This document shows, piece by piece, positions 1 through 64,000 of a DNA stretch of 64,000 nucleotides. A model generated the notes under the pieces. It was not told where the DNA came from, made no database searches, and saw nothing but the letters and a program-made list of their open reading frames with translations. Positions within the stretch are counted from its first letter, which is position 1. Each line of letters opens with the position of its first letter. The stretch spans positions 12,589,501 through 12,653,500 of the forward strand of contig NZ_CP069338.1 in the NCBI RefSeq assembly GCF_016859125.1, in the 5' to 3' direction. This DNA is from Archangium violaceum (GTDB lineage: Bacteria; Myxococcota; Myxococcia; Myxococcales; Myxococcaceae). Both the position numbers and the translations under genes were made by a program.

Positions 1-156
1 CGCGTTGACTGCGGGGTGGACACCACCATCGAGGTGGAATGCCCCGAGTGCTTCCTCGTACAGGACGTGGACCTCCCTTTCGACAGGGGCTTCTTCCTGC
101 CTGGGAAGGAGCGGATAGCGAGGCGTCGGGACCGGAGCGCCTCTTCCCCGAGGTGA
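1..156 (+). CDS. Small zinc-binding tail/hub assembly protein, 3' end only
   Basis: The frame is open from base 1 to a TGA at 154-156, so only the last 51 residues are present. A CPEC pair and an earlier Cys suggest a zinc knuckle, followed by an acidic/aromatic stretch. Position directly upstream of a tape measure gene, small size and CxxC motif fit the T4 gp26-like hub assembly chaperones of contractile tails, but this is mainly a context call. The stop overlaps the next start as GTGA, so the two are translationally coupled. Confidence 0.5.
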
Positions 157-344
157 CCCTGGAGGTATGGCGCGAGGGGCTCTTCCAGCTCTGCTGGCAC
201 CAGTATGGCGGCTCGGGCCTCGCGTTCTCACTGAGCGACGCTCTCGAGCTACCCACCTCTGACCGGGACTGGCTTCTCGAGCGCATCGGTCAGCAGCGCT
301 CACGCGAAGCCAAGGAACTCGAGAAGGCCGCGAAGGGTAGGTAG
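153..344 (+). CDS. Small tail-assembly protein upstream of the tape measure
   Basis: A 63-residue protein if started at the GTG (153) that overlaps the upstream TGA; an ATG at 39 would give 101 residues but its extra part is out-of-frame sequence of the previous gene. The C-terminal half is charged and helical ([14 protein letters not shown]). Small proteins with a conserved ERRRW-like helix (DUF6760 type) sit at this place in many contractile-tail clusters and this may be a relative. It lies in the -1 frame of the preceding gene, the geometry of lambda G/GT-type frameshifting, but no X-XXY-YYZ slippery heptamer was found in the overlap, so coupled reinitiation is preferred. Confidence 0.5.
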
Positions 345-347
345 CTC

Positions 348-3149
<2,802 letters not shown>

Positions 3150-3161
3150 GGAGGACACACC

Positions 3162-3674
3162 GTGTCGCTCGCAGCCGCTCTTGCCCGTGCCCCTCGCTGC
3201 TGGCTCGTGAATGTCGCCAGCGGCGAGTCCATGCAGTGCCTCTTCAACCCCACCCAGCTCTCCGAGAAGCTGCAGGTCAACTGGAACCGCCTCGTGGTGC
3301 CGGGGCTCTCCCATCAGGTGCTGCAATTCCAGGGCACCTCCAATCGCCAGCTCGCGGGGGTGGAGTTCTACCTGGACCGCTTCTTCGCGGCCGAGCAGCC
3401 CGGGGACGTCGACATTCTCGACTTCCGAGCGTTCCTCCGGGCGCTCACGGTGCCACCGCAGGGCACCGAGGGAGTTCCCGCCACCGCACCGCCTCGGGTG
3501 CTCTTCATCTGGCCGCGCGTTGTGACAGTCGAGTGCGTGGTTGCCAGCATCGAGTTCCAGTACCGGCAGCTCGCCATCGACGGCACTGTGCTCGTCTACG
3601 CAGCCAGCGTCACCTTCGAGGAGATCCTCGACACGCGCGTCACCTCTGAAGCGCTACGGCAGGAGGTGGAGTAA
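3162..3674 (+). CDS. CIS tube protein (baseplate/tube initiator)
   Basis: A 170-residue protein of the contractile injection system tube protein family (Afp7/Pvc7 N-terminal part, T4 gp48/54-like role), which seats the inner tube on the baseplate hub. The opening pattern of an [15 protein letters not shown] strand followed by [17 protein letters not shown] is the family hallmark (FNP..l.e...v.). The GTG start at 3162 is preceded by a strong GAGGAGGA site. It overlaps the LysM gene by one base (TAATG), matching the usual fusion or adjacency of these two modules. Confidence 0.85.
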
Positions 3675-4015
3675 TGGCCCCACATGCCGGTTCCCGCCAT
3701 TCCTTCACGCTCGGCATTCGAGATGCGGGCGGGCGCCTCTTCCTCACCGAGCGAGAGCCGTACCGCTTCCGGGAGCACGCTGACTCGCGCATCCACGTCG
3801 TTGCCCAGGGCGACACTCTCTTCGACCTGGCCGGGCGCTACTTCGCCTCACTGCCCAGGGCCTGTGGGTTCTGGTGGGCCATCGCCGACTTCCAGCCCGA
3901 CCCCATCATCGACCCGACGCTGGAGCTGGAGCCCGGGCGCCGCCTTCTCATCCCCAGCCTGCGTGTGCTCACCGACGTCATCCTTGGCGAGCAGCGCCGG
4001 AGGTTCGAGGCATGA
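3674..4015 (+). CDS. LysM-domain baseplate protein (gp53-like)
   Basis: A 113-residue protein with a LysM-like module in the middle ([17 protein letters not shown]) and a typical W-W-x(2)-A segment ([11 protein letters not shown]) ending in a PGRRLLIPS strand. In T4 and in extracellular injection systems the gp53/LysM protein clamps adjacent baseplate wedges. Here LysM is a separate gene from the CIS tube protein, whereas in Afp/PVC systems the two are fused. Its stop overlaps the next start as ATGA. Confidence 0.82.
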
Positions 4016-5295
4016 CGGCCCCTCTGGACCGCAGTGCACCAGGGGTGCGCCTCACGCTGCTGCCCAGCGAGCGAGCCCACAGCGGAGAGCCGCTCGAGCT
4101 CAGCGGACGCCTCCTCTCATTCACCTACGAGGACACCGCGAGCAAGGCGGACCAGGTCTCCCTCCTGCTCGACAACTTCGACCTGGCCCTCTTCGAGCGA
4201 GAGGAGCTCGTTGGGGGTGCGGTGCTCGAGGTGTCCTGGGGCTACCCCGGTCACATGGCACCGCCTCGCCGGGTGGTGCTCAAGAAGCTCAAGGGCTTCC
4301 AGACGCTCACAGTCGAGGGCCTGGCTACCAGCGTGCTGATGAACCGTGAGGCCCGGACGCGCTCCTGGGAGAACAAGACGCGCTCCGAGGTGGTTCGCCA
4401 GGTGGCCGCTGAGTACGGCTACGAAGGGGCCTCCCTCGACGTTGAGGACACCCGGGAGGTGTTCGACGTCATCAACCAGGCTGCGGAGACGGATGCCCGC
4501 TTCCTGCGGCGGCTGGCGGCCCGCGAGGAGTTCGAGTTCTCTATCGATGACAGCGGCCTGCACTGGCGCTCGCGCAATCCGTCGAGCGCGCCCATGCACG
4601 TGCTCACCTGGTACTCGGACCCGGGCCGGGGCGACATCCTCTCCCTCAACGTCGAGTCCGACCTCGTCCGCAGAGTGGGCCGCGTCGAAGTGCGCGGGAG
4701 AGATCCGCTCCGGCGGGCCACCCGGGAGTCCCGAGCGAGCAGCGCCAGCGTGGAGCGCGCCACGCTCGGGGAGGTGCTTGAGGTGGTGGACCCGGAGACT
4801 GGAGCCACCTCCCTCCAGCAGCGCAACGCGACAACCAGCGTCCATCCCACCTCGGCCTCGACGGCTGCACGTGCTGAGCGCGAGTCCGCCGCTCGCTACC
4901 GGCGCGCTGAGCGGGACACAGTGAAACTCTCCCTCCAGGTTGTGGGCGACCCCACCCTGCGCGCCCGAACGGTGGTGGAGGTACGCGGCATCTCCAGCCT
5001 GCTGTCAGGGCGGTACTACGTGAACGAGGCCAAGCACGTCATCTCCGCCTCGGGCTACACCGTCGACCTGAAGCTCACGCGGGACGGCACCGGCCCGCGG
5101 CGCCAAGCAGGCCCCCAGGCACAGGGACAGCCACAGGGCGGACAGCCCAACCAAAGTGCCCCAGCCACAGGTGGGGCGATGACCGAGTTGGAGGTGGTGG
5201 ACCCGGAGTCCGGAGCCACGCACCTCGAGTACCGCCGCGACGGGCGTCCCCTCGGTGCCGAGGATCCGGAGGCCCGCATGAGCATCCCTCGATGA
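4012..5295 (+). CDS. Phage late control gene D-like hub protein
   Basis: A 427-residue protein of the phage_GPD / T4 gp27-like family that forms the central baseplate hub under the spike. The start chosen is ATG 4012, overlapping the upstream stop; an upstream in-frame start at 3874 would overlap the LysM gene widely. The N-terminal beta domain contains [20 protein letters not shown], typical of the family, followed by the [16 protein letters not shown] helix. A Gln/Gly/Pro-rich linker and a short extension of about 65 residues follow the usual C-terminal hub strand ([18 protein letters not shown]). The sequence EVVDPE(T/S)GAT occurs twice, near residues 263 and 391, a small internal duplication. 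Confidence 0.88.
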
Positions 5296-5308
5296 AGGGG
5301 CCTCCCCC

Positions 5309-5887
5309 ATGAGCACCTTCGACGACGACATTCACGCACACGACAGCCGGCTGTACGGCATGTACGTGGGGTACGTAACGAAGCGCGACGACCCGGAGCG
5401 GCTCGGACGGGTTCGCGTCTGCATCCCGGGGCTGCTCGAGCCGGAGAGCGCCTGGGCCTGGCCGCTCGGCACTGTGGGTGGGGGCTCAAAGGATCGCGGC
5501 CTCTTCGCCGTCCCCGAGGAGGGAGCGGAGGTGGCCGTCTTCTTCAACCAGGGCGATGTGGATGCCCCCTACTACCTGTGCGCGCATTGGGGGAAGCCGA
5601 ACGGACAGAGCGAGGTGCCCGCGGAGGCCCAGCTCGAGTCGCCGGACAACCGCGTCTTTGCCACGCAGACATTCCGCATCGAGCTCGACGAGTCGCAGGG
5701 GGGCCGCAGGCTCCAGCTCACCAACAAGAAGACCGGGGATCGCCTCGTCTTCGACGCCGAGGAGAACACCGTGACGCTCGAGGCGACCACGGCCCTCACC
5801 CTACGCGCGGTGGGCGCCATCTCCATTGAGGCCACGCAAGTCAGTATCGCCGGCCGCGTCGTGCGGCCCATCGCAGACCCTATTTGA
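5309..5887 (+). CDS. Baseplate spike protein, gpV/gp5 OB-fold type
   Basis: A 192-residue protein. Residues 15-100 form the gp5/VgrG OB-fold ([19 protein letters not shown], then [19 protein letters not shown]), the part of the puncturing device that sits on the hub. The C-terminal part contains short repeating beta-helix-like strands ([17 protein letters not shown]) and ends without a long needle, so a separate PAAR tip or a short spike is expected. No lysozyme domain is present. It starts 13 bases after the hub gene and is followed closely by the helical protein at 5899. Confidence 0.87.
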
Positions 5888-5898
5888 GGAGGCCCGCC

Positions 5899-6573
5899 AT
5901 GGCGCTGCCCATCTGCCTGCACATTCCCGAGGCCCCCGAGCCCTTGGCTGTAACCCTGCCAGGAGGCATCACCCTCCAGCAGCAGGAACTGCTCAAGGCC
6001 ATCCAGCCGGCGCTCACGCCGCTCATGCCCCTCTTCGACATCGTCGATGCTGTCATTGCGGTCTTCGACTGCATCAAGGCCATCCCCGACTCGCTCGGGC
6101 CGCCACCAGACCCCTCCGCACTCGTCGCCAGCATCTCGAAGTTGGCAGAGAAGGTGATGAAGCTGCTCAGGCTCATCCCCCAGCTGTCGCTCCCCTACAC
6201 CATCATCGGCACCATCGATCTCATCCTCGACACGCTCCAGAAGGCGCGCGGCCAACTGCTCCACCTCCTACAGCGGATGCAGCAGATCCAGGGCGCCATC
6301 GACAAGGCAGGACAGCTCGGCGATCCGGGGCTCCTGGCCATTGCTGGCTGCGCACAGGCGAACGTGGCTCAGGAGGCTGCCAACACCGGCAAGGCGCTCG
6401 CGAGTCTCAGCAAGCTCGTGGCCCTGCTCAACATCTTCCTCGGCATGGTGGGAGCGCCTGAGGTGCCCGACCTGACCAGCCTCTCGGGCCGCCCGCTGAA
6501 CGAGGCCATTGCCCCACTAGATGCGATCGTGGAGGCGCTCCAGGCTGTGCGCCGGGCCGTGCCGCTGCCGTGA
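5899..6573 (+). CDS. Helical protein of the tail cluster, function unknown
   Basis: A 224-residue, strongly alpha-helical, Leu/Ala/Ile/Pro-rich protein. The ATG at 5899 has a GAGGAGG site 6-7 bases upstream; a TTG at 5884 would overlap that site and is less likely. The middle (residues 35-170) is amphipathic helix after helix with hydrophobic patches but no confident membrane segment. I do not recognise a family. Its fixed place between the spike and gp25 suggests a tail tip or spike-loading role, but that is inference only. Confidence 0.6.
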   Translation: MALPICLHIPEAPEPLAVTLPGGITLQQQELLKAIQPALTPLMPLFDIVDAVIAVFDCIKAIPDSLGPPPDPSALVASISKLAEKVMKLLRLIPQLSLPYTIIGTIDLILDTLQKARGQLLHLLQRMQQIQGAIDKAGQLGDPGLLAIAGCAQANVAQEAANTGKALASLSKLVALLNIFLGMVGAPEVPDLTSLSGRPLNEAIAPLDAIVEALQAVRRAVPLP

Positions 6574-6583
6574 GGAAGAACCC

Positions 6584-6964
6584 GTGAGCCGCAAGCCACA
6601 GAACCTCCTCGTCCCCTTCCGGAGGGACAAGAAGCGGGACTTTGCCGCGGGCTCGGGCCCGGAGTTGCTCGCCTCCAAGGTGCGACAGGCGCTACTCACA
6701 GAGGGGGCGACGGCGCGCTCCTCCGGCGAGCTGCCCTGGCGCACGAACTTCGGCGCCGCGCTGCCGCTCCTGCGCCACCAGCGCAACGACGCTCCTCTCC
6801 AGGAATTGGCCCGCGTCTACGTCCGCGACGTCCTCGAGCGCTGGGTACCGGGGGCTCAGGTGGTGAGCCTCGACATGAAGCAGGAGGGAATCGTGCTCAC
6901 CCTCCGGCTCCGTGTGCGCGAGCAGGACGTGGCCGCGACTGTGGACGTGGCCCTGCCTCGCTGA
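6584..6964 (+). CDS. Baseplate wedge protein gp25 / gpW family
   Basis: A 126-residue protein. The GTG start at 6584 follows GAGGAAG; the longer in-frame reading would overlap the upstream gene. The family signature is the EPR-like ring contact, here GELPWRTNFGAALPLLRHQ, followed by the ARVYVRDVLERWVPGAQVVS helix and a final [10 protein letters not shown] strand. gp25 proteins nucleate sheath assembly at the baseplate. The last 50 codons recur, diverged, at 7770-7922 (see that entry). Confidence 0.9.
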   Translation: MSRKPQNLLVPFRRDKKRDFAAGSGPELLASKVRQALLTEGATARSSGELPWRTNFGAALPLLRHQRNDAPLQELARVYVRDVLERWVPGAQVVSLDMKQEGIVLTLRLRVREQDVAATVDVALPR

Positions 6965-7035
6965 CGTCCTGGCTTTGCCTCCTTTGGGACGAATTCTTAG
7001 GATGGCTTTCGGACCATTGTCGCAGGGAGGTCACC

Positions 7036-7824
7036 TTGCCCGCACGCCGGCCTTACCGCATCATCGAGAAGAAGGTCGCCAATGCGGCGGGGCAGCCCTC
7101 TGCGAAAGCACGCTTGTACACGGGGGCCTGGCCACTCGACTGGGCTGGCTTCGAGGCAAACTTGTCGAGCGGCGCAGTATGCGGCAGGCACTGGCCCAGG
7201 AACCTGCCGGACAGCCTTCCGGAGGAGCAGGCCCCTGAGACGCGGCCGCTCTGCCGCCACCGACTGCGGTATGTCTGGGACCTCAACAAACCGCTGCTGG
7301 GCGTCATCTCCTGCAACCCCTCGCGGGCCACCCGCCGGGTGCTTGACGAGACCCTTCACGTCACGGTGAACCAAGCCTACCTGTGGGGCTTCGGCGGCAT
7401 CGACCAGTGCAACCTGAGCCCCGTCTACAAGACCGATTCCCATCAGGTCCGCATTACCATGAAGGATCTCCAGGATCGGGGTAATTGGGCGGCCATCACC
7501 TGCGTCCTGTCGAATTCCGCCGTCTGGTTGGCCTGGGGCTCCAGACCACGTGGTTGCACCGACTCCTGCTGCGACGCCTGGAATACAGGCGAAGACTGCG
7601 TCCTGAGCATGGTCTGGGCACGGCAGAACGCGGACGATGAGTTCACCGTCCTGGCCAACCAGGTATTGAAGGGTGACGGATACCGGCCGCCGGGCCACCC
7701 GAGCCCGCGCCGCTTCCCTCGCCATAAACCGCAGCTGCTCTACGAGAAGCCTCTGTTCGTCCGCGTGGCCACGTCTACGTCCGCGACGCCCTCCAGCGCT
7801 GGGTGCCAAGAGCCCAGCTCGTGA
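7036..7824 (+). CDS. DUF1643-domain protein inserted in the tail operon
   Basis: A 262-residue protein beginning at TTG 7036 with a good GGGAGG site. Residues 77-200 match the DUF1643 pattern: RYVWDLNKPLLGVISCNPSR, then a D-x-T near TRRVLDETLHV, with Trp/Cys-rich strands downstream (WNTGEDC). DUF1643 proteins are often cargo of phages and plasmids and their function is unknown. The last 18 or so residues are read out of frame through the duplicated gp25 sequence, so the natural C-terminus has probably been altered. Codon use and Cys content differ from the flanking tail genes, consistent with late acquisition. Confidence 0.65.
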   Translation: MPARRPYRIIEKKVANAAGQPSAKARLYTGAWPLDWAGFEANLSSGAVCGRHWPRNLPDSLPEEQAPETRPLCRHRLRYVWDLNKPLLGVISCNPSRATRRVLDETLHVTVNQAYLWGFGGIDQCNLSPVYKTDSHQVRITMKDLQDRGNWAAITCVLSNSAVWLAWGSRPRGCTDSCCDAWNTGEDCVLSMVWARQNADDEFTVLANQVLKGDGYRPPGHPSPRRFPRHKPQLLYEKPLFVRVATSTSATPSSAGCQEPSS

Positions 7825-7922
7825 GCCTCGACGTGGAGCAGGAGGGAGCCGCGAGCACCCTACGGCTCCGGGTGCGCGAGCAAGACGTCTCCGCGAGCGT
7901 GGACGTGCCCCTGCCTCGCTGA
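7766..7922 (+). pseudogene. Duplicated 3' end of the gp25 gene
   Basis: From 7770 to the TGA at 7920-7922 the sequence encodes 50 residues in the same order as the last 50 of the gp25 gene at 6584-6964; 37 of 50 are identical by eye. Shared pieces include VYVRD, RWVP, VSLD, QEG and [10 protein letters not shown], both ending in LPR and a stop. Similarity starts near TGGCC at 7766 and fades just after the stop. It has no start codon of its own. The copy lies immediately before gpJ, where gp25 would end in an uninterrupted operon, so the DUF1643 gene sits between two gp25 tails. Confidence 0.85.
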
Positions 7923-7983
7923 GCCCCTGGCGTCCCCGGGCTGCGGAGGGCCTCGACTTTGCCATCCCGGAGGCTCCTGCGCC

Positions 7984-9495
7984 GTGGCCATGCTCCCCGA
8001 GCCCGTCGACTACACCGACAAGGACTTCGATGCCCTGCGGGCACGGCTCATCTCCCTCCTTCAGAGTGTCTTCCCCGACTGGACGGACTTCGCCGTCGCC
8101 AGCTTCGGCAACGTGCTCCTGGAGATGTACGCCTTCGTCGGCGACGTGCTGACCTTCTACCAGGACAACCTGGCGCGCGAGTCACGGCTCGTCACCGCCA
8201 CGCAGCGCAAGAACGTCATGGCACTCGCGCGGATGCTGGGCTACCGGCTCCACGGAGCCCAGGCCGCGACCGCCCAAGTGGAACTTCAGCTCGCACGGCC
8301 CCCCGCTGCCCCCGTCACTTTTCCCGCGGGTACCCTCATTCGCACGCAGGAAGTCACCGAGCCCATCCGCTTCCAGCTCCTCGCCCCCGTTACTCTGCCG
8401 GCAGGGCTCACCCCACCGCGCGTGCTTGCTCTCGCAGAGCACTCGAAGATGTACACGCAGCTCTTCGACTCGCGAGGGCTGGCGGACCTCGAGGTGCACC
8501 TCGACTTCACCCCCTACCTCGACGGCTCCGCCCGCGTGACGACTCCACAGGGGACCTTCTCCGAGGTGGAGAGTTTCCTCGACTCACGTCCCAGTGACTT
8601 GCACTTCGTCGTGAGCGTGGACCAGAACGATCGCGCCACCCTTCGCTTCGGCAACGGCGTGAGCGGCATGCCTCCCAGCGGTACCATCACCATCACCTAC
8701 AAAACAGGCGGTGGGAGCGCCGGCAACGTCGACGCCGAGCGCCTCGTCGTCATCGAGGGCGCCTTCAAGGACGCCCACGGCAACCCAGTGCAGGTTTCGG
8801 TTCGCAACCCTGCCTCGGCTTCGGGCGGCTCGGATAGGCAGACGGTGGCCTCTGCCAAGCTACTCGCCCCCGAAAGCCTCCGGGCCCTCACGCGCTCCGT
8901 GGCGCGCGAGGACTTTGAGCTCAACGCCCGCCGCCTGCCAGGCGTCGCCAGGGCGCTCATGCTCACCTCGAACGAGGACCCGAGCATCTCCGAGAACTCG
9001 GGCATCCTCTACGTCATCCCCAAGGGTGGCGGGCTGCCTACGCCAGCGCTCAAGAACCAAGTCCTCCGGCAAGTCACGGAGGTCTACCCCTGCACCCTCA
9101 CGTTCCAGGTGAGCGTGCAGGCCCCGGTCTACAGGCCCATCGCCATTGACGCGCGCCTCTTCCTTCGGCAGGGCTCCTCGGCTGCTGAGGTGAGGGATCG
9201 CATCCGCGAGCGCCTTGCCGCCTACTTCCGCGTGAGCGAGCCGGACGGCACACCCAACCCTCGCGTGGACTTCGGCTTCAACCTCAAGGACGCCGAGGGC
9301 AACCCGGTGGGCGAGGTGGCCTGGTCGGACATCTTCGATGTCATCCGCGACACGCCAGGTGTGCGGAAGATGGGCTCTGCGCGCCTGGATCTGACGCTCA
9401 ACGGGCTACCCGCCGACGTGAAGCTCAGCGTGCGCGAGTTCCCCGTGCTGGCCAATGTCACCCTGCGAAACGGCGACACGGGGGAGTTGCTTTGA
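7984..9495 (+). CDS. Baseplate J / gp47-like wedge protein
   Basis: A 503-residue protein of the baseplate J family (P2 gpJ, Mu gp47, T4 gp6), which builds the wedge ring. The N-terminus ([19 protein letters not shown], then [18 protein letters not shown]) is the recognition motif, followed by the [12 protein letters not shown] segment. The central beta domain contains [19 protein letters not shown], and the C-terminal half has [20 protein letters not shown], typical of the J core. GTG 7984 is used, with GGAGG about 11 bases upstream. The stop overlaps the next start (TTGATG). Confidence 0.92.
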
Positions 9496-10043
9496 TGGGG
9501 CTGCTCAACCCCAGCTTCGAGGAGGAGGGCCCGCTTCCAGGTGAGGCTCGGCATTGGACGCTCACCGCCGTGACGAGCCGGGAAGTCCTCGCCGGCTTCG
9601 GCCCAGCCCCCGAAGAAGCCTGGGAGGACTTCGAGCGTTGGCACTCACTACGGGCCTCGCTGGACGACGTTCCTCTCTCAAGAGCCTTCTTCGATAGCTC
9701 CTCCGAGGGCCACGAGGACTTCAATGAGGGCTGGGCCAACGCCGTCTTCCTCGCCGAGCTGCCACCAGCCCAGGTACTCCCCTTCCCCTTCAACGGCGGC
9801 ACCACCGAGGACTGCGAGTCCGGCTGGGCCAACGTGCCGTACGCGCGCAGTTGGGGCGAAGTGGCCTCCTCTACGGGGCTCTTCAATGGCGAGCCTCACG
9901 AGGACTTCGAGGAACAGTGGCGCTCGAATCAGGCATTCGCGTGGAGCTGGTCGGCGGTGCCAGCGAGCGCCGCACTCTTCGACGCTAACGCCCAGCCTGT
10001 CGAGGACTTCGAGAACACCTGGACTGTCGCCTCCACCCTGTGA
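9495..10043 (+). CDS. Tail protein with five EDFE-W repeats
   Basis: A 182-residue protein starting at ATG 9495, overlapping the gpJ stop. Five copies of an (E/H)ED(F/C)(E/N)xxW motif begin near residues 44, 74, 105, 136 and 170, with spacing of 30-34 residues. Most units are preceded by an SxxLF(D/N)xxxxxx segment. The N-terminus starts [14 protein letters not shown], similar to the first strand of many carbohydrate-binding beta-sandwich domains. The highly acidic tandem units suggest an elongated structural or fibre-adaptor role. I know no named family with this repeat. Confidence 0.7.
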
Positions 10044-10053
10044 AGGAGCCCTC

Positions 10054-10749
10054 ATGGCCGAAGCCGACTGGACCTACCTCAACAACGGGCTGGACATTGC
10101 CACGGTGGACCGCGGCGTGACGGCCGGCATTTCCCGCCCTCCAGGCGGAGGAAGCTTCCTCTTCGCCTTCAACTCCCTCGCGGCAGTGAGCGGGGCCATG
10201 GGCCTCTTTGCCAACCTCCCCGACTTCGCTCCCATGGCCAAGGGCGGCTCCATCCGTGGGTGCCTCCAGCGGGGTCCGGGTGGCGGCCCCACAGGCTTCT
10301 CCCCCTTCCTCTTCCTCTGCTGCCAGGGCAACTCCGTCAACGACAGCGCGTACCTGCTCGGCCTCTCTGACGACGACCCGCACCGCATCGTCCTCCGCAA
10401 AGGCTCGGTCGCCGTGGGGCTGCCCGATGCGGACGGCCCCGGCGCTCTCCTCAAGTCGAGCGCCAGCTTTACCCAGGGTACCTGGTTGCACCTGAGGCTC
10501 GACGTCATCGTCAACACCAACGGGGACGTGGTGCTCCACGCCTTTCAGAACGACTTAGCCGCGCATCCGCTCGGGACGCCGCCCAACTGGCAGCCAGTAC
10601 CCGGCATGGGGGAGTTCATCGACGACCACCTCGGCATCAACTCTGGCAGCCAGCCGCTCACCTCAGGCCGGGGTGGCTTCGGCTTTTCGGTGAAGGACGT
10701 CACCCGGCGGGCCTTCTTCGACCACCTCGAGCTGTACCGCCAGCTGTGA
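10054..10749 (+). CDS. Tail-associated beta-sandwich protein
   Basis: A 231-residue protein from ATG 10054 (GAAGGAGCC upstream). Predicted strands, conserved-looking Gly turns and a segment like GTWLHLRLDVIVNTNGDVVL resemble LamG/concanavalin-type sandwiches, where this strand precedes the ligand face. The C-terminus (FSVKDVTRRAFFDHLELYR) matches the closing strands of such folds. Located between the repeat protein and gpI, it may be a decoration or receptor-binding accessory. This is a fold-level guess and the function is unknown. Confidence 0.6.
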   Translation: MAEADWTYLNNGLDIATVDRGVTAGISRPPGGGSFLFAFNSLAAVSGAMGLFANLPDFAPMAKGGSIRGCLQRGPGGGPTGFSPFLFLCCQGNSVNDSAYLLGLSDDDPHRIVLRKGSVAVGLPDADGPGALLKSSASFTQGTWLHLRLDVIVNTNGDVVLHAFQNDLAAHPLGTPPNWQPVPGMGEFIDDHLGINSGSQPLTSGRGGFGFSVKDVTRRAFFDHLELYRQL

Positions 10750-10756
10750 GGCAGCC

Positions 10757-11152
10757 ATGACGCTCACCGCCTTCACAATCAGACTGGGCCGAGGCCAGGG
10801 GCGCATCCGCCCCGCGAACGCCGCTCCTGCCTCCGGGGATTACCTCTTCGTCCTGGGTGAAGATGAGCCAGGCCGCCTCTTCGAGGTAGCCCCTGGGGAC
10901 TTCGCTGAGCTGACGCAGGCGACGGACCTCACGGGCGTGGCACTTCTGCGAGCCCAGCTCCGGTTCCGGGTGCCCGCCAGTCTGCCCGCAGGGCTTACTT
11001 GGGAGGCCTCCCTCACCATCAATGGGGTGAAGTACGCTCGCGCCAAAGGTCGGCTGGGGCGGGTGCGGCCCCTCACGGACCTCGCGGCCAACGTCTCCAA
11101 GCTCTCCGGCGTGCATACCGTGGGCGTGCGCCTGGAGCTGATCGCCCCTTGA
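10757..11152 (+). CDS. Unknown tail-cluster protein
   Basis: A 131-residue, beta-rich protein with no recognised motif. It begins 7 bases after the previous stop with GAGGCAG as a ribosome site and ends 9 bases before the gpI gene, so it clearly belongs to the tail operon. Segments such as ALLRAQLRFRVPASLPAG and GVHTVGVRLELIAP look like strands of a single beta-sandwich. It may pair with the neighbouring beta-sandwich protein. Confidence 0.55.
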   Translation: MTLTAFTIRLGRGQGRIRPANAAPASGDYLFVLGEDEPGRLFEVAPGDFAELTQATDLTGVALLRAQLRFRVPASLPAGLTWEASLTINGVKYARAKGRLGRVRPLTDLAANVSKLSGVHTVGVRLELIAP

Positions 11153-11161
11153 GGAGAAACT

Positions 11162-12499
11162 GTGGCTGCTGTCGAGCTTCCCGCCCTCTACATTGACAAT
11201 GTCGCCCTCGTCGTCGCGACAAGCCGTCCGCTCCTCATCAACCGCGACCCCGCACCTGAGGAGTTAGATGTCCCGCTCGACACAGCGGTGGGGCTCGAGT
11301 TGGTGGATCCTGGGCCTGATGGCATCGACCGCTCCGCGACGCGTGTGTGGGTGGACGGTGTGCTCGCCTTCGAGGGCGGTGCAGCTGAGGAGGTGAAGCC
11401 CCCTTTTGCCGGAGCACTGGCGGGCGCCACGCAGACGGCGGACACGCTCCGCGTTGTCCTACACCCACTCTTGCCGTTCGCGAGCGAGGCCGACGTGTCG
11501 GTGCGTGTCGTCTCTCGCACCAGCAGCGAAGCCCACGCCATTGACGAAACGTACTCGTTCCACATCGAGGACCGGACAGCCCCTCGCCTCGTCGGAGCCC
11601 TGGCCACCGGGCCGCGGGCTGTGCGCCTCTCCTTCGACGAGCCTGTCCTCCTACCCACCGGTGCCAACCTGCTCCTTGTGCCCCGCGGTACCCCAGCCGT
11701 CTCCGTTGCGGTCACGAGCACGAGCATGGAGGGCGAAGTCCTGACGCTCGGGCTCGATATGGAGATGACGCCGGACGTGCTCTACGAGGTACGTGCTGTG
11801 GGAGTAACGGACCGCTACGGCAACGCTGTTCTCGGCCCCTATGACCGCGCACTCTTCTCGGGCTTCCGGCCGGCGCGTCCACCCTCACGACGCTTCGACC
11901 TGTGGCAGATGCTCCCCAAGCACAACCGCCGCGATGACCTGACCGGAGATCTCTTCCGCTTCATCGCCTGTCTGCAGGAGGTGGCGGACCTGCTACTGGC
12001 GGACATCGACCGCTGGCCGGACATCTTCGACCTTGAACGGGCACCAGAGCCCTTCGTGGACCTCATCCTCCAGGACCTCGGCAATCCGTTCTCGTTCGAG
12101 TTGGACCTGCTGGCCAAGCGTCGGCTCGCGTCTTTGCTCGTGGAGATGTACCACCAGAAGGGCACAGCGAAGGGCATCCGCAATGCCGTCCGCTTCTTCC
12201 TTGGCATCGAGCTTCAGGCCATCGCGCCGTTCGCCTCCGACACCCTCACGCTCGGCGAATCCGAACTTGGCATTGACTGGGTACTCGGGCCCTCCGACCG
12301 CTTCGCCCGCTACGCCTTCAATATCGAGGTGGGCCGCATCCTCACGCCCACCGAACGCAAGCAACTCCGCGCCATCGTCGAGTACCTCAAGCCCGCCCAC
12401 ACCCATTTCGTGGACCTCGTCGAGCCGCTCCCGCCCATCCTCCCGGACCACTGGGAGCTGGGCCTCAGCGATCTTGGGGAGACGACGGACCTGCACTGA
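11162..12499 (+). CDS. Tail protein I with N-terminal Ig-like domains
   Basis: A 445-residue fusion. Residues 1-135 and 138-230 look like bacterial Ig-like modules; the second has the SbsA-type pattern [20 protein letters not shown] and ends with a [14 protein letters not shown] strand. Residues 250-440 are the gpI (P2 tail protein I) domain: [20 protein letters not shown], then FLGI and the closing [11 protein letters not shown] motif. gpI closes the baseplate and carries the fibre network. GTG 11162 follows GAGGAG. Ig fusion to gpI is less usual and may help display fibres or bind envelope. Confidence 0.85.
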
Positions 12500-12724
12500 G
12501 GGATACACACGCGGTGTACAATCGCTGGGCCATGCATCCGTACGTCGAGATCCTCTGCGCAGCAATGCGCGGGATGTGGGGACCAGAGGTATCCCGTAGT
12601 CGAACCCTCGCCCGCCTCGTTCAACACGAGCGTCAGTGCGAGGAATGGTGGAAGTGTGAGGTTGCTACACACCTATGGGATGTGGCCGACCAGTGGGCTT
12701 GCCCCGGTTACGTGGACAGTAGGG

Positions 12725-13599
12725 TTAAGATGCCAACTTCTGCGGTAAGGGCGCAAGCTCAAAATCCACTGGACTGACGTAGCCCAGCGAGGAGTGCCGC
12801 CGCTGGCGGTTGTAGAAGACCTCGATGTATTCGAAGAGGGCCAGCCGGGCCTGCTCGTGCGTGGCGAAGGCGGTGGTGTAGACGAGCTCCTGCTTCAAGC
12901 TGCTGAAGAAGCTCTCCACCACGGCGTTGTCCCAGCAGTTGCCCTTGCGCGACATGCTGCATTGGATGCCCCGAGCAGCCAGTGCCTGCTGGTAGTCGGT
13001 GCTGGCGTACTGGCTGCCCCGGTCCGAGTGGTGCAACAACCCCTGCGGTGGCTGGCGTCCCTCGAGGGCCATGTCCAGGGCGTTGAGCACCAGGTGCCGG
13101 TCGATGTTCTCGCTCATGGACCAGCCCACCACCTTGCGAGAGAAGAGGTCCATGACGACGGCCAGGTAGAGCCAGCCCTGCCCCGTCCCCACGTAGGTAA
13201 TGTCCGTGGCCCAGGTGCTATTGGGCTGGCCGGGGAGAAGTTGCGCTCGAGGATGTTGGGGGCAACGGGCTGGTTGTGGCGGGAGTCCGTCGTGCGCACG
13301 AAGCGCCGTCTCTTGCGAGCAGCGATGTCGTGCTCGTTCATGAGCCGGGCCACACGCTTTCGACTCACGCGCTGCCCCCGGGCACGCAGCTCCGCGTGGA
13401 CGCGAGGACTGCCGTACGTGCCGCGGCTGTCGCGATGTATCCGCGTCACCTCCTCGGCCAGGGCCCGGTCCGCCTTGTCCCGCGCGGACTCCGGGCGCTC
13501 CTTCCAGGCGTAGTAGCCCGAGCGCGACACACCCAGCTGCTCGCACATGAAGTCCACAGGGAAGTGGGCCTTCTCCGCGTCGATGAACTCGAACTTCAC
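12725..13599 (-). pseudogene. IS3 transposase OrfB, frameshifted
   Basis: The IS3 integrase-type catalytic part. The N-terminal third (residues 1-120, CEQLGVSRSGYYAW, then GTYGSPRVHAELR) is in one frame, and the rest (TWATDITYV, HHSDRGSQY, NAVVESFFSSLK) is in another. The DDE residues are therefore all present but separated by a shift near 13235, best explained by loss of one base in a C/G run after NILERNF. Either the copy is dead or the base is a sequencing error. It overlaps orfA by 4 bases (GTGA). Confidence 0.85.
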
Positions 13600-13895
13600 C
13601 TCGAGGTCTCCTTCGCGAAGAAGGCCGCCGCTTTTTTTAGGAAGTCGCGCTCCATCTCCAGATGACGCACCTCCTTGCGCAGCCGCACCAACTCCTCCCG
13701 CTCGGCCGTGGAGAGTGCACCTGCCGACTCCTTGCCATCGCCTCCGTCGGCCTCGCGCACCCAGTTGCGCAGGGCTGACTCGGTCAGGTCCAAGTCCTTG
13801 GCCACCTGGGGCAGGCTCTTGCTGCCCTCGCGCACCAGTCGGACCGCCTCGGCCCTGAACTCCGGGGTGAAACTCCGCCTCTTCCTTCGCTCCAT
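13596..13895 (-). CDS. IS3 OrfA, HTH protein
   Basis: A 99-residue protein started at ATG 13895 (MERRKRRSFTPEFRAEAVRL), the standard IS3 OrfA opening. The helix-turn-helix lies at residues 20-50 (SLPQVAKDLDLTESALRNWV) and is followed by a leucine-zipper-like helix (VRHLEMERDFLKKAAAFF) used for dimerisation with OrfAB. A longer ATG/GTG at 13937 exists but lies in the IS end. Its 3' end overlaps orfB, which is in the -1 frame. Confidence 0.9.
   Translation of the reverse strand: MERRKRRSFTPEFRAEAVRLVREGSKSLPQVAKDLDLTESALRNWVREADGGDGKESAGALSTAEREELVRLRKEVRHLEMERDFLKKAAAFFAKETSR
13632..13638 (-). promoter_or_regulatory. A7 slippery run for -1 frameshifting orfA to orfB
   Basis: On the minus strand seven consecutive A residues fall in frame as CTA AAA AAA G inside orfA. 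orfB is in the -1 frame, so slippage here would yield the OrfAB fusion, as in many IS3 elements. Confidence 0.6.
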
Positions 13896-14468
13896 GAACA
13901 CTACCTCCTGTGTAGCCGACTTATGAGGTGTGTCCACAAAACCGGGGCAGGCTCACCAGTGCGGAAAGGACACATACGTCTGGCTTGAGGCGATCGACCG
14001 CGCAGACGTCGCTCTCGCGACTGGGACCTATGTCTCCGGGAGGCTGGTTGCAGCAACAGCCGGGGAGGTGTGCATCCCGCTTGAACTCAAGATGATCGGC
14101 ACGTTCTGGGGGCGCGGCAATGTCGAGAAGGCCTACCGGGAACCCGGCAAGAAGCGGCTGGAGCACGACTTCATCGACGCGCGAATGGGTCGCCGACCTG
14201 CGAAGCCCTTCTCTGCAGTCGGGCTCCTGGTCACCCATGTCGGAACAGGCACGGATCCGTTGGTGGAGTTGTACCTGCGGCGAGCTCGTGAACTTGGCGC
14301 GGAGCACCAGCTCGACCGGGTCCTTGATGAGGCAGTGCCCCTTCCCCCGACTGCGGATCAGCCAGTCTATGCGCACCAGTTCCTTTGGCTCGCGGCATCC
14401 ACGTCCCCTTGAGCCACGCACAACCGGCTTTGCCCCACAGAAGAGCAACGTTCTCTCAGGGCCTCTCA

Positions 14469-16373
14469 ATGGCAGACCGGGTCGACTTCTACTTCCGACA
14501 GCGCGTCACCGAGGCTGAACTCGATTTGGCCTTCTCCCTGCTCGAGAGGGCCGACCGCAACCTTGCTGCGGACCTTGGCATCTACGGCATCATCTCCGGA
14601 GCCATCCCCGCTCCCCACTCCCCGGTGGCGGACCTCACCCTCGACCTCACCGCGCCAGCACGGGCCTACGACAACCTCGGCCAGCGCATCTTCTTCGGCA
14701 CCGGCCAGAACGTGAACTGCGCCATCGACCTCGTCGGCATCCCCACCGATGTGGCCACCGCAGGTAACGAGCGCTGGCTCGGCATCTTCCTGCGCTTCAA
14801 GCGCCAGCTCTCGGATCCACGAACGGATGGCAACTCTCAGCAGGTCTTCTTCCGCCGTGACGAGTCCTTCGAGCTGGTGGTGCGCCAGGCGCCAGAGGGT
14901 CCCGCCGGCCTTGCCCCCAAGCACGCGCTCCAAGCCGACGAACTACTCGTCTGCGACGTGCGCCGCCGCCCGGGTCAGACGCAGGTCCTCAGCGCAGATA
15001 TCGACCTCACCCGCCGCCAAGCCTTCATCTTCGCCCAGGGTACCGCAGTGGCCGTCCAGACAGGGACCTGGACGATTCTGAGCCCTCTCGGCAACACGGT
15101 GCAGGCCGCATTCGACGAGGTCGACGCCGAGCTACACGACCACTTCACCGGCTCGACACGGCGGCATTCGGCGAGTGCCGTGGACTACACCCCGCACGGG
15201 TTCATCGGCGCGGGGGACGTGCAAGCCGCTCTCGACGAGCTCATCGATGGTCTGACCAACACGACAGCCGGCGCTCCCGGAGCCTCCCTCGTTGGTGCAG
15301 ATGCAGCCCCGGGTACGCCGCATGCTCTCTCACCGGGCACCGTCGACCTACAACTCTCCCAGCTCCTTGGCTTCCTCAACACCCACGTCGGCGCATCCTC
15401 CGGCGCCCATCACGCGAGCGCCATCTCTGCCACCGCGCACAACTACGTCGGCGCGACGAACGTCCAGTCGCAGCTGCAGGAAATCGTCACCGATCTCGCG
15501 GCGACGACTTCAGGCGTTTCGGGTGCATCTCGTGTCGGCGGTGATGCGGTCACAGGCACGCCGAACTCCCTGACCTCTGGCACTGTGCGTGACCAGCTCG
15601 CCGCGCTGCTGGGGTTCCTCAACACCCACCTCACCCAAGCCTCCGGAGCGCACCCTGCATCGTCCATCTCCGTCACGGATGCAGGAAACAACCTCAACGC
15701 CACAAACGTTGAGGAAGCTCTCGCGGAGGTAAGCGACGCATTCGAGGGAGACCACTTCCGCGGGAACGAGGGGAACAGTGGCCAACATCGCACGATCCGA
15801 CAACCCAACTTCGGTGGCACAAGAGCGCTCCTCTGGGACGCGCTCGGCGTAGGCGGCCTTGGGGCGCGGCTGCGTGTCTACTCTGACTCAGACTCCTTCT
15901 GGTTCACGCTGAACGCCGCCTGGAACGGCAGCGCGTGGGCTCGCGACAGCACCAGCTTCTTCGCGGGGGCCCTCCGGCTCTCCCGAAACGAGTTCGAACT
16001 GCTTCACGAGAACACCTTCGCGGCGACGTTCACGGCATGGCCCCGGAGATGGCGGCTGCCGATGAGCAACGCCACGAACTCCGCGTTCGAGCTAACGGGC
16101 AGTATGCAAGAGATCGGTCGCGCTGGCCTCGAGTTCTCCAACAGCGACACGAGCGCGCACACCATCGCTGGGGGTGGCTCGGTCACGTTCCGCAGCCGGT
16201 TCCCCTCCTCTCCATCCTCCATCACACTCTCTCCAGTCACCACAGGCGGAGGCTTCGCTGGTAACCCGAACGTGTTCGTTCCGGACAGAGATGGGTTCGG
16301 CTTCTACAGCTTTCAGGACGTCCCTGCCCTTGGAACCACCTACTGGTATGGCACGTACACGGCCATCGCGTGA
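14469..16373 (+). CDS. Tail fibre protein with ~81-residue repeats
   Basis: A 634-residue protein from ATG 14469; an earlier in-frame start at 14385 overlaps the preceding gene. Residues 1-220 form an attachment domain ([20 protein letters not shown], a gp-like baseplate-binding start). Residues about 232-440 carry two full and one partial copy of an 81-82 residue unit. Each unit contains an [20 protein letters not shown] helix, an ASxVGxDAxxGTP loop and QLLGFLNTH, typical of trimeric fibre shafts. The C-terminus is a beta-sandwich tip with aromatic strands. It likely determines adsorption specificity. Confidence 0.8.
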
Positions 16374-16379
16374 GACCCC

Positions 16380-16808
16380 ATGCCGCTCCAAGAGGTAAAC
16401 GAGACCGACGTGCTCCAGCGCTGCGCCAAGTGCAGCAGCCTCAACCTCATCGCGCTTGAGAGCCTGGTGATCGGTGTTCAACGTGAGGGGCACGTGGATG
16501 GGCGCATTGTGCTGGTCCCCCCGTGCCCTTCCTGCAGCTCAAGCGAGTTCCTCGTCCGCACGCCCGATGAGGAGCTTGAGCACCCAGCACCCGGCAGCTT
16601 CGGCCACCTGCACCGGCTGCTCGTAGACCATGTACACGCGCGACTGGTCCGCATGGGGCGAGTCATTCCTTCCCTCCAGAGTCACCCCGTGGAGCACCTC
16701 GTCGCGAAGACACTGGAGGGGACGACCCTCGAGCAATGGTTCCCCTCGGGCCTGAAGCTGGCATCTCCCGAGGAGCAGCGCGAGCGCCCGCCGCCCCAGG
16801 GCCAGTAG
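16380..16808 (+). CDS. Zinc-ribbon protein behind the tail fibre
   Basis: A 142-residue protein, 6 bases after the fibre gene. It has two Cys pairs, CAKC near residue 15 and CPSC near residue 49, consistent with one zinc ribbon, then a His-rich helix (HLHRLLVDHVHARL). The C-terminal tail is Pro/Glu-rich. The function is unknown; it might be a fibre chaperone or a regulator. Confidence 0.6.
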   Translation: MPLQEVNETDVLQRCAKCSSLNLIALESLVIGVQREGHVDGRIVLVPPCPSCSSSEFLVRTPDEELEHPAPGSFGHLHRLLVDHVHARLVRMGRVIPSLQSHPVEHLVAKTLEGTTLEQWFPSGLKLASPEEQRERPPPQGQ

Positions 16809-17239
16809 AAGAGCTGAGCCAGCAGAAGGCCCCAGCCTCACCCCTCTACCGCTCCAGGAGCCAGCCCCACGCTCTGCTCAGTTCCTGGCTCGGCACCTTG
16901 ATTCCCTCGCTGCCTACCAGGTGGTCCAGGTGGCTACCTCCCCCCTCGGAGTGCCCGCGGCGGCCGGAGCGCGGCGCTTCTCGCAGAGAGCGAAGGCCCC
17001 GCTCAGAATGACTTGCTATGGGCGCGCACCAGAGCCTGTATGTCCCTCGCGCGCAGCCACTGAGCGCGCGGGAGACGATGACTGCGTGAGCTGACGAGGC
17101 CATCCCCTCGCTCCTCGCGCAGCCCTCGCCCGCCCTTTCAACAACGACACGCCCCACCTCGGGGCCCACCCCACGCGACTGCCCGGGCCATGGCGCGTGA
17201 GGGCACGCGTGTACCCGCAGCCCGACAGGAGAAGCCACC
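16809..17239 (+). other. Intergenic, no gene seen
   Basis: About 430 bases without a convincing coding frame; long open readings here are GC-driven shadows. The end carries a CAGGAGAAG ribosome site for the next gene. I see no terminator or repeat. Confidence 0.5.
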
Positions 17240-18052
17240 ATGTCCACCCCACGTAACCTCCACCAGCGCCTCCAGAAAATGCGCCTGCCCGAGTTGCAGG
17301 CCCACTACCGCGAGGTGGTCGGCGAGACGACCCGCAGCCCCAACCGCACCTGGCTCATCCGCCGCATCGAGGAGACGCTTGCCGCCCGCGAGCGCCCCCA
17401 GGCCAAGGAGAAGGAGCAGGCGCCGCGCAAGCCCTCCAAGGGCACCAAGGGCGGCACCAAGCCCCCAAAGAAGGTGGAGCGGGACGAAGCCCCGGCGCCC
17501 GAGACCAGCGCGCCCACTGTGGACGAGGCGCCCCAGGACGCTCACCCAGCGCCCGCCAATAGCGAGCCCCATCAGAACGAGGCGGCGGAGAGCGTCAGCG
17601 CAGCCACCAGCACGGCCCCCGAGGTCGCTCCTACGGCGGGCGCCTCGGTCGAGCCCGCGAGCAATGAGGGGCCGCCGGCCGCCAAGCCTCCCCGCGGGCG
17701 CTTCGCGGCGATGACCGTCGAGCAGCTCCGGGCCAAGTACCTCGAGGTCGTCGGCCGCCCAACGGGCAGCAACGATAGGGGCTACCTCATCTGGAAGATC
17801 CGCGAGGCCGAGAAGGGCCGCGTTCCAGTCGGCCCCCGTGCCCCCCGACGCAGCGACGGGGAGCCCAGCGACATGAAGGTGCTGCCGCTGCGGCTGGAGG
17901 GTCGCGCCGTCGAGCAGCTCGACGAGGCTTGGCGCTCGCGGGGCATCAAGAGCCGCACCGAGTTCATTCGCCATGCGCTCGCCCATTACCTCACGCACCT
18001 CGGCGCCAAGGACACCGCGGCCCTCTTCGCCTCCGAAGCCGCGCAGGCGTAG
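17240..18052 (+). CDS. Two-module helical protein with C-terminal ribbon-helix-helix
   Basis: A 270-residue protein. Two similar 35-residue modules occur near residues 14-48 (LPELQAHYREVVGE...WLIRRI) and 156-195 (VEQLRAKYLEVVGR...YLIWKI), resembling the DUF2924 helical motif. A roughly 100-residue disordered Lys/Pro/Ala/Glu linker separates them. The C-terminus (VLPLRLEGRAVEQLDEAW then SRTEFIRHALAHYL) is a ribbon-helix-helix DNA-binding domain of the CopG/ParD type. This suggests a nucleoid-associated or regulatory protein at the edge of the tail cluster. A terminator follows 38 bases later. Confidence 0.72.
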   Translation: MSTPRNLHQRLQKMRLPELQAHYREVVGETTRSPNRTWLIRRIEETLAARERPQAKEKEQAPRKPSKGTKGGTKPPKKVERDEAPAPETSAPTVDEAPQDAHPAPANSEPHQNEAAESVSAATSTAPEVAPTAGASVEPASNEGPPAAKPPRGRFAAMTVEQLRAKYLEVVGRPTGSNDRGYLIWKIREAEKGRVPVGPRAPRRSDGEPSDMKVLPLRLEGRAVEQLDEAWRSRGIKSRTEFIRHALAHYLTHLGAKDTAALFASEAAQA

Positions 18053-18090
18053 GGACGTAACCTCCTCGTCCCCACCGGCTGTCCCCCCCA

Positions 18091-18130
18091 GAAGCCCTCG
18101 CCCGTTCTCGGTCGAGGGCTTCACCTTTTC
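18091..18130 (+). terminator. Rho-independent terminator
   Basis: A perfect 10-bp stem GAAGCCCTCG / CGAGGGCTTC (18091-18100 and 18113-18122) with a 12-base loop, followed by ACCTTTTCT. It ends the tail-cluster transcription unit. Confidence 0.85.
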
Positions 18131-18835
18131 TGGGCAGGGCGTGCCGTTCCGCCTCTCCTGTTGCGCACGACCGGCTGGCCCAGAGCACGTCAAGGGAGAT
18201 GTCGGCGAGCCCCACACTGAGCCGTGCGGAGTGGCTCCTCCCAAGCCACCTCCTGGGGCTTTCTGCCGCCAGTTCAACGCCGCGCCTCACAAGCTCGTCG
18301 CTGCGGCCGAGCTGGCGTCGGGCGAGCAGCCAGGAGTGTCGCTCGACGGCGCCCACGCCGCTGGTATCTGCGTGAACGTTGGACACGCCGCCACCGCCGC
18401 CACCCAGGCCAAGCATAGGATGGACCTCCGGCGGCTCGAGTGCGCTGAGCCACCCTACCTACGCGGGGAGCCTCGAACCTCGCCCCAGAGTGCAGGGGTG
18501 GCTCCCGCGCGCGCTGAAGCAGAAGGAGGGCCGGTGCTGCGGCATCCCCGCCTCCAGTGCTCCAAGGGTGAATCGTGGGCCCCAGCCGCGGTGCCGAATG
18601 GCCGCTCTTGGAAGAAAGTGGCTACTCGACGCCCAAGCGCGCACGACGACCCGACGCTGCGTCGGCCGCTGGGGCCCCCTTCTCCATCTTCGCGTTGAAG
18701 GTGCCGATAGCCCCCGAGTTGCCTCCCTCACACCTGCGGTGAAGTGCTCACACTGCGCGCCCAGCCCCCTTTGCTGGCCTGGTGGGAGCCACACGGTAGC
18801 GTGTGCCCTGGTGAGGCGCGGCTGGGGAGGGGTGA
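18131..18835 (+). other. Non-coding or decayed stretch
   Basis: About 700 bases with no protein-like frame on either strand and no convincing repeat. It probably represents degraded mobile DNA between the tail block and the NERD gene. Confidence 0.4.
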
Positions 18836-18972
18836 GTGGACGGGCACGGGCGGGAGTACCGGCGCAGGCGGCCGGAACAGACAGTGCTGTACGAGGCGGT
18901 GAGGGAGAACCTGGCGACCTTCCTGGAGGAGGCGAGCCAGCAGGGGCGGGGCCTGCCCCGGTACGTAGAGTG
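18836..18972 (+). pseudogene. IS91-like transposase, 5' fragment
   Basis: About 45 residues ([18 protein letters not shown] then [17 protein letters not shown]) resemble the start of IS91-family Y2 transposases, which begin RPR-P...L...V..H...F and end at LPRYVE. Similarity stops after PRYVE and the frame ends shortly afterwards, so only the 5' tip remains. No zinc motif or catalytic Tyr is left. Confidence 0.55.
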
Positions 18973-19164
18973 GCGGGACGCTGGGACGAGATGGTACTGG
19001 ACGCTCTCGGCACCCTAACCTGGGAGCCTCGCCGTGTGGCAGCATGAGCCGATCTCCGGGGCCTTGCGCCCCGGTCTCGATCCGGCCGCGCTTCACGCAG
19101 CACGGCGGCGGGACCAAGACGGCGGTGGACGGGGCGACGATCCGATGAGACGCAAGGGGGACAC

Positions 19165-21033
19165 ATGGCGATAGTCAGCCCACCGATCGCAGAGATCGAG
19201 AATCTGCGTCCCCCCTTGAACGGTGGCGAACGCAGGGTGCTCGACGCCCTCCTGACGCTCGACGACGGATGGCGCATCTACGCCCAGCCGCGCTTGATGA
19301 TGGATCAGCCTGACTTCGTGGTCGTCCACGAGCGGTTCGGGGTGTGCGTCATCGAGGTGAAGCATTGGGCCGAGGGCCTGTACAGGCAACGGCAGGACGG
19401 GGCCATCGAGGTTCGGGAAGTGAACGAATGGCAGCGGACGAACGAGCGCCCCTGCTGGCAGGCACATCGATACCGCAAGACCATCATCGAGCACTTCTTC
19501 TCGCCGCCCGAGGCGAGCACCGAGGACTGGCCCATCGTGCGGGCGATCGTGGTTCTGCCGAACCACTCAACAACGGATGCGCAACGACTGCTGGCGCTCC
19601 CGCATGTTTCCAAGGATTCCGAGAAGTGGATCCGGGTGTGGGGGCGAGAGTGCCTTGACGACAGGCTTCTGGAGTCACTGACGGGTAGCCGTCGCCCACA
19701 GGATCGGCATCCTGACCCGGCTCGCTTGCACCGGCTCGCGTATCACTTGTCGGAGCCCGAGGTGGTCGCCGATCAGCGTAGACCCCTCGAATTGAGCGAT
19801 GCGGCGCGGAACCTCGCTCGGAATCCGAACCGCGCGAGGATCCGACGAGCGAGAGGTCCCGCAGGGAGCGGAAAGTCGTTGGGCCTCGCCGCTCGCGCTG
19901 CGCTCCTCGCGGCTGACGGACAGCGGGTACTCGTGCTCTCGTTCAACATCACGCTGCCACACTATCTGCACGACCTGGCTGCCCGGCACGGAGCGGAGCT
20001 TGGTAGCAAGATCCGCAACATCACGTTCACTCACTTTCACGGGTTCTGCGCTCGAGTTCGTGACGAGGGATCCGGAGCAAGAGTTCTACAGCCACTCGAT
20101 GGCGATCAGAGCGCCGATGAGGCCGACGCCGACCGCTGCGAACACTTGATTGACGACGCCATCGCTACGTACGTTGCTGGCGTCGGCGAGCGCTATGACG
20201 CCATACTCGTAGACGAGGGGCAGGACTTCAAAGCGAGATGGTGGAACTTCCTGCGGAACTACGTCCGGAAGCCGGATGGCGAGATGCTACTCGTCGCCGA
20301 CACGACGCAGGACCTGTATGACCGAAGCGCCTGGACAGCCGAAGACACCATGAAAGGCTGCGGATTCAACGGCGACTGGACGGATCTAAAGGGCTCGTAT
20401 CGACTACCGCCAGACTTGACGCCCATCATTTCGGCGTTCGGTGACCGTTACCTCAGCGATGGCGCATTCGACCCTCCTGCTGTTCCTGACGATCATCCGA
20501 TGCGAAAAGAAGCGGCCGAGCCCACGACGCGGCGATGGATCAACGTAGACAATCCGCACCGTCTCGGCGTGCTGCTCGCAGAGGGTGTCATCGAACTCGT
20601 TCGCGAGGGCGAACTTCGTACCCCCGACATCGCCTTCCTTTGTGAAGAGCATGCTCACGGTCTCGAAGCTGCCGAGCGGATCGCCGCGTCCGGCATTCAT
20701 GTCACCCATGTGTTCACGGATGAGGACGGTGAGGAGCGACGTCGTCGCAAGCACCGGTTCTGGGGCGGCGCCGACGGCGTGAAGGGCTGCACGATACACA
20801 GCTTCAAGGGCTGGGAGGCGTGCGGTGTGCTGTTGTGCATCCTCCCCACAGCGCGCTCCAGGCGCCTCGCATTCGTTGCCCTCACGCGGGTGAAGGGATT
20901 GCCCAAGGGGCGCCCGGCCGTCGTTCAGGTGTTCAACTGCGACCCAGCGCTGAATGACTTCAAGGCCATCTTTGAACGCGAGTTCTCTGTCGCGGAAGTC
21001 CCCGCACTAGGCGGGCAACGTCGCCTATTCTAA
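19165..21033 (+). CDS. NERD-domain superfamily 1 (UvrD-like) helicase
   Basis: A 622-residue protein. Residues 15-125 form a NERD nuclease-related domain with the core PDFVVVHERFGVCVIEVKHW, which holds the PD...(E)xK residues. Residues 229-236 are Walker A (GPAGSGKS), followed by LVLSFN (motif Ia) and Walker B near 345 (LVDEGQD). Later motifs include GSYRLPPDL, TIHSFKGWEA and VALTRVKG, as in UvrD/Rep helicases. ATG 19165 has AAGGGGGA upstream. It is a lone gene flanked by transposase remnants. NERD-helicases occur as components of defence or repair islands, so a role in restricting foreign DNA is plausible but inferred. Confidence 0.85.
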   Translation: MAIVSPPIAEIENLRPPLNGGERRVLDALLTLDDGWRIYAQPRLMMDQPDFVVVHERFGVCVIEVKHWAEGLYRQRQDGAIEVREVNEWQRTNERPCWQAHRYRKTIIEHFFSPPEASTEDWPIVRAIVVLPNHSTTDAQRLLALPHVSKDSEKWIRVWGRECLDDRLLESLTGSRRPQDRHPDPARLHRLAYHLSEPEVVADQRRPLELSDAARNLARNPNRARIRRARGPAGSGKSLGLAARAALLAADGQRVLVLSFNITLPHYLHDLAARHGAELGSKIRNITFTHFHGFCARVRDEGSGARVLQPLDGDQSADEADADRCEHLIDDAIATYVAGVGERYDAILVDEGQDFKARWWNFLRNYVRKPDGEMLLVADTTQDLYDRSAWTAEDTMKGCGFNGDWTDLKGSYRLPPDLTPIISAFGDRYLSDGAFDPPAVPDDHPMRKEAAEPTTRRWINVDNPHRLGVLLAEGVIELVREGELRTPDIAFLCEEHAHGLEAAERIAASGIHVTHVFTDEDGEERRRRKHRFWGGADGVKGCTIHSFKGWEACGVLLCILPTARSRRLAFVALTRVKGLPKGRPAVVQVFNCDPALNDFKAIFEREFSVAEVPALGGQRRLF

Positions 21034-21278
21034 TAGCACCAAACGCGCTACGAGCCCTCGGAGGGTTCACCTGGAGGTTCCGCCCGAGGGAGGGAGTCGA
21101 GGGCGTAGAGGAGGAGGCACTCTCTGAGCCAGGGGATCCGGATCCTCTGAGCGTTGAGGTGAAGGTATCCGCTGCACGGACCCCGTCTGGCATGAGCTTG
21201 GTGAGCCGCGCAGAGTGGGGCGATGGGGGCGATGGACGAGAGGCCCTCACCGCCAGTGCTCTCAGGACGATCCGTTCG

Positions 21279-21463
21279 TCGCGGTCTGCTCTTCCGGCAT
21301 CGAGACGAGAGGTGGCGGGATCGTGAGAGGCCCGAGTTCCGCGGAGAGTTGCTGGCTGTCGAGGCGGGCCCGGGTGGTGGCCCAGTAGCGCGGGGCGAGC
21401 TCCAAGTAGCGATCCCAGGGCCAGTGGGCGAGCACGCGGAAGAGATCTCAATGCCAGCTGGCC
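21279..21463 (-). pseudogene. Transposase C-terminal remnant
   Basis: A stop-bounded minus-strand frame of about 62 residues with strongly protein-like content (DLFRVLAHWPWDRYLELAPR, then QLSAELGPLTIPPP). It resembles the C-terminal tails of IS66-type transposases, but the exact family is uncertain. It has no start codon. Confidence 0.35.
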
Positions 21464-21551
21464 CGAGTACAACCGCCTCTATGCTCACCCGTTCACCTGG
21501 TCCTGGACTCGGACCAAGATGCACCGATGGATGGACCGTCACCGTTCCTGA
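21452..21551 (+). pseudogene. IS630-like transposase C-terminal remnant
   Basis: The plus-strand reading NASWPEYNRLYAHPFTWSW followed by TRTKM and a stop matches the end of IS630-type transposases, where a YNxxxAHPFxW(T/K) motif is the last conserved block. Only about 33 codons remain, abutting the minus-strand remnant to the left. The region 21034-21580 is a graveyard of elements. Confidence 0.45.
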
Positions 21552-21580
21552 CTATGTCCAAAAACTTCGTGGACACTCCA

Positions 21581-21913
21581 CTAGAGCCCAGATGGCCCCA
21601 CTGCACCTGCCAGCCCGCTCCTCCGACCCGGCGATGACTTCCTCCTCCGGGCTCGGAATACCGTTGGGATGAGTCCTGAACGGACCACGACGATGACCCT
21701 CATGGCATCCCGCCACAGTCCCCCGGGCACCGAGACGGGCCGCGGTGCGTCACGGCCAATCGCATAGAGGGCCCCTCCTTTCCTCCAGGTCGGCTGCCCA
21801 TAGTGAAGGACGATCTGGATGACCTGGAGGCTGATGCCTCGCTCGGCGGAACGGTGGAGGGCGTGGAGGGTCATCCGAAACAGCCCCACCTGCACCGGAG
21901 ATCGAGTCAACAT
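21581..21913 (-). CDS. DUF4258-domain protein
   Basis: A 110-residue protein; the start may be at 21913 or at the internal start at 21874 (MTLHALH). The DUF4258 pattern is clear: HALHRSAERGISLQVIQIVL, an invariant-looking YAIG strand, then a VIVVVRSGLIPTVFRAR strand. The family is related to RelE/BrnT-like small folds and is often near toxin-antitoxin or mobile loci. It lies 57 bases downstream of the anti-sigma-like gene on the same strand and may be the fourth gene of the CHAT operon. Confidence 0.65.
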   Translation of the reverse strand: MLTRSPVQVGLFRMTLHALHRSAERGISLQVIQIVLHYGQPTWRKGGALYAIGRDAPRPVSVPGGLWRDAMRVIVVVRSGLIPTVFRARRRKSSPGRRSGLAGAVGPSGL

Positions 21914-21970
21914 GAGGCGCTCCCTTGGAATCAGGCCGGACAGTTCCGACGCTGTCCAAGGGAGCGCTCC

Positions 21971-22669
21971 TCAGGTTTGTTTCCTGGGACCGGGGGGGGA
22001 GACGCGCAGGGTGCGCCTCATCGCCGAGCGGTGCGCATCTTCGCCCACCTCTTGGAGCAAGCTCGCAAGCCAGTCCAGACTGGCCACCCCTGGATGGGAC
22101 GGAAGCGGGCGCGTCCTGTCGAAGAGAACGAACAGATCCACTTCGGGTTCCCCCGGATCGAGGTCGAGCCCAGCAAGATGCAATTCCTCGCCGGCCTCGA
22201 AGCGCCGTGTCTCGGTGAGCATCGGGTGGAGCGTCCCGTGAGCATCCAGGACGTAGACCGCCACATGGCTGGACTCTCCCAGGCGCACCCTCACATCGAT
22301 TGTCTTCGTGGGGTCGACGAGGAGGGTAAGCTCGACCTCGGAAGCGGAAGCACGCCCTCCCAGCGGAGTGAGCGCAGCCGGCCTCTCGCTCAGCGATTGA
22401 CTGATCCGCATCCCATGCGCCGTAAGCTTGTGGCGAAGCTTCGACCAGTGCCAATCGAGCCGGGCCCTGAGTGGACGGGCCACCCAACGGGCCAGCCGTT
22501 CCTCCTGACGTTGGCGCTCGGACAGAAGCGCCTCGTAGACGCGGAGCACTTCCTCATCCGCATACGCCACCATCCAGCGACGCACGGCCGCACTCTCCTC
22601 TGGAGACAGCTCACCGTGAACGTAGGCCCTGAGGGTATCGATGTCCGGCGGGATCCAGTTCATGTTCAC
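21971..22669 (-). CDS. Anti-sigma-like protein of the CHAT operon
   Basis: A 232-residue protein from GTG 22669, overlapping the upstream stop by 4 bases (ATG 22663 is an alternative). The N-terminus DTLRAYVHGELSPEESAAVR has the shape of zinc-type anti-sigma domains but lacks their His/Cys ligands. A helical segment rich in Arg/Glu follows. Residues 110-200 contain beta strands like VRVRLGESSHVAVYVLDAHG, resembling DUF4384-like modules. No membrane helix is evident, so it would act in the cytoplasm. Pairing with the sigma-like gene suggests partner control. The name is by resemblance only. Confidence 0.5.
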   Translation of the reverse strand: MNMNWIPPDIDTLRAYVHGELSPEESAAVRRWMVAYADEEVLRVYEALLSERQRQEERLARWVARPLRARLDWHWSKLRHKLTAHGMRISQSLSERPAALTPLGGRASASEVELTLLVDPTKTIDVRVRLGESSHVAVYVLDAHGTLHPMLTETRRFEAGEELHLAGLDLDPGEPEVDLFVLFDRTRPLPSHPGVASLDWLASLLQEVGEDAHRSAMRRTLRVSPPGPRKQT

Positions 22670-23688
22670 TCCTGCTCCTCACGGGCCTGTGTTCCCACCA
22701 GATCCTGCCAGTCCAGCTCGATCTGCTCACGGTGCGCAGGCGGGAGCAGCCGCGCTACCGCCTTCTTCAATGCCGCCCGGAAGACGCCTGCCCACAACCC
22801 TTCCAGCGGGTCGTCTCCCCCATCCGAACGGGCTCGCTCGGCGCTCTGGCAAAGGGCCTCCCGGAAGCCTAGGAGCACCTCGGCCGTGATCGGCAACACG
22901 GGACAGGGGGGCGCCTCATGGAGATCCCGGACAGGCCCCAGGAAGACCTGGTGCACTGATGAGAGCTCCGGATGTCTGGGGAGCAACGCCTCGAGGTTGA
23001 ACCGGAACGCCGCTGCGGTTCCCTTGCGGCTTCGCGCCGTGCGCTCAGGGGGAGAATGACCGGGGACCGAGGTCCTCGCCGTGAGAAGGCTCTTGTCCAC
23101 CTCCTGGAAGCGCACATCCCCCATGCCCATCGCGCGGAGCCACTGAGCCAGACGTCGCCGCGCGATGCAGGTGGCCCACAACCAGTCCGCCTCGATGTCC
23201 GGCAGCCCCGTGCTGATCGAGATGCGCCGGAGGACGTCTGCCCATGCGTCAATGAGTTCCAGCAGGGCCTTCATCCGACGCTTCTGGTCCAGCTGCTCCT
23301 CCATCGCATCTTCGGTGGAGCCTGCGCCCGCTTCGGGCCCTTCCTCGTCCAGTGTCATGAAGGTGGAGGCACGCCGCTGGGCGCTTGCCGCACGCTTCCC
23401 CACCCACCACGTGTACCAGCCTGGCAGGTTCGTCCATGCAGGGGCACGGTCGAGGCGCGGTCGGGTCCGGAGCGAGTCGATGATTCCCTGGGCGATCCAC
23501 TGGCCTGCCTGGAAGTCGTCCCGGCCCGCCGCCCGTGCCTCCGAGGCCCTCAGCCAGTCCTCGTCGTTCACGAGCGCCTCCGTGAAGGCCTCGCTCCAAT
23601 ACGCCAGGAGGACTGGCTCCCATGCCTCCAGGAACGCTGAGCGTCCTTCGGGCGACAGATCTTTCAAGACAGGCAGCCCGGAGTTCAT
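22666..23688 (-). CDS. Sigma-70-like (degenerate) protein of the CHAT operon
   Basis: A 340-residue protein from ATG 23688, overlapping the CHAT gene stop by 4 bases; the upstream start at 23739 would overlap more. Residues about 60-120 resemble sigma region 2: LPGWYTWWVGKRAASAQRR followed by an acidic LDEEGPEAG turn, as after the region 2.4 helix in ECF sigmas. A C-terminal VARLLPPAHREQIELDW helix resembles region 4. A roughly 100-residue segment between them is unlike standard sigma factors. No close family is recognised, so this is a weak structural analogy supported by the anti-sigma-like neighbour. Confidence 0.4.
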   Translation of the reverse strand: MNSGLPVLKDLSPEGRSAFLEAWEPVLLAYWSEAFTEALVNDEDWLRASEARAAGRDDFQAGQWIAQGIIDSLRTRPRLDRAPAWTNLPGWYTWWVGKRAASAQRRASTFMTLDEEGPEAGAGSTEDAMEEQLDQKRRMKALLELIDAWADVLRRISISTGLPDIEADWLWATCIARRRLAQWLRAMGMGDVRFQEVDKSLLTARTSVPGHSPPERTARSRKGTAAAFRFNLEALLPRHPELSSVHQVFLGPVRDLHEAPPCPVLPITAEVLLGFREALCQSAERARSDGGDDPLEGLWAGVFRAALKKAVARLLPPAHREQIELDWQDLVGTQAREEQE

Positions 23689-26600
23689 CCGCGCCAGTCC
23701 TCCAGCGTCCGGAGCATGAGCCGCCAGCCCGCCCAGCACATGGGGCTCCGGTAGAACCGAAGGTAATCGGCGACGAGCTGTTCGGCCTGGGCCTCGGAGA
23801 ACTGCCGCAAGCTCGCCGCGAGGCGCTCAGGGCGAGGCGCCGAGAAGCTCACGAGCCGCCCCGTCGCCCCCTCCAGGGAGGGCCATGCGCGAGGCCCCTG
23901 TCCACTCTGGTTCCCATACCATTCCGCCCGGATGTCGCGGAGACACCGCTCCATCGCCTCCTCCAGGAGTTGGTGGAGTTGGTGGTCGTGCACCACGTGG
24001 GCGCGGCTCCCCCATTCCTTCAAGGTGCTGCCCACCTGGCCGACGACGGCCCGTTCCACCCGCCCGCCTTGCCGGAACAACGTGCGGCACTCGTCGCGCG
24101 CCTTCTGCAGCGCCTCGGCCTCGCCAAGTCCCGTCTCCACCAGCAACGCAAAGCGCTCCATCAGCAGGGCGCCGGGGAGGGTGGGTACGTGCCAGCGCGA
24201 GGCGACCACGCGCCTAGCTCCAGCCAGCAGGAAGGCCGCGGACACGTCCTCTGGCTCCTCGGCAGGCCCGTGATCGGCCAGCGCGCGGCCATGCGAGGCC
24301 CCCTGACAGGCCCACAGCTCGACGCAGTCGACCCCGCTCAGCGGCAGGCGTCGCAGCTCCCGCCCGCGGAGATTGATCCAATCCTCGCGCTGCTCCGCAT
24401 CCACCAGTGTGATGCGGTCTGCCTCCGGGTTGAGCCGATCATGGTGGCCGTGCAGGAACAGCCGGACGCGTCGAGCGGTCCTCAGCTCACGGTACAGGCG
24501 CTGGGCATCCGTCGCCTCTCTGCCTGAGAGCGGCGGGCGCGCACAGCCATGGCTGGCCAGTGACTCCTGCACGGCTCGCGCCACAGCCATCTGCCCACCC
24601 GAGAGCCCATCCCCATGCAGTTGGACGACTCCCTGGCGAGCCTGGGGCTCGGATGCGAAAGGCCCTGGGAGCGGGGCCAGGGTGTGGAGGTGCCCCATGC
24701 GGTAGCGCTCCCCCAGACGCGGTCCCTCCGGCGCGATGCGCAGATCCTCCCAAGAGAGGAAGACCTGCTGGTGGCCACGGTGAAGAATGAGCACGTCGGT
24801 GATGCCATGGCGATCCAGGACTTCCGCGAGCTGCCGCGCCCAGGATGCATAGCCAGAGCACATCCTCTCGAAGACCTGCTCCAGTTCCTGCCAGCTCTGC
24901 GGGCTCCTCTCCTCCAGATCCTTGGCCAGGGCCGAGTAGAGTTCCGACAACGCAGCGGCCCCTGGCGCACGCTCCGAGATGTCGTCGAGGGATCCGATGA
25001 CGTGGCGTTGGAGGCGGCCATCGTGATGGAGGAAGACACTCATCGGCGTGACGATCTCTGGGAACATTCCGGGCACCAGGATGGCCACGCAGGGGTGCGT
25101 CGAGAGGAAGGCGCTCACGCCTTCGGGCGTTGCTCGGGGAGGATGCACTCCGTCCGGGAGGAGTCCCCGCGATGCCAGGTAGTCATGGCACTCGAGCAGC
25201 CGTTGGCGAGCCCGGCCCACGTATTCGCCGATCTCCTCGAGCCCGCTCGGGGACTGCCGCACCACGAGCACCCCATCCTCCCGTCGCTCCCAGCGCTCCC
25301 GAGGTACCCCCGTGATGCGCTCCATGTATTCCATCTCGCTGGGAGAGGCATCGGGTGGGAGAATCGTCACGCGGGAGAACTGCTCCTTCAACAGCTCGGA
25401 GAACATCGCCTGGACGGTCCAGCTCTCCCGGCCCGCCTCGTGAATCATCTTTAGGCGCCCCCAACCATCGAGGTCCGCTCGCGCGCTGTACAGGTTGGAG
25501 AAGATGCTCGAGAGGTCCGTCACCGATACGGCGGAAGCAGTCCTCCGGACGGCGTTGGACATGGAATCCACGTTGTTGGACGTGAAATCCATCCACTGCT
25601 TCGCCTCCCCCTGGCCATAGAAGAGACTCTCCATGCGAAAAGCAGAGGCCCCCGTCAGGTCGAGCAGCGCCAGCACGCGCTCTGGCGCGACGGACGCCAA
25701 GTCGTCCGAAGCGAGACGGACGGAGTGGATCAGGCGCGCCATCCAATCGGAGAGCAGCGTTCGCTCCGAAGCGGAGAGCAGCGGCCACGCGAGTTGCTCG
25801 TTGAGGAAGGACAACCGCTTCTCGACGTAGGTGAGCACCTCTTCGAGTGCTTCCCCTTCGTGCAACGCCCACCCCAGCATCCCGAACTCGCACCCGGCCA
25901 GTTCCAGCAGGCTCTTCACGGGTAGGAAGGGCATGGCCGGCTCGCTGAGACACTCGTTCAGGAGCTTCAACTGGATGCCCGTGAGAGGCAGCTGCGCCTT
26001 GACGAGGATCATCCAAAGGGCGGCCACTGCCTCGTAGAGGCGGACCGGACATGCGAGCGGTCCCGCCGGCCCTCGCTTCGAGGACGCAGTCCAGAGGCTG
26101 CGGGAGGCAAGCGAGAGCGCTTCCAGCAGCCTCTGCACGAAGTCTTCTCCGAGAAGCGGCCGGAGCACGTCTCTCACCCTGTCCCGGATGCGCTGGTCTT
26201 TCTCCCGCGGGGACTCGCCCTGCAGCACCTTGCGAATCACTTCTTCCAGAAAGTCCGCCGCCTGCGCGGCCACTGCACACGCGTGGGTCAACGCTTCCCA
26301 AGGATGTTCACTGGCATTCCGGCATACCAGGAAGGCATGGGCACGGATGGCCAGGAGCGCCTCCTCGATGATGCGCTCCTGCTGTTCCTCCCGCTCTGTC
26401 TCTGGCCCGGCCCGCATGGCGAGGTGCTCCATTCGCATCAGGCCCCCCCAGCAGGTGGACCGGACGAATGCCGCTTCGAGCAGTGCAGCCCATCGCATGG
26501 AGACAGGCTCTGGGAGTGGCAGTTCCCGAACCCACCGGCAGAGCGCACGGCCGAGATCGTACGCCTTCATCTGATACTTGAAGGGCTGCTCCACATCGGA

Positions 26601-27554
26601 GTCCAACTGCGCGAGCCGTTCGAGGCATTCGACGGCACAGACGGCGGAGTGGACCGCGGCCTCCATCTCGCCAGTCTTCACGAAGATCTCGTGCGCCTGG
26701 TGGAAGGCCTGGAAGGCCTGCTCGAAGTTGCGAGTATGCGTCTCCAGGGGGCTCTCCACGAATGCCCGGCCGAGGGCATTCAGGGCCTCGGCGAGCAACC
26801 GGGGCAAGGAGTGGTAGGGCTCGATGACCAGCAGTTCTCCCGCGCGGAACATGCGGCGCACCTTCCGCTCGGGCCGGACCGGCTGCCCCTTCGGGCAGAG
26901 ACCATCCTCCTCGCCGTCATGGGTCTCCTGGATGCGCGCTCGGGTGTCTTCGACGAGCGATTGGAGATCCTCCAGTGCGAAGCCCGACGAGGGCTGGGCC
27001 ACGAGAAAGGCTTCGCAGCGGGCCCCGTTCAACCGCACGACCAGGTCCATGTGCCGGACCTGATCGGACACCGGCTCGAATGCAGCCTTGAGTTGGTCCA
27101 GCACGATCAGGCGAATCCGGTAGTTCAGTTCGCCCTGGAGAGAGAAGGATTCCTCCAGTTCCTGTGCTTCCAGCAGGAGCGAGACCTGAGCACTCGGTGA
27201 GAGCTGCTGGGACTCCCCCGCACGCTGGAGCACCATGACCAGGAACAACAAGCAGAGATGGCTACGGCTCTTGAAGGGAAGAATCGGGTTCGCGTCGAGT
27301 TCCTCGCGAAAGTCACGGAGAGCCTCGATCAACTCGGCCTCAGTGACCGTCGTCTCGGAGAAGAGCAGGTCCACGGCCTGACGAACCACGCCTCCTGTCC
27401 TGGAGAGATTCAGCGAAGCGCCACGCGTGGCCTGGACCAGCGCCTCCATGACGGCGGCGACCACGTTCGATCCTGGTGTCCAGATGATCGCGCTGCGGCG
27501 GCGAATCGCCTCGGCCAAGTGGTGACGAATCGCCTGCTCGATGCCCTGCTCCAT
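23685..27554 (-). CDS. Large CHAT-domain protease
   Basis: A 1289-residue protein. The C-terminal 290 residues are a CHAT (caspase HetF-associated) domain. The catalytic His is in LFLHGHHD (about H1035) and the Cys in ELWACQGA (about C1083), followed by SAAFLLAGARRVVASRWHVP, the diagnostic CHAT strand-loop. The N-terminal roughly 1000 residues are mostly helical, Leu/Glu-rich and without repeats that I can name. They probably form the sensor or scaffold that activates the protease. It heads an operon with sigma-like and anti-sigma-like genes, joined by 4-bp overlaps. By analogy to CHAT effectors that cleave a partner, the downstream proteins may be substrates. Confidence 0.78.
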   Translation of the reverse strand: MEQGIEQAIRHHLAEAIRRRSAIIWTPGSNVVAAVMEALVQATRGASLNLSRTGGVVRQAVDLLFSETTVTEAELIEALRDFREELDANPILPFKSRSHLCLLFLVMVLQRAGESQQLSPSAQVSLLLEAQELEESFSLQGELNYRIRLIVLDQLKAAFEPVSDQVRHMDLVVRLNGARCEAFLVAQPSSGFALEDLQSLVEDTRARIQETHDGEEDGLCPKGQPVRPERKVRRMFRAGELLVIEPYHSLPRLLAEALNALGRAFVESPLETHTRNFEQAFQAFHQAHEIFVKTGEMEAAVHSAVCAVECLERLAQLDSDVEQPFKYQMKAYDLGRALCRWVRELPLPEPVSMRWAALLEAAFVRSTCWGGLMRMEHLAMRAGPETEREEQQERIIEEALLAIRAHAFLVCRNASEHPWEALTHACAVAAQAADFLEEVIRKVLQGESPREKDQRIRDRVRDVLRPLLGEDFVQRLLEALSLASRSLWTASSKRGPAGPLACPVRLYEAVAALWMILVKAQLPLTGIQLKLLNECLSEPAMPFLPVKSLLELAGCEFGMLGWALHEGEALEEVLTYVEKRLSFLNEQLAWPLLSASERTLLSDWMARLIHSVRLASDDLASVAPERVLALLDLTGASAFRMESLFYGQGEAKQWMDFTSNNVDSMSNAVRRTASAVSVTDLSSIFSNLYSARADLDGWGRLKMIHEAGRESWTVQAMFSELLKEQFSRVTILPPDASPSEMEYMERITGVPRERWERREDGVLVVRQSPSGLEEIGEYVGRARQRLLECHDYLASRGLLPDGVHPPRATPEGVSAFLSTHPCVAILVPGMFPEIVTPMSVFLHHDGRLQRHVIGSLDDISERAPGAAALSELYSALAKDLEERSPQSWQELEQVFERMCSGYASWARQLAEVLDRHGITDVLILHRGHQQVFLSWEDLRIAPEGPRLGERYRMGHLHTLAPLPGPFASEPQARQGVVQLHGDGLSGGQMAVARAVQESLASHGCARPPLSGREATDAQRLYRELRTARRVRLFLHGHHDRLNPEADRITLVDAEQREDWINLRGRELRRLPLSGVDCVELWACQGASHGRALADHGPAEEPEDVSAAFLLAGARRVVASRWHVPTLPGALLMERFALLVETGLGEAEALQKARDECRTLFRQGGRVERAVVGQVGSTLKEWGSRAHVVHDHQLHQLLEEAMERCLRDIRAEWYGNQSGQGPRAWPSLEGATGRLVSFSAPRPERLAASLRQFSEAQAEQLVADYLRFYRSPMCWAGWRLMLRTLEDWRG

Positions 27555-28208
27555 GACCCCTCCTGCTTCGATGATCGACCACCAAGGTCAGCGGGCTCGG
27601 ATTTGTTTCCTGGAACAGTCCAGCGATGTGGGCAAGTGTGGCCCCTTCCCTCACAGGTCTTCTGAAGCCTCGAAAAGACTAGTTCGCAAACGGGCGGTCA
27701 TGCCCCTGTTCAGCGGGCCAGCCGCAGAAGTACCTGAAATCACTTGGTGATTCCGGTTGCGTTCTCGGGCCGGAGGCCGCGAACGTGTTCGCAAGTCGCT
27801 CCGAATGGGGAGCTACCTGGGCCAGCACGCGAGCACGCAGGCCCCCGGTTTCAACAGTGGCCCTGAGGAGCAATCCTCGGGGCCGCTGCATTTTTCCCAA
27901 AGAGTTCCGAGCGTTTGCGCACTTGGTGAGCGCACAGTGCGCCTGGACAGCGCTCGCAGAGAGAACGACGCAGAATCGTTCCGGCGGACAGAAATCGCGC
28001 TCTGGACGCTCTTGGCTCTCTGAGCGTTGACCGGCGGCGGAGAAGAATGGAGAGCGTTTAACGGCTCGCCCTCCCCCAGGCTGGACGGGTCGGCTGCTGT
28101 TTAACTGGCCAGCCCCATGACGGCGGCGACGGCAGGCGCTCTCTGCTCTCGTTGCTGGGGAGGAGCGCACGCGAAGCTCGGGGGCTGCCTTCTTCGATGG
28201 AGCCCCCC
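27555..28208 (-). other. Upstream region of the CHAT operon
   Basis: About 650 bases between the CHAT start and the serine recombinase 3' end, with no credible gene. It contains GTTTAAC motifs at 28056-28062 and 28099-28105, the first inside GAGCGTTTAACGGCTC. The operon promoter should lie near 27560-27700, but no clear -35/-10 pair was seen. Confidence 0.45.
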
Positions 28209-29474
28209 TTACGAGGCCGTCTGCTTCTCGCCCTGCGGCATCTCTGCGCGCAGCTTCACGAGCAGGCGCCTCGTCCTCGCTCGCCAGGTCATGGCTTCGA
28301 ACACCTCCGCGAGCGCGCGCCGTCGATTTGCCGGCCACAGCACGTCCCATGTCGAGGCGAGTTGTCGCAGTTGATCCTTCTTCACGGAGGTCCAGTTCCA
28401 CTGCGGGCGGCGCAGCGCCTCGAGCGCCATCGCCTCGACCCGCGCTGCGGCGACCTGTCCGCCGTCGCAGTCCGCCGTGCAGCAGCGGTAGTAGCGCGGT
28501 GCCTTCGTGGCGGTGGCTCTGGTCAGCGACGTGCTCATGGACGTGGTCATTGTCTTGCCGCATCGCTCGCAGACGAGCAGCCCGCGCAGAAGGAACGGAT
28601 CGTCACGCTCGGAAGCCTTTGTGCGCTTCGCGGGCGTGCGGGTCCTTCGGGCGGCGATGGTGGCCTGAACACGCTCGAAGAGTTCGTTCGGCACGAGCGC
28701 CGTGTGCACGGCCGCCGCGCCATCGGGCCGTCGCCCGGCGTACACGGGGTTCCGCAGCAACCGGAGCACGGCCCGCGTCGACCACTCGCCGCGCTTGCCG
28801 CTCTTCGCCGCCAGCCGGAGTGCGTTCGCATTCTTGACGAGGTCCGTCGTCGAGCAGCCGTTCGCGGCCTCCGTGAAGAACCAGCGCACCGTCGCAGCCT
28901 CGCTCTCGACGATGACGAGCTGCTTCGTGCGCGCGTCCGCTGCGTAGCCGAGGGGCACACGACCTGCGGCACGCTCACCGCGGGCCCTGCGCGCCGCACG
29001 AGCGTCGGCGAGACGCTCGCCGATCATGTCGCGCTCCAGCTCGGCGAACGTCGCGAGCAGGTTGAGCTGCAGTCGCGCGAGCGAGCCCGCCTCGGCGTCG
29101 ATGGCCCCGTGCACGACCGTGAGCCCGACGTTGAGCCGCTCGAAGAGCCGCAACAGCAGCGCCCAGTCGGTGAGCCTCCGGGAGAGCCGGTCAAGCCGGT
29201 AGACGATGACGCGCTGGATGTCGCCGTCCTGGATGCGTGCGACCAGCCTCTCGAGGGCGGGACGCTCGACGGAGGCCCCACTGAAGCCCTCGTCATCAAA
29301 GCGCTCGCCGATGGGATACCAGCCGCGCCAAGCCATCGAGCGGATGAACTGGGTGCAAAGGGTGCGCTGCACGGCGCAGGAGGCGAGCGCGGGATCGTCG
29401 CCAGGACGCACCACCGACTGGCGCGTGTACACGGCGCAGCGGATGAGCGGGCGGTCGTCGGTCTTGGCGTCCAA
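28209..29474 (-). CDS. Serine recombinase (resolvase-type N-terminus, zinc ribbon)
   Basis: A 421-residue protein starting at TTG 29474. The resolvase domain has the catalytic Ser in AVYTRQSVV, then DEGFSGASVERPALERL and YRLDRLSRRL. The Recombinase domain follows (VPLGYAAD...AVLRLLRNPVYAGRR), then a Cys4 ribbon (LVCERCGKTM...YRCCTADCDGG) and a short helical tail. It lies 48 bases downstream of the Doc toxin on the same strand and may be co-transcribed. It is shorter than typical phage large serine integrases (450-700), as in many genomic-island recombinases. Confidence 0.9.
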   Translation of the reverse strand: MDAKTDDRPLIRCAVYTRQSVVRPGDDPALASCAVQRTLCTQFIRSMAWRGWYPIGERFDDEGFSGASVERPALERLVARIQDGDIQRVIVYRLDRLSRRLTDWALLLRLFERLNVGLTVVHGAIDAEAGSLARLQLNLLATFAELERDMIGERLADARAARRARGERAAGRVPLGYAADARTKQLVIVESEAATVRWFFTEAANGCSTTDLVKNANALRLAAKSGKRGEWSTRAVLRLLRNPVYAGRRPDGAAAVHTALVPNELFERVQATIAARRTRTPAKRTKASERDDPFLLRGLLVCERCGKTMTTSMSTSLTRATATKAPRYYRCCTADCDGGQVAAARVEAMALEALRRPQWNWTSVKKDQLRQLASTWDVLWPANRRRALAEVFEAMTWRARTRRLLVKLRAEMPQGEKQTAS

Positions 29475-29522
29475 GGCCGTGAAGATATCGCGGCGGACTT
29501 GCGGCCTTCGAGTCCGGGGTGA

Positions 29523-29927
29523 TCACGTCCCTTTCGATTTCGCGATGCGTTCGAGTTCGACGGCAACCGCGGCCTTCTCGATGCGCCCCTCGGCCACGCC
29601 CATGGTCAGCTCGTAGAGGGCCTCGGAAGGATGGTCGATGCTGATGCCGTTCACGTCGAGGAAGACCACGGCTGCGAGCACCCCGGTCCGCTTGTTCCCG
29701 TCCACGAACGGGTGGTTGCTGACGATGTGGAAGAGGTATGCCGCAGCCATCTCGAAGAGCCCACCATGGGCGAACTCGCCACCCAAAGACGCCTGGGGCT
29801 GAGCCACGGCGGACTCCAGGAGCCCGCGATCACGCAAGCCCGCAGCGCCTCCGTAGACCTCGAGCTGGGTCGCGTGGATCTCGATGACGTCTTCGACGTC
29901 GAGGAACTCCGGCTCGTCCGAACTCAC
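29523..29927 (-). CDS. doc: Doc toxin, Fic-fold (death-on-curing)
   Basis: A 134-residue protein. The Fic motif is HPFVDGNKRTG (residues about 72-82) followed by VLAAVVFLDVNG, exactly the Doc arrangement. The N-terminal IHATQLEVYGGAAGLRDRGL is also typical. Doc phosphorylates EF-Tu and blocks translation. Its start overlaps the antitoxin stop by 4 bases. The last residues are Lys-rich. Confidence 0.93.
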   Translation of the reverse strand: MSSDEPEFLDVEDVIEIHATQLEVYGGAAGLRDRGLLESAVAQPQASLGGEFAHGGLFEMAAAYLFHIVSNHPFVDGNKRTGVLAAVVFLDVNGISIDHPSEALYELTMGVAEGRIEKAAVAVELERIAKSKGT

Positions 29928-30148
29928 TTGGCCAGCTTCCGCAGGGTCTCGTCGTGGACGGCCATCATCCGCTTCGTCGACTCACGGATCCGCTCCTTCT
30001 TGCTGAGCTTGGCGGGCCGGATGATGAGCGCCTCTCCGTCGGTCTTGACCTCGAGCGCCGTGTCCTTGGTGATGCCGAGCAGCTCGAGGATCGGGCGCTC
30101 GATGATGAGCCCGAGGCTGTTGCCGACTGCGGAGAGCTTCTTGATCAT
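29924..30148 (-). CDS. AbrB/MazE-type antitoxin for Doc
   Basis: A 74-residue protein with a swapped-hairpin AbrB fold: KKLSAVGNSLGLIIERPILE, then ALEVKTDGEALIIRPAK. The C-terminal Arg/Lys helix probably neutralises Doc. The classic Doc partner is Phd (YefM-like); AbrB-type partners are known in some genomes. Autorepression through its own promoter at about 30160 is likely. Confidence 0.88.
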   Translation of the reverse strand: MIKKLSAVGNSLGLIIERPILELLGITKDTALEVKTDGEALIIRPAKLSKKERIRESTKRMMAVHDETLRKLAK

Positions 30149-30154
30149 GGGGGC

Positions 30155-30200
30155 CTCGTTATACGCTCGTACGAACAGGAGAATAACGTCAGTCCGCGTT
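30155..30200 (-). promoter_or_regulatory. Possible toxin-antitoxin promoter/operator
   Basis: Upstream of the antitoxin the minus strand reads TATAAC (30159-30164) as a -10-like box. Next to it is the 8-bp palindrome TCGTACGA (30168-30175), a plausible AbrB-type operator. No well-spaced -35 box was found. Confidence 0.35.
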
Positions 30201-30383
30201 GGGTGCCAGCCCCCGGGCCGGCAAGGACGCTCGCTTGCTTGGCCTGACCCGCTGGAACGCGGGCTTGAGCAGCCGGGTCGCTCGGCAAGGCCGACCCGCT
30301 GGTTAACAGCGAGAACGTCGTGATTTCAAGGCCTTACGAGCAGTGTGCTGGGAGCACAAGGCAGACAGAATTTGAGCTGAATG

Positions 30384-30412
30384 AAGGCCTCACCAACCGG
30401 TGGGGCCTTTTT
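30384..30412 (+). terminator. Hairpin terminator followed by T-run
   Basis: AAGGCCTCACC, a 4-base loop, and GGTGGGGCCTT followed by TTT form an 11-bp stem with one mismatch. No gene is recognised directly upstream on the + strand, so the transcript it ends is unknown, possibly a small RNA. Confidence 0.6.
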
Positions 30413-30606
30413 GTTTAACACGGGCCTCGCGATGAAAATCGCGGGGCTTTTGTGCTTAAGTCCCTGAATTCCAAGGGATTTCGCCTGTGGCTGCTGGCGC
30501 GGGCGTTCTCGGCGCTCTCCCCTCCAGAGTGCTCCGGTCCGTTTCTCTCCCCTCCAGAAGGGCCCACTGGGCCCTCTGAGGCCGGTTTTGGGGCGAGAGA
30601 GACCAA

Positions 30607-30635
30607 GAGCGTTTAACAGAAACTGTTAAACGCTC
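30607..30635. repeat. 13-bp perfect inverted repeat with GTTTAAC core
   Basis: GAGCGTTTAACAG (30607-30619) and CTGTTAAACGCTC (30623-30635) surround an AAA loop. The half-site recurs singly at 28054, 30727 and 30750. It may be a recombinase or regulator binding site. Confidence 0.75.
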
Positions 30636-31065
30636 GCGCGGCTCTTGCGGAGAGAGCCGCTCTCTCCTGACCCGCGCTTCCAGAGTTCCAGTCCTTTCTG
30701 GCCTAAAAACCCGACTTCTCTCTGGCTGTTAAACGCCTGCTGGACCCACTGTTAAACGCCAGAGCGCGAAGCCGACACATCTTTTCCGAGTATTCGTGGT
30801 CTGTAGCGGTGCCCCAGGGCCTGCCGGGCCGTCTGCGTGAGCGCTCTTGCAGCTCCCACTCCTCGGCCGTCGGAGAATCCAGTACGGTTCGACGGCGAGG
30901 GACGTGTGGAAGACGGTCGTGCCCGCGCGCTTCCTCGCGGATTGACCCGAAGGGACAGCACCCTCACTTTCTGGAAGGCGGCGCAGGTGAAGCCGCACCT
31001 CCGAGAGCCGGCACGAGGAGGGCGTGCGCCTCGAGCCAGTGTGTAGCGGATGGCGAGAAGCCGCC

Positions 31066-31641
31066 TTATTCAGTCTTGCGTGACAGGAAGTAGACGTTCT
31101 CGCCTGGGTCCGTGTGCGTCGCTTCCAGCGTGAGCCCGTGCGCGCGCAGCAGGTCGCGATACCCGTCGACGCTGTACGAGTGATAACGGAACGGCACGCC
31201 GTTCATCGGCTCGCCGTCGATGGAGCCGTGGGCGTCGCCCGAGGTGAAGAGGAACGCGGCCCCAGGTTTCAATGCCCTCGCGATATTGGCGATCGCCTGT
31301 TCCTGCTCTTCGTGGCGGAGGTGGAACAGGACCCCCCACGCGATCGCGGCGTCGAACGTCCGCGCCTGAAGCTCACACGACTGGATGGGCGCACATATCA
31401 CCGGCACGTGGGGAAAGTTCGCTTGAAATCGCGCCAGCAGCTTGCGGGAGCTGTCCACGCCCATCACGTGGCAGCCGTGCTCAAGCAGCACCCGCGTCAG
31501 CGGCAGCCCCGTGCCGCAGCCGACGTCGAGCACCAAGGCGCCGGCTGGAAGTGTGGCCGCGAGCGCGGTCACTTCCGGGACGCCCATATGGCCTGTGCGT
31601 TGGGCTGCATACCAGTCCGCGATCAAATCGTACTCGTGCAC
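31066..31641 (-). CDS. Class I SAM-dependent methyltransferase
   Basis: A 191-residue protein of the Methyltransf_25/11 type. Motif I is LVLDVGCGTGLPLTRVL, the acidic residue of motif II follows in VMGVDSS, and motif IV-like FDAAIAWGVLFHLRHEE comes next. The C-terminal part has the YSVDGYRDLLRAHGLTL cap helix. The substrate is unknown. It stands alone between the motif cluster and the inverted-repeat element and is likely cargo. Confidence 0.82.
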   Translation of the reverse strand: MHEYDLIADWYAAQRTGHMGVPEVTALAATLPAGALVLDVGCGTGLPLTRVLLEHGCHVMGVDSSRKLLARFQANFPHVPVICAPIQSCELQARTFDAAIAWGVLFHLRHEEQEQAIANIARALKPGAAFLFTSGDAHGSIDGEPMNGVPFRYHSYSVDGYRDLLRAHGLTLEATHTDPGENVYFLSRKTE

Positions 31642-31694
31642 GCGTCAGCCTTCTTCGGAGGGTCGTCCACGTACCGCACGCGAGAACAGGACTG

Positions 31695-31786
31695 AAGAGC
31701 TATCGATAAATTGGCTGGAGCCCACCTGCCAAACCAATAAATCCGGGCACTTGGCGGCTCCGCCGGGTGATTTATCGATAGCTCTT
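31695..31786. repeat. 92-bp element with 17-bp perfect inverted ends
   Basis: AAGAGCTATCGATAAAT (31695-31711) and ATTTATCGATAGCTCTT (31770-31786) are exact reverse complements. They enclose 58 bases including GGCGGCTCCGCC. The size and structure fit a MITE-like or extragenic palindromic element. Confidence 0.7.
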
Positions 31787-31872
31787 GAGCTGCCCCCGTT
31801 CTTTGGATCACGGGTTACGAGAGCCCGCCACGCGCATCAAACGCAATCGCGCGCGTCGATGCCGAATCGGAA

Positions 31873-32244
31873 TCACCACATCGGCTCGCTCCGCGCTACG
31901 ATCTCATTCACGAGCGCGTCCTCGGTCGTCGCCTCTGATTGAAGCGCAACCGCCGGCGTAAACCACAGGCAGCCTCGCCCATTCATGAGTTCGGTCACGG
32001 CACGCGGCACGGCCCGAAGGTACGAAGGGATGCGCTGGTCGTGTAGATACTTGGAGGGCACGAGCTCTACCGGCGCTTCGCAGACGGTGGTCCAGTCCCC
32101 TGCCTCATCTTTGAACGCGAACCGGCCACAAATGTCGACCTTGGAAACATCACGAAGGTCCGCATCCGCCTGGCGGATGGTGGCGAGACCTCCCAGGGAA
32201 GCGTTGCCCTGGACGACCTGGAGATTGAATTCTGATGATGCGCT
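31873..32244 (-). pseudogene. 5'-truncated protein remnant
   Basis: A minus-strand frame without a start codon until 32061 but protein-like throughout: NLQVVQGNASLGGLATI, VDICGRFAFKDEAGDWTTVC, then VELVPSKYLHDQRIPSYL and LMNGRGCLWFTP. It ends in EPMW and a stop. The reading breaks near 32244, where the lipoprotein gene begins on the other strand. No family recognised. A plus-strand frame across 32047-32235 ending VALDDLEIEF also looks plausible; one of the two is a mirror artefact. Confidence 0.4.
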
Positions 32245-33452
32245 CGCTGCTGATGTTCCTCATGCTGGTTCTGACGGTCTCCTGTACCGACCGGACTTCC
32301 AATGCGCGCGCGCCGGCGCCTGCTCCGGTGCGTTCGCAGAACTCCGGGCTGGGCACCGTCGCCTCCATCGAGCCCATCCACATAAACCTGGGCTTCACCG
32401 TCTGGCGCAACGGCGTGGAGGTGACGGTCCAGGACGGCCTGCTCATCCACCTGGACGGGCTGAGTCCGGGCCGGTTCATCCCGGGGGCGATGACCCCGCC
32501 CCTGTTCGTACTGGGCGACACGGTCGGCCAGATGCTGATCACCCCGTTCGAACAGGGGCAGGCGGTGCTGCTGATGGACTCCCCGCCCCCGGACACGGAA
32601 GTGGCGCTGTGGATGACGATGCCGGGCGAGACGCCGGACCAGCTGGTGGGGGCCGGGCTGAAGGCGCGGCAGGAGGAGGCCCTGTCCGCCACCGCACATT
32701 CCGGCATCAACATCCGGACGCCGCCGGCCAGCACGCCCCGGACCGTGTTCCCGACGCAGGCAGAGCTGTGGGACCGGCTCGTGACGCGCAGGGTGTCGGC
32801 CGACATCTGCACGCGGGTCGGCAAGGAGTGTGGTCTCGTGCCGAAGACCACGCTCGGGCGCATCGACTGCGGTCCCTGCCCAGCCGGACAGCTCTGCAAG
32901 ACGGACAACATGTGCTGCACGCCCAGCTCCTGTGCGGCCCAGGGGCGCACCTGCGGTCCGGCGTCCGACAGCTGTGGCAACACGCTGGACTGTGGCGCCT
33001 GCGGCTCGGGGCGGGTCTGCACCGCCGCGGGAGGCTGCTGCCTGCCCAAGACATGCGGTGAGCTGGGCCGCACCTGTGGCACGGTGTCCGACGGCTGCGG
33101 GGGCACGCTCAACTGCGGCACCTGCGGCTCCGGGCAGGTCTGCCTGGGCGCGGGAAGCTGCTGCACGCCCACGACGTGCGCCCAGCTGGGCAAGAACTGC
33201 GGTTTTGTGCCCGACGGCTGCGGCGGCACGCTCAACTGCGGCAGCTGCACTGCTCCGCAGGCGTGTGGCGGCGCGGGCGTTCCCAACGTCTGTGGCATCT
33301 GCACGCCGAAGCCCCAGAGCGAGGTCTGCGCGCCTCGGGAGTGCGGCACCTGGTCCGACGGCTGCTCCTCCACCTATTCCTGTGGCACCTGCCCCACGGG
33401 CCAGGCGTGCGCCCCGAGGACGGGCTCGTGCGGCATCCCGGATGGCGGCTGA
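32235..33452 (+). CDS. Secreted lipoprotein with Cys-rich repeats
   Basis: A 405-residue protein. The signal peptide ends in a lipobox (LMLVLTVSC, Cys at residue 17). Residues 40-190 form a beta-rich domain. From about residue 198 there are four to five repeats of roughly 42 residues with the pattern CC-x4-C-x6-C-x6-C-x5-C-x2-C-x5-C (CCTPTTCAQLGKNCGF as example). Such knots are common in myxobacterial surface proteins. They are expected to be disulphide-rich and exposed on the outer membrane. The function is unknown. Confidence 0.8.
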   Translation: MMRSLLMFLMLVLTVSCTDRTSNARAPAPAPVRSQNSGLGTVASIEPIHINLGFTVWRNGVEVTVQDGLLIHLDGLSPGRFIPGAMTPPLFVLGDTVGQMLITPFEQGQAVLLMDSPPPDTEVALWMTMPGETPDQLVGAGLKARQEEALSATAHSGINIRTPPASTPRTVFPTQAELWDRLVTRRVSADICTRVGKECGLVPKTTLGRIDCGPCPAGQLCKTDNMCCTPSSCAAQGRTCGPASDSCGNTLDCGACGSGRVCTAAGGCCLPKTCGELGRTCGTVSDGCGGTLNCGTCGSGQVCLGAGSCCTPTTCAQLGKNCGFVPDGCGGTLNCGSCTAPQACGGAGVPNVCGICTPKPQSEVCAPRECGTWSDGCSSTYSCGTCPTGQACAPRTGSCGIPDGG

Positions 33453-33613
33453 GGCGAGGGCCGCATCTACGTCTGTAACGACTTCGGGCGTGTACTCCAG
33501 CATGCTCGGGACACCGCCGGCATGACGAGTGTCCTTGTCGCCTCGCCCTTGGGACGGGTGTCACGGACGGCCAGATGTGCTCTCTTCGAAGGACACGGCT
33601 TCGAGAGGTGCAC

Positions 33614-36600
33614 ATGGAGCAGGGCCCATTCATCTTGCAGAGTGCCGCACGCCTCGAGCAGGCCCTCGCCACGTGCCAGGACAGCGAAGAGCTCAGGACG
33701 GGGCTGGCGGAAGCCGCCACCCTGCTCGTCCGCAGGCACCGCTACTCCGAGGCGGTGCGCATCTTCGATTGCCTCGTCGAGTTCCCCGACCTCCCGTCCT
33801 TCGCCTATTGCAATGCGCTGTGGGTGGCGCAAAAGGATAACACCGGCTTGCCTGTGGAAGCGAGGCGCTCGCGCCGCTATCTGGCGGCATGTCTGCCATA
33901 CGCGAACGCCAACCCGCCCATTCACCTCAATGCGGCCGGCGTCTTCATGGAGCTGGGGGAAACCGATGCGGCCCTTCTGCAACTCCTGTTGGCTGCCAGC
34001 AAGCGCGTAGACATCCAGCGCCACCTCGCCCAGCCACAGCTCCAGCCCCTCAAGGCGCACCCCCGCTGGCCGGAACTCATCGCCCCCCAGCCGCCCGCAG
34101 TGCCCGAGCCCTCCCTCGTCTCGCTTGTACAGGCGGCGTTTGCCCACGGGGGCGCAGAGGACGCCATTCTCCCCCTGCTGCTGCTCTGGCGAAAGACGCG
34201 CTCCGCACGTCTGGCGGACCTCATTGACCGACTGAGTGAATGCGCCGGCAGGCGCGTGGGGTATCGCGCGGCGTGGGCGGAGCGAGTTGTAGGCGACCGG
34301 CCCTCGGAGCTCTCCCGCTTGAACCGGGGCAGCCGAGTTATGCGAGACGGGCTGGGGGGCTACGGCAACAGCCAGACGAAAGGGGGCCTGTGGCTCCACA
34401 AGGACTGTGAGGACCCGCGCTTCGCCACTGCGATGGTGCGGTTGCTCAGACACCCGCCGCAGATGACGGCGAGCACGTGGGACAGGGAGGCCTGGCAGTT
34501 CGCCCTCGAGACGCTCGTCGCGCTCGGGGACCTCCGCATTCTCGATGCGCTCGAGGCGCTCTCCGCCCAAGTTCCGGCACTCCTGCCTCCCACGTTCGGG
34601 GAGTGGATGGGGGCGAAACTGCGCGAGACAGTGAGCGCGCTGACGGCCCAGCGCGTACCTGCGCCCCTTGCCTCCAAGGTGGATGCCCTGTGCGCCGAGT
34701 TGGAGGCCGCGCTGGCCATGGGCCAGCCCCCGCCCCGCGCACCCCTTCCTCCTCCAGTTGAGGAGCGCAGGGCGGCCGGTGACCCCGTCCATTCCCAGGG
34801 GTCGGCGGAAGGGGCTCCGCCGCTAGATATGGCGTTGGAGGCGCTCGCGGCGGGCCGGCCCGCCAAAGCCATCCCGCCCCTTTTGCGGGAATGGGAGCGC
34901 ACGCGCTCGCCGCGGCTGGCGGACCTGTTGGACCTCATCGATGCGCGCATCACTCGAGTCAAACGCAGGAGAAAAGCCCGGCAGCCTCGCCTCTCGCAGA
35001 AGGACTGGATTGCGCTCGCGCGGGCGAACGAGCCGCGCGATATGCCACGACTGCTCTCCACCTTCGTCTGCAAGCGGGCGCCCTCATCGGCCGGGCGTCT
35101 CTGGGTCCTGCAGCGCCGGCGCGACCCACGGTTGACGACGGCCCTGATGCGCCTCCTCGAGAAGCCGCCGTTTCTCTGCCCGCTCGATGAGGACGGCGTG
35201 GAGGAGTTCTGGAATGCGGTAGCGGAGGCCTTCCTCCACCTTGGCGACGTGCGTGCGGTGGAGCCTCTGCGGGCCTTTTCCCGACGCGTGCGCAGTCTGA
35301 CGGTAAGGTGTGACAATGACGCCCGTGACTGCGGCGGCTCGGCTCCTCCGGTGGGCGGCTTTCTCCGGCGCCGCTTCGCCGAGACCGCGGATGCGCTCGG
35401 GGCGAGTCAGGGACCCAAGCCTCTCACGGCCACCGAGGAGGCGCTCTGCACGCAGATGGAGGCCCTTCTCGAGCCAGAGTTCCAGAGGATGCGCTTCGCA
35501 CGCGAGGCCGCCGCGGAGAAGGCCCGGGGCCGCCAGGACTTCCTGGAGCGAATTGCCCAGGCCCCGGAGGACGACGAGGTGCGCCTCGCCTTTGCCGCAT
35601 GGCTCCAGGCGCACGGCGAACATTCCTACGGCGAGCTCATCCGCCTGCAGTGCCTGCGTACCCAGGGCGAGGCCACCGCGGAAGCGCTCGAGCGTGAGGC
35701 GAGGCTCCTCGATGCGGCCCGGTGGAGCCCCGAGGTGGACGTATGGAACCGCTGGCTGGGGGAGCTTGCGCCGGAGTTCGGCGTGGAGCACTCCGAACGG
35801 GGCTTTCCGAGCGTCGTGAGGCTCTCGCTGGACGGCGAGTTGCCCGCGCACCTCGTCGGCCACCCCCTGTGGGCGACAGTGCGGAGGTTGAAGTGCTCTC
35901 CCGAGGACTGGGCGCGCCGCGAGGCGCTCGTCGAACTCGTGGGCCACCCGGTGATGAAGTCCCTGCGCTGGCTGGAGGGAGTGACTCCCCGGGGGCTGAG
36001 TGAGCTTGTGCGCCAGCAACCCCGTCCCTATGAGACGGTAGGCCTCCTGCTTCCGGAGCTCGAGGCGGGGGAGTGGCCTCTGGTGCTCGAGGCGCTCGCG
36101 CGGCTGCCGAAGCTCCGGACGCTGCATCTCATGCTCGGCCCGAAGGACTTTCAGCCTTCGCTGCTGCAGCCGCTGCTTGAGTCCCGCGTGGGGGAGCGGG
36201 TGGAGCGGCTCGTGCTGACGGTGCAGGCGGAGAAGGCGCCGAAGTGGGTGGCCATCCATTCAGCCATCGAAGCCTCCCCCTTCGCCTGGTTCGAACTGCA
36301 GTGGCGATGCGATTTCTCCTACGGCCCGAGCCTCCCCGAGGAAGTGGAGAAGGGGCTCGACTGTGGACTGCGCTTCACGCGCGACTCGGACGGCGGCCTC
36401 TCCTGCCTGCGCGCCTCGCATGTGGGGCCCCGAGAGTTCCGGATGGGCCAGCTCCTCCGGGCGGTGAATCAGTTGCCCGCGGGTGCGCTCTCCTGCTTTG
36501 TACTGGCCGAACCGCCGGCCTCCTCCGTGCAGCCGAGTCCTCGGGCGCTCGCCGAGCTCAAACGCCTTCTCCGCCGCTTCCCACGGCTGGCGCGGGTAGA

Positions 36601-37702
36601 GCTTCCCAGTCCCGAGGGCACCCGGCGGGCCGTGGAACGGCTCCTCGCCACGCTGCGCGAGGAGCGGGAGACGTGGCGGCATGCGTCGGCAATCCAGGAG
36701 CTGGCAGCCCTTGGTGCGGCCGAGGCGCGCGAGCCGATTGCCGAGCGCCTGCGCGCCTCGGACGAGTGGCTCCAGCTGACGGCGGCCTTCGCGCTGTCCC
36801 GCCTGGCCCATGCCTCCGTTGTCCCCTTCCTCCGAGACGCCGTCCATCACCCAGGATGCGGGAAAATGGCAGCGCTTACCCTCGGAAGTCTTCAGGCGAG
36901 GGAAGCGGTGGGCGAGCTCCTCTGGCTCCTCACCCACCGCAAGCACGAAGAACGCCGCTCCGAGGAGGAGATAGTCGTGGCGCTCCAGGCCCTCTCCATG
37001 CTCGGTGAGCCGAGCGCGGTGCCAGAGATTCAGGAGTTTCTCGCGGCCCAACTCGCTCGAAAACCCACCGAGAGGGCGCTTGCCCGAGCTCGTCTTGTCG
37101 CCGTCGATGCTCTCGGGGTACTCGGGGCAAGGCAGGCGCGCGCGCTCGTCATCCAGGCACTGGAAATAGGGGATGAGTACGACCGGAGCAGCGCGGTGAC
37201 GGCGCTCGGCCTCGTCGGCTCCGTGGACGACATCCCCCTCCTGCAAGGCCAGCTCGGCTCCGAGGAGCGTTCATCGCAGAGCCGTGGGTGCCACTCCAGT
37301 CGGTTTTCGTCCCACGACAGCGCGCGCCTGGCCCTCCTGCTCCTCTCGCCGGAGCGCCTCAACTCAGAGCACGCCGATGCGCTCGTGCGTACCCTCGGCG
37401 GCGCACGCCTGCTCGACTCCGACTCGGCGCGGCTGCTGACGCTCGGCCGTTCTCTGGAGGAGCTCGCGTTGCGCGTCGTGGAGGGCGGGAGGGCCGCGCT
37501 CTCGAGAGGAGGGGACTGCTGGCTGCAGCTCTGTGAGGCCGTCGAGCGCTTCACCGAGGAGCGCACGGAGGCCACACGCGCTGCCCTGCTCGATGCCCCC
37601 CACCCCTGGCATGTGCCTGCGATGATGTACTGGCTCGGCTTGGCCGAAAGGATTGCCAGCCGCTGGGCCGCGCTCCGCGTGCTGTGCCGGGCTCGCGCCT
37701 GA
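33614..37702 (+). CDS. Giant HEAT-repeat / TIGR02996 protein
   Basis: A 1362-residue protein from ATG 33614. A duplicated segment near residues 170-230 and 410-470 (LLLLWRKTRSARLADLI versus LLREWERTRSPRLADLL) is followed in each by a long cap domain. Around residue 655 there is a TIGR02996-type repeat-companion motif (DDEVRLAFAAWLQAHGEHS then GELIRLQCL). Residues 1000-1240 are HEAT-like helices (EAREPIAERL, AAFALSRLAH, VDALGVLGARQARAL). No catalytic motif is seen. It is presumably a scaffold. The upstream lipoprotein is 160 bases away and perhaps not linked. Confidence 0.75.
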   Translation: MEQGPFILQSAARLEQALATCQDSEELRTGLAEAATLLVRRHRYSEAVRIFDCLVEFPDLPSFAYCNALWVAQKDNTGLPVEARRSRRYLAACLPYANANPPIHLNAAGVFMELGETDAALLQLLLAASKRVDIQRHLAQPQLQPLKAHPRWPELIAPQPPAVPEPSLVSLVQAAFAHGGAEDAILPLLLLWRKTRSARLADLIDRLSECAGRRVGYRAAWAERVVGDRPSELSRLNRGSRVMRDGLGGYGNSQTKGGLWLHKDCEDPRFATAMVRLLRHPPQMTASTWDREAWQFALETLVALGDLRILDALEALSAQVPALLPPTFGEWMGAKLRETVSALTAQRVPAPLASKVDALCAELEAALAMGQPPPRAPLPPPVEERRAAGDPVHSQGSAEGAPPLDMALEALAAGRPAKAIPPLLREWERTRSPRLADLLDLIDARITRVKRRRKARQPRLSQKDWIALARANEPRDMPRLLSTFVCKRAPSSAGRLWVLQRRRDPRLTTALMRLLEKPPFLCPLDEDGVEEFWNAVAEAFLHLGDVRAVEPLRAFSRRVRSLTVRCDNDARDCGGSAPPVGGFLRRRFAETADALGASQGPKPLTATEEALCTQMEALLEPEFQRMRFAREAAAEKARGRQDFLERIAQAPEDDEVRLAFAAWLQAHGEHSYGELIRLQCLRTQGEATAEALEREARLLDAARWSPEVDVWNRWLGELAPEFGVEHSERGFPSVVRLSLDGELPAHLVGHPLWATVRRLKCSPEDWARREALVELVGHPVMKSLRWLEGVTPRGLSELVRQQPRPYETVGLLLPELEAGEWPLVLEALARLPKLRTLHLMLGPKDFQPSLLQPLLESRVGERVERLVLTVQAEKAPKWVAIHSAIEASPFAWFELQWRCDFSYGPSLPEEVEKGLDCGLRFTRDSDGGLSCLRASHVGPREFRMGQLLRAVNQLPAGALSCFVLAEPPASSVQPSPRALAELKRLLRRFPRLARVELPSPEGTRRAVERLLATLREERETWRHASAIQELAALGAAEAREPIAERLRASDEWLQLTAAFALSRLAHASVVPFLRDAVHHPGCGKMAALTLGSLQAREAVGELLWLLTHRKHEERRSEEEIVVALQALSMLGEPSAVPEIQEFLAAQLARKPTERALARARLVAVDALGVLGARQARALVIQALEIGDEYDRSSAVTALGLVGSVDDIPLLQGQLGSEERSSQSRGCHSSRFSSHDSARLALLLLSPERLNSEHADALVRTLGGARLLDSDSARLLTLGRSLEELALRVVEGGRAALSRGGDCWLQLCEAVERFTEERTEATRAALLDAPHPWHVPAMMYWLGLAERIASRWAALRVLCRARA

Positions 37703-37818
37703 GGCGGGGCCGAGCGCAGTGGCGGGACATACCGGAGCGGCTCGGCCATTGGAGGGCCGTGCACCGCGCCGGACTGTTGAGACCCTGGGGCGGGGGTATC
37801 CCCAGAGAGAAATCTCAA

Positions 37819-37853
37819 GAACGCGTGGACGGAGGACATCCGCCCACGCGTTC
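37819..37853. terminator. Stem-loop between convergent genes
   Basis: GAACGCGTGG (37819-37828) pairs with CCACGCGTTC (37844-37853), with an inner GGA/TCC extension. It separates the + strand HEAT gene from the - strand immunity gene. There is no long T-run, so efficiency is uncertain. Confidence 0.6.
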
Positions 37854-37877
37854 GGCTCTCTCAGCCTTGAAGCGCCA

Positions 37878-38138
37878 TTATGCCTTTGGCATCGCGGTAG
37901 TTGTGTGTTGCGCCGGAACATACTCCTCTGGAGGAGCAGAAAAGCCGTTCCAGAACACCCATAGTCGGCGGCACTTTGGGCACTTCAGAAAGCTGTTCAT
38001 GGCGGAGTAGACAGTTTCGGAGTCAACTTGGCCCGAAAATTGATCAAAGTCCGTATCCGACACAAATAGCCACTCATCGGGACAGGGAATCTGGCCGTAC
38101 GAAATCTGCTGTCCGCATCTACAGTTCAAGCTGGGCAC
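37878..38138 (-). CDS. Small zinc-binding putative immunity protein
   Basis: An 86-residue protein with ligands CRC near residue 6, an isolated CPDEW and CPKC near residue 53, then WVFWNGFSAPPEEYVP. It starts 2 bases after the stop of the orphan toxin at 38141-39073, the standard place for a cognate immunity gene. Lower GC than the surroundings is consistent with a transferred cassette. Confidence 0.65.
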   Translation of the reverse strand: MPSLNCRCGQQISYGQIPCPDEWLFVSDTDFDQFSGQVDSETVYSAMNSFLKCPKCRRLWVFWNGFSAPPEEYVPAQHTTTAMPKA

Positions 38139-38140
38139 TA

Positions 38141-39073
38141 CTAGTTCCCTCCTAAAATTATCACATCCCGAATGTTCTTTGCCCCGGCGCCTTGCACTCG
38201 CTCCAGCACATTGCCGAGTTGAGCTCTCGTCACCGGAGTCTGGCTCAAATTGAGCACGATGCCCTCCACCTGGGAGTTTTTCTTGGCAATTGCCGAGATG
38301 ATGCGGTTCGCGTTTGTGGTTGTAGGCGTATACACATCATATCGGATGCCGTCGACCAAGAGGTCCGAAGTGCCGCCGGAAGCCCGTGTCCCCACTGGTG
38401 GCCGCAGAACGACATTACGTCCTGCGTCTGCCAGTGCCTGTGCCGAATTCAGCTCGCTCGGAGAATAGTTGCCCCCTGGGATGACCTGTAGACTCCCACT
38501 ACTTCCCCCATTTGCACCGCCCCCTGCGACAGGTCCCCCGATTGTCCCCTGTCCACCTCCTCCCGCAGCGGTGGACAATACATAGACCCCGCCCACTCCA
38601 TAGCCTACCGCCGTGGCGACCTTCCCCACTGGCACGACGACACGCTGAATCGCCAGGGCGCCCTGGGCGGAGAGGGAGAGGACGGGCATCATGGCTTCGG
38701 GGCCGCCCATGGCACTCGTCAGGGTGCGCGTGACGCCATTCGCGGTCCCCCCGGCAATCAACAGGGAGGTGCTCAGTCTGGCCACCGCCTTCGTCTGCTC
38801 GCCGGCCGTCATGTACCTGAAGCGCTCCCAGTACTCGGGGGAAGACGAAATGAGGGCGGCCACGCCTGCGGGCAGGTGCCGCAACGCGAGTATGCTGTCC
38901 GTCGGGTACCTGAGGTGCCCGGCCAGTCGGCGTGAGCAGAGCCAGGCGCTAAACCAGAGTTCGCGATTCCCGAACACCTCCGAGGCCATGTCGGGTGAGC
39001 TTCCGAGGGAGTAGCGCTGCAAGAAGCGCTCGCCCCGTTCGAGAATCGTGAACGGTGGTTTAGAACGTCCCAT
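38141..39073 (-). CDS. Orphan polymorphic toxin, CdiA-CT-like nuclease tip
   Basis: The reading frame continues to 39301, but ATG 39073 is chosen because the more upstream part overlaps another gene. Residues about 55-170 are nearly identical to the middle of the main toxin (YPTDSILALRHLPAGVAALI onward; about six differences over 112 residues). After a Gly/Ser-rich linker the last 100 residues form a toxin tip: SELNSAQALADAGRNVVLRP, then a DLLVDGIRYDVYTP core. This resembles PD-(D/E)xK-like CdiA tRNase domains, but the catalytic set cannot be confirmed by eye. The first roughly 55 residues look unrelated and may be untranslated. Confidence 0.65.
   Translation of the reverse strand: MGRSKPPFTILERGERFLQRYSLGSSPDMASEVFGNRELWFSAWLCSRRLAGHLRYPTDSILALRHLPAGVAALISSSPEYWERFRYMTAGEQTKAVARLSTSLLIAGGTANGVTRTLTSAMGGPEAMMPVLSLSAQGALAIQRVVVPVGKVATAVGYGVGGVYVLSTAAGGGGQGTIGGPVAGGGANGGSSGSLQVIPGGNYSPSELNSAQALADAGRNVVLRPPVGTRASGGTSDLLVDGIRYDVYTPTTTNANRIISAIAKKNSQVEGIVLNLSQTPVTRAQLGNVLERVQGAGAKNIRDVIILGGN
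38571..38907 (-). repeat. Shared toxin-delivery segment, copy 1
   Basis: About 337 bases nearly identical to 40054-40392 and encoding the 112-residue segment from YPTDSILALRH to GGVYVLS. It marks the recombination junction where toxin tips are exchanged. Confidence 0.85.
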
Positions 39074-39206
39074 CGCGAGCGGGACTGGACGGCCGCAGTG
39101 CAAGTGTGCGGCCCCACTCTCACTCCTCACGCCGCAACCCTCGCAATGAATCAGGTTTGGCTGCAGACCCTCGTGGCTCGTGGAACCGAGCCGGAGCCGA
39201 TTGAGC

Positions 39207-39674
39207 TCAATTATCGGAAGCGAGCACAGTCGCGGAGGAAATCGATTTGAGAACGTTCCAGAAGCCAAAGAACGACCGCCCCGCCTCCAACTCAACCTCA
39301 ATTGCCTCGCCCTCGTGTCGGATAAGCTTCAGGCGACTCAAATCCAATTTCCCGCCCGCCCCCATCTCTAGCGCACCATTGACATGAGATATATCCGTTG
39401 TCGCGTCCTTGAGCTCGCTCCATGGAATGGTGCAACCTCCTCCTGCCTGGCGGATTATCACCCGCTCGGTCGTTACAAGTACCCATTCCGTTGGAGCGCG
39501 AAAGTAGGCAATGATCGGAAGCTCGTCGCTTCGCACCATGGCGAGTTCCATCAGCCGTATTTGGACGTCTGTGGGGAGTTCGACGAACGGGCGTGTATAC
39601 GCGCCTTGGCCGCCCGCACGTTGGAAGACTCGAAGTAGCCGTTGGAGCTTCGAATCGGCGCTCAAGTTTTTCAT
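39207..39674 (-). CDS. Putative immunity protein for the main toxin
   Basis: A 155-residue protein starting at ATG 39674, overlapping the toxin stop by 4 bases. Predicted beta strands (EWVLVTTERVIIRQAGGG, then IEVELEAGRSFFGFWNVL) resemble a PH-like or YxiM-type fold seen in small immunity proteins. No Cys-rich site. The assignment rests on gene order. It has no relation to the 86-residue immunity protein, matching the difference of toxin tips. Confidence 0.65.
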   Translation of the reverse strand: MKNLSADSKLQRLLRVFQRAGGQGAYTRPFVELPTDVQIRLMELAMVRSDELPIIAYFRAPTEWVLVTTERVIIRQAGGGCTIPWSELKDATTDISHVNGALEMGAGGKLDLSRLKLIRHEGEAIEVELEAGRSFFGFWNVLKSISSATVLASDN

Positions 39675-41029
39675 GGCGTCAGGTCCTTCACCAGCTCAAT
39701 TGCATCGTCTCCGATACGTCTGAGGCTGAAGCCAAATCGCTGGGCTATGGCGGGCTTCAAGAAGCCCTGATTGACAACAGCATGCCCGGTAATGCTCAGC
39801 CGGGTGGCGCCGGCTGCGCGTGCCTCGGCCTCGAACGCCGCTATCAGCTCCCTCAATGGCGCAGCACCTTTAACCTCTGCCTCAATCAACAAGATGTTTC
39901 GCTGGAATGTAGTGCCAACAAGCCCCTTGTTCCCGAATATTCTGAATCCACTTACCTTTTCGGGTGGCCGCCGAACCGCTTGCTGCAGCAATTCTTCTGC
40001 CGACGGACGCATCTGCCCCTGAGAAGAGACACGCGCCCCATCACTAGCCCCACTGGACAGGACATATACCCCGCCCACTCCATAGCCTACCGCCGTGGCG
40101 ACCTTTCCCACTGGCACGGCGACACGCTGAATCGCCAGGGCGCCCTGGGCGGAGAGCGAGAGCACGGGCACCATGGCTTCGGCGCCGCCCATGGCACTCG
40201 TCAGGGTGCGCGTGACGCCGTTGGCGGAGCCCCCGGCAATCAGCAAGGAAGTGCTCAGCCTGGCCACCGCCTTCATCTGCTCGCCGGCCGTCATGTACCG
40301 GAAGCGCTCCCAGTACTCCGGCGAGGAGGCAATGAGGGCGGCCACGCCCGCGGGCAGGTGTCGCAACGCGAGGATGCTGTCCGTCGGGTACGTGAAGAAG
40401 CGGCCCAGGGCATGGTACAGCTCGACAAAGGCCTCTTCGGCGCCGTCCAAGGTGCGACTGACGACGTCCGCATCGTCGTACACCTCTGCATACGCGCCCT
40501 CGTTCAGCTCCCGGAACTGAGCGTCGAGAAGTCGGAACACGCCGCCTCGGCTTCCGTAGAAGCGGCCCAACTCGAAGCCGTGGGCCCGGAATGCGCCCTC
40601 CCGCCACTCCATCTCGGCGACTCGCTGCTGAGTGCGTCCATTGCGCACCCAGGCCAGGTAGCCGTCCGGCCGAAGCACGGCCACGCCTTGGAAGCGCTCC
40701 ACCCGGCGCAGCAACTCTGCCCGGGACACCTCGCCCCCCTCCAGCACCCCGCGCAGCAGGTGGCCCACCGCCATGCGCGGCGGGAAGTTGCCCAGCGTCA
40801 CCGGCGTCTGCACCAGCAGGGCCATGAGTCGCCCGGCCTCTTCGGGGGTGAAGGGGTTGACGCGCGGGGGCAGCACGTCCGAGTCGCCCAGGCCCGCGAG
40901 CACCAGGAGTTTCTCGAAGGCGTCCACCTCCAGCATGCCCGTCTCCACCGCGAGCACGGCCATGTCGCCCGAGGTGGCCACATCCACCGCGGTACCGGAC
41001 GGCACTCGCATGGGACGGCGCCGAGTCAA
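39671..41029 (-). CDS. Sit-type polymorphic toxin (SitA5/SitA6-like), N-terminus lost
   Basis: A 452-residue reading starting at TTG 41029. The body matches the myxobacterial SitA-type architecture: NPFTPEEAGRLMALLVQTPV, MAVGHLLRGVLEGGEVSR, RVERFQGVAVLRPDGYLAWV, then the shared YPTDSILALRH segment. The last 110 residues are the variable tip (EAEVKGAAPLRELIAAFEAE, then ARAAGATRLSITGHAVVNQG); its activity is unknown. SitA toxins are lipoproteins passed between siblings by outer membrane exchange. No signal peptide or lipobox is present here, and the frame runs upstream into the IS21, so the 5' end was probably removed by that insertion. Confidence 0.7.
   Translation of the reverse strand: MTRRRPMRVPSGTAVDVATSGDMAVLAVETGMLEVDAFEKLLVLAGLGDSDVLPPRVNPFTPEEAGRLMALLVQTPVTLGNFPPRMAVGHLLRGVLEGGEVSRAELLRRVERFQGVAVLRPDGYLAWVRNGRTQQRVAEMEWREGAFRAHGFELGRFYGSRGGVFRLLDAQFRELNEGAYAEVYDDADVVSRTLDGAEEAFVELYHALGRFFTYPTDSILALRHLPAGVAALIASSPEYWERFRYMTAGEQMKAVARLSTSLLIAGGSANGVTRTLTSAMGGAEAMVPVLSLSAQGALAIQRVAVPVGKVATAVGYGVGGVYVLSSGASDGARVSSQGQMRPSAEELLQQAVRRPPEKVSGFRIFGNKGLVGTTFQRNILLIEAEVKGAAPLRELIAAFEAEARAAGATRLSITGHAVVNQGFLKPAIAQRFGFSLRRIGDDAIELVKDLTP
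40054..40392 (-). repeat. Shared toxin-delivery segment, copy 2
   Basis: Pair of the segment at 38571-38907, in the same orientation. Similarity drops sharply at both ends, where each gene becomes unique. Confidence 0.85.
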
Positions 41030-41142
41030 ACGCTCCGCCTCTTCTGCTGTCCTGAGTGTTGGCGTTCACGAGGAAGCGCGGAAATTTGGACCGGGAAGCC
41101 GGAGGTGTGCCGGGGGTCCGGCCTCCCGGTCCGAGGTGAGGC

Positions 41143-41910
41143 TCAGCGCTTGGACTTCGCCTTCCTGGTCGTCGCGGCCTCCTCGGCCTCGCGGCGGCGG
41201 TAGCTTTCGCCTTCGATAGCGAGGACGTCCGCGTGGTGGATGACGCGGTCAATCAGCGCGGTGGCGCACGCGGCGTTGGGGAAGATGGTCGGCCAGTCCG
41301 AAAACGCCAGATTCGTGGTCATCACCAATGAGCGTTGTTCATACCTGCGCGCCACGACTTGAAAGAGGAGGTCCGCGTTGCGCGCGTCGTAGGCGAGGTA
41401 GCCCATCTCGTCGATGACGAGCAGGCTGGTGCGGCTGGTGTAGTGGCGCAGGCGGCGGTCCAGTGCGCGGCTGGTGTCCTGGGCACCCAGGTCGAGCAGC
41501 AACTGGGAGGCGGTGACGAAGAGAGCGGAGTGCCCCTTGAGGACGGCCTGGTGGGCAATGTTCTGCGCTATCATGGTCTTGCCCAGTCCCTGCGGCGCGA
41601 CGATGACGACGTTGCGCGCGCCCTCCAGGAAGTCCAGACGCAGGGCGGACTCGACGGCCTCGCGGTCAATCTTCCTGGGCCATCCCCAGTCGTAGTCCGC
41701 CATGGGCTTGAAGCGGCCAAGGCGGCTGCGAGACAGGCGCCGCTCGAGACTTCTGCGGCCGCGTTCCTTCTGCTCCTCGTCGGCCAGGTGCTCCAGCAGC
41801 TCGGTAGCGCCCCATCTGGCCTTGGTGGCGCGGGCGATGAGGTCCGAGAGGCCCTGAGAGGTGGCGTGCAGCCCGAGGGAGGCCAGGCGGTCAGCGAGTG
41901 GAGTGGTCAT
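41143..41910 (-). CDS. istB: IS21 helper ATPase IstB
   Basis: A 255-residue AAA+ protein from ATG 41910. Walker A is VIVAPQGLGKTMIAQNIA, Walker B is LLVIDEMGYLAYD, followed by MTTNLAFSDW and RVIHHADVLAIEGESYR, the typical IstB ending. It overlaps the 3' end of istA by 20 bases. It looks intact, while its partner istA is truncated. Confidence 0.93.
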   Translation of the reverse strand: MTTPLADRLASLGLHATSQGLSDLIARATKARWGATELLEHLADEEQKERGRRSLERRLSRSRLGRFKPMADYDWGWPRKIDREAVESALRLDFLEGARNVVIVAPQGLGKTMIAQNIAHQAVLKGHSALFVTASQLLLDLGAQDTSRALDRRLRHYTSRTSLLVIDEMGYLAYDARNADLLFQVVARRYEQRSLVMTTNLAFSDWPTIFPNAACATALIDRVIHHADVLAIEGESYRRREAEEAATTRKAKSKR

Positions 41911-42945
41911 CGGAGGAGTCCTTGTCGAGGAGGCGGTCGTAGTCGGCGAGGGAGTGGGGGCGGGTACGGGAGGCGGCGATGCGCGGGTCATCCGGCAGCA
42001 CCACGGTGAGGGGTGGAGGCTGACGCTGGCGGCGAGCGCGCTGCTCCAGCAGGTGGGCCACGGCGTGGGCGCTCACCGCCCCCTTGCGCAGGGCCTCGGC
42101 GAGGGCCTCATCCAGGGCACGTGCGCCGTGGAGCTCCAGCAACTTCAGCAACTGCGCCGTGTGGTGTGAGAGCGAGACGTCGCGCTGAGCGAGGGCGGCG
42201 AGGAAGCCCTCCGCCTGCTGGCAGGAGGCGCGCAGCAAGTCCCGGCCGCGCAGCTCGTGCGCGCGGGCCTTGGCGTCGGCGAGGGCGGCGAGGTGGCCGG
42301 GCTGCTCCAGGGTGCGGCCCTTCTCGAAGCAGCGCGGATGGGAGGCCACCTCCTCGGTGCCGTCCAGCACGCGCACGCGTGTCTCGGAGGCCACGAGGGT
42401 GAGGGGCTTCTTCACCAGGGTGTGTGGAATGGAGTAGTCGTTGGAGTCGAAGCGCACGTAGGGCGTCTTGCCGGAGGCGACGGGGCGCACCACGTCCGTG
42501 GGAAACGGGTGGGCGGGCATGGGCAGCAGCCGCGGGCGCTCCTCCTCGAGGGCCGTGGCGACGGTGCGCCCGGTGACATCGCCGGGCAATTGGCGCGCGT
42601 GGGCCACCTCGGCCGTCCACCGCGCCGCTTGAGCGTTGAGGTCATCCACGCCGCTGAAGGTGCGCGCGGCGAAGAAGGAGTCGCGCAGGTAGCGGATGGT
42701 GCGCTCCACCTTGCCCTTCTCATTGCCGCGGTAGGGGGCACAGGGCTTGGGGGCGAAGTGGTAGTGGCCGGCCAATTCCAGCAGGCGCGGGTGGAAGCGG
42801 ATGGCGTCGCCGGCGCGCTCGAGCACCACGGACTTCAAGTTGTCGTACAGCAGCGCGCGCGGCACGCCCCCCAGCGCCTGGAAGGCCAGCACGTGGCCCT
42901 TGAGGAAGCTCTCCAGCGTCATGTCGAGTGTTACCGCGCACGCTT
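41891..42945 (-). pseudogene. istA: IS21 transposase IstA, 5'-truncated
   Basis: About 350 codons match the C-terminal two thirds of IstA: GHVLAFQALGGVPRALLYDN contains the second catalytic Asp and NEKGKVERTIRYLRDSFF the Glu. The C-terminal part (LPMPAHPFPT, VRFDSNDYSIPHTLVKK) is normal. The HTH domain and first Asp are missing; upstream of about 42945 the frame runs into repeated non-coding sequence. The element cannot transpose by itself. Confidence 0.85.
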
Positions 42946-43454
42946 GTTGATGGAGATTTGGACCGGCTGGTTGATGGGCATCGACGAAGATGAGCGGGTC
43001 CGGAGCAGGCTGCTTGATGGACATCAACGAGGATGAGCGGACATGGAGCAGGCTCGGTGATGGAGCCATCATGTTGCATGCGCGCGGGGAGGACACGGCT
43101 GATGAGGGGCTGTGGCCAGGGCGAGTCCATCTGGTGCGCTGCTTCTGGCGTTGGGCTCGCACCGGCTTGGGGCCGACGGCCTCGGCGTATCGTTCAGGCC
43201 GTGGCACCGGCCGGTGCCGTCAGGCGCTCCCGCCAGCCAGGGGGCGGGCAGCGGCCGCAGACCGCGGAGCACGAGTCAGACTCCATGCCGTGAGGGTCGA
43301 GCGCATGTGCTGCCTCCGGTGAGGCCCTGTCGGCCCCAGGGCCGACAGGGCCTGGGGGCAGGGCATACCTCCAGCGTGCCCGGCCGGGAGCGGACCGGGA
43401 AGGGGACTTGTCGGGTGGGTGAAGCTGTCGAGCCCTGGGCCTGGGGCCTGTCCC
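42946..43454. other. Non-coding stretch with IS ends and tandem repeat
   Basis: About 510 bases with no gene. Near 42950 the sequence GTGTTACCGCGCACGCTTG resembles the stretch at 61763. A roughly 43-bp unit containing GATGAGCGG and GAGCAGGCT is repeated about 2.3 times at 42973-43062, and a strong palindrome lies at 43322-43353. Multiple short repeats next to istA are typical of IS21 ends. Confidence 0.55.
43322..43353. repeat. 15-bp perfect palindrome
   Basis: AGGCCCTGTCGGCCC and its exact reverse complement GGGCCGACAGGGCCT are separated by 2 bases. It could be a terminator-like hairpin or part of the end of the neighbouring zinc-ribbon element. Confidence 0.7.
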
Positions 43455-44089
43455 TCACTGAGCGCGCGCGGCGCCCATGAACGCCAGCACACTCAGCGGT
43501 GGGGAGGGAGCGGCGGGCGGGGCGTAGCCGGCCACGACGCTGGCGACGTGGGCGGCAGCCTGACGCGGGCGCCAGTGCGGCGGCCAGGGGCGCATGGCGT
43601 GCACCTGTGCGAGCAGCTGCCCCTGGTGCACGGCCTGCAGCCAGCGCAGCGGCGTGCGCCAGCGCCCGGCTTCACTGGCGCCTGTGTGATTCCAGGGGTT
43701 GACCAGGCGGCGCACGGCTTCCAGCCCCATCCCCAGCAGCCCCCATAGCGCCAGGGCCCACGCCATGGCCGCCACCGAGTACAGCCGCCGCCACGTCACT
43801 TCCCAAGGCACCACCGTGCACGTGCCACCGCACGCCAGGCAGCGGTAGCGCCGCACCTGCACCACCCGCACCTGCGCCTGCTGCCCGGGTTGGGCAGGGC
43901 CTCGCACCTGACGGCTGCGCGTGCCATGCCCCTGCAACACCATGCCGCCCCCACCGGCCGGCTGGCCGCTCCACACCTCGGGCATTGCCCCGGCCGTGCC
44001 GCTTCCACGCTCGGCAGGGCCTTTGCCCACCTGTCCACTCCCACCCGACTACGCACCAGCTGCTGACGGCCTGCTGTCTGCTTCTCCAT
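43455..44089 (-). pseudogene. DUF6431-like zinc-ribbon gene, frameshifted
   Basis: The N-terminal part (VDRWAKALPSVEAARPG, CPRCG) is in one frame and the rest (GGMVLQGHGTRSRQVRGP, RYRCLACGGTCTVVP, then a hydrophobic SVAAMAWALALWGLL) in another, shifting within a G-run near 43945. With that correction the protein is about 210 residues. It resembles the gene starting at 63674 (W/AxxPSVxEARP, CxxCG, HGHG, YRCxxCG, VVP). Such proteins accompany DDE transposases in some elements; no transposase follows here. Confidence 0.6.
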
Positions 44090-44340
44090 CGCCTCTGGCG
44101 GAGCCTGGGGCCTTGGCCTGTACCTGCCCCTGTTTCTCTTCCCCCTCCCTCGCCGGGCCGTCGGGGACGGCTTCATGCCGTTTCAGCTCCGCCCTCCTCG
44201 GCTCCTCCTACTTCGGCCGTCAGGCGCTGACCCGAACCTGTTGGGTGATGGGGCGCACCACGACCCGGGCCCCCTTTCCATCATCCAGTCGGTCCGATTC
44301 CGGGCCGATCTCCCCCATCTACGCTGCGCGGTAACAGGCG

Positions 44341-44991
44341 GTGCGCGCGTGCAATGCCCACTCGCCCCAGGCCATGGTGCTGCTCGCCCTTTTCGGCACC
44401 GACGCCGACACGGCCCTGCTGGTGGACATGTTGGGGACTCAGGAGATGCGCCCGCATGCCCTCTGGGCCCTGGGCTTCAGTGGGCGCCTCGGGGCCATGG
44501 AGGCCTGTCTCGCGCTTCTGGAGGACCCCCTGGCGGCACGGCTGGCCGGGGAAGCCTTCTCGGCCATGACGGGCCTCCAGTTGGAGGGCCCCTATGCCCT
44601 CCCTCCCGGGGAGCAACCCGAAGGAGCGCCGCTGCCACCCGAGCAGCAGGAGGACCTGGATGCCGACCTGGTGCCCAAACCCGAGGATGACCTGCCCTGG
44701 CCGTGCATTGGTGCGGTGAGGTACTGGTGGAAGGAGGCCCGCCCTCGCTTCCATGCGGAGCGGCGCTACCTGAACGGCCAGCCCCTTGAGGGGCCCGCAC
44801 TGCTGGAGGCCCTCACGCACGGCCCCATGCGGCGCCGGCACGTGCTGGCACGCGAGTGGGCCATTCGCAGCAAGGGCCGGTACCGCATTCCCACCCGGGC
44901 CTTCACCCTGCGCCAATGGGCGGCGCTGGCCCAGGCCCGGGCGGGCTGCGCACACCTGAGCCTTCTGCCCCTGGAGCGCACGCTGCGCTGA
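44341..44991 (+). CDS. TIGR02270-family T6SS-linked protein, C-terminal part
   Basis: A 216-residue reading starting at GTG 44341. It corresponds to the C-terminal half of TIGR02270 proteins, HEAT-like proteins of about 400 residues near T6SS cargo genes. Features are a HEAT-like LLVDMLGTQEMRPHALWALG segment, an AGEAFSAMTGLQLEG strand, an acidic linker (EDLDADL) and the closing RHVLAREWAIRSKGRYRIPT motif. The 5' half is missing, apparently cut off by the zinc-ribbon element to the left. Fourteen bases separate it from the DUF2169 gene. Confidence 0.72.
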   Translation: MRACNAHSPQAMVLLALFGTDADTALLVDMLGTQEMRPHALWALGFSGRLGAMEACLALLEDPLAARLAGEAFSAMTGLQLEGPYALPPGEQPEGAPLPPEQQEDLDADLVPKPEDDLPWPCIGAVRYWWKEARPRFHAERRYLNGQPLEGPALLEALTHGPMRRRHVLAREWAIRSKGRYRIPTRAFTLRQWAALAQARAGCAHLSLLPLERTLR

Positions 44992-45005
44992 CGCGAGGAG
45001 ACGCC

Positions 45006-46130
45006 ATGCAAATCAGCGAGAACACGACGGGCATGTCCGCGGGCCTCACCGTGGCGACGGACGCCGGGGCCCGAGAGCACTGCGTCGTCGCCGTCAAGGG
45101 CACCTTCCGCATGAACGGCTCCGGCGAACCCCAACTGGCGGACGTGCAACGTCCGGTGGCCTACACGGACGAGCACCATGGGGCCCCCGAAACGACGAGC
45201 CTCCTCCGGGAGAATGACTTCGCATTGACGAAGCCCCTGGTGGACGTCCTCGTGCAGGGCCACGCCGTCGCACCCCACGGGCGCGCGACGGAGGCGATGT
45301 TGGTGCGCGTGGAGATGCCGGGCCGGCACAAGGACCTCCGCGTTATGGGAGACCGCCATTGGGACAAGGGGCTGATGGGCGTGAAGCCCACGCCTCCCAA
45401 GCTCTTTGTCCGCATGCCCCTGCGCTACGAGCTCGCCTTCGGCGGAGTGGATACCTCCCACCCGGAGCCGAAGCACCACGGTGCGGAGCTGCGCAACCCG
45501 GTGGGCCGGGGCTTCCGGCAGAACCCTCGCGCCGCGGATGCGGTGGGGACGCCACTGCCCAACCTGGAGCACCCCCGGCACTTCCTGGACAGGTGGGATG
45601 GAAAGACAGTGCCGGTGGGCTTCGGCCCGGTGGGCCGTGGCTGGCAGCCTCGCCTCGCCCACGCCGGCACCTACGACGAGCGCTGGCTGGCGGAAGACTA
45701 CCCCTTCCTTCCCCGGGACTTCAGCCCGCGCTACTTCCAGTGCGCGCCCGAGGACCAGCAACTGCCGGCCCTGCGCGGCGGCGACGTGTTCCGCTGCCTG
45801 GGCCTCACCGAGTCCGGCCCCTGGACGGTGACGCTGCCGCGCCTCCAGGTGCCTGTGGCCTTCCGCTTCCGCGAGTCCGACGTCAGCGCCGAGGCAAGAA
45901 TAGACACGGTGCTGCTCGACGCGGACGCGCGCGAGGTGGTGGTGACGTGGCGGGCCACCGTGCCGCTGGGCAAGAAGCTCTCTCACCTACGCGAGGTGCA
46001 GGTGGGCGTGCCACGCCCGAGCGCAAAGGAAGGGCCGGTGCGGTACCTGCGCGGCAAGCCCTACTTCCGAGGGCTGGGCGCGCTGGTCTCCTGGAGGCAG
46101 CGCCCGCGGCGGACGGGAGGGGCGTCATGA
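45006..46130 (+). CDS. DUF2169 protein, T6SS effector adaptor
   Basis: A 374-residue protein from ATG 45006 with a GCGAGGAGA site. DUF2169 proteins load PAAR/DUF4150 effectors onto the T6SS spike. Signature segments are MSAGLTVATDAGAREHCVVA, VKGTFRM, the LRYELAFGGVD motif, NPVGRGF and the long WQPRLAHAGTYDERWLAEDY segment followed by YFQCAPEDQQLPAL. It overlaps the next gene by 4 bases and belongs to the same operon as the DUF4150 effector. Confidence 0.9.
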   Translation: MQISENTTGMSAGLTVATDAGAREHCVVAVKGTFRMNGSGEPQLADVQRPVAYTDEHHGAPETTSLLRENDFALTKPLVDVLVQGHAVAPHGRATEAMLVRVEMPGRHKDLRVMGDRHWDKGLMGVKPTPPKLFVRMPLRYELAFGGVDTSHPEPKHHGAELRNPVGRGFRQNPRAADAVGTPLPNLEHPRHFLDRWDGKTVPVGFGPVGRGWQPRLAHAGTYDERWLAEDYPFLPRDFSPRYFQCAPEDQQLPALRGGDVFRCLGLTESGPWTVTLPRLQVPVAFRFRESDVSAEARIDTVLLDADAREVVVTWRATVPLGKKLSHLREVQVGVPRPSAKEGPVRYLRGKPYFRGLGALVSWRQRPRRTGGAS

Positions 46131-47191
46131 GCGCCACGCCCCTGTGCGTCGCCGCCGCGGGCATGGCCTGCCCGCTGGGACTGAGCGCCGAGTCGGCCGG
46201 TGCCGCCCTGCGTGCGCGGATGAATCGCTTCAAGCGGAGCCGCTACCACGACGACGACGGGGCGCCCATGGTCCTCTCGGAGTTGTCGACGCTCGCCCCT
46301 GAGTTGCGGCGTGAGGAGCGCGTCCTGGGGCTGCTGGGCATGGCAGTGGCAAGCGCCGTGCGGGGCCTCGAGGGAGCCGAGCTCGCCCACCTGCCCTTGC
46401 TGGTGGGCACGTCCACCCCGAAGCGTCCAGGCGGCGTCCCGGAGGTATTCCCCCGGGCACTCGAGCACCTTGGGCAGGCCCATGGGCTTCGCCTGGAGGG
46501 CACCTTGTCTCGAAGTCTGGCCCAGGGGAATACGGCAGGACTCCGGGCGCTCGCCGAAGCCCGGCTCCTGCTGGCCCGGCACCCGCGGCTTCCCGGCTGC
46601 CTGGTGGCCGCGGTGGATAGCTTCATCAACGCCTCGAGTCTCGACGGACTGCTGCGGCAGGGGAGGCTGCTGCGCCCGGACAACTCGGACGGAGTCATTC
46701 CCGGCGAGGCCGCCGCCTGCCTCCTGGTGACGCGCAGGCCGCGTCGCGACGACGCATGCCCCCTGCGACTGGCGGGCCTCGGCTTCGGCCAGGAGCGGGC
46801 CACGCTGCAGTCGGACGAGCCGCTGCGCGGGCTGGGCCTTGCGCAGGCCTACCGGGAAGCCCTGGCTGAGGGCGGGGTGGACGTCGCTGAGGTGGACTTC
46901 CGCGTCGCTGACGCCTCCGGCGAGGGCTATGGCTTCAAGGAGCTCTCCCTGGCCCTCTCTCGGCTGCTGCACAAGCGCAGGGAGTCCACGCCGCTGTGGC
47001 TTCCGGCGGAGTCCCTGGGGGAGACAGGGGCGGCCTCGGGCCTGGTGGCCCTGGCGTGGGCCTCGGTGGCCATGCGCCACGGGTATGCGCCCGGCCCCCG
47101 AGTCCTCATCTCCACGTCCGACTCGGCCGGGGGGAGAGCAGCGGTACTCTTGCGCGGTCCTGACACGTACACTCCACGAGGGATGCCCTGA
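46127..47191 (+). CDS. Beta-ketoacyl synthase-like protein of the T6SS cargo operon
   Basis: A 354-residue thiolase-fold protein from ATG 46127. It starts LCVAAAGMACPLGLSAESA as ketosynthases do, has an equivalent of the active-site region without the usual catalytic Cys (CLVAAVDSFINASSLDGL), and ends with a Gly-rich ISTSDSAGGRAAVLL strand. Such proteins are regularly found between DUF2169 and DUF4150 genes; their role is unknown and probably not fatty acid synthesis. It overlaps both neighbours. Confidence 0.78.
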   Translation: MSATPLCVAAAGMACPLGLSAESAGAALRARMNRFKRSRYHDDDGAPMVLSELSTLAPELRREERVLGLLGMAVASAVRGLEGAELAHLPLLVGTSTPKRPGGVPEVFPRALEHLGQAHGLRLEGTLSRSLAQGNTAGLRALAEARLLLARHPRLPGCLVAAVDSFINASSLDGLLRQGRLLRPDNSDGVIPGEAAACLLVTRRPRRDDACPLRLAGLGFGQERATLQSDEPLRGLGLAQAYREALAEGGVDVAEVDFRVADASGEGYGFKELSLALSRLLHKRRESTPLWLPAESLGETGAASGLVALAWASVAMRHGYAPGPRVLISTSDSAGGRAAVLLRGPDTYTPRGMP

Positions 47192-48905
47192 TGAAGGTCT
47201 ATGCCAATGGCAACGAGGTGGCCTGCGCCGACGGGGACGGGAAGGTGGTGGCGGCCTTCCCGGACGTGTGCATGAGTCCTCCCCCACCACCCGCGGGGCC
47301 GGTACCGGTGCCCTACCCGAACACCTCCTTCTCCCGGGACATGAAGCAGGGCAGCAAGCGCGTCACCATCAACGGCAAGCCCGTCATGTTGAGGGACCAG
47401 TCGTATTACGCGACGTCTCCTCTGGGGAACGAGGCCGCTACCCGCAACTTCGGAGCGGGCATCATCTCCCATCAGATTACGGGGAAGACGCACTTCATCT
47501 CCTGGTCGATGGATGTCCATGTCGAGGGCAAGAATGTCCCGAGGCATATTGACCTTACGACTTCCAACCACGGCAGCAACGCGAACAACGCCGTCCCCAC
47601 CCCCAACCTCGCGCAGAGCGCCACGAGCAGTCCGGGCCAGGTCACCTTCAACGCCTGCCCGTGTTGCAATGGGCCCCTGCACGAGAATCAGAAGGATCCG
47701 GTGACGGGGCAACCCTTCGAGACCATTCCGGAGATGGAGTTCTACGGGCGTATCGCGCAATACCGGATGAATCGACGTGCGGAGATGCAAGGCATCCTCC
47801 AGCAGGCTGCGGAGGGCAAGCTTCCGATGCCTCGCTGGGCGAACATGCCCGACCCGAAGTCCGGCCTGCCCATCAAGGACAACATCATCCGCATGGGAGA
47901 CGAGTGCGAGCGCGACTTCAAGAAGCTCCAGGGTAACCGTTCACCGCCTTGGCCTGGTTGAAGAGGAGCCGGGCACGAGGTGACCGGAGACGTGGTGCTG
48001 GACAAGAGGACGTCTGGCGTGGTGTAGCCAGGGCATGGTGCAGGTGGATGCCCGAGACGTGCAGATAGCGCAGCTGGAGAAGAGGCTGGAAGCAGCGCTG
48101 GAGCGTATCGCGCAGCTGGAGGAGGAGAATGCGAAGCTGCGCGAGGAGAATGCGAAGCTGCGCGAGGAGAATCGACAGCTCAAGGAGCGGCTGGGGCTCA
48201 ACTCGAGCAACTCCTCCAAGTCACCCTCCTCGGATGCACCCGGCACCCGGCGCCAGCGCAAGAGGCCCACGGGCCGGCGTCCCGGGGGCCAGCCTGGACA
48301 CAAGAAGCATGAGCGCGCGCTGCTGCCGCCCGAGCAGGTGCAGCACGTCGTGGAGTTGGTGCCCCAGGAGTGCAGGGGTTGCAAGCGACGGCTGCGGGGG
48401 CAGGACAGCGCGCCCCGGCGGCATCAGGTGGTGGAGGTGCCGCCCCTGTCGGCCATTGTCACCGAGTACCGCTGCCATGCACTGCAGTGCCCTGACTGCG
48501 GGGTAGTGACTCGAGGGGAGGTGCCCGCGCATGCGCGCAGCGTCTTCGGCGACCGGCTCGCGGCGCTCGCCTCGTTGCTGGTGGGTAAGTACCGCCTGTC
48601 CAAACGACTGGTGAAGGACGCCTTGTCGGACATGCTGGGTGTGGAGTTGTCGGTGGGCAGCGTCAGCAACCTGGAGGGTGAAATCTCGCAGGCGCTCGCG
48701 CCAGCGACGGCCGAAGCCCTTGCCTCCGTACGCGCCTCGGAGGCGGTCAACGCCGACGAGACGGGATTCACGCAGGGACGAGAGGGTGGCCGGGCCGCTC
48801 GCGCCTGGCTGTGGGTGGTGGCCACGGCGCTGGTGGTGGTGTTCCACATCGCCACAAGCCGCGGCGGCAAGGTGGCCCGCCAGTTGCTCGGCGCGGACTT
48901 CTCAG

Positions 48906-50643
48906 CCCACCATATTCGCGACGACTGGCTCAAGACATGCATGAAGGCTGAGGTCGAGCGCGTTGGGTTGAGTTATCGGGCACAAGGCAGAGGAAGCCCG
49001 CCCCGGGGCAGCGGGTAGCAAGCAGGAGGAGATGGAGAGGGGAGTGGGGAGAGTGCGACACGTGAGCTGCAATTGACTCCAGGCAGCTACGTGATTTGCG
49101 CTGTGCTCAGCGAGCCCAGCTTCGTCCACAGCTTCTGCCAGAGGCTGGCCGACTCCCGGCCAATGACCAGCACCACTCTTCTGGCGTGTAACAGCACCCG
49201 CGCGGCTACTTTGAGCACCCGCTCGCGCACACGGAGCAGCCCCAGCCCTCGCCCGTGGCCTGCTCCATCAGCACGCGCGCGGCGTGCACCAGGTTGTAGG
49301 CCAGGGCATTGAGCAACAGGCGTACCTCGTTGTTGGCGAAGGCGTCGATGGACACCGCGCGCTGGACGGGCGGCTGCCCCCGGTACTTGGACTTGGGCCG
49401 TCTGGCCGAGGAGAGCGCCGGGGCCAGCACGTCCATGAGCTCTCCGAAGTGGCCCTCCGCCGTGCCGCGTTGGCGGTAGTGCTCCAGCAGCGCCTGTGCC
49501 GGCATCTGCTCCTTGCTCCAGCTCGTCACCAGCCAGAAGGCGTGCGGGAAGAGCTCGTCCTTCCTCTCCAGCACTACCAACACCACGCGCCGCGCACGGC
49601 TCCAGCCCTGCGCCTGGTACTCCCATTCGTACAGGTGGGTGCCCGGCTCCCCTGCGGCACTCCCGAATTCATGAAGCGCGGCAGCGCCGCCTCCCGCTGC
49701 AACACGCTGGTGTTGCGCACGCGCGCCACGTAGGGCGTGCCTCGCTCCTCCAGCTTCGCCAGCAGCTTCTCCTCGGGAAAGCCCGCGTCGAAGCGCACCG
49801 CCGCCACCTCACACACCTCCTTCTCCACTCGCCCCAGCAACTCGTCGATGAATTCCAGCGCTCCATTGGCGCTGTGCACGTTTCCTCGCGCAACCTCACG
49901 TCCAGCAGGTCTCCCGTCTCGGCCAGACTGGCGACAATCGGGTGGTACATGCGTACTCCGTAGTGCCCGTTGTACGCGCTGCCCTCCTGGTGCCCATGCA
50001 CCTCCACCGGCAACCCGTCCACGTCCACCGTCACCTGCTTGAGCTTCTGGCCCTTGGGCTGCTGCGCCCTCAGCCTCCGCCCCGTCTGCCACACCAGCGC
50101 CTCGTGCAGCACCTTCCGGTTTTCCTCTCGCGCCAACATGGCCGTCAGCCGCGACAAGGTGGGCTGTGAGGCCAACCCCTCCGCTCCCCCCTCTTTCCCC
50201 CTCAGCGGCACGCTGCTCTTGCTGTCCGACACCGCCAACCTCAACGCCGCGTCCCTCCTGAGCGCGTCCGCGTCGTCGTGGTCTCTCCACCCTTGCCCCA
50301 ACAGCAGAAGGTCCGTGCGCACCAACTCCCTCAGCGAGTGGGTTATCCGCTTCTCGTCTCGCGTGTCCGTCAACATCTCCCCCAGCCAGCGCGTCAGCCC
50401 CAACCGCTCGTCCACCTCCCTCAGCAGCACCGCACCTGCCTCCGACGTCAACCGCTCCGCCCTCGCCTCCAGCTTCACGGAGCCGTTGAACTCCAGCCCG
50501 AAGTCGTTGAGGATTTCACCCATGACGCGCCTCCTGCCTTGTGGTGGTGGATGTCTGAACAACACCCCTCTACCACTCGGGAGGTCAGGCGCGTCACCCT
50601 CCTTTTCCGGTCATCCTCCTGCACCTCTCGTGAATAAGGCGGG
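48906..50643 (-). mobile_element. IS1380-family element nested in IS66, TSD CTCAG
   Basis: 1738 bp. Ends are CCCACCATATTCGCGA and the complement of TCGTGAATAAGGCGGG, imperfect inverted repeats. CTCAG flanks at 48901-48905 and 50644-50648. Size and transposase fit IS1380. Since it lies inside IS66, it inserted later. Confidence 0.9.
49087..50523 (-). pseudogene. IS1380 transposase with several frameshifts
   Basis: Pieces in different frames follow the family order: MGEILNDFGLEFNGSVKLEA, SEAGAVLLREVDERLGLTRW, LVRTDLLLLGQGWRDHDDAD, VDVDGLPVEVHGHQEGSAYN, NGALEFIDELLGRVEKEV, then AFWLVTSWSKEQMPAQALLE, YRQRGTAEGHFGELMDVLAP and finally RVRERVLKVAARVLLHARR. Shifts lie near 49880, 49655 and 49250. 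The copy is inactive unless the shifts are sequencing errors. Confidence 0.85.
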
Positions 50644-51616
50644 CTCAGGCTTCCTCACCACTGACAGGTGGAGCGCCTACGAGTGGGTGGACGCGGGGCT
50701 GCGGCAGCTGTGTTGGGCCCACCTCACCCGCGACTTTCAGGGCTTCATCGACAGGGGAGGAAGGGGCGGGAAGATAGGCCGAGAGCTCATGCGCGAGCGC
50801 AACCGCTTCTTCAAGTGGTACCACCGCGTGCGCGACGGCACCCTGGCACGCGAGGATTTCGAAAAGCGCATGCGCGGTGTGGAACGCAGAGTCGGCCAAC
50901 TGCTGCGCAAGGCAGCGCGGCGGGCGGAGAAGAAGACGGCCGGCATGGCCCGGGAAATCCTGAAGTGGGAGAAGTGCCTCTGGACGTTTGTCGATGTGCC
51001 TGGCCTGGAGCCCACCAACAACTTCGGCGAGCGCTGCATCCGGCACGCCGTCATGTACAGGAAGACGTCCTTCGGCACGCAGAGTGAGGAGGGCAGCCGT
51101 TTCGTGGAGCGCATCTTCACCGCCACCACCACCCTCAAGCTGCAGGGCCGTGACGTGCTCTCATTCCTGACCGATACCCTCGCCGCACACCGCCGCGGCC
51201 TGCGCGGGCCTTCTCTCCTCCCCTCCGCCCCCGTACCTCAGCTCGCTCTCACCGCCTGAGTTGGTGAACGGTTACGCTCCAGGAACTCCGACAGAAGCAC
51301 CCCAACTGCCCCAACGTGCACAACCCTCCGGACCAGGGGTGTGGGGTTCATTTCAAGGTTCCCTATGCAGGACTGGCGGGCAACGCAAAGAGCTCTCAAA
51401 ACTGGTCAGCTGTGCGAGACAGATCACTCAACGAGTGGAGAAACAAGGGACACAGCATTCCAAAAAACGACAAGGTAAACCACAAGACTCCGGCTGACGC
51501 CGGGGGCTGCCCCTTCTCCTTGCAGAACCTTGTCCCCACCGCAGTTCTCCAGGGTGAGTGTCTGGAAATCGAAGACACTCAGACTCGAATTCAGAACATG
51601 CTTCCGCCAAAAAACG

Positions 51617-52549
51617 ATGAACGAGCCAAGGTTTTTGGGTGAAGCCATGCGGCCTGCCTACCTTCGCGAGACTTTTCTTGTTTCGGGGGACACATTCCAT
51701 TTCTCCTCCCCTCCCCCTCCCGATGTTGCAGAACTGCGCCATCTCGCCAGTGATGAGCCCTGGCGCGTCCTCTCGTGCGTCCTCGCTAACCTCCAGCAAG
51801 GCAGGTTCGATGTTTCACGAAGGCTTGTTGGCCTGATGCATGAGACAAATGACGCAGTGATATGGAATGCCTGTGCCCATCTGCTGTCTTTTGCGGCCCC
51901 TTACTCCGTCATTCGTGAGCTCGAAGCCGTTTCCGAGAAGCTGCTTGAGTCAGACCGGCACAGCCCATATACTCGGCAGTACTTCTGTGTAATTCTGTCG
52001 CATTCGGCTGGTGTTTGGGGTGTGCCCCATCTGATTCGCCATTACAGGGGGTTGAAGAATCGCGAGGTTGAGAATGACGTCGAATACAATCTCTCGCAGG
52101 TGCTGGAGACTGAGCCAGGACCTATCCTCAGTGGGCCGCAAGTGCTGTGGGAATCCAACGGGTTGCCTCCCCCTTTCGAGGAATCCACCCCCGTCTTCCT
52201 GGTAGATGATTATCTGAGTCTGATAGGGGAGACCTTTCAGAGACTGGTTTCCAGCGAGAGACTCTACGAGCAAGAGGCGCTCGTCGAAGGGGAGCGATTG
52301 AATATCCGAAACGTTGCCCGGCGCCTCCTGTCTCGGGTGCAGACCGGCACGCATCCGGACCGGATTGAGATGGGAAGGATGCTCCTTGAGGCGACCACCG
52401 GACTGAATTGCCGCGCGTTCTTCGACGATTCCGGCAGGCTGAAAAACCTCACTGCGGCGGCTATCGTCGAGGAGTTTTTAGAACGGGGAGACGCCGACAG
52501 GTACCAGCCAGGCGTTCGCTACTTCTTCGGCCATCGAATTCCAGACTGA
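51617..52549 (+). CDS. Imm47-like immunity protein
   Basis: A 310-residue protein; ATG 51617 lies inside the end of the effector gene (overlap of 26 bases). It is a helical protein with HEAT-like spacing (LRHLASDEPWRVLSCVLANL, then NACAHLLSFAAPYSVI) and ends in YFFGHRIPD. The YF.GH(K/R)I ending and the AAPYS segment resemble the Imm47 family as I recall it. It is the expected antidote of the DUF4150 effector and is intact although the effector is broken. Confidence 0.68.
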   Translation: MNEPRFLGEAMRPAYLRETFLVSGDTFHFSSPPPPDVAELRHLASDEPWRVLSCVLANLQQGRFDVSRRLVGLMHETNDAVIWNACAHLLSFAAPYSVIRELEAVSEKLLESDRHSPYTRQYFCVILSHSAGVWGVPHLIRHYRGLKNREVENDVEYNLSQVLETEPGPILSGPQVLWESNGLPPPFEESTPVFLVDDYLSLIGETFQRLVSSERLYEQEALVEGERLNIRNVARRLLSRVQTGTHPDRIEMGRMLLEATTGLNCRAFFDDSGRLKNLTAAAIVEEFLERGDADRYQPGVRYFFGHRIPD

Positions 52550-52687
52550 ATGCGCCTGAGTGCAAGCGCCGCACGGAAAGACATCCCGACATCGACTTCC
52601 GGAAGCGCGAAACCTTCGCGTACGCATGCGAGGCCCGCAGTCGCATCCTCAAGGCCGGCGTCAGCACGCGGGAGCGCCTGGCCCCCC

Positions 52688-52799
52688 GCCGAGGAGTACG
52701 CGGCCCTGCGCGGCACCATCCGACGAGCGCGTGTCGGTGGACGACGTGGCGGAGCTCGTCCGAGACTCCGAGGCGGCGAGGAATGGGTGGAAGTCGTGA
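52688..52799 (+). repeat. Gene remnant, copy 1 of 3
   Basis: Encodes AEEYA... then SDERVSVDDVAELVRDSEA and ARNGWK, with a frame shift in the middle. It is similar to stretches at 53755 and 55096. It looks like the 3' tip of a paralogous gene repeated before each immunity-type gene. The surrounding 52550-53002 holds no other gene. Confidence 0.7.
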
Positions 52800-53002
52800 G
52801 GGCTCACGGTGCGCATGCCCCGAGGAAGCATCGAGCACCCGTTGTGCGAGCAACCCACCTGCCCTTCAAAAGGGCGTCGCATAGGCACTCGGAGTCACGA
52901 CGGAGTCTTGAGCTCCCGGGCAGTGCTCAGTGCGGAGGCCACACCGGGCCAGTCTTCCTGCCACGAACCGCGAGAAGCATTGTGGCGAGTTCGGAGGGCA
53001 CG

Positions 53003-53728
53003 ATGCAGGCATTCGTCGATTTTGTACAAAAATACCGCCCTGGATTCTCCGATGAAATTCTTCCTGCGGATGAATACGACATAAGAGTCCTGGAGAGGCG
53101 CGCTGGCCCTCTTCCTGGTTTCTACCGTCGCTTCTTGGAGAAAATGGGAGCAAATATGGGTGGCCTTGAGCTTGCCGACGCCTCCCTTTCCATTGACGGA
53201 GCACTCGGCGCCTACACCTTGGCTTGGCTTCAAGGTGGCCGGTACATCTTTTTTGCAGGAGACAATGGAGTTACTGGATGGCACTGGTTCCTTGATCGGG
53301 CAAGTCCCCATGGAGCCGATGATTGCTTGGTCGTAAATAGGCTGCTGGAAGAAAACTACCCTCCCCAGGGCAGCCACCCGATGTACGTGGGTCTGGAGGA
53401 ATTCCTCTACTACGAGGCCTTCAAGGAGGTCCGAATGTCGCAACTGCCCTTCCGACGGAAATTCTCCACGCCTGAGGATGTCAAGGCCGCAGCTGGCTAC
53501 CGCTCGGATTCAGTGACTGCGCTGGCCGAGGAGAAAGGCTTCAAGCGAATTCCCCCCGCTGAGCACTGCGCGCTTTTCGAGCGAGGAGACGCCGCGATTT
53601 CACTCTACCGGCACCCAACACAGCCCACCTTCTCCTTCGTGGTTGGCTGCGAGGACGCAGCGGAGGCGGAGCGGCTAGCACGGGATTTCGAGATGAAAAC
53701 GGGACTGAAGGGCATCGTCACGAGGTAG
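53003..53728 (+). CDS. SMI1/KNR4-like immunity protein
   Basis: A 241-residue protein from ATG 53003. Pattern: an N-terminal helix (MQAFVDFVQKYRPGF), then RRAGPLPGFYRRFLEKMGA, the usual (L)P..Y..FL...G SUKH core, then GWHWFLDR and YYEAFKEVR helices. A second module from about residue 150 (EEKGFKRIPPAEHCALFERG) looks like an appended alpha/beta domain. SUKH proteins are typical immunity proteins of T6SS/polymorphic toxins. No partner toxin lies directly upstream, so it is an orphan immunity gene. Confidence 0.75.
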   Translation: MQAFVDFVQKYRPGFSDEILPADEYDIRVLERRAGPLPGFYRRFLEKMGANMGGLELADASLSIDGALGAYTLAWLQGGRYIFFAGDNGVTGWHWFLDRASPHGADDCLVVNRLLEENYPPQGSHPMYVGLEEFLYYEAFKEVRMSQLPFRRKFSTPEDVKAAAGYRSDSVTALAEEKGFKRIPPAEHCALFERGDAAISLYRHPTQPTFSFVVGCEDAAEAERLARDFEMKTGLKGIVTR

Positions 53729-53754
53729 GCGTTGTCATTATGCCTTCCCACCGG

Positions 53755-53890
53755 CAAGGAGTACGCGGCCTGCGCTGCGCCGGCCGACGAGCGTGTGTCG
53801 GTGGCCGAGGTGGTGGAGCTTGTCCGCGAGGCCGCGGCGGCGAGGAATGGGTGGAAGCGCATTCTTGCGCGGTATGCCCCAGCTTTTCGG
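53755..53890 (+). repeat. Gene remnant, copy 2 of 3
   Basis: Encodes KEYAACAAPADERVSVAEVV and AAAARNGWKRILARYAP in one frame. It is closely similar to copy 3 (55096). It has no clear start of its own; the frame ends at about 54028 in unrelated sequence. Confidence 0.7.
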
Positions 53891-54092
53891 GACGCGACTG
53901 GAAGCGTCCATGCGCCGCTGCATCATAGAGGAGAGGCGGCGAGCCTTCGTTGCCATGCGACGCAAGTCGGAGGAGACTGTGCCTTCCCGCCTGGCGTGTC
54001 AGGACACGCTTTTCATGGCCCGGTGTGACCTTGAGGTGCAGAAGTGCGGATGACCTGGTCAAAGCTTCTTGAGGCCCCCCCCTCCTTTGACG

Positions 54093-54851
54093 ATGCCCGG
54101 CTTGCTCGCGTTCATGGAACGATGGAAGCCCGGTAGCACCCAGGGCTTCGTGCCGGCCACGGCCGACCAGATTGCCGCCCTGGCCAAGCCACATGGAGGG
54201 CTCAACGCGCTGCCTCGCGTATATCGTGAGTTCCTAGAGACGATGGGTGCGTCGACTGGCAGCCTGCGGTTGACGTTCGGCACGACCTCAATCTCAGCGC
54301 TTCTAGAGGACCGCGAGGATACTCAACGAGAGCGGCCGGACCCTCGCCGGTACCTCAAGATTGCTATCGGCGAGGACCTACCCGAGGATCGCTACCCAGA
54401 CGAATTCCTCGAACTCGCTCATCCGACATCCGACAGGTGGGATGCGGCCATCTGCCGCATTCATGAAGACGCTCTAGTTCGCGGCGAGAATACGCCCAAG
54501 CGACCCTTTCAGACGTTCTCCGACTGGCTACGCGCGATAGCTGTGTCCAGAGTTGCCTTTGAGGCCGATCCACAGAATCAAACACAGTCCTACGGCCTTG
54601 GAGAGAAACCTGAGGCTGTCGCCAGGGCGTACGAGTTCTTTGCTCGTTTGGGATTCTCTTTCACCGAACTTGGAGCCTCGCCGTCTGTTATTCCTCTGGA
54701 GCATCGGGATTGCGGCGCAATTGTCCTACTCAGCGCGCCTTCGTCATGGCTCCCAAGCACTGGTGTCGAGTTGCGCGCGCGTGACAAGACACAGCAACGG
54801 ATTCTGGAGGAAGTCATCAGCGACCACAAGGCGGAGTTGAGCGGTGGATGA
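54093..54851 (+). CDS. Second SMI1/KNR4-like immunity protein
   Basis: A 252-residue protein from ATG 54093. The SUKH pattern is PATADQIAALAKPHGGLNAL, then LPRVYREFLETMGAS, followed by a beta region and a FSDWLRAIAVSRVAFEA helix. Residues 175-245 form an extra alpha/beta module (EFFARLGFSFTELG, then DCGAIVLLSAPS), comparable to the second half of the neighbouring SUKH protein, so the pair share one architecture. It is an orphan immunity gene. Confidence 0.72.
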   Translation: MPGLLAFMERWKPGSTQGFVPATADQIAALAKPHGGLNALPRVYREFLETMGASTGSLRLTFGTTSISALLEDREDTQRERPDPRRYLKIAIGEDLPEDRYPDEFLELAHPTSDRWDAAICRIHEDALVRGENTPKRPFQTFSDWLRAIAVSRVAFEADPQNQTQSYGLGEKPEAVARAYEFFARLGFSFTELGASPSVIPLEHRDCGAIVLLSAPSSWLPSTGVELRARDKTQQRILEEVISDHKAELSGG

Positions 54852-55095
54852 CGAGGTTCGCTACGCCTAAAGTCTGGCGAAGTCAACGCCAAGTCGCTGC
54901 GGAGGAGGCGGCGGCGGCGCGGCCCTGGGACAGCCAGAGGCCGCTGCTTGATTCCTCCTCCCGTCGCGACTGGCAAAGCGTTGACGAGGTCGAGAGCCGA
55001 AGCGAGGGTGGGGAGCGGCGCCTGACACAGGCCGCCCGAACTGCGCGGCCGGCCGGCGGAGAGGCCGGCCACAGCACCCGGGAGTGCTTGGCCCT

Positions 55096-55235
55096 CGCCG
55101 AGGAGTATGCGGCCTGCGCGGCACCGTCCGACGAGCGCCCGTCGGTGGCCGAGGCGGCGGAACTCATCCGCAAGGCCGCGGCGGCGAGGAGTGGGTGGAA
55201 AGGCATTCTCGCGCGGTGTGCCCCAGTCGCACGGG
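55096..55235 (+). repeat. Gene remnant, copy 3 of 3
   Basis: Encodes AEEYAACAAPSDERPSVAEA, then LIRKAAAARSGWKGILAR. The open frame runs from 54848, but the part before this block is low-complexity. The surrounding 54852-55435 holds no other gene. Confidence 0.7.
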
Positions 55236-55435
55236 ATGTGACGCGTGTCGCAGCAGAAGGAGGCCTTTCCATTGGCCGGTGAGGAGCTGTCGCGTCTTTC
55301 GTGTGAATCCCCGCTCCTCCGCGTCGACTGCGCGTCTGGCCTGAGGAGTGGTAATCCTCCTCGGCGGTTGTTACGCCAATGCGCTGGGCCTGCTCACCGC
55401 GCAGCCGACAGCGCGTGAAGGGCAGCGCTTCACAC

Positions 55436-56122
55436 ATGAAGAGACTTCTTCGTCGTCGCGTTTCGCAGTCATTTCCGAAAACGCAACAGGGCATTCCCGG
55501 CCAAGCATCTCTGGCGCCGTCCATCGAGGCAGCACTTCGCACGGCGATTCGCCGGGAGGCCCCGGGCCCCGTGGCCTCGCTCGCAGCGGCCCTGAGCCGC
55601 CTGGCGAACCGGCTTGCCCGAGAGCCGAAGCAGGCCCAGCCGGCGCGCACAGGCCGCGACACGGGGCCAGCAGTGGCGGCCGAGCCCGTCCCGCCCCCTG
55701 TGGAGGCCGCCCCGCCCGCCGCTGCGGCTCCCGCCCCCACGGCCCGGGCCTGCGCCGTCATCGGCTGCAGGCGGCCTCACCGCAGCCAGGGCTACTGCGC
55801 GGCCCACTACCAGAAGCGGCGCCTCATGGTGGCCACCGGCCGCCTCCACACGGCCTGGGTGGAAGGCGCGGCACCCCACAGCATCCCCGACGTCATCCTC
55901 ACGCGCGGGCGCCGGCCGAAGGCCGAGGCTACGCAGCCTTCGGCAACGGCGCCCTCCCCCGCCCCAACGCCGAAGGTGTGGGTGCGGAAGAAGGGGCAAG
56001 GCGTGCTGCCTCTCGGCGCCGCGTTGGAAACCGCCGGCGTGGCCGTGGGCGCCCGCCAATCCCGCGAGAGCCCGGCAATGCCTCGGCGACACGCGTCCAG
56101 CCCAAGAGAGCGAGGAGTCTGA
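55436..56122 (+). CDS. Protein with CxxxxC...HY zinc motif
   Basis: A 228-residue protein from ATG 55436 (MKRLLRRRVSQSF). An Ala/Pro-rich disordered middle is followed by a compact zinc-binding motif, CAVIGCRRPHRSQGYCAAHY, at residues about 104-123, similar to the Cys-His motif found in several myxobacterial vegetative or cell-wall annotated proteins. A basic tail follows. The function is unknown; nucleic-acid binding is a reasonable guess. Confidence 0.55.
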   Translation: MKRLLRRRVSQSFPKTQQGIPGQASLAPSIEAALRTAIRREAPGPVASLAAALSRLANRLAREPKQAQPARTGRDTGPAVAAEPVPPPVEAAPPAAAAPAPTARACAVIGCRRPHRSQGYCAAHYQKRRLMVATGRLHTAWVEGAAPHSIPDVILTRGRRPKAEATQPSATAPSPAPTPKVWVRKKGQGVLPLGAALETAGVAVGARQSRESPAMPRRHASSPRERGV

Positions 56123-56249
56123 AATGACGGACATGCCAGCCGCCAACGAAGCGCCTCATCAGCGTTCTCGACATGTCACGTGGGGCACCCGCAGAACGCA
56201 CCTCCCAGGGATGACGAATCGCGAGCGAGTGTGCTAGGCCGACAGGCAT

Positions 56250-57161
56250 ATGACACACGACGAAGCCCACAAGGCCTACCATCAAGCACTGGAACTTCGA
56301 AGGCAGGGACGGCTCGAGGAAGCTCTGGAATTGCTCCAACGCGCAGCTCCCGCGCTCTATGGCGACCCACGCGTGCCATACCATCTGGGCTTGACACTCC
56401 ACGGCCTGGGACGCATCGACGAGGCCATGGATTCCTACCGGCGAGCGCTCGAAGTCGATCCGGACTACGCTTTTGCCTTGGGAAACCTGGGGGTCCTGCA
56501 TTTGAAACGCAAGGAATACCAGGAGGCGCGTGAGCGCTTCGCACACGTATTGCGCCTCCGTCCTGATGATGCATTTCCTCACGGCAATATGGCCCTTGCC
56601 CTGGCGGGCCTCGGCCGCGTCCACGAAGCACTTGAATACTTTGAGCGAGCCACTGCGCTTGACGACCGCAACGCCAGCATCTTGACGGAGTACGGCCGCG
56701 CGCTGCTAGGTGCAGGAAGGCCCGCTGATGCCCTGGGTCGCTTCCAAAGTGCGGTGGAGCTGGAGCCGACGTCCGTCGAGGCACTCACGGGCATGGGCTA
56801 TGTGTATGAAATAATGGGACAGCCCAAGAAGGCTGTGCCCTGGCTCGAACGAGCGCTCGTGCAGCAGCCGGACTATCGCCCCGCGGTGCAGACCATGGGA
56901 TGCGCCCTCTTGCACCTGGGACGGGCCTCAGAGGCCATTTCCTGGTTTGACCAGTGCATCGCGCTCGCGCCCAAGGACTTCGAGGGCTATTATAACCGCG
57001 CATGCGCGCACGCAACACTTGCGAATTTCCAGGGCGCGCGGGCGGACCTTGAGCGAGTCATCCACCTTGCTCCTTCGGATGTCCGGAAGCACTTGAAGTC
57101 CGACAAGGACTTCTCTCCGTTCCACAAGGAGCCCTGGTTCATTGCGCTCACGTCTGAATGA
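56250..57161 (+). CDS. Tetratricopeptide repeat protein
   Basis: A 303-residue protein composed of about eight TPRs of 34 residues. Examples are RVPYHLGLTLHGLGRIDEAM, AFALGNLGVLHLKRKEYQEA and ASILTEYGRALLGAGRPADA. No signal peptide or extra domain is seen; the last 40 residues (VRKHLKSDKDFSPFHKEPWF) form a cap. It probably acts as a protein-interaction scaffold. It is not clearly part of an operon. Confidence 0.9.
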   Translation: MTHDEAHKAYHQALELRRQGRLEEALELLQRAAPALYGDPRVPYHLGLTLHGLGRIDEAMDSYRRALEVDPDYAFALGNLGVLHLKRKEYQEARERFAHVLRLRPDDAFPHGNMALALAGLGRVHEALEYFERATALDDRNASILTEYGRALLGAGRPADALGRFQSAVELEPTSVEALTGMGYVYEIMGQPKKAVPWLERALVQQPDYRPAVQTMGCALLHLGRASEAISWFDQCIALAPKDFEGYYNRACAHATLANFQGARADLERVIHLAPSDVRKHLKSDKDFSPFHKEPWFIALTSE

Positions 57162-57277
57162 AAGGAGTTAAGACTGGGCCATGGGCGGCCTGATGTGCGC
57201 GTCAAGGCTGCTTCAATACGGGTGTCATTGGCGGGTGAGCGACGAACATAATGGGCCCGAAAATGGGAGCAGAGCAC

Positions 57278-57724
57278 TCATTCGAATGTCTCAATCGGCG
57301 TGAGCGCCTGTGGAGCCGCCGTATCCGCCGGGGGCCAGTCAAAGCCTGCGTCCGCGGCGCCGCTGCTGGCAGTGGCAGTCTTCTCTGGTCGCTTTCGCGC
57401 CGACATCGTCCCCTTTCGTTTCGTGGGCGCAGTCTTCTTCGCTGGAGGAGCCGGGGCTCTGGGGACCTCCGTGACGACCGGCGCCTGTGACGGTGGAGGT
57501 GCCGCTACAGGCATCTCGAAGCTCTTTCGAGCCAGAGCGCCCGCGCCTGCAACGACAAGGACCAGCATGCTGACGCCGCCGAGCAGGAGTACCTTCCATT
57601 TTCGGCGAAGCCATGCCGCCTTCTGAGGCGCCTTGGGCATTGCCGCCTCCGGTACCGCAGGAGCCTGGACGGGCGCCCGGCTTTCCTGGACCCGCGCTTC
57701 GGTGCGAAGCCGTGCCTGCTCCAT
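57278..57724 (-). CDS. Single-pass membrane protein, 5' end cut by ISAzo13
   Basis: A 148-residue reading from ATG 57724. A transmembrane helix lies at residues 45-66 (KVLLLGGVSMLVLVVAGAGA) after a basic segment, then a Pro/Ala/Lys-rich tail. In frame upstream there is further protein-like sequence (GELFQKLNRERHEQLRREAA) up to the ISAzo13 end at 57790, so the natural start was probably upstream. The layout, with a cytoplasmic charged N-terminus, one helix and a Pro-rich outside, is common in kinase-linked or TonB-like linkers; no catalytic part remains. Confidence 0.6.
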   Translation of the reverse strand: MEQARLRTEARVQESRAPVQAPAVPEAAMPKAPQKAAWLRRKWKVLLLGGVSMLVLVVAGAGALARKSFEMPVAAPPPSQAPVVTEVPRAPAPPAKKTAPTKRKGTMSARKRPEKTATASSGAADAGFDWPPADTAAPQALTPIETFE

Positions 57725-57789
57725 TGCCGCGGCCTCACGGCGAAGTTGCTCGTGCCGCTCTCGGTTCAGCTTTTGGAACAGCTCTCCTA

Positions 57790-59110
57790 GGAGGCTCGGA
57801 AAAATAAATGTTCCACACGGCGTGTTGAGTGTCTGAATTCAGCAGACGGGTGACAGATGAACGTAACGCCATCGATAGAGGCTGTTCAACGCAAATTCGA
57901 GGCGCTGCGTGCGGGAATGAACGAGGCGGTTCGTCGGCGCTGGGCGGCTGCGGAGGCCAGGTCCTTGGGAAGGGGAGGCATCAGTTTGGTGGCAAAGGCC
58001 ACAGGACTGTCCCGGTCGGCAATACGGCGGGGGTTGAAAGAGCTTGAACAGGGGGTGACTCTCGACATCCACCGCGCACGCCGCCATGGTGGAGGCCGGA
58101 AGAAAGCGACAGAGAAAGACACAACGTTGCTGTCGGACCTCGAGGTGTTGGTGGAGCCAGCCACGCGCGGCGATCCGATGTCGCCCTTGCGCTGGACTTG
58201 CAAGAGCACCGTGAAACTGGCCGCTGAGTTGAGTCATCGAGGCCATGCCATCGATCCCAGCACCGTGGGGAGACTTCTGCGCCAGACGGGCTACAGCCTC
58301 CAGAGTAACCGCAAAACGCGTGAGGGCGGCAAGCATCCCGACCGAAACGCACAATTCGAGCACATCAACGCGCTGGTGCGGGCCTTCCACCGGCGCGGAG
58401 AGCCTGTCATCTCGGTGGATGCCAAGAAAAAGGAGTTGGTGGGGGACTTCAAGAACGCAGGAAGGGAGTGGCACCCGAAAGCCAAGCCGTCCGAGGTTCG
58501 GGTATACGACTTCGTAGATAAGGAGTTGGGTAAAGTCCTGCCGTACGGCGTCTATGACGTGGGCGCCAATGAGGGATGGGTGAGCGTAGGGGTGACACAC
58601 GACACGCCCGCCTTCGCCACGTCCACCATCCGAACCTGGTGGTTGGAGATGGGCCGAGAGCGCTACGCGCGAGCGAAGGAGTTGCTCATCATCGCAGACA
58701 GCGGTGGCAGCAACAGCGCTCGTGCTCGGTTGTGGAAAGTGGAGTTGCAGCACCTGGCGGACGAGATGGGGCTGCGAATCAGCGTCAGCCACCTACCGCC
58801 CGGAACGAGCAAGTGGAACAAGATAGAGCATCGGATGTTCTGCCATATCACCCACAACTGGAGAGGGCGTCCCCTGGAGAGTCGAGAGATCGTCGTCAAC
58901 CTCATCGGGAGCACGACTACCGAAAAGGGCCTACACATTCAGGCAGCACTCGATACGGACGACAACCCTCTTGGCATAAAGGTAACCAACCATGAGATGG
59001 AGTCGCTCCGAATAAAAAGGAACAAGTTCCATGGGGAATGGAACTACGTATTCATACCCAACGTGGTTTGAATTTCACGCACAATGGAACATTTATTTTT
59101 CCGAGCCTCC
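57790..59110 (+). mobile_element. ISAzo13-family element, TA target duplication
   Basis: 1321 bp with near-terminal perfect inverted repeats: GGAGGCTCGGAAAAATAAAT at 57790 and its complement ending at 59110, identical over 26 bases inside flanking TA dinucleotides (28 bp including TA). The transposase is intact, so this looks like a recent insertion. Confidence 0.9.
57857..59071 (+). CDS. ISAzo13 transposase
   Basis: A 404-residue protein. The N-terminal HTH (GGISLVAKATGLSRSAIRRG) is followed by the catalytic core: PVISVDAKKKELVGDFKNAG (first Asp), LLIIADSGGSNSARARLWK (second Asp) and LPPGTSKWNKIEHRMFCHI (Glu), the ISAzo13 signature. It ends with NEFHG-like KRNKFHGEWNYVF. Full length and undamaged. 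Confidence 0.95.
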   Translation: MNVTPSIEAVQRKFEALRAGMNEAVRRRWAAAEARSLGRGGISLVAKATGLSRSAIRRGLKELEQGVTLDIHRARRHGGGRKKATEKDTTLLSDLEVLVEPATRGDPMSPLRWTCKSTVKLAAELSHRGHAIDPSTVGRLLRQTGYSLQSNRKTREGGKHPDRNAQFEHINALVRAFHRRGEPVISVDAKKKELVGDFKNAGREWHPKAKPSEVRVYDFVDKELGKVLPYGVYDVGANEGWVSVGVTHDTPAFATSTIRTWWLEMGRERYARAKELLIIADSGGSNSARARLWKVELQHLADEMGLRISVSHLPPGTSKWNKIEHRMFCHITHNWRGRPLESREIVVNLIGSTTTEKGLHIQAALDTDDNPLGIKVTNHEMESLRIKRNKFHGEWNYVFIPNVV

Positions 59111-59586
59111 TACGGACCCATCCGTCGGGCTCTCGCCTTCGCCGTGCTTCACCTTTCGGCTCGCCCGGCTACCTTGCTTCCGCGGGCTTTCTCCGCGGGG
59201 CGAGGAGCCCTTCCCTGTTTCAACCCATGGCCTTGTGCACGTGCCGTGGCCTTTACCCCGCCGAGCAGCCCTTCCCCTGGTCGACTTCGAAACGGGCCTG
59301 CTGCCTTCGCCATGATTGTGGTGGCTCGGCGCTCGGAACCTTTCTGCTTACGGGGCCTCGACCGGCCGTTCATCGCGTCGTTACGGCCCGCGCACTCGCT
59401 CGTCCCGCCCAGGGCGGGACTTCGTCGGTGGGCTTCGCTCACGGGCATCTCCCCCGCGAGCGCCACCCAAGCTATGCGGCCTCGACCTGTTGCCGCTTCG
59501 GGACTCTCACCCTACGGGTCCATGGGTACCTCCAGGCATCACACAACCGCTCCGAGAGAGAACTCAGGAGGATTGCAATGGGGGCT
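59111..59586. other. C-rich non-coding stretch beside the recombinase
   Basis: About 480 bases with overlapping low-complexity open readings in several frames but no convincing gene. CCGCGGG/CTCCGCGG-type hairpins occur near 59180. It may be the former 5' region of the membrane-protein gene or the end of the recombinase element. Confidence 0.45.
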
Positions 59587-61689
59587 TCATTGTGCATCAC
59601 CTCTTCGAGTTGTTGTCGGCCTCTTCGCGCGGCGGCGAGGCTTGCGCGCGCCACGTGGGCTCGTACGACGCTTCTGGACTGCCTCGCGCACGGGCGGGGT
59701 TCGCAGATCCTCCACTCGAATCTGCCACGGTGCATCCGGCATCACCTGCTTGGCGGGCAGCACTCCACACTGGATGAGCTTGCGAATCACCTGGTCCGGT
59801 ACGCCGAGGGTTGCGGCAGCATCCCGCATCGTGAGCCAGGCGCTGTCATCACGGGCGGGGGCGTAGGCGGGAATCCGGGCCGTCCGCCGGTACGAGGCGA
59901 CGCGACACTCGGTCCACGCAAGGCCGTGGCCCGTTGAGTGACCCTCCCGGTTGAGGCGTTCCGCAATGGCCGCGTCAGACTGCTCGCCAGCCATCGCACG
60001 AATCAGCGCATCCGCGTCGGCGGAGGCACGCCTGCGGTGCTCTCCCGTGGAGGGCTTGCGTGCCCGCACCTCCGAATGTTGCCCACCCCGCCAGTGGATG
60101 ACGAGCACCAGTTCACGGCGGGTATCGTCGACATCAATGACAATTTCCTCAATCAGGGTGCGCACCAGGCGCTGCTTCACGGCGGCATCCGTCCCTGGGG
60201 CGTCCCACGCTACGCGCAGTTCGCGCGCCAAGCATAACAGCACTTCGCGGTCGGGGACGGCGGCAGGTTTGGGCTCCCCCTCACCGAGGCGCTGCTCGCA
60301 TGCACGCAGTTGTGTGAGCGCCGCATTCCACCGCGCTTCCAGCTCCGCAGCGACGAGTCGGTTGTCCGGATCGACGGCCTCGTAGCGACGCTGCGCGAGG
60401 CGCACCTCGTAGTGCGCCTGCTCCCTCTCGAGTTCGAGCGCGCGACGCCGCTCGGCTTGTTGCTGCTGGGCGAGGTCCATTGCGGCTATCGCAGCCTCCA
60501 CGGCGACGGGAGAGACGGCCCGCAGCACCTCGGCCGCAATGAGGTCATCTGGCCGGGAGGCACCGAAGGAGATGCAGGGCGCAGTGCCGTGGGCTTGGTG
60601 GCCTCGGTGGCAGAGGTAGCGCGCCCGACGCGGCAGACGGCCGGTGTACGACACGAAGAGCATGCGTCCACAGCGGCGGCAGCGCAGCAGGCCCGAGAGC
60701 AGGGCCCTTCCGCCTCTTGCCGCCTTCGCGCTGCCAGCCCGTCGGCGGTGCGCGTTTCGCCGCAGGCGTTCTTGGTTGCGCTCGAATTCTTCCCAGCTGA
60801 TGTAGCCTGCATGGTGGTCTCGCAGCAGCACCGTCCACTGCTGCATGGGACGGGGGTGCCCGTAGCTCTTCGCCAGGCGCCCCTCGACGAGCTGAGTGCG
60901 CTGGGCTGACTTCCCATATGCATACACGCCCGCGTAGAAGGGATTCTGTAGCACGCTGATGATGTTGCGATAGGCCGGTGGTGTCCAGCACCGTGGCGTC
61001 CCCAAGCGCTTGCCGTCGCTCGGCCGCGGGAAGAGGTGGCGCTCGCGGCACATGTGCAGATGCACCTGCCGCGCACTCTCCAGTCGCTCGAAGAGCCGGA
61101 AGACCGTACGGATGGCTTCCTGCACGCGACGGTCCGGGTCCATCTCCAAAGCCGTATCATGGGACCACAGGTAGCCGACCGGCACGGGAATATGGAGTTC
61201 CCCGCGCCGAGCCTTGGCCTGCGCTCCATCGACGAGCCGTCGGCGCATCAGTGTCAGCTCGAATTCGCTGATGGTCCCTTTCAATCCGAGAAGCAGTCGG
61301 TCATTCGGCACACTCGGGTCGTACGCGCCATCGCCGTCGACAACGCGGGCATCCACGAGGCCACACAACTCAAGGAGGTGATGCCACTCGCGACCGTTGC
61401 GAGCCAGCCGGGAGGCCTCCAGGCAGAAGACAGCTCCGACGCTGCCCTGGCACAGTTGCGCCACCAGCGCCTCGAAGCCCGGACGGGCGGCAAGGCCGCT
61501 GGCCGAGCGTCCAAGGTCGTCATCAATGGTGACGACGTCGCGGAAGCCGTAGGCACGAGCCAGGTCCGCGAGTGCATACTGGCGGCGCTGGCTCTCCATG
61601 TTGTCCTGGACCTGCGCGGCGGTGGATTGACGGACGTAGACGATGGCGCGCCGCTGGAGGACTGTCTCGGGCAGCTCAGCGCGGTTCAT
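59587..61689 (-). CDS. Large serine recombinase with C-terminal HTH
   Basis: A 700-residue protein. Catalytic Ser in IVYVRQSTAAQ, then DDLGRSASGLAARPGFEAL and EASRLARNGREW. The Recombinase domain contains YRNIISVLQNPFYAGVYAYG, the Cys4 ribbon is LLRCRRCGRML...YLCHRGH, and a long coiled coil follows (AERRRALELEREQAHYEVR). The last 90 residues carry an excisionase/MerR-like HTH (WLTMRDAAATLGVPDQVIRK), an uncommon addition. It would integrate or move an element; att sites were not found. Confidence 0.9.
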   Translation of the reverse strand: MNRAELPETVLQRRAIVYVRQSTAAQVQDNMESQRRQYALADLARAYGFRDVVTIDDDLGRSASGLAARPGFEALVAQLCQGSVGAVFCLEASRLARNGREWHHLLELCGLVDARVVDGDGAYDPSVPNDRLLLGLKGTISEFELTLMRRRLVDGAQAKARRGELHIPVPVGYLWSHDTALEMDPDRRVQEAIRTVFRLFERLESARQVHLHMCRERHLFPRPSDGKRLGTPRCWTPPAYRNIISVLQNPFYAGVYAYGKSAQRTQLVEGRLAKSYGHPRPMQQWTVLLRDHHAGYISWEEFERNQERLRRNAHRRRAGSAKAARGGRALLSGLLRCRRCGRMLFVSYTGRLPRRARYLCHRGHQAHGTAPCISFGASRPDDLIAAEVLRAVSPVAVEAAIAAMDLAQQQQAERRRALELEREQAHYEVRLAQRRYEAVDPDNRLVAAELEARWNAALTQLRACEQRLGEGEPKPAAVPDREVLLCLARELRVAWDAPGTDAAVKQRLVRTLIEEIVIDVDDTRRELVLVIHWRGGQHSEVRARKPSTGEHRRRASADADALIRAMAGEQSDAAIAERLNREGHSTGHGLAWTECRVASYRRTARIPAYAPARDDSAWLTMRDAAATLGVPDQVIRKLIQCGVLPAKQVMPDAPWQIRVEDLRTPPVREAVQKRRTSPRGARKPRRRAKRPTTTRRGDAQ

Positions 61690-61754
61690 CGCCGGCCTCC
61701 GCTGCGGCGCCGTCGCCGCGGCTTGCCGGAGGCACGGCGCTCAGCAGAAGCTGC

Positions 61755-61812
61755 GCGAGTAGTGTTGCCGCGCACGTTTGCTGAGGGGCGATTGAGCCAG
61801 CTGGATGATGGA
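61755..61812 (+). repeat. Short IS21-end-like sequence
   Basis: GTGTTGCCGCGCACGTTTG followed by a TGA-GG...ATT...GCTGGATGATGG pattern resembles 42950-42990. It lies between the serine recombinase start and the IS1182 remnant. It may be a relic of an IS21 end or a shared recombination site. Confidence 0.4.
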
Positions 61813-61878
61813 CGCCGGAATTCCAAGGTGGTTCAAGGCCCTACGGCCGCCTAGAGCGCCGAACAGGTTAGTGGAACC

Positions 61879-63502
61879 TCATGCCGCGAGGCGCTGCTCT
61901 TCGTCGATGCGGCGGTGGATGGTTTCCAGGTTCTGGAGCGCGCAGAGCCGGCGAAGGTCGAAGGTGTTCTTCCGCGTGCCGCGGTAGCGGGCCCTCGGTC
62001 CCTGACGCTGGCCGAGGTGGGCGAGTTGGTGCTCGACGGGCACCCGCTCGCGCAGCTTCGCACGTCCCGACCGAGTGGCTTGCAGTCGCCGGAGTCGCTT
62101 CTGCAAACCTTCGTCATCTCCCAAGCGGACGCTCCTGCCGCGTCCGGACGCGGACTGCGTGCAGTGGGCGCGCAGTGCACAACGCGCCACACACCTCCGG
62201 GTCGAACTGCACTACCTGCCCAGGCTCGAAGGACTCCACCTGGCCGGCCGGGCACGTAATGGTGCCCGCCTTCACGTCAATGGCGAAGTCCTGCTTGCCG
62301 TACAGGCCCGGCTTGGCGTTGCGCCCGGACCCCGGACCCCGGACCCCGGACCAGGGCTTGCACACCACCTCTCCACCGGCCCCCTTCACCTCCTCGGTCA
62401 ACTCGCTGTTGACGTACGCCCGGTCAATGAACAGCGCGTCCACCTCCAGGCCCAGCCGCCGCAGGTCTCCCTTCAACTCCGGCGTGGCCTCCTCTTCGGG
62501 GCGGTTGGCGGGCGTCACCGTACACGCCAGCACCAGTTCGGCATCCAGGTGCGTGCCGATGTGCTGCTTGTAGCCATTGAATCGCTTGCTCTTGCTCTTG
62601 CGCCCATGCCGCATCTCTTCGTCCTCAATGGAGACGCGTCTGTCAGGCGCGACGCCCTGGCGCAGGCGCACCCCGCCTGCCTCCACCGGCTCCAAGTCCT
62701 GCGCCTTCACCTGCACGAGCGCCTCAATGTAGCGGCGCAGCGGGGCCTCTTCGGCCCCGTCCACGTGACGCGCCACCCACGCCGCCAGCCGGTCCACCTG
62801 CCGCACCAGCCGATTGAGGGCGTCCTGCTTCTCTTCCGCGTCACTCCAGTCGATGTCCAGCGCCGCCTTCACGCTTTGGCCCAGCAGCAGCGGCGCCTTG
62901 GCCTGACGGCAGACTTCCGCCACGTCCGTGCCCAGCAGGCGGGCGGCGCCCTCGGCCAGCTTCTTACCCGCGTGGCCGAGCAGGTTGAAGGTGTCTTCAA
63001 CCCGCCCGGCTCCCTCTAAAGGGCGGCTGTCCACCGCCAGGCGCAGCGTGGCCGGCAGCTTCTTCCAGTCGAAGGCCTTCGTCCTCTTGGCCACCTCCAC
63101 CGTGCGCTCCAGAAGGCGCCGGTCCAGGTCGTGGTGGATGAGCCGCTCGCGGAACTGCTGCAAGCCGCCCTTAGAGAAGGCGGGCGCGTCATCGTCGGGC
63201 ACCAGCGTGCCCAGCACCACCCGCCAGCACCGGTCCGTCGCTGACAACCGGATGGCCTCCGCGTCGGACACCTGCAGGTAGCCTTGCAGCAGCAGGGCCA
63301 TGCACAGCAGCGCCGGGGGCTGGGGCGCCTCGCCCTGACCCGTCTGCCGGTACATGCCCTCCAACTCCTCCTGGAAGGCCTCGTCGAACAGCTCGTGGCG
63401 ATGCCTTCGCAGGAAGACCAGGAGCTTGCGACTCTTGCCCGCCAGCTTCAGCAACCGCTCTTCCCGCTCGCTACACTTCACCTCGGGCCTCCACCGGTCC
63501 AT
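61879..63502 (-). pseudogene. IS1182-family transposase, one frameshift
   Basis: From ATG 63502 (MDRWRPEVKCSEREERLLKL) the main frame reads through LLCMALLLQGYLQVSDAEAI, LRLAVDSRPLEGAGRVEDTF and RFNGYKQHIGTHLDAELVLA, then a zinc knuckle (CPAGQ...VCG). Near 62190 the frame changes and the last 100 residues continue as LRAHCTQSASGRGRSVRL, VPVEHQLAHLGQRQGPRARY and RGTRKNTFDLRR, the standard IS1182 ending. An A/B frameshift of one base makes it inactive unless the base is erroneous. Confidence 0.88.
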
Positions 63503-63673
63503 GCTGTTGACGAGCACCCTGGATGAGGGCTTGAGGCCCGAGTTCGAGCCGGCTGCATGATGGGTTCGCGCCGCTCGCCCATCGTCAGCGAGAAACTGGA
63601 GCGCCGCGCCCGCTGATGTAGCAGGTGGCCAGGAGGGCGGGGAAAGGTGCGCAGAGGGTGCAGCAACACCCTC

Positions 63674-64000
63674 ATGCGCGGGCCCCGGAAACCCCTGCGA
63701 AAAGAGAACCGGGACACCCAAGGAGTCGTTCGTTTCGAGGGCGACGTCAAGAACTGGCCGCCCTCGGTGGACGAAGCGCGGCCGAAGCGCTGCGTGGCGT
63801 GTGGGCGCGGGGCCTACGAAGGCGGTGGGCTGGGCCTCCATGGGCACGGGCTCGTCGAGCGCCAGCAGCGCGGCCCGCCGGCTCCGGACGGGGCGCCGGA
63901 ATGCCGCGGGGTGCTCTACCACCGCTACCGCTGCCAGCCCTGTGGCGCGGTGATGCGGGTGGTGCCGCCGTCCGTCTCGCCACAAGCACTTCAGCGGGGA
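63674..64000 (+). CDS. DUF6431-like zinc-ribbon protein, 3' part outside window
   Basis: Open from ATG 63674 to the last base (109 codons). It contains KNWPPSVDEARPKRCVACG, a GLGLHGHGLVERQQRGP segment and YRCQPCGAVMRVVPPSV, the same order of motifs as in the frameshifted gene at 43455-44089. Such zinc-ribbon proteins are found with transposases. Nothing can be said of the C-terminal part. Confidence 0.65.
   Translation, partial: MRGPRKPLRKENRDTQGVVRFEGDVKNWPPSVDEARPKRCVACGRGAYEGGGLGLHGHGLVERQQRGPPAPDGAPECRGVLYHRYRCQPCGAVMRVVPPSVSPQALQRG

Follow-up and report, generated by a model that had tools for sequence, protein, structure and literature searches.

A CHAT protease operon and a DUF4258-like gene share a promoter-like element in Archangium violaceum

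A conserved four-gene locus

The window, the whole stretch of Archangium violaceum DNA analysed here (64,000 nucleotides, contig NZ_CP069338.1), contains three minus-strand genes, CHAT, SIG and ANTI, in which neighbours share 4-bp ATGA/GTGA overlaps. A DUF4258-like gene, D4258, lies 57 bp downstream of ANTI on the same strand. The features of the locus are:

27583..27610, minus strand: P1, GGAAACAA-N15-CCTTG, promoter-like, before the CHAT operon
23685..27554, minus strand: CHAT gene, 1289 aa (Pfam CHAT; 7-member family aligned over its length)
24450..24452, minus strand: His1035 codon, in FLHGHH, predicted catalytic (invariant in 7/7)
24306..24308, minus strand: Cys1083 codon, in ELWAC, predicted catalytic (invariant in 7/7)
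24075..24581, minus strand: CHAT domain match, residues 992-1160 (Pfam PF12770, E 2.6e-16)
22666..23688, minus strand: SIG, 340 aa, predicted all-helical, candidate diverged sigma factor (11-row alignment), directly before the anti-sigma-like gene
21971..22669, minus strand: ANTI, 232 aa, with an anti-sigma-like N-terminus lacking zinc ligands and a C-terminal beta-sandwich domain
22559..22642, minus strand: ANTI anti-sigma-like stretch, residues 10-37 (hhalign to 28 zinc anti-sigma domains)
21957..21984, minus strand: P2, GGAAACAA-N15-CCTTG, promoter-like, before D4258
21914..21969, minus strand: leader hairpin of D4258 (fold z -6.5)
21581..21913, minus strand: D4258, 110 aa, DUF4258-like (Pfam match below cut-off; family in print as part of the BECR-fold toxin superfamily)

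The four-gene set was found again in other Myxococcaceae. Both 4-bp overlaps are kept in all five intact loci, where each start codon is the one overlapping the preceding stop, and the 57-bp gap between ANTI and D4258 recurs in 5/5 loci with that layout, indicating that this set of reading frames did not arise by chance. The three overlapping genes and the DUF4258 gene 57 bases on had been described by an earlier, sequence-only reading, and the three are neighbours in the homologues too, so that the operon it described is conserved. SIG is present in 6 of 195 genomes of the phylum, with strong ANTI matches in the same six; in each genome these searches scored only a capped set of initial candidates (10 for SIG and 14 for ANTI, for instance), so a distant relative can have escaped. 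Two loci, L036 and L037, are broken or partial copies, and in Corallococcus llansteffanensis (L035) D4258 stands before a second CHAT gene, apart from ANTI. The PADLOC 2.0.0 anti-phage catalogue matched none of the four proteins and none of the 7 CHAT homologues.

The CHAT domain scores 60.3 bits, above its curated cut-off of 24, at the end of the large protein, and the His1035/Cys1083 pair is invariant in the 7 aligned homologues, as the same reading had it (His near 1035, Cys near 1083). We take the catalytic role of the two residues from what is known of the CHAT family, and the sequence supports an intact protease. Its long N-terminal region, with no assigned fold, is a candidate sensor. 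CHAT domain matches occur in 75 of the 92 family genomes; to our knowledge, a substrate is known for few CHAT proteases.

The window copy of D4258 reaches 18.9 bits against DUF4258 (PF14076), below the curated cut-off of 25, a weak match for the gene that had been named DUF4258, and the family matches 6/6 homologues at E<=1 (best E 1.3e-4). A PDB sequence search with D4258 returned 3 unrelated matches only (E 1.1-1.6). In an unsystematic look through the gene lists, no antitoxin gene was noticed beside D4258. In the part of PMC11980606 used here, DUF4258 is placed among BECR-fold (RelE/ParE) toxin families, a superfamily of antitoxin-paired toxins. D4258 is thus a probable RelE-superfamily toxin by family membership, and, though first treated as an afterthought, it seems to belong to the circuit proposed below.

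The SIG and ANTI proteins

We compared an alignment of 15 ANTI proteins (the window protein and 14 of 17 search rows, omitting P0027 and P0028, which looked like chance matches or chimeras, and P0015, 99% identical and with no source listed) with 28 zinc anti-sigma domains that come from fusions with CHAT proteases. The N-terminus aligned with an hhalign probability of 83.6 and an E of 8.2e-6 in a one-model search, scoring 37.9 versus 19.8 for the best of 60 column shuffles. The best match falls at the place of residues 10-37 in 15/15 members, the five weakest (3.0 to 5.4 bits) lying under the best of 900 shuffles (7.0). The opening is also 45% identical over 47 aa (E 8e-7) to a zinc-less protein of another family, in locus L178, whose gene is flanked by a sigma gene with Pfam support and by one read as caspase-like. 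At E<=1, zf-HC2 matches 8/15 members (best 0.0033; window copy below cut-off), and DUF4384 weakly matches 4/15. The zinc-ligand motif HxxxCxxC occurs in 0/15 homologues, and some class I anti-sigma members are likewise without these ligands. In the structural model, four helices span residues 10-78, in a block of pLDDT 82-89 over 11-80, while the fold-search rows mostly covered the beta domain. Judged by these sequence comparisons, the opening of ANTI is related to anti-sigma domains despite having no zinc site, which bears out its description as anti-sigma-like without zinc ligands.

The same does not hold for the sigma region-2-like and region-4-like stretches that had been ascribed to SIG. 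The SIG alignment (11 rows, some near-identical) combines the window protein, 7 of 9 search rows and three loci, and omits P0003 (the window protein) and P0006 (a broken A. lipolyticum contig). A Pfam sigma family was found in 0/11 homologues at E<=1, Pfam gave no DNA-binding helix-turn-helix in SIG, and TIGR02937 (NCBIfam), whose cut-off is 42.9 bits, matched 1/11 with a score of 17.5. When the SIG profile was compared with 31-33 sigma factors, scores were no better than those of reversed or shuffled controls, reversed SIG outscoring SIG in two of these comparisons; the best alignment, at chance level, pairs columns 62-97 with sigma positions 31-66, where region 2 would be. The AlphaFold model is all-helical at low confidence (pLDDT 46.5), with no Foldseek fold match. 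Sigma identity was thus sought with Pfam, NCBIfam, a custom ECF HMM (with reversed and shuffled controls) and hhalign of whole and split alignments, none of which rose above control, and with BLASTP to the L178 sigma factor, a PDB sequence search, AlphaFold and Foldseek, which gave no signal. Since no sigma signal exceeds control, the by-eye alignment of SIG residues ~55-105 with sigma region 2 is only a lead. The window copies of SIG and ANTI are without a strongly hydrophobic stretch.

The promoter-like element and the D4258 leader

The element GGAAACAA-N15-CCTTG stands in front of both the CHAT operon and D4258 in each of the five whole-set genomes with readable DNA. In the window, the first box of P2 overlies the last codons of ANTI, and its spacer the ANTI stop codon. 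Across 92 family genomes, the exact element occurs at 16 sites, 11 of them at these loci and all of these gene-oriented; the remaining 5 were read as lying inside coding sequence, and a reversed-pattern control gave 2 sites. Its distance to the start codon is 42-43 nt for D4258 (6/6) and, for CHAT, 34 nt in three of the four cases measured and 27 nt in the other. That the element is nearly confined to these loci fits a dedicated sigma-type regulator, its promoter function being predicted from sequence, though the boxes could be bound by some other regulator. A looser form also matches at G000:C1:5214401 (L179) in this genome, a site for which no convincing coding frame was identified, which leaves room for a target of the element beyond the locus.

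The 5' arm of the hairpin overlaps the CCTTG box of P2, and its 3' arm contains the ribosome-binding-like AAGGGAG of D4258 (21920-21926). The hairpin is predicted in 5/5 loci (z -3.3 to -6.5) with the D4258 ribosome site buried, compared with z of -0.2, -0.8, 0.8 and -2.1 for CHAT leaders; pairing is poorer in L035. Three pairs show two-sided changes, among pairs picked after the sequences had been seen, and sliding the comparison by +2 as a control gave three as well. Part of the hairpin could be a side effect of the inherent partial complementarity between CCTTG-type boxes and ribosome sites.

A possible protease switch and its known counterparts

Because the same unusual element precedes both halves of the locus in five genomes, we read the four genes as a self-contained alarm circuit. 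We propose, at about even chances of being right, a CRISPR-free protease switch in which CHAT cleaves ANTI, SIG is freed, and the operon and the toxin-like gene are transcribed. A trigger sensed by the long CHAT N-terminus would activate the protease domain, which would cut ANTI, the soluble inhibitor of anti-sigma type to which SIG would be bound. Once released, SIG would bring RNA polymerase to P1, yielding more of the CHAT-SIG-ANTI operon (amplification), and to P2, turning on the DUF4258 gene, whose probable RelE-superfamily toxin would halt growth. In mRNA reading through from P1, the D4258 ribosome site would be masked by the hairpin, whereas mRNA begun at P2 would be without its 5' arm, so that toxin would be made only with free SIG. 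We infer the trigger, the proteolysis of ANTI, the sigma role of SIG, the function of the promoters and the toxicity of D4258; ANTI is the likely CHAT substrate, but CHAT could cut SIG or D4258 instead. The earlier interpretation, a sensor protease freeing a transcription factor by cleaving its inhibitor, keeps its intact CHAT protease, anti-sigma-type partner and conserved operon, and gains the element, but not SIG as a recognised sigma factor (no signal, pLDDT 46.5). A more specific version, which we judge less likely than not, is a CRISPR-free alarm in which SIG is too diverged to be recognised, the regulon is essentially its own locus, and the P2 box lies in a toxin-locking hairpin. With the downstream box inside the hairpin, read-through mRNA would be untranslatable and toxin would appear only on true activation.

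It is less likely, in our estimate, that SIG is instead an adaptor or CHAT-binding partner, with the elements read by something else (a repressor, or a sigma factor that is either housekeeping-type or an unlinked ECF) and CHAT cutting SIG or D4258 directly. The failure of every profile test to give SIG a sigma signal speaks for such a role, as do the many ECF-like genes per family genome (up to 33 matches) that could read a GGAAAC-type box. However, the concentration of exact sites at these loci (11/16 in 92 genomes) suits a locus-encoded factor, and SIG lies directly before an anti-sigma-type gene, as sigma genes do in the L160 and L178 operons. An abortive-infection or toxin module, in which ANTI is the antitoxin of D4258 and is degraded by CHAT upon infection, with a lesser role for transcription control, is improbable. 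DUF4258 superfamily toxins are antitoxin-paired (PMC11980606, in part), no other candidate was noticed beside D4258 in the unsystematic gene lists, and the leader hairpin implies tight control; yet D4258 stands away from ANTI, before the second CHAT gene, in L035, and ANTI has an anti-sigma-like opening and matched no antitoxin family. Finally, it is very improbable that the elements are traces of recombination or insertion, as short direct repeats at the edges of a mobile cassette would be. In favour of this reading, the two copies in the window flank the three genes in direct orientation, the locus has a patchy distribution (6/195 genomes) with broken or partial copies (L036, L037), and the 36 bases upstream of P1 and P2 are identical at 18/36. 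Against it, the two boxes keep an exact 15-bp spacer, paired sites are mostly dissimilar outside the boxes and so form no long repeat, the two L035 copies point away from each other, each toward the gene it precedes, and the distance to start codons is fixed (42-43 nt for D4258 in 6/6).

Under the protease-switch reading, the locus is a small circuit open to testing, in which ANTI is the likely substrate, P1 and P2 are the output sites and DUF4258 is the effector. If that reading is true, the locus would show protease-sigma signalling in the style of type III-E operating in the absence of CRISPR, and a way of locking a toxin in which its promoter sits within a ribosome-site hairpin.

In CRISPR type III-E, Csx29, a TPR-CHAT protease, cuts Csx30 and lifts the inhibition of CASP-sigma, and autoregulated sites in the CASP locus were inferred by the authors (PMC10028731, in the portion cited). 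Both loci bring together a CHAT protease, an inhibitor and a sigma or SIG gene. They differ in that Csx30 is numbered to residue 565 in that portion, whereas ANTI has 232 aa and an anti-sigma-type opening, and in that SIG is not recognisable as a sigma factor; the window also has a DUF4258-like gene under the same element. The sequence-only reading had seen no CRISPR here, and the 5 families of direct repeats in the window (at least 20 bp, within 120 bp) include none that is array-like. A CHAT profile against PDB sequences at E<=10 gave one weak unrelated match and no CHAT protease, in a copy that may not contain Csx29. With no array and no CHAT protease among the PDB sequences, type III-E membership was set aside.

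Further counterparts lie in this genome. In L056, an ECF gene adjoins a zf-HC2-TM-TPR-CHAT fusion, an arrangement found in 28 of 30 loci fetched; sigma, anti-sigma domain and CHAT are coupled as in the window, but there the last two form one membrane-type protein with zinc ligands beside a canonical sigma, where the window has three proteins. Searching this genome for DUF4384 turned up a single match, which led to L160, a three-gene set of ECF, anti-sigma-DUF4384 and caspase-like genes. Its ECF gene shares a 4-bp overlap with the anti-sigma gene, as neighbours in the window do, and its anti-sigma carries a C-terminal DUF4384; it differs in gene order (sigma, anti-sigma, protease), in zinc-type ligands and a TM segment, both read from sequence, and in a protease that is caspase-like by motif reading, not CHAT (Pfam gave only a weak Peptidase_C13 match, E 0.017). 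ECF54 sigma factors, likened here by description only, have CHAT and other protease genes nearby and proteolytic control proposed (PMC8999054, in part); they are canonical ECFs proposed to act without an anti-sigma factor, whereas the window has ANTI. Compared with RelE-ParE superfamily toxins, D4258 is DUF4258-like, yet tied to a protease operon by a common promoter-like element. CHAT-sigma coupling is therefore not new, and to have called the locus a new arrangement was too strong, since CHAT beside sigma or anti-sigma parts recurs in the family. What is new is that one element, GGAAACAA-N15-CCTTG, precedes the CHAT operon and recurs ahead of the DUF4258 gene.

Layout and distribution of the four-gene set

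The window (bases 12589501-12653500) belongs to a genome that is a single contig of 12.68 Mb. CHAT, SIG and ANTI, which encode a CHAT-domain protein, a candidate diverged sigma factor and an anti-sigma-like protein, occupy the positions and strand assigned by the sequence-only reading, with 4-bp overlaps at both junctions, and the DUF4258-like gene was likewise borne out.

Genes of the set (window coordinates)
23685-27554, minus strand: CHAT
22666-23688, minus strand: SIG, 340 aa; a longer GTG frame exists too
21971-22669, minus strand: ANTI
21581-21913, minus strand: DUF4258-like gene, 57 bp past ANTI

The three genes are neighbours elsewhere too, with four further loci carrying the complete four-gene set.

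Related loci
L032, Myxococcaceae MAG: complete four-gene set
L033, Cystobacter fuscus DSM 2262: complete four-gene set
L034, Stigmatella erecta: complete four-gene set
L035, Corallococcus llansteffanensis: complete set; two divergent CHAT genes, DUF4258 before the second
L037, Archangium lipolyticum: CHAT remnant and broken SIG; ANTI and DUF4258 frames intact

Among 96 genomes searched, CHAT relatives that are full-length or nearly so were found in 4 others, one of them with two copies; in addition, G035 has a partial copy and G004 a remnant. Named relatives with the set or parts of it are A. lipolyticum, of the same genus, C. fuscus, S. erecta and C. llansteffanensis; a protein search also returned a CHAT relative from Corallococcus aberystwythensis, in which one 54,896-base contig encodes the CHAT, SIG and ANTI proteins alike. 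Profile searches across 195 genomes of the phylum, scoring 10 (SIG) or 14 (ANTI) candidates per genome, detected SIG in 6 genomes; ANTI was detected in those 6 as well, and one further match to it was weak and distant. Both 4-bp overlaps are present in 5/5 intact loci, when whichever start codon overlaps the preceding stop is used. In all five loci with DUF4258 after ANTI, 57 bp separate the two genes. The set is patchy, its surroundings differ among the loci read and it is decayed in places, suggesting that genomes probably acquire and lose it easily. The MAG locus also encodes, 3' of the set (L032:7556-13777), a metallophosphoesterase and a trypsin-nSTAND1 protein of 1582 aa.

In the window, the set is convergent with a gene for a NERD and UvrD-helicase protein (19165-21033, plus strand; PADLOC C3a187, E 2.2e-79), and a large serine recombinase gene (28209-29927, minus strand) adjoins a Fic/Doc-family gene. 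With the NERD-UvrD gene and recombinases nearby, a defence setting is plausible rather than proven. Further away lie tail-like genes with PhageMin_Tail and Baseplate_J matches (348-9495, plus strand), which may form the tail cluster of an injection system or a prophage, and a region (57857-61689) with a DDE_Tnp_ISAZ013 transposase, a group II intron D1-D4 piece (59376-59516) and a 700-aa serine recombinase.

The CHAT protein and its two partners

The CHAT domain of the window protein exceeds the Pfam cut-off, and the catalytic pair proposed from the sequence, His1035 (FLHGHH) and Cys1083 (ELWAC), is invariant in 7/7 homologues. Residues 1 to ~990 matched no Pfam family at E<=1, and PADLOC assigned no family to any of the four proteins or to the CHAT homologues (0/7).

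ANTI had been described as having an anti-sigma-like opening devoid of zinc ligands, and both parts of this description held. Its opening (LRAYVHGELSPEESAAVRRW...) aligned with the zinc anti-sigma domains found at the start of 28 fusions to CHAT (one-model hhalign search: Prob 83.6, E 8.2e-6), and HxxxCxxC ligands were found in 0/15 members. The real alignment scored 37.9, against 19.8 for the best of 60 column-shuffled alignments. Taken singly, 15/15 members gave their best hit at one common place, reaching 14.5 bits against a shuffle maximum of 7.0 (n=900), with the five weakest, at 3.0 to 5.4 bits, below that maximum. The AlphaFold model (mean pLDDT 76.9) displays four helices in residues 10-78 and a beta-sandwich. 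Weak Pfam matches to DUF4384 (4/15) and zf-HC2 (8/15) were observed among the members, and the S. erecta protein carries the UniRef name DUF4384. The ANTI profile also matched (E 2.8e-4) a zinc-less protein of another myxobacterial family, 45% identical to ANTI across 47 aa. Its gene (L178:4930-8058, G111:C158) lies between a sigma gene, whose Pfam regions 2 and 4 both exceed the cut-off, and a gene whose product appears caspase-like by its motifs, with no caspase match in Pfam.

The sigma region-2-like and region-4-like stretches reported for SIG were not sustained. The alignment (11 rows, some near-identical; mean column identity 62%) contains conserved motifs, LExDWLWAT and RxARxRxGxAAxFRFNxE, and a Pfam sigma family matched 0/11 rows and TIGR02937 1/11, with a score far under the cut-off. 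Against a profile of 31 ECF factors, SIG reached at best 1.3 bits, versus 2.7 for reversed and 3.6 for shuffled sequences. Comparison with 33 factors by hhalign, run on the full alignment and on each of two parts of it, gave Prob 0.2-0.4; column shuffles matched the real score in 13/30 cases for the whole and in 3/30 and 6/30 for the parts, and the reversed alignment outscored the real one in each of the three comparisons. The AlphaFold model of SIG is helical and untrustworthy. Since no sequence signal rises above the controls, what makes SIG a candidate sigma factor is the anti-sigma-type gene that follows it, together with the promoter-like elements.

A shared promoter-like element and a predicted leader hairpin

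An element was spotted by eye in the leaders of the window, L032, L033, L034 and L037, and the remaining loci were tested afterwards. GGAAACAA-N15-CCTTG precedes both CHAT (P1, 27583..27610, minus strand) and DUF4258 (P2, 21957..21984, minus strand) in the window, and both genes in L032, L033 and L034; in L037 it is located before DUF4258. The gap between the diverging CHAT genes of L035 (6280-6470) contains two face-out copies, each toward its own gene, the second CHAT being preceded by DUF4258. We take the GGAAAC first box and 17-bp spacer to be ECF-promoter-like; a standard sigma-70 scan of window 21000-28200 returned no promoter-like site.

Across 92 family genomes, the exact pattern occurs at 16 sites, 11 at set loci and 5 elsewhere, and the backwards-read control pattern at 2. 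The five off-locus sites, one apiece in G000 (the window's own genome), G005, G011, G084 and G085, all read as coding sequence: those of G000 and G005 fall in a 160-161-aa frame conserved between both genomes, that of G011 within a 529-aa frame, and those of G084 and G085 overlie 658- and 659-aa frames on the opposite strand. The looser GGAAACA-N16-CCTTG has four sites in G000: two at the set, the coding one, and one at L179 (G000:C1:5214401-5214428, plus strand), where no convincing coding frame was found and which is therefore a possible third target of the same regulator. The other fetched loci (685,615 partly overlapping bases, leaving out the trio loci and their duplicates) contain 8 sites that differ from the 14-base form at 2 positions, and no site with 0 or 1 mismatch. 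Outside the boxes, the paired sites of a locus share 6-18/36 positions upstream (18/36 being the window's own pair), 3-7/13 in the spacer and 7-12/31 downstream, so they are not two copies of a single long repeat. The distance between the end of CCTTGN and the start codon is 42-43 nt for DUF4258 (6/6, taking GTG 6461 in L035); for CHAT it is 27 or 34 nt (4 measured, taking GTG starts in L032-L034). Where the DNA was read, the first box of P2 encodes the KQ[TSF] C-terminal end (window 21971-21990, minus strand) that terminates 10/15 ANTI proteins and is absent from five homologues of the L035-like type.

The 61-nt DUF4258 leaders are predicted to fold strongly in 5/5 loci (z -6.5, -3.3, -5.5, -6.0 and -4.7), whereas CHAT leaders gave no comparable fold (z -0.2, -0.8, 0.8 and -2.1). 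The 5' arm of the predicted hairpin shares bases with the CCTTG box, and ribosome-binding-like purines lie in the 3' arm. Pairing is found in 91% of cells across 6 sequences, with pairs picked after viewing the sequences, versus 38-56% in slid controls. Two-sided changes affect 3 pairs against a shuffle mean of 1.6, a count reached by 39/500 shuffles and likewise by the +2 slid control; the covariation score was attained by 2/500 shuffles. Because the 5' arm would sit upstream of a start set by P2, P2 mRNA would be free at the DUF4258 ribosome site and P1 read-through mRNA masked. Phage T4 gene e has a comparable hairpin device.

Proposed mechanism and known counterparts

The components, their layout, the shared element and the predicted hairpin are backed by sequence evidence. 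In the mechanism that we propose, CHAT would sense a trigger and cleave ANTI, cleavage would release SIG, SIG would switch on P1 and P2, and the DUF4258 protein would then act; we infer the sensing, the cleavage, the sigma role, toxicity and any phage-defence role. The protein in the window matches DUF4258 weakly; one study counts this family, of unknown function, among 13 BECR-fold toxin families (PMC11980606). No antitoxin candidate adjoining the DUF4258 gene was noticed in a non-systematic reading of gene lists for the window and related loci.

The sequence-only reading held that a sensor protease freeing a transcription factor in this way would be a new arrangement. The device class itself is already known or proposed, with four precedents; a version made of three proteins, whose DUF4258 effector gene carries the same element as the protease operon, was not found described in openly licensed literature. 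In the same genome, a canonical ECF gene abuts a 976-aa zf-HC2-TM-TPR-CHAT fusion (L056:5264-8751, G000:C1:3811000-3822000; zf-HC2 20.8 bits versus a cut-off of 22.2). Fusion relatives occur in 62/92 family genomes, and among 30 fetched loci 28 have an ECF gene directly upstream, 28 have the zinc motif and 27 show a TM-like stretch; of the two loci without ECF, L151 begins at a contig end, and in L144 the frame chosen was antisense, a separate search giving an ECF match just upstream. Also in this genome, an operon encodes an ECF sigma, an anti-sigma-like DUF4384 protein and a protein that looks caspase-like by its motifs (L160:3104-5936, G000:C1:10002500-10011000). CHAT proteolysis has been proposed for ECF54 in a review (PMC8999054). 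Finally, in CRISPR type III-E, Csx30 inhibits CASP-sigma and Csx29 cuts Csx30 (PMC10028731).
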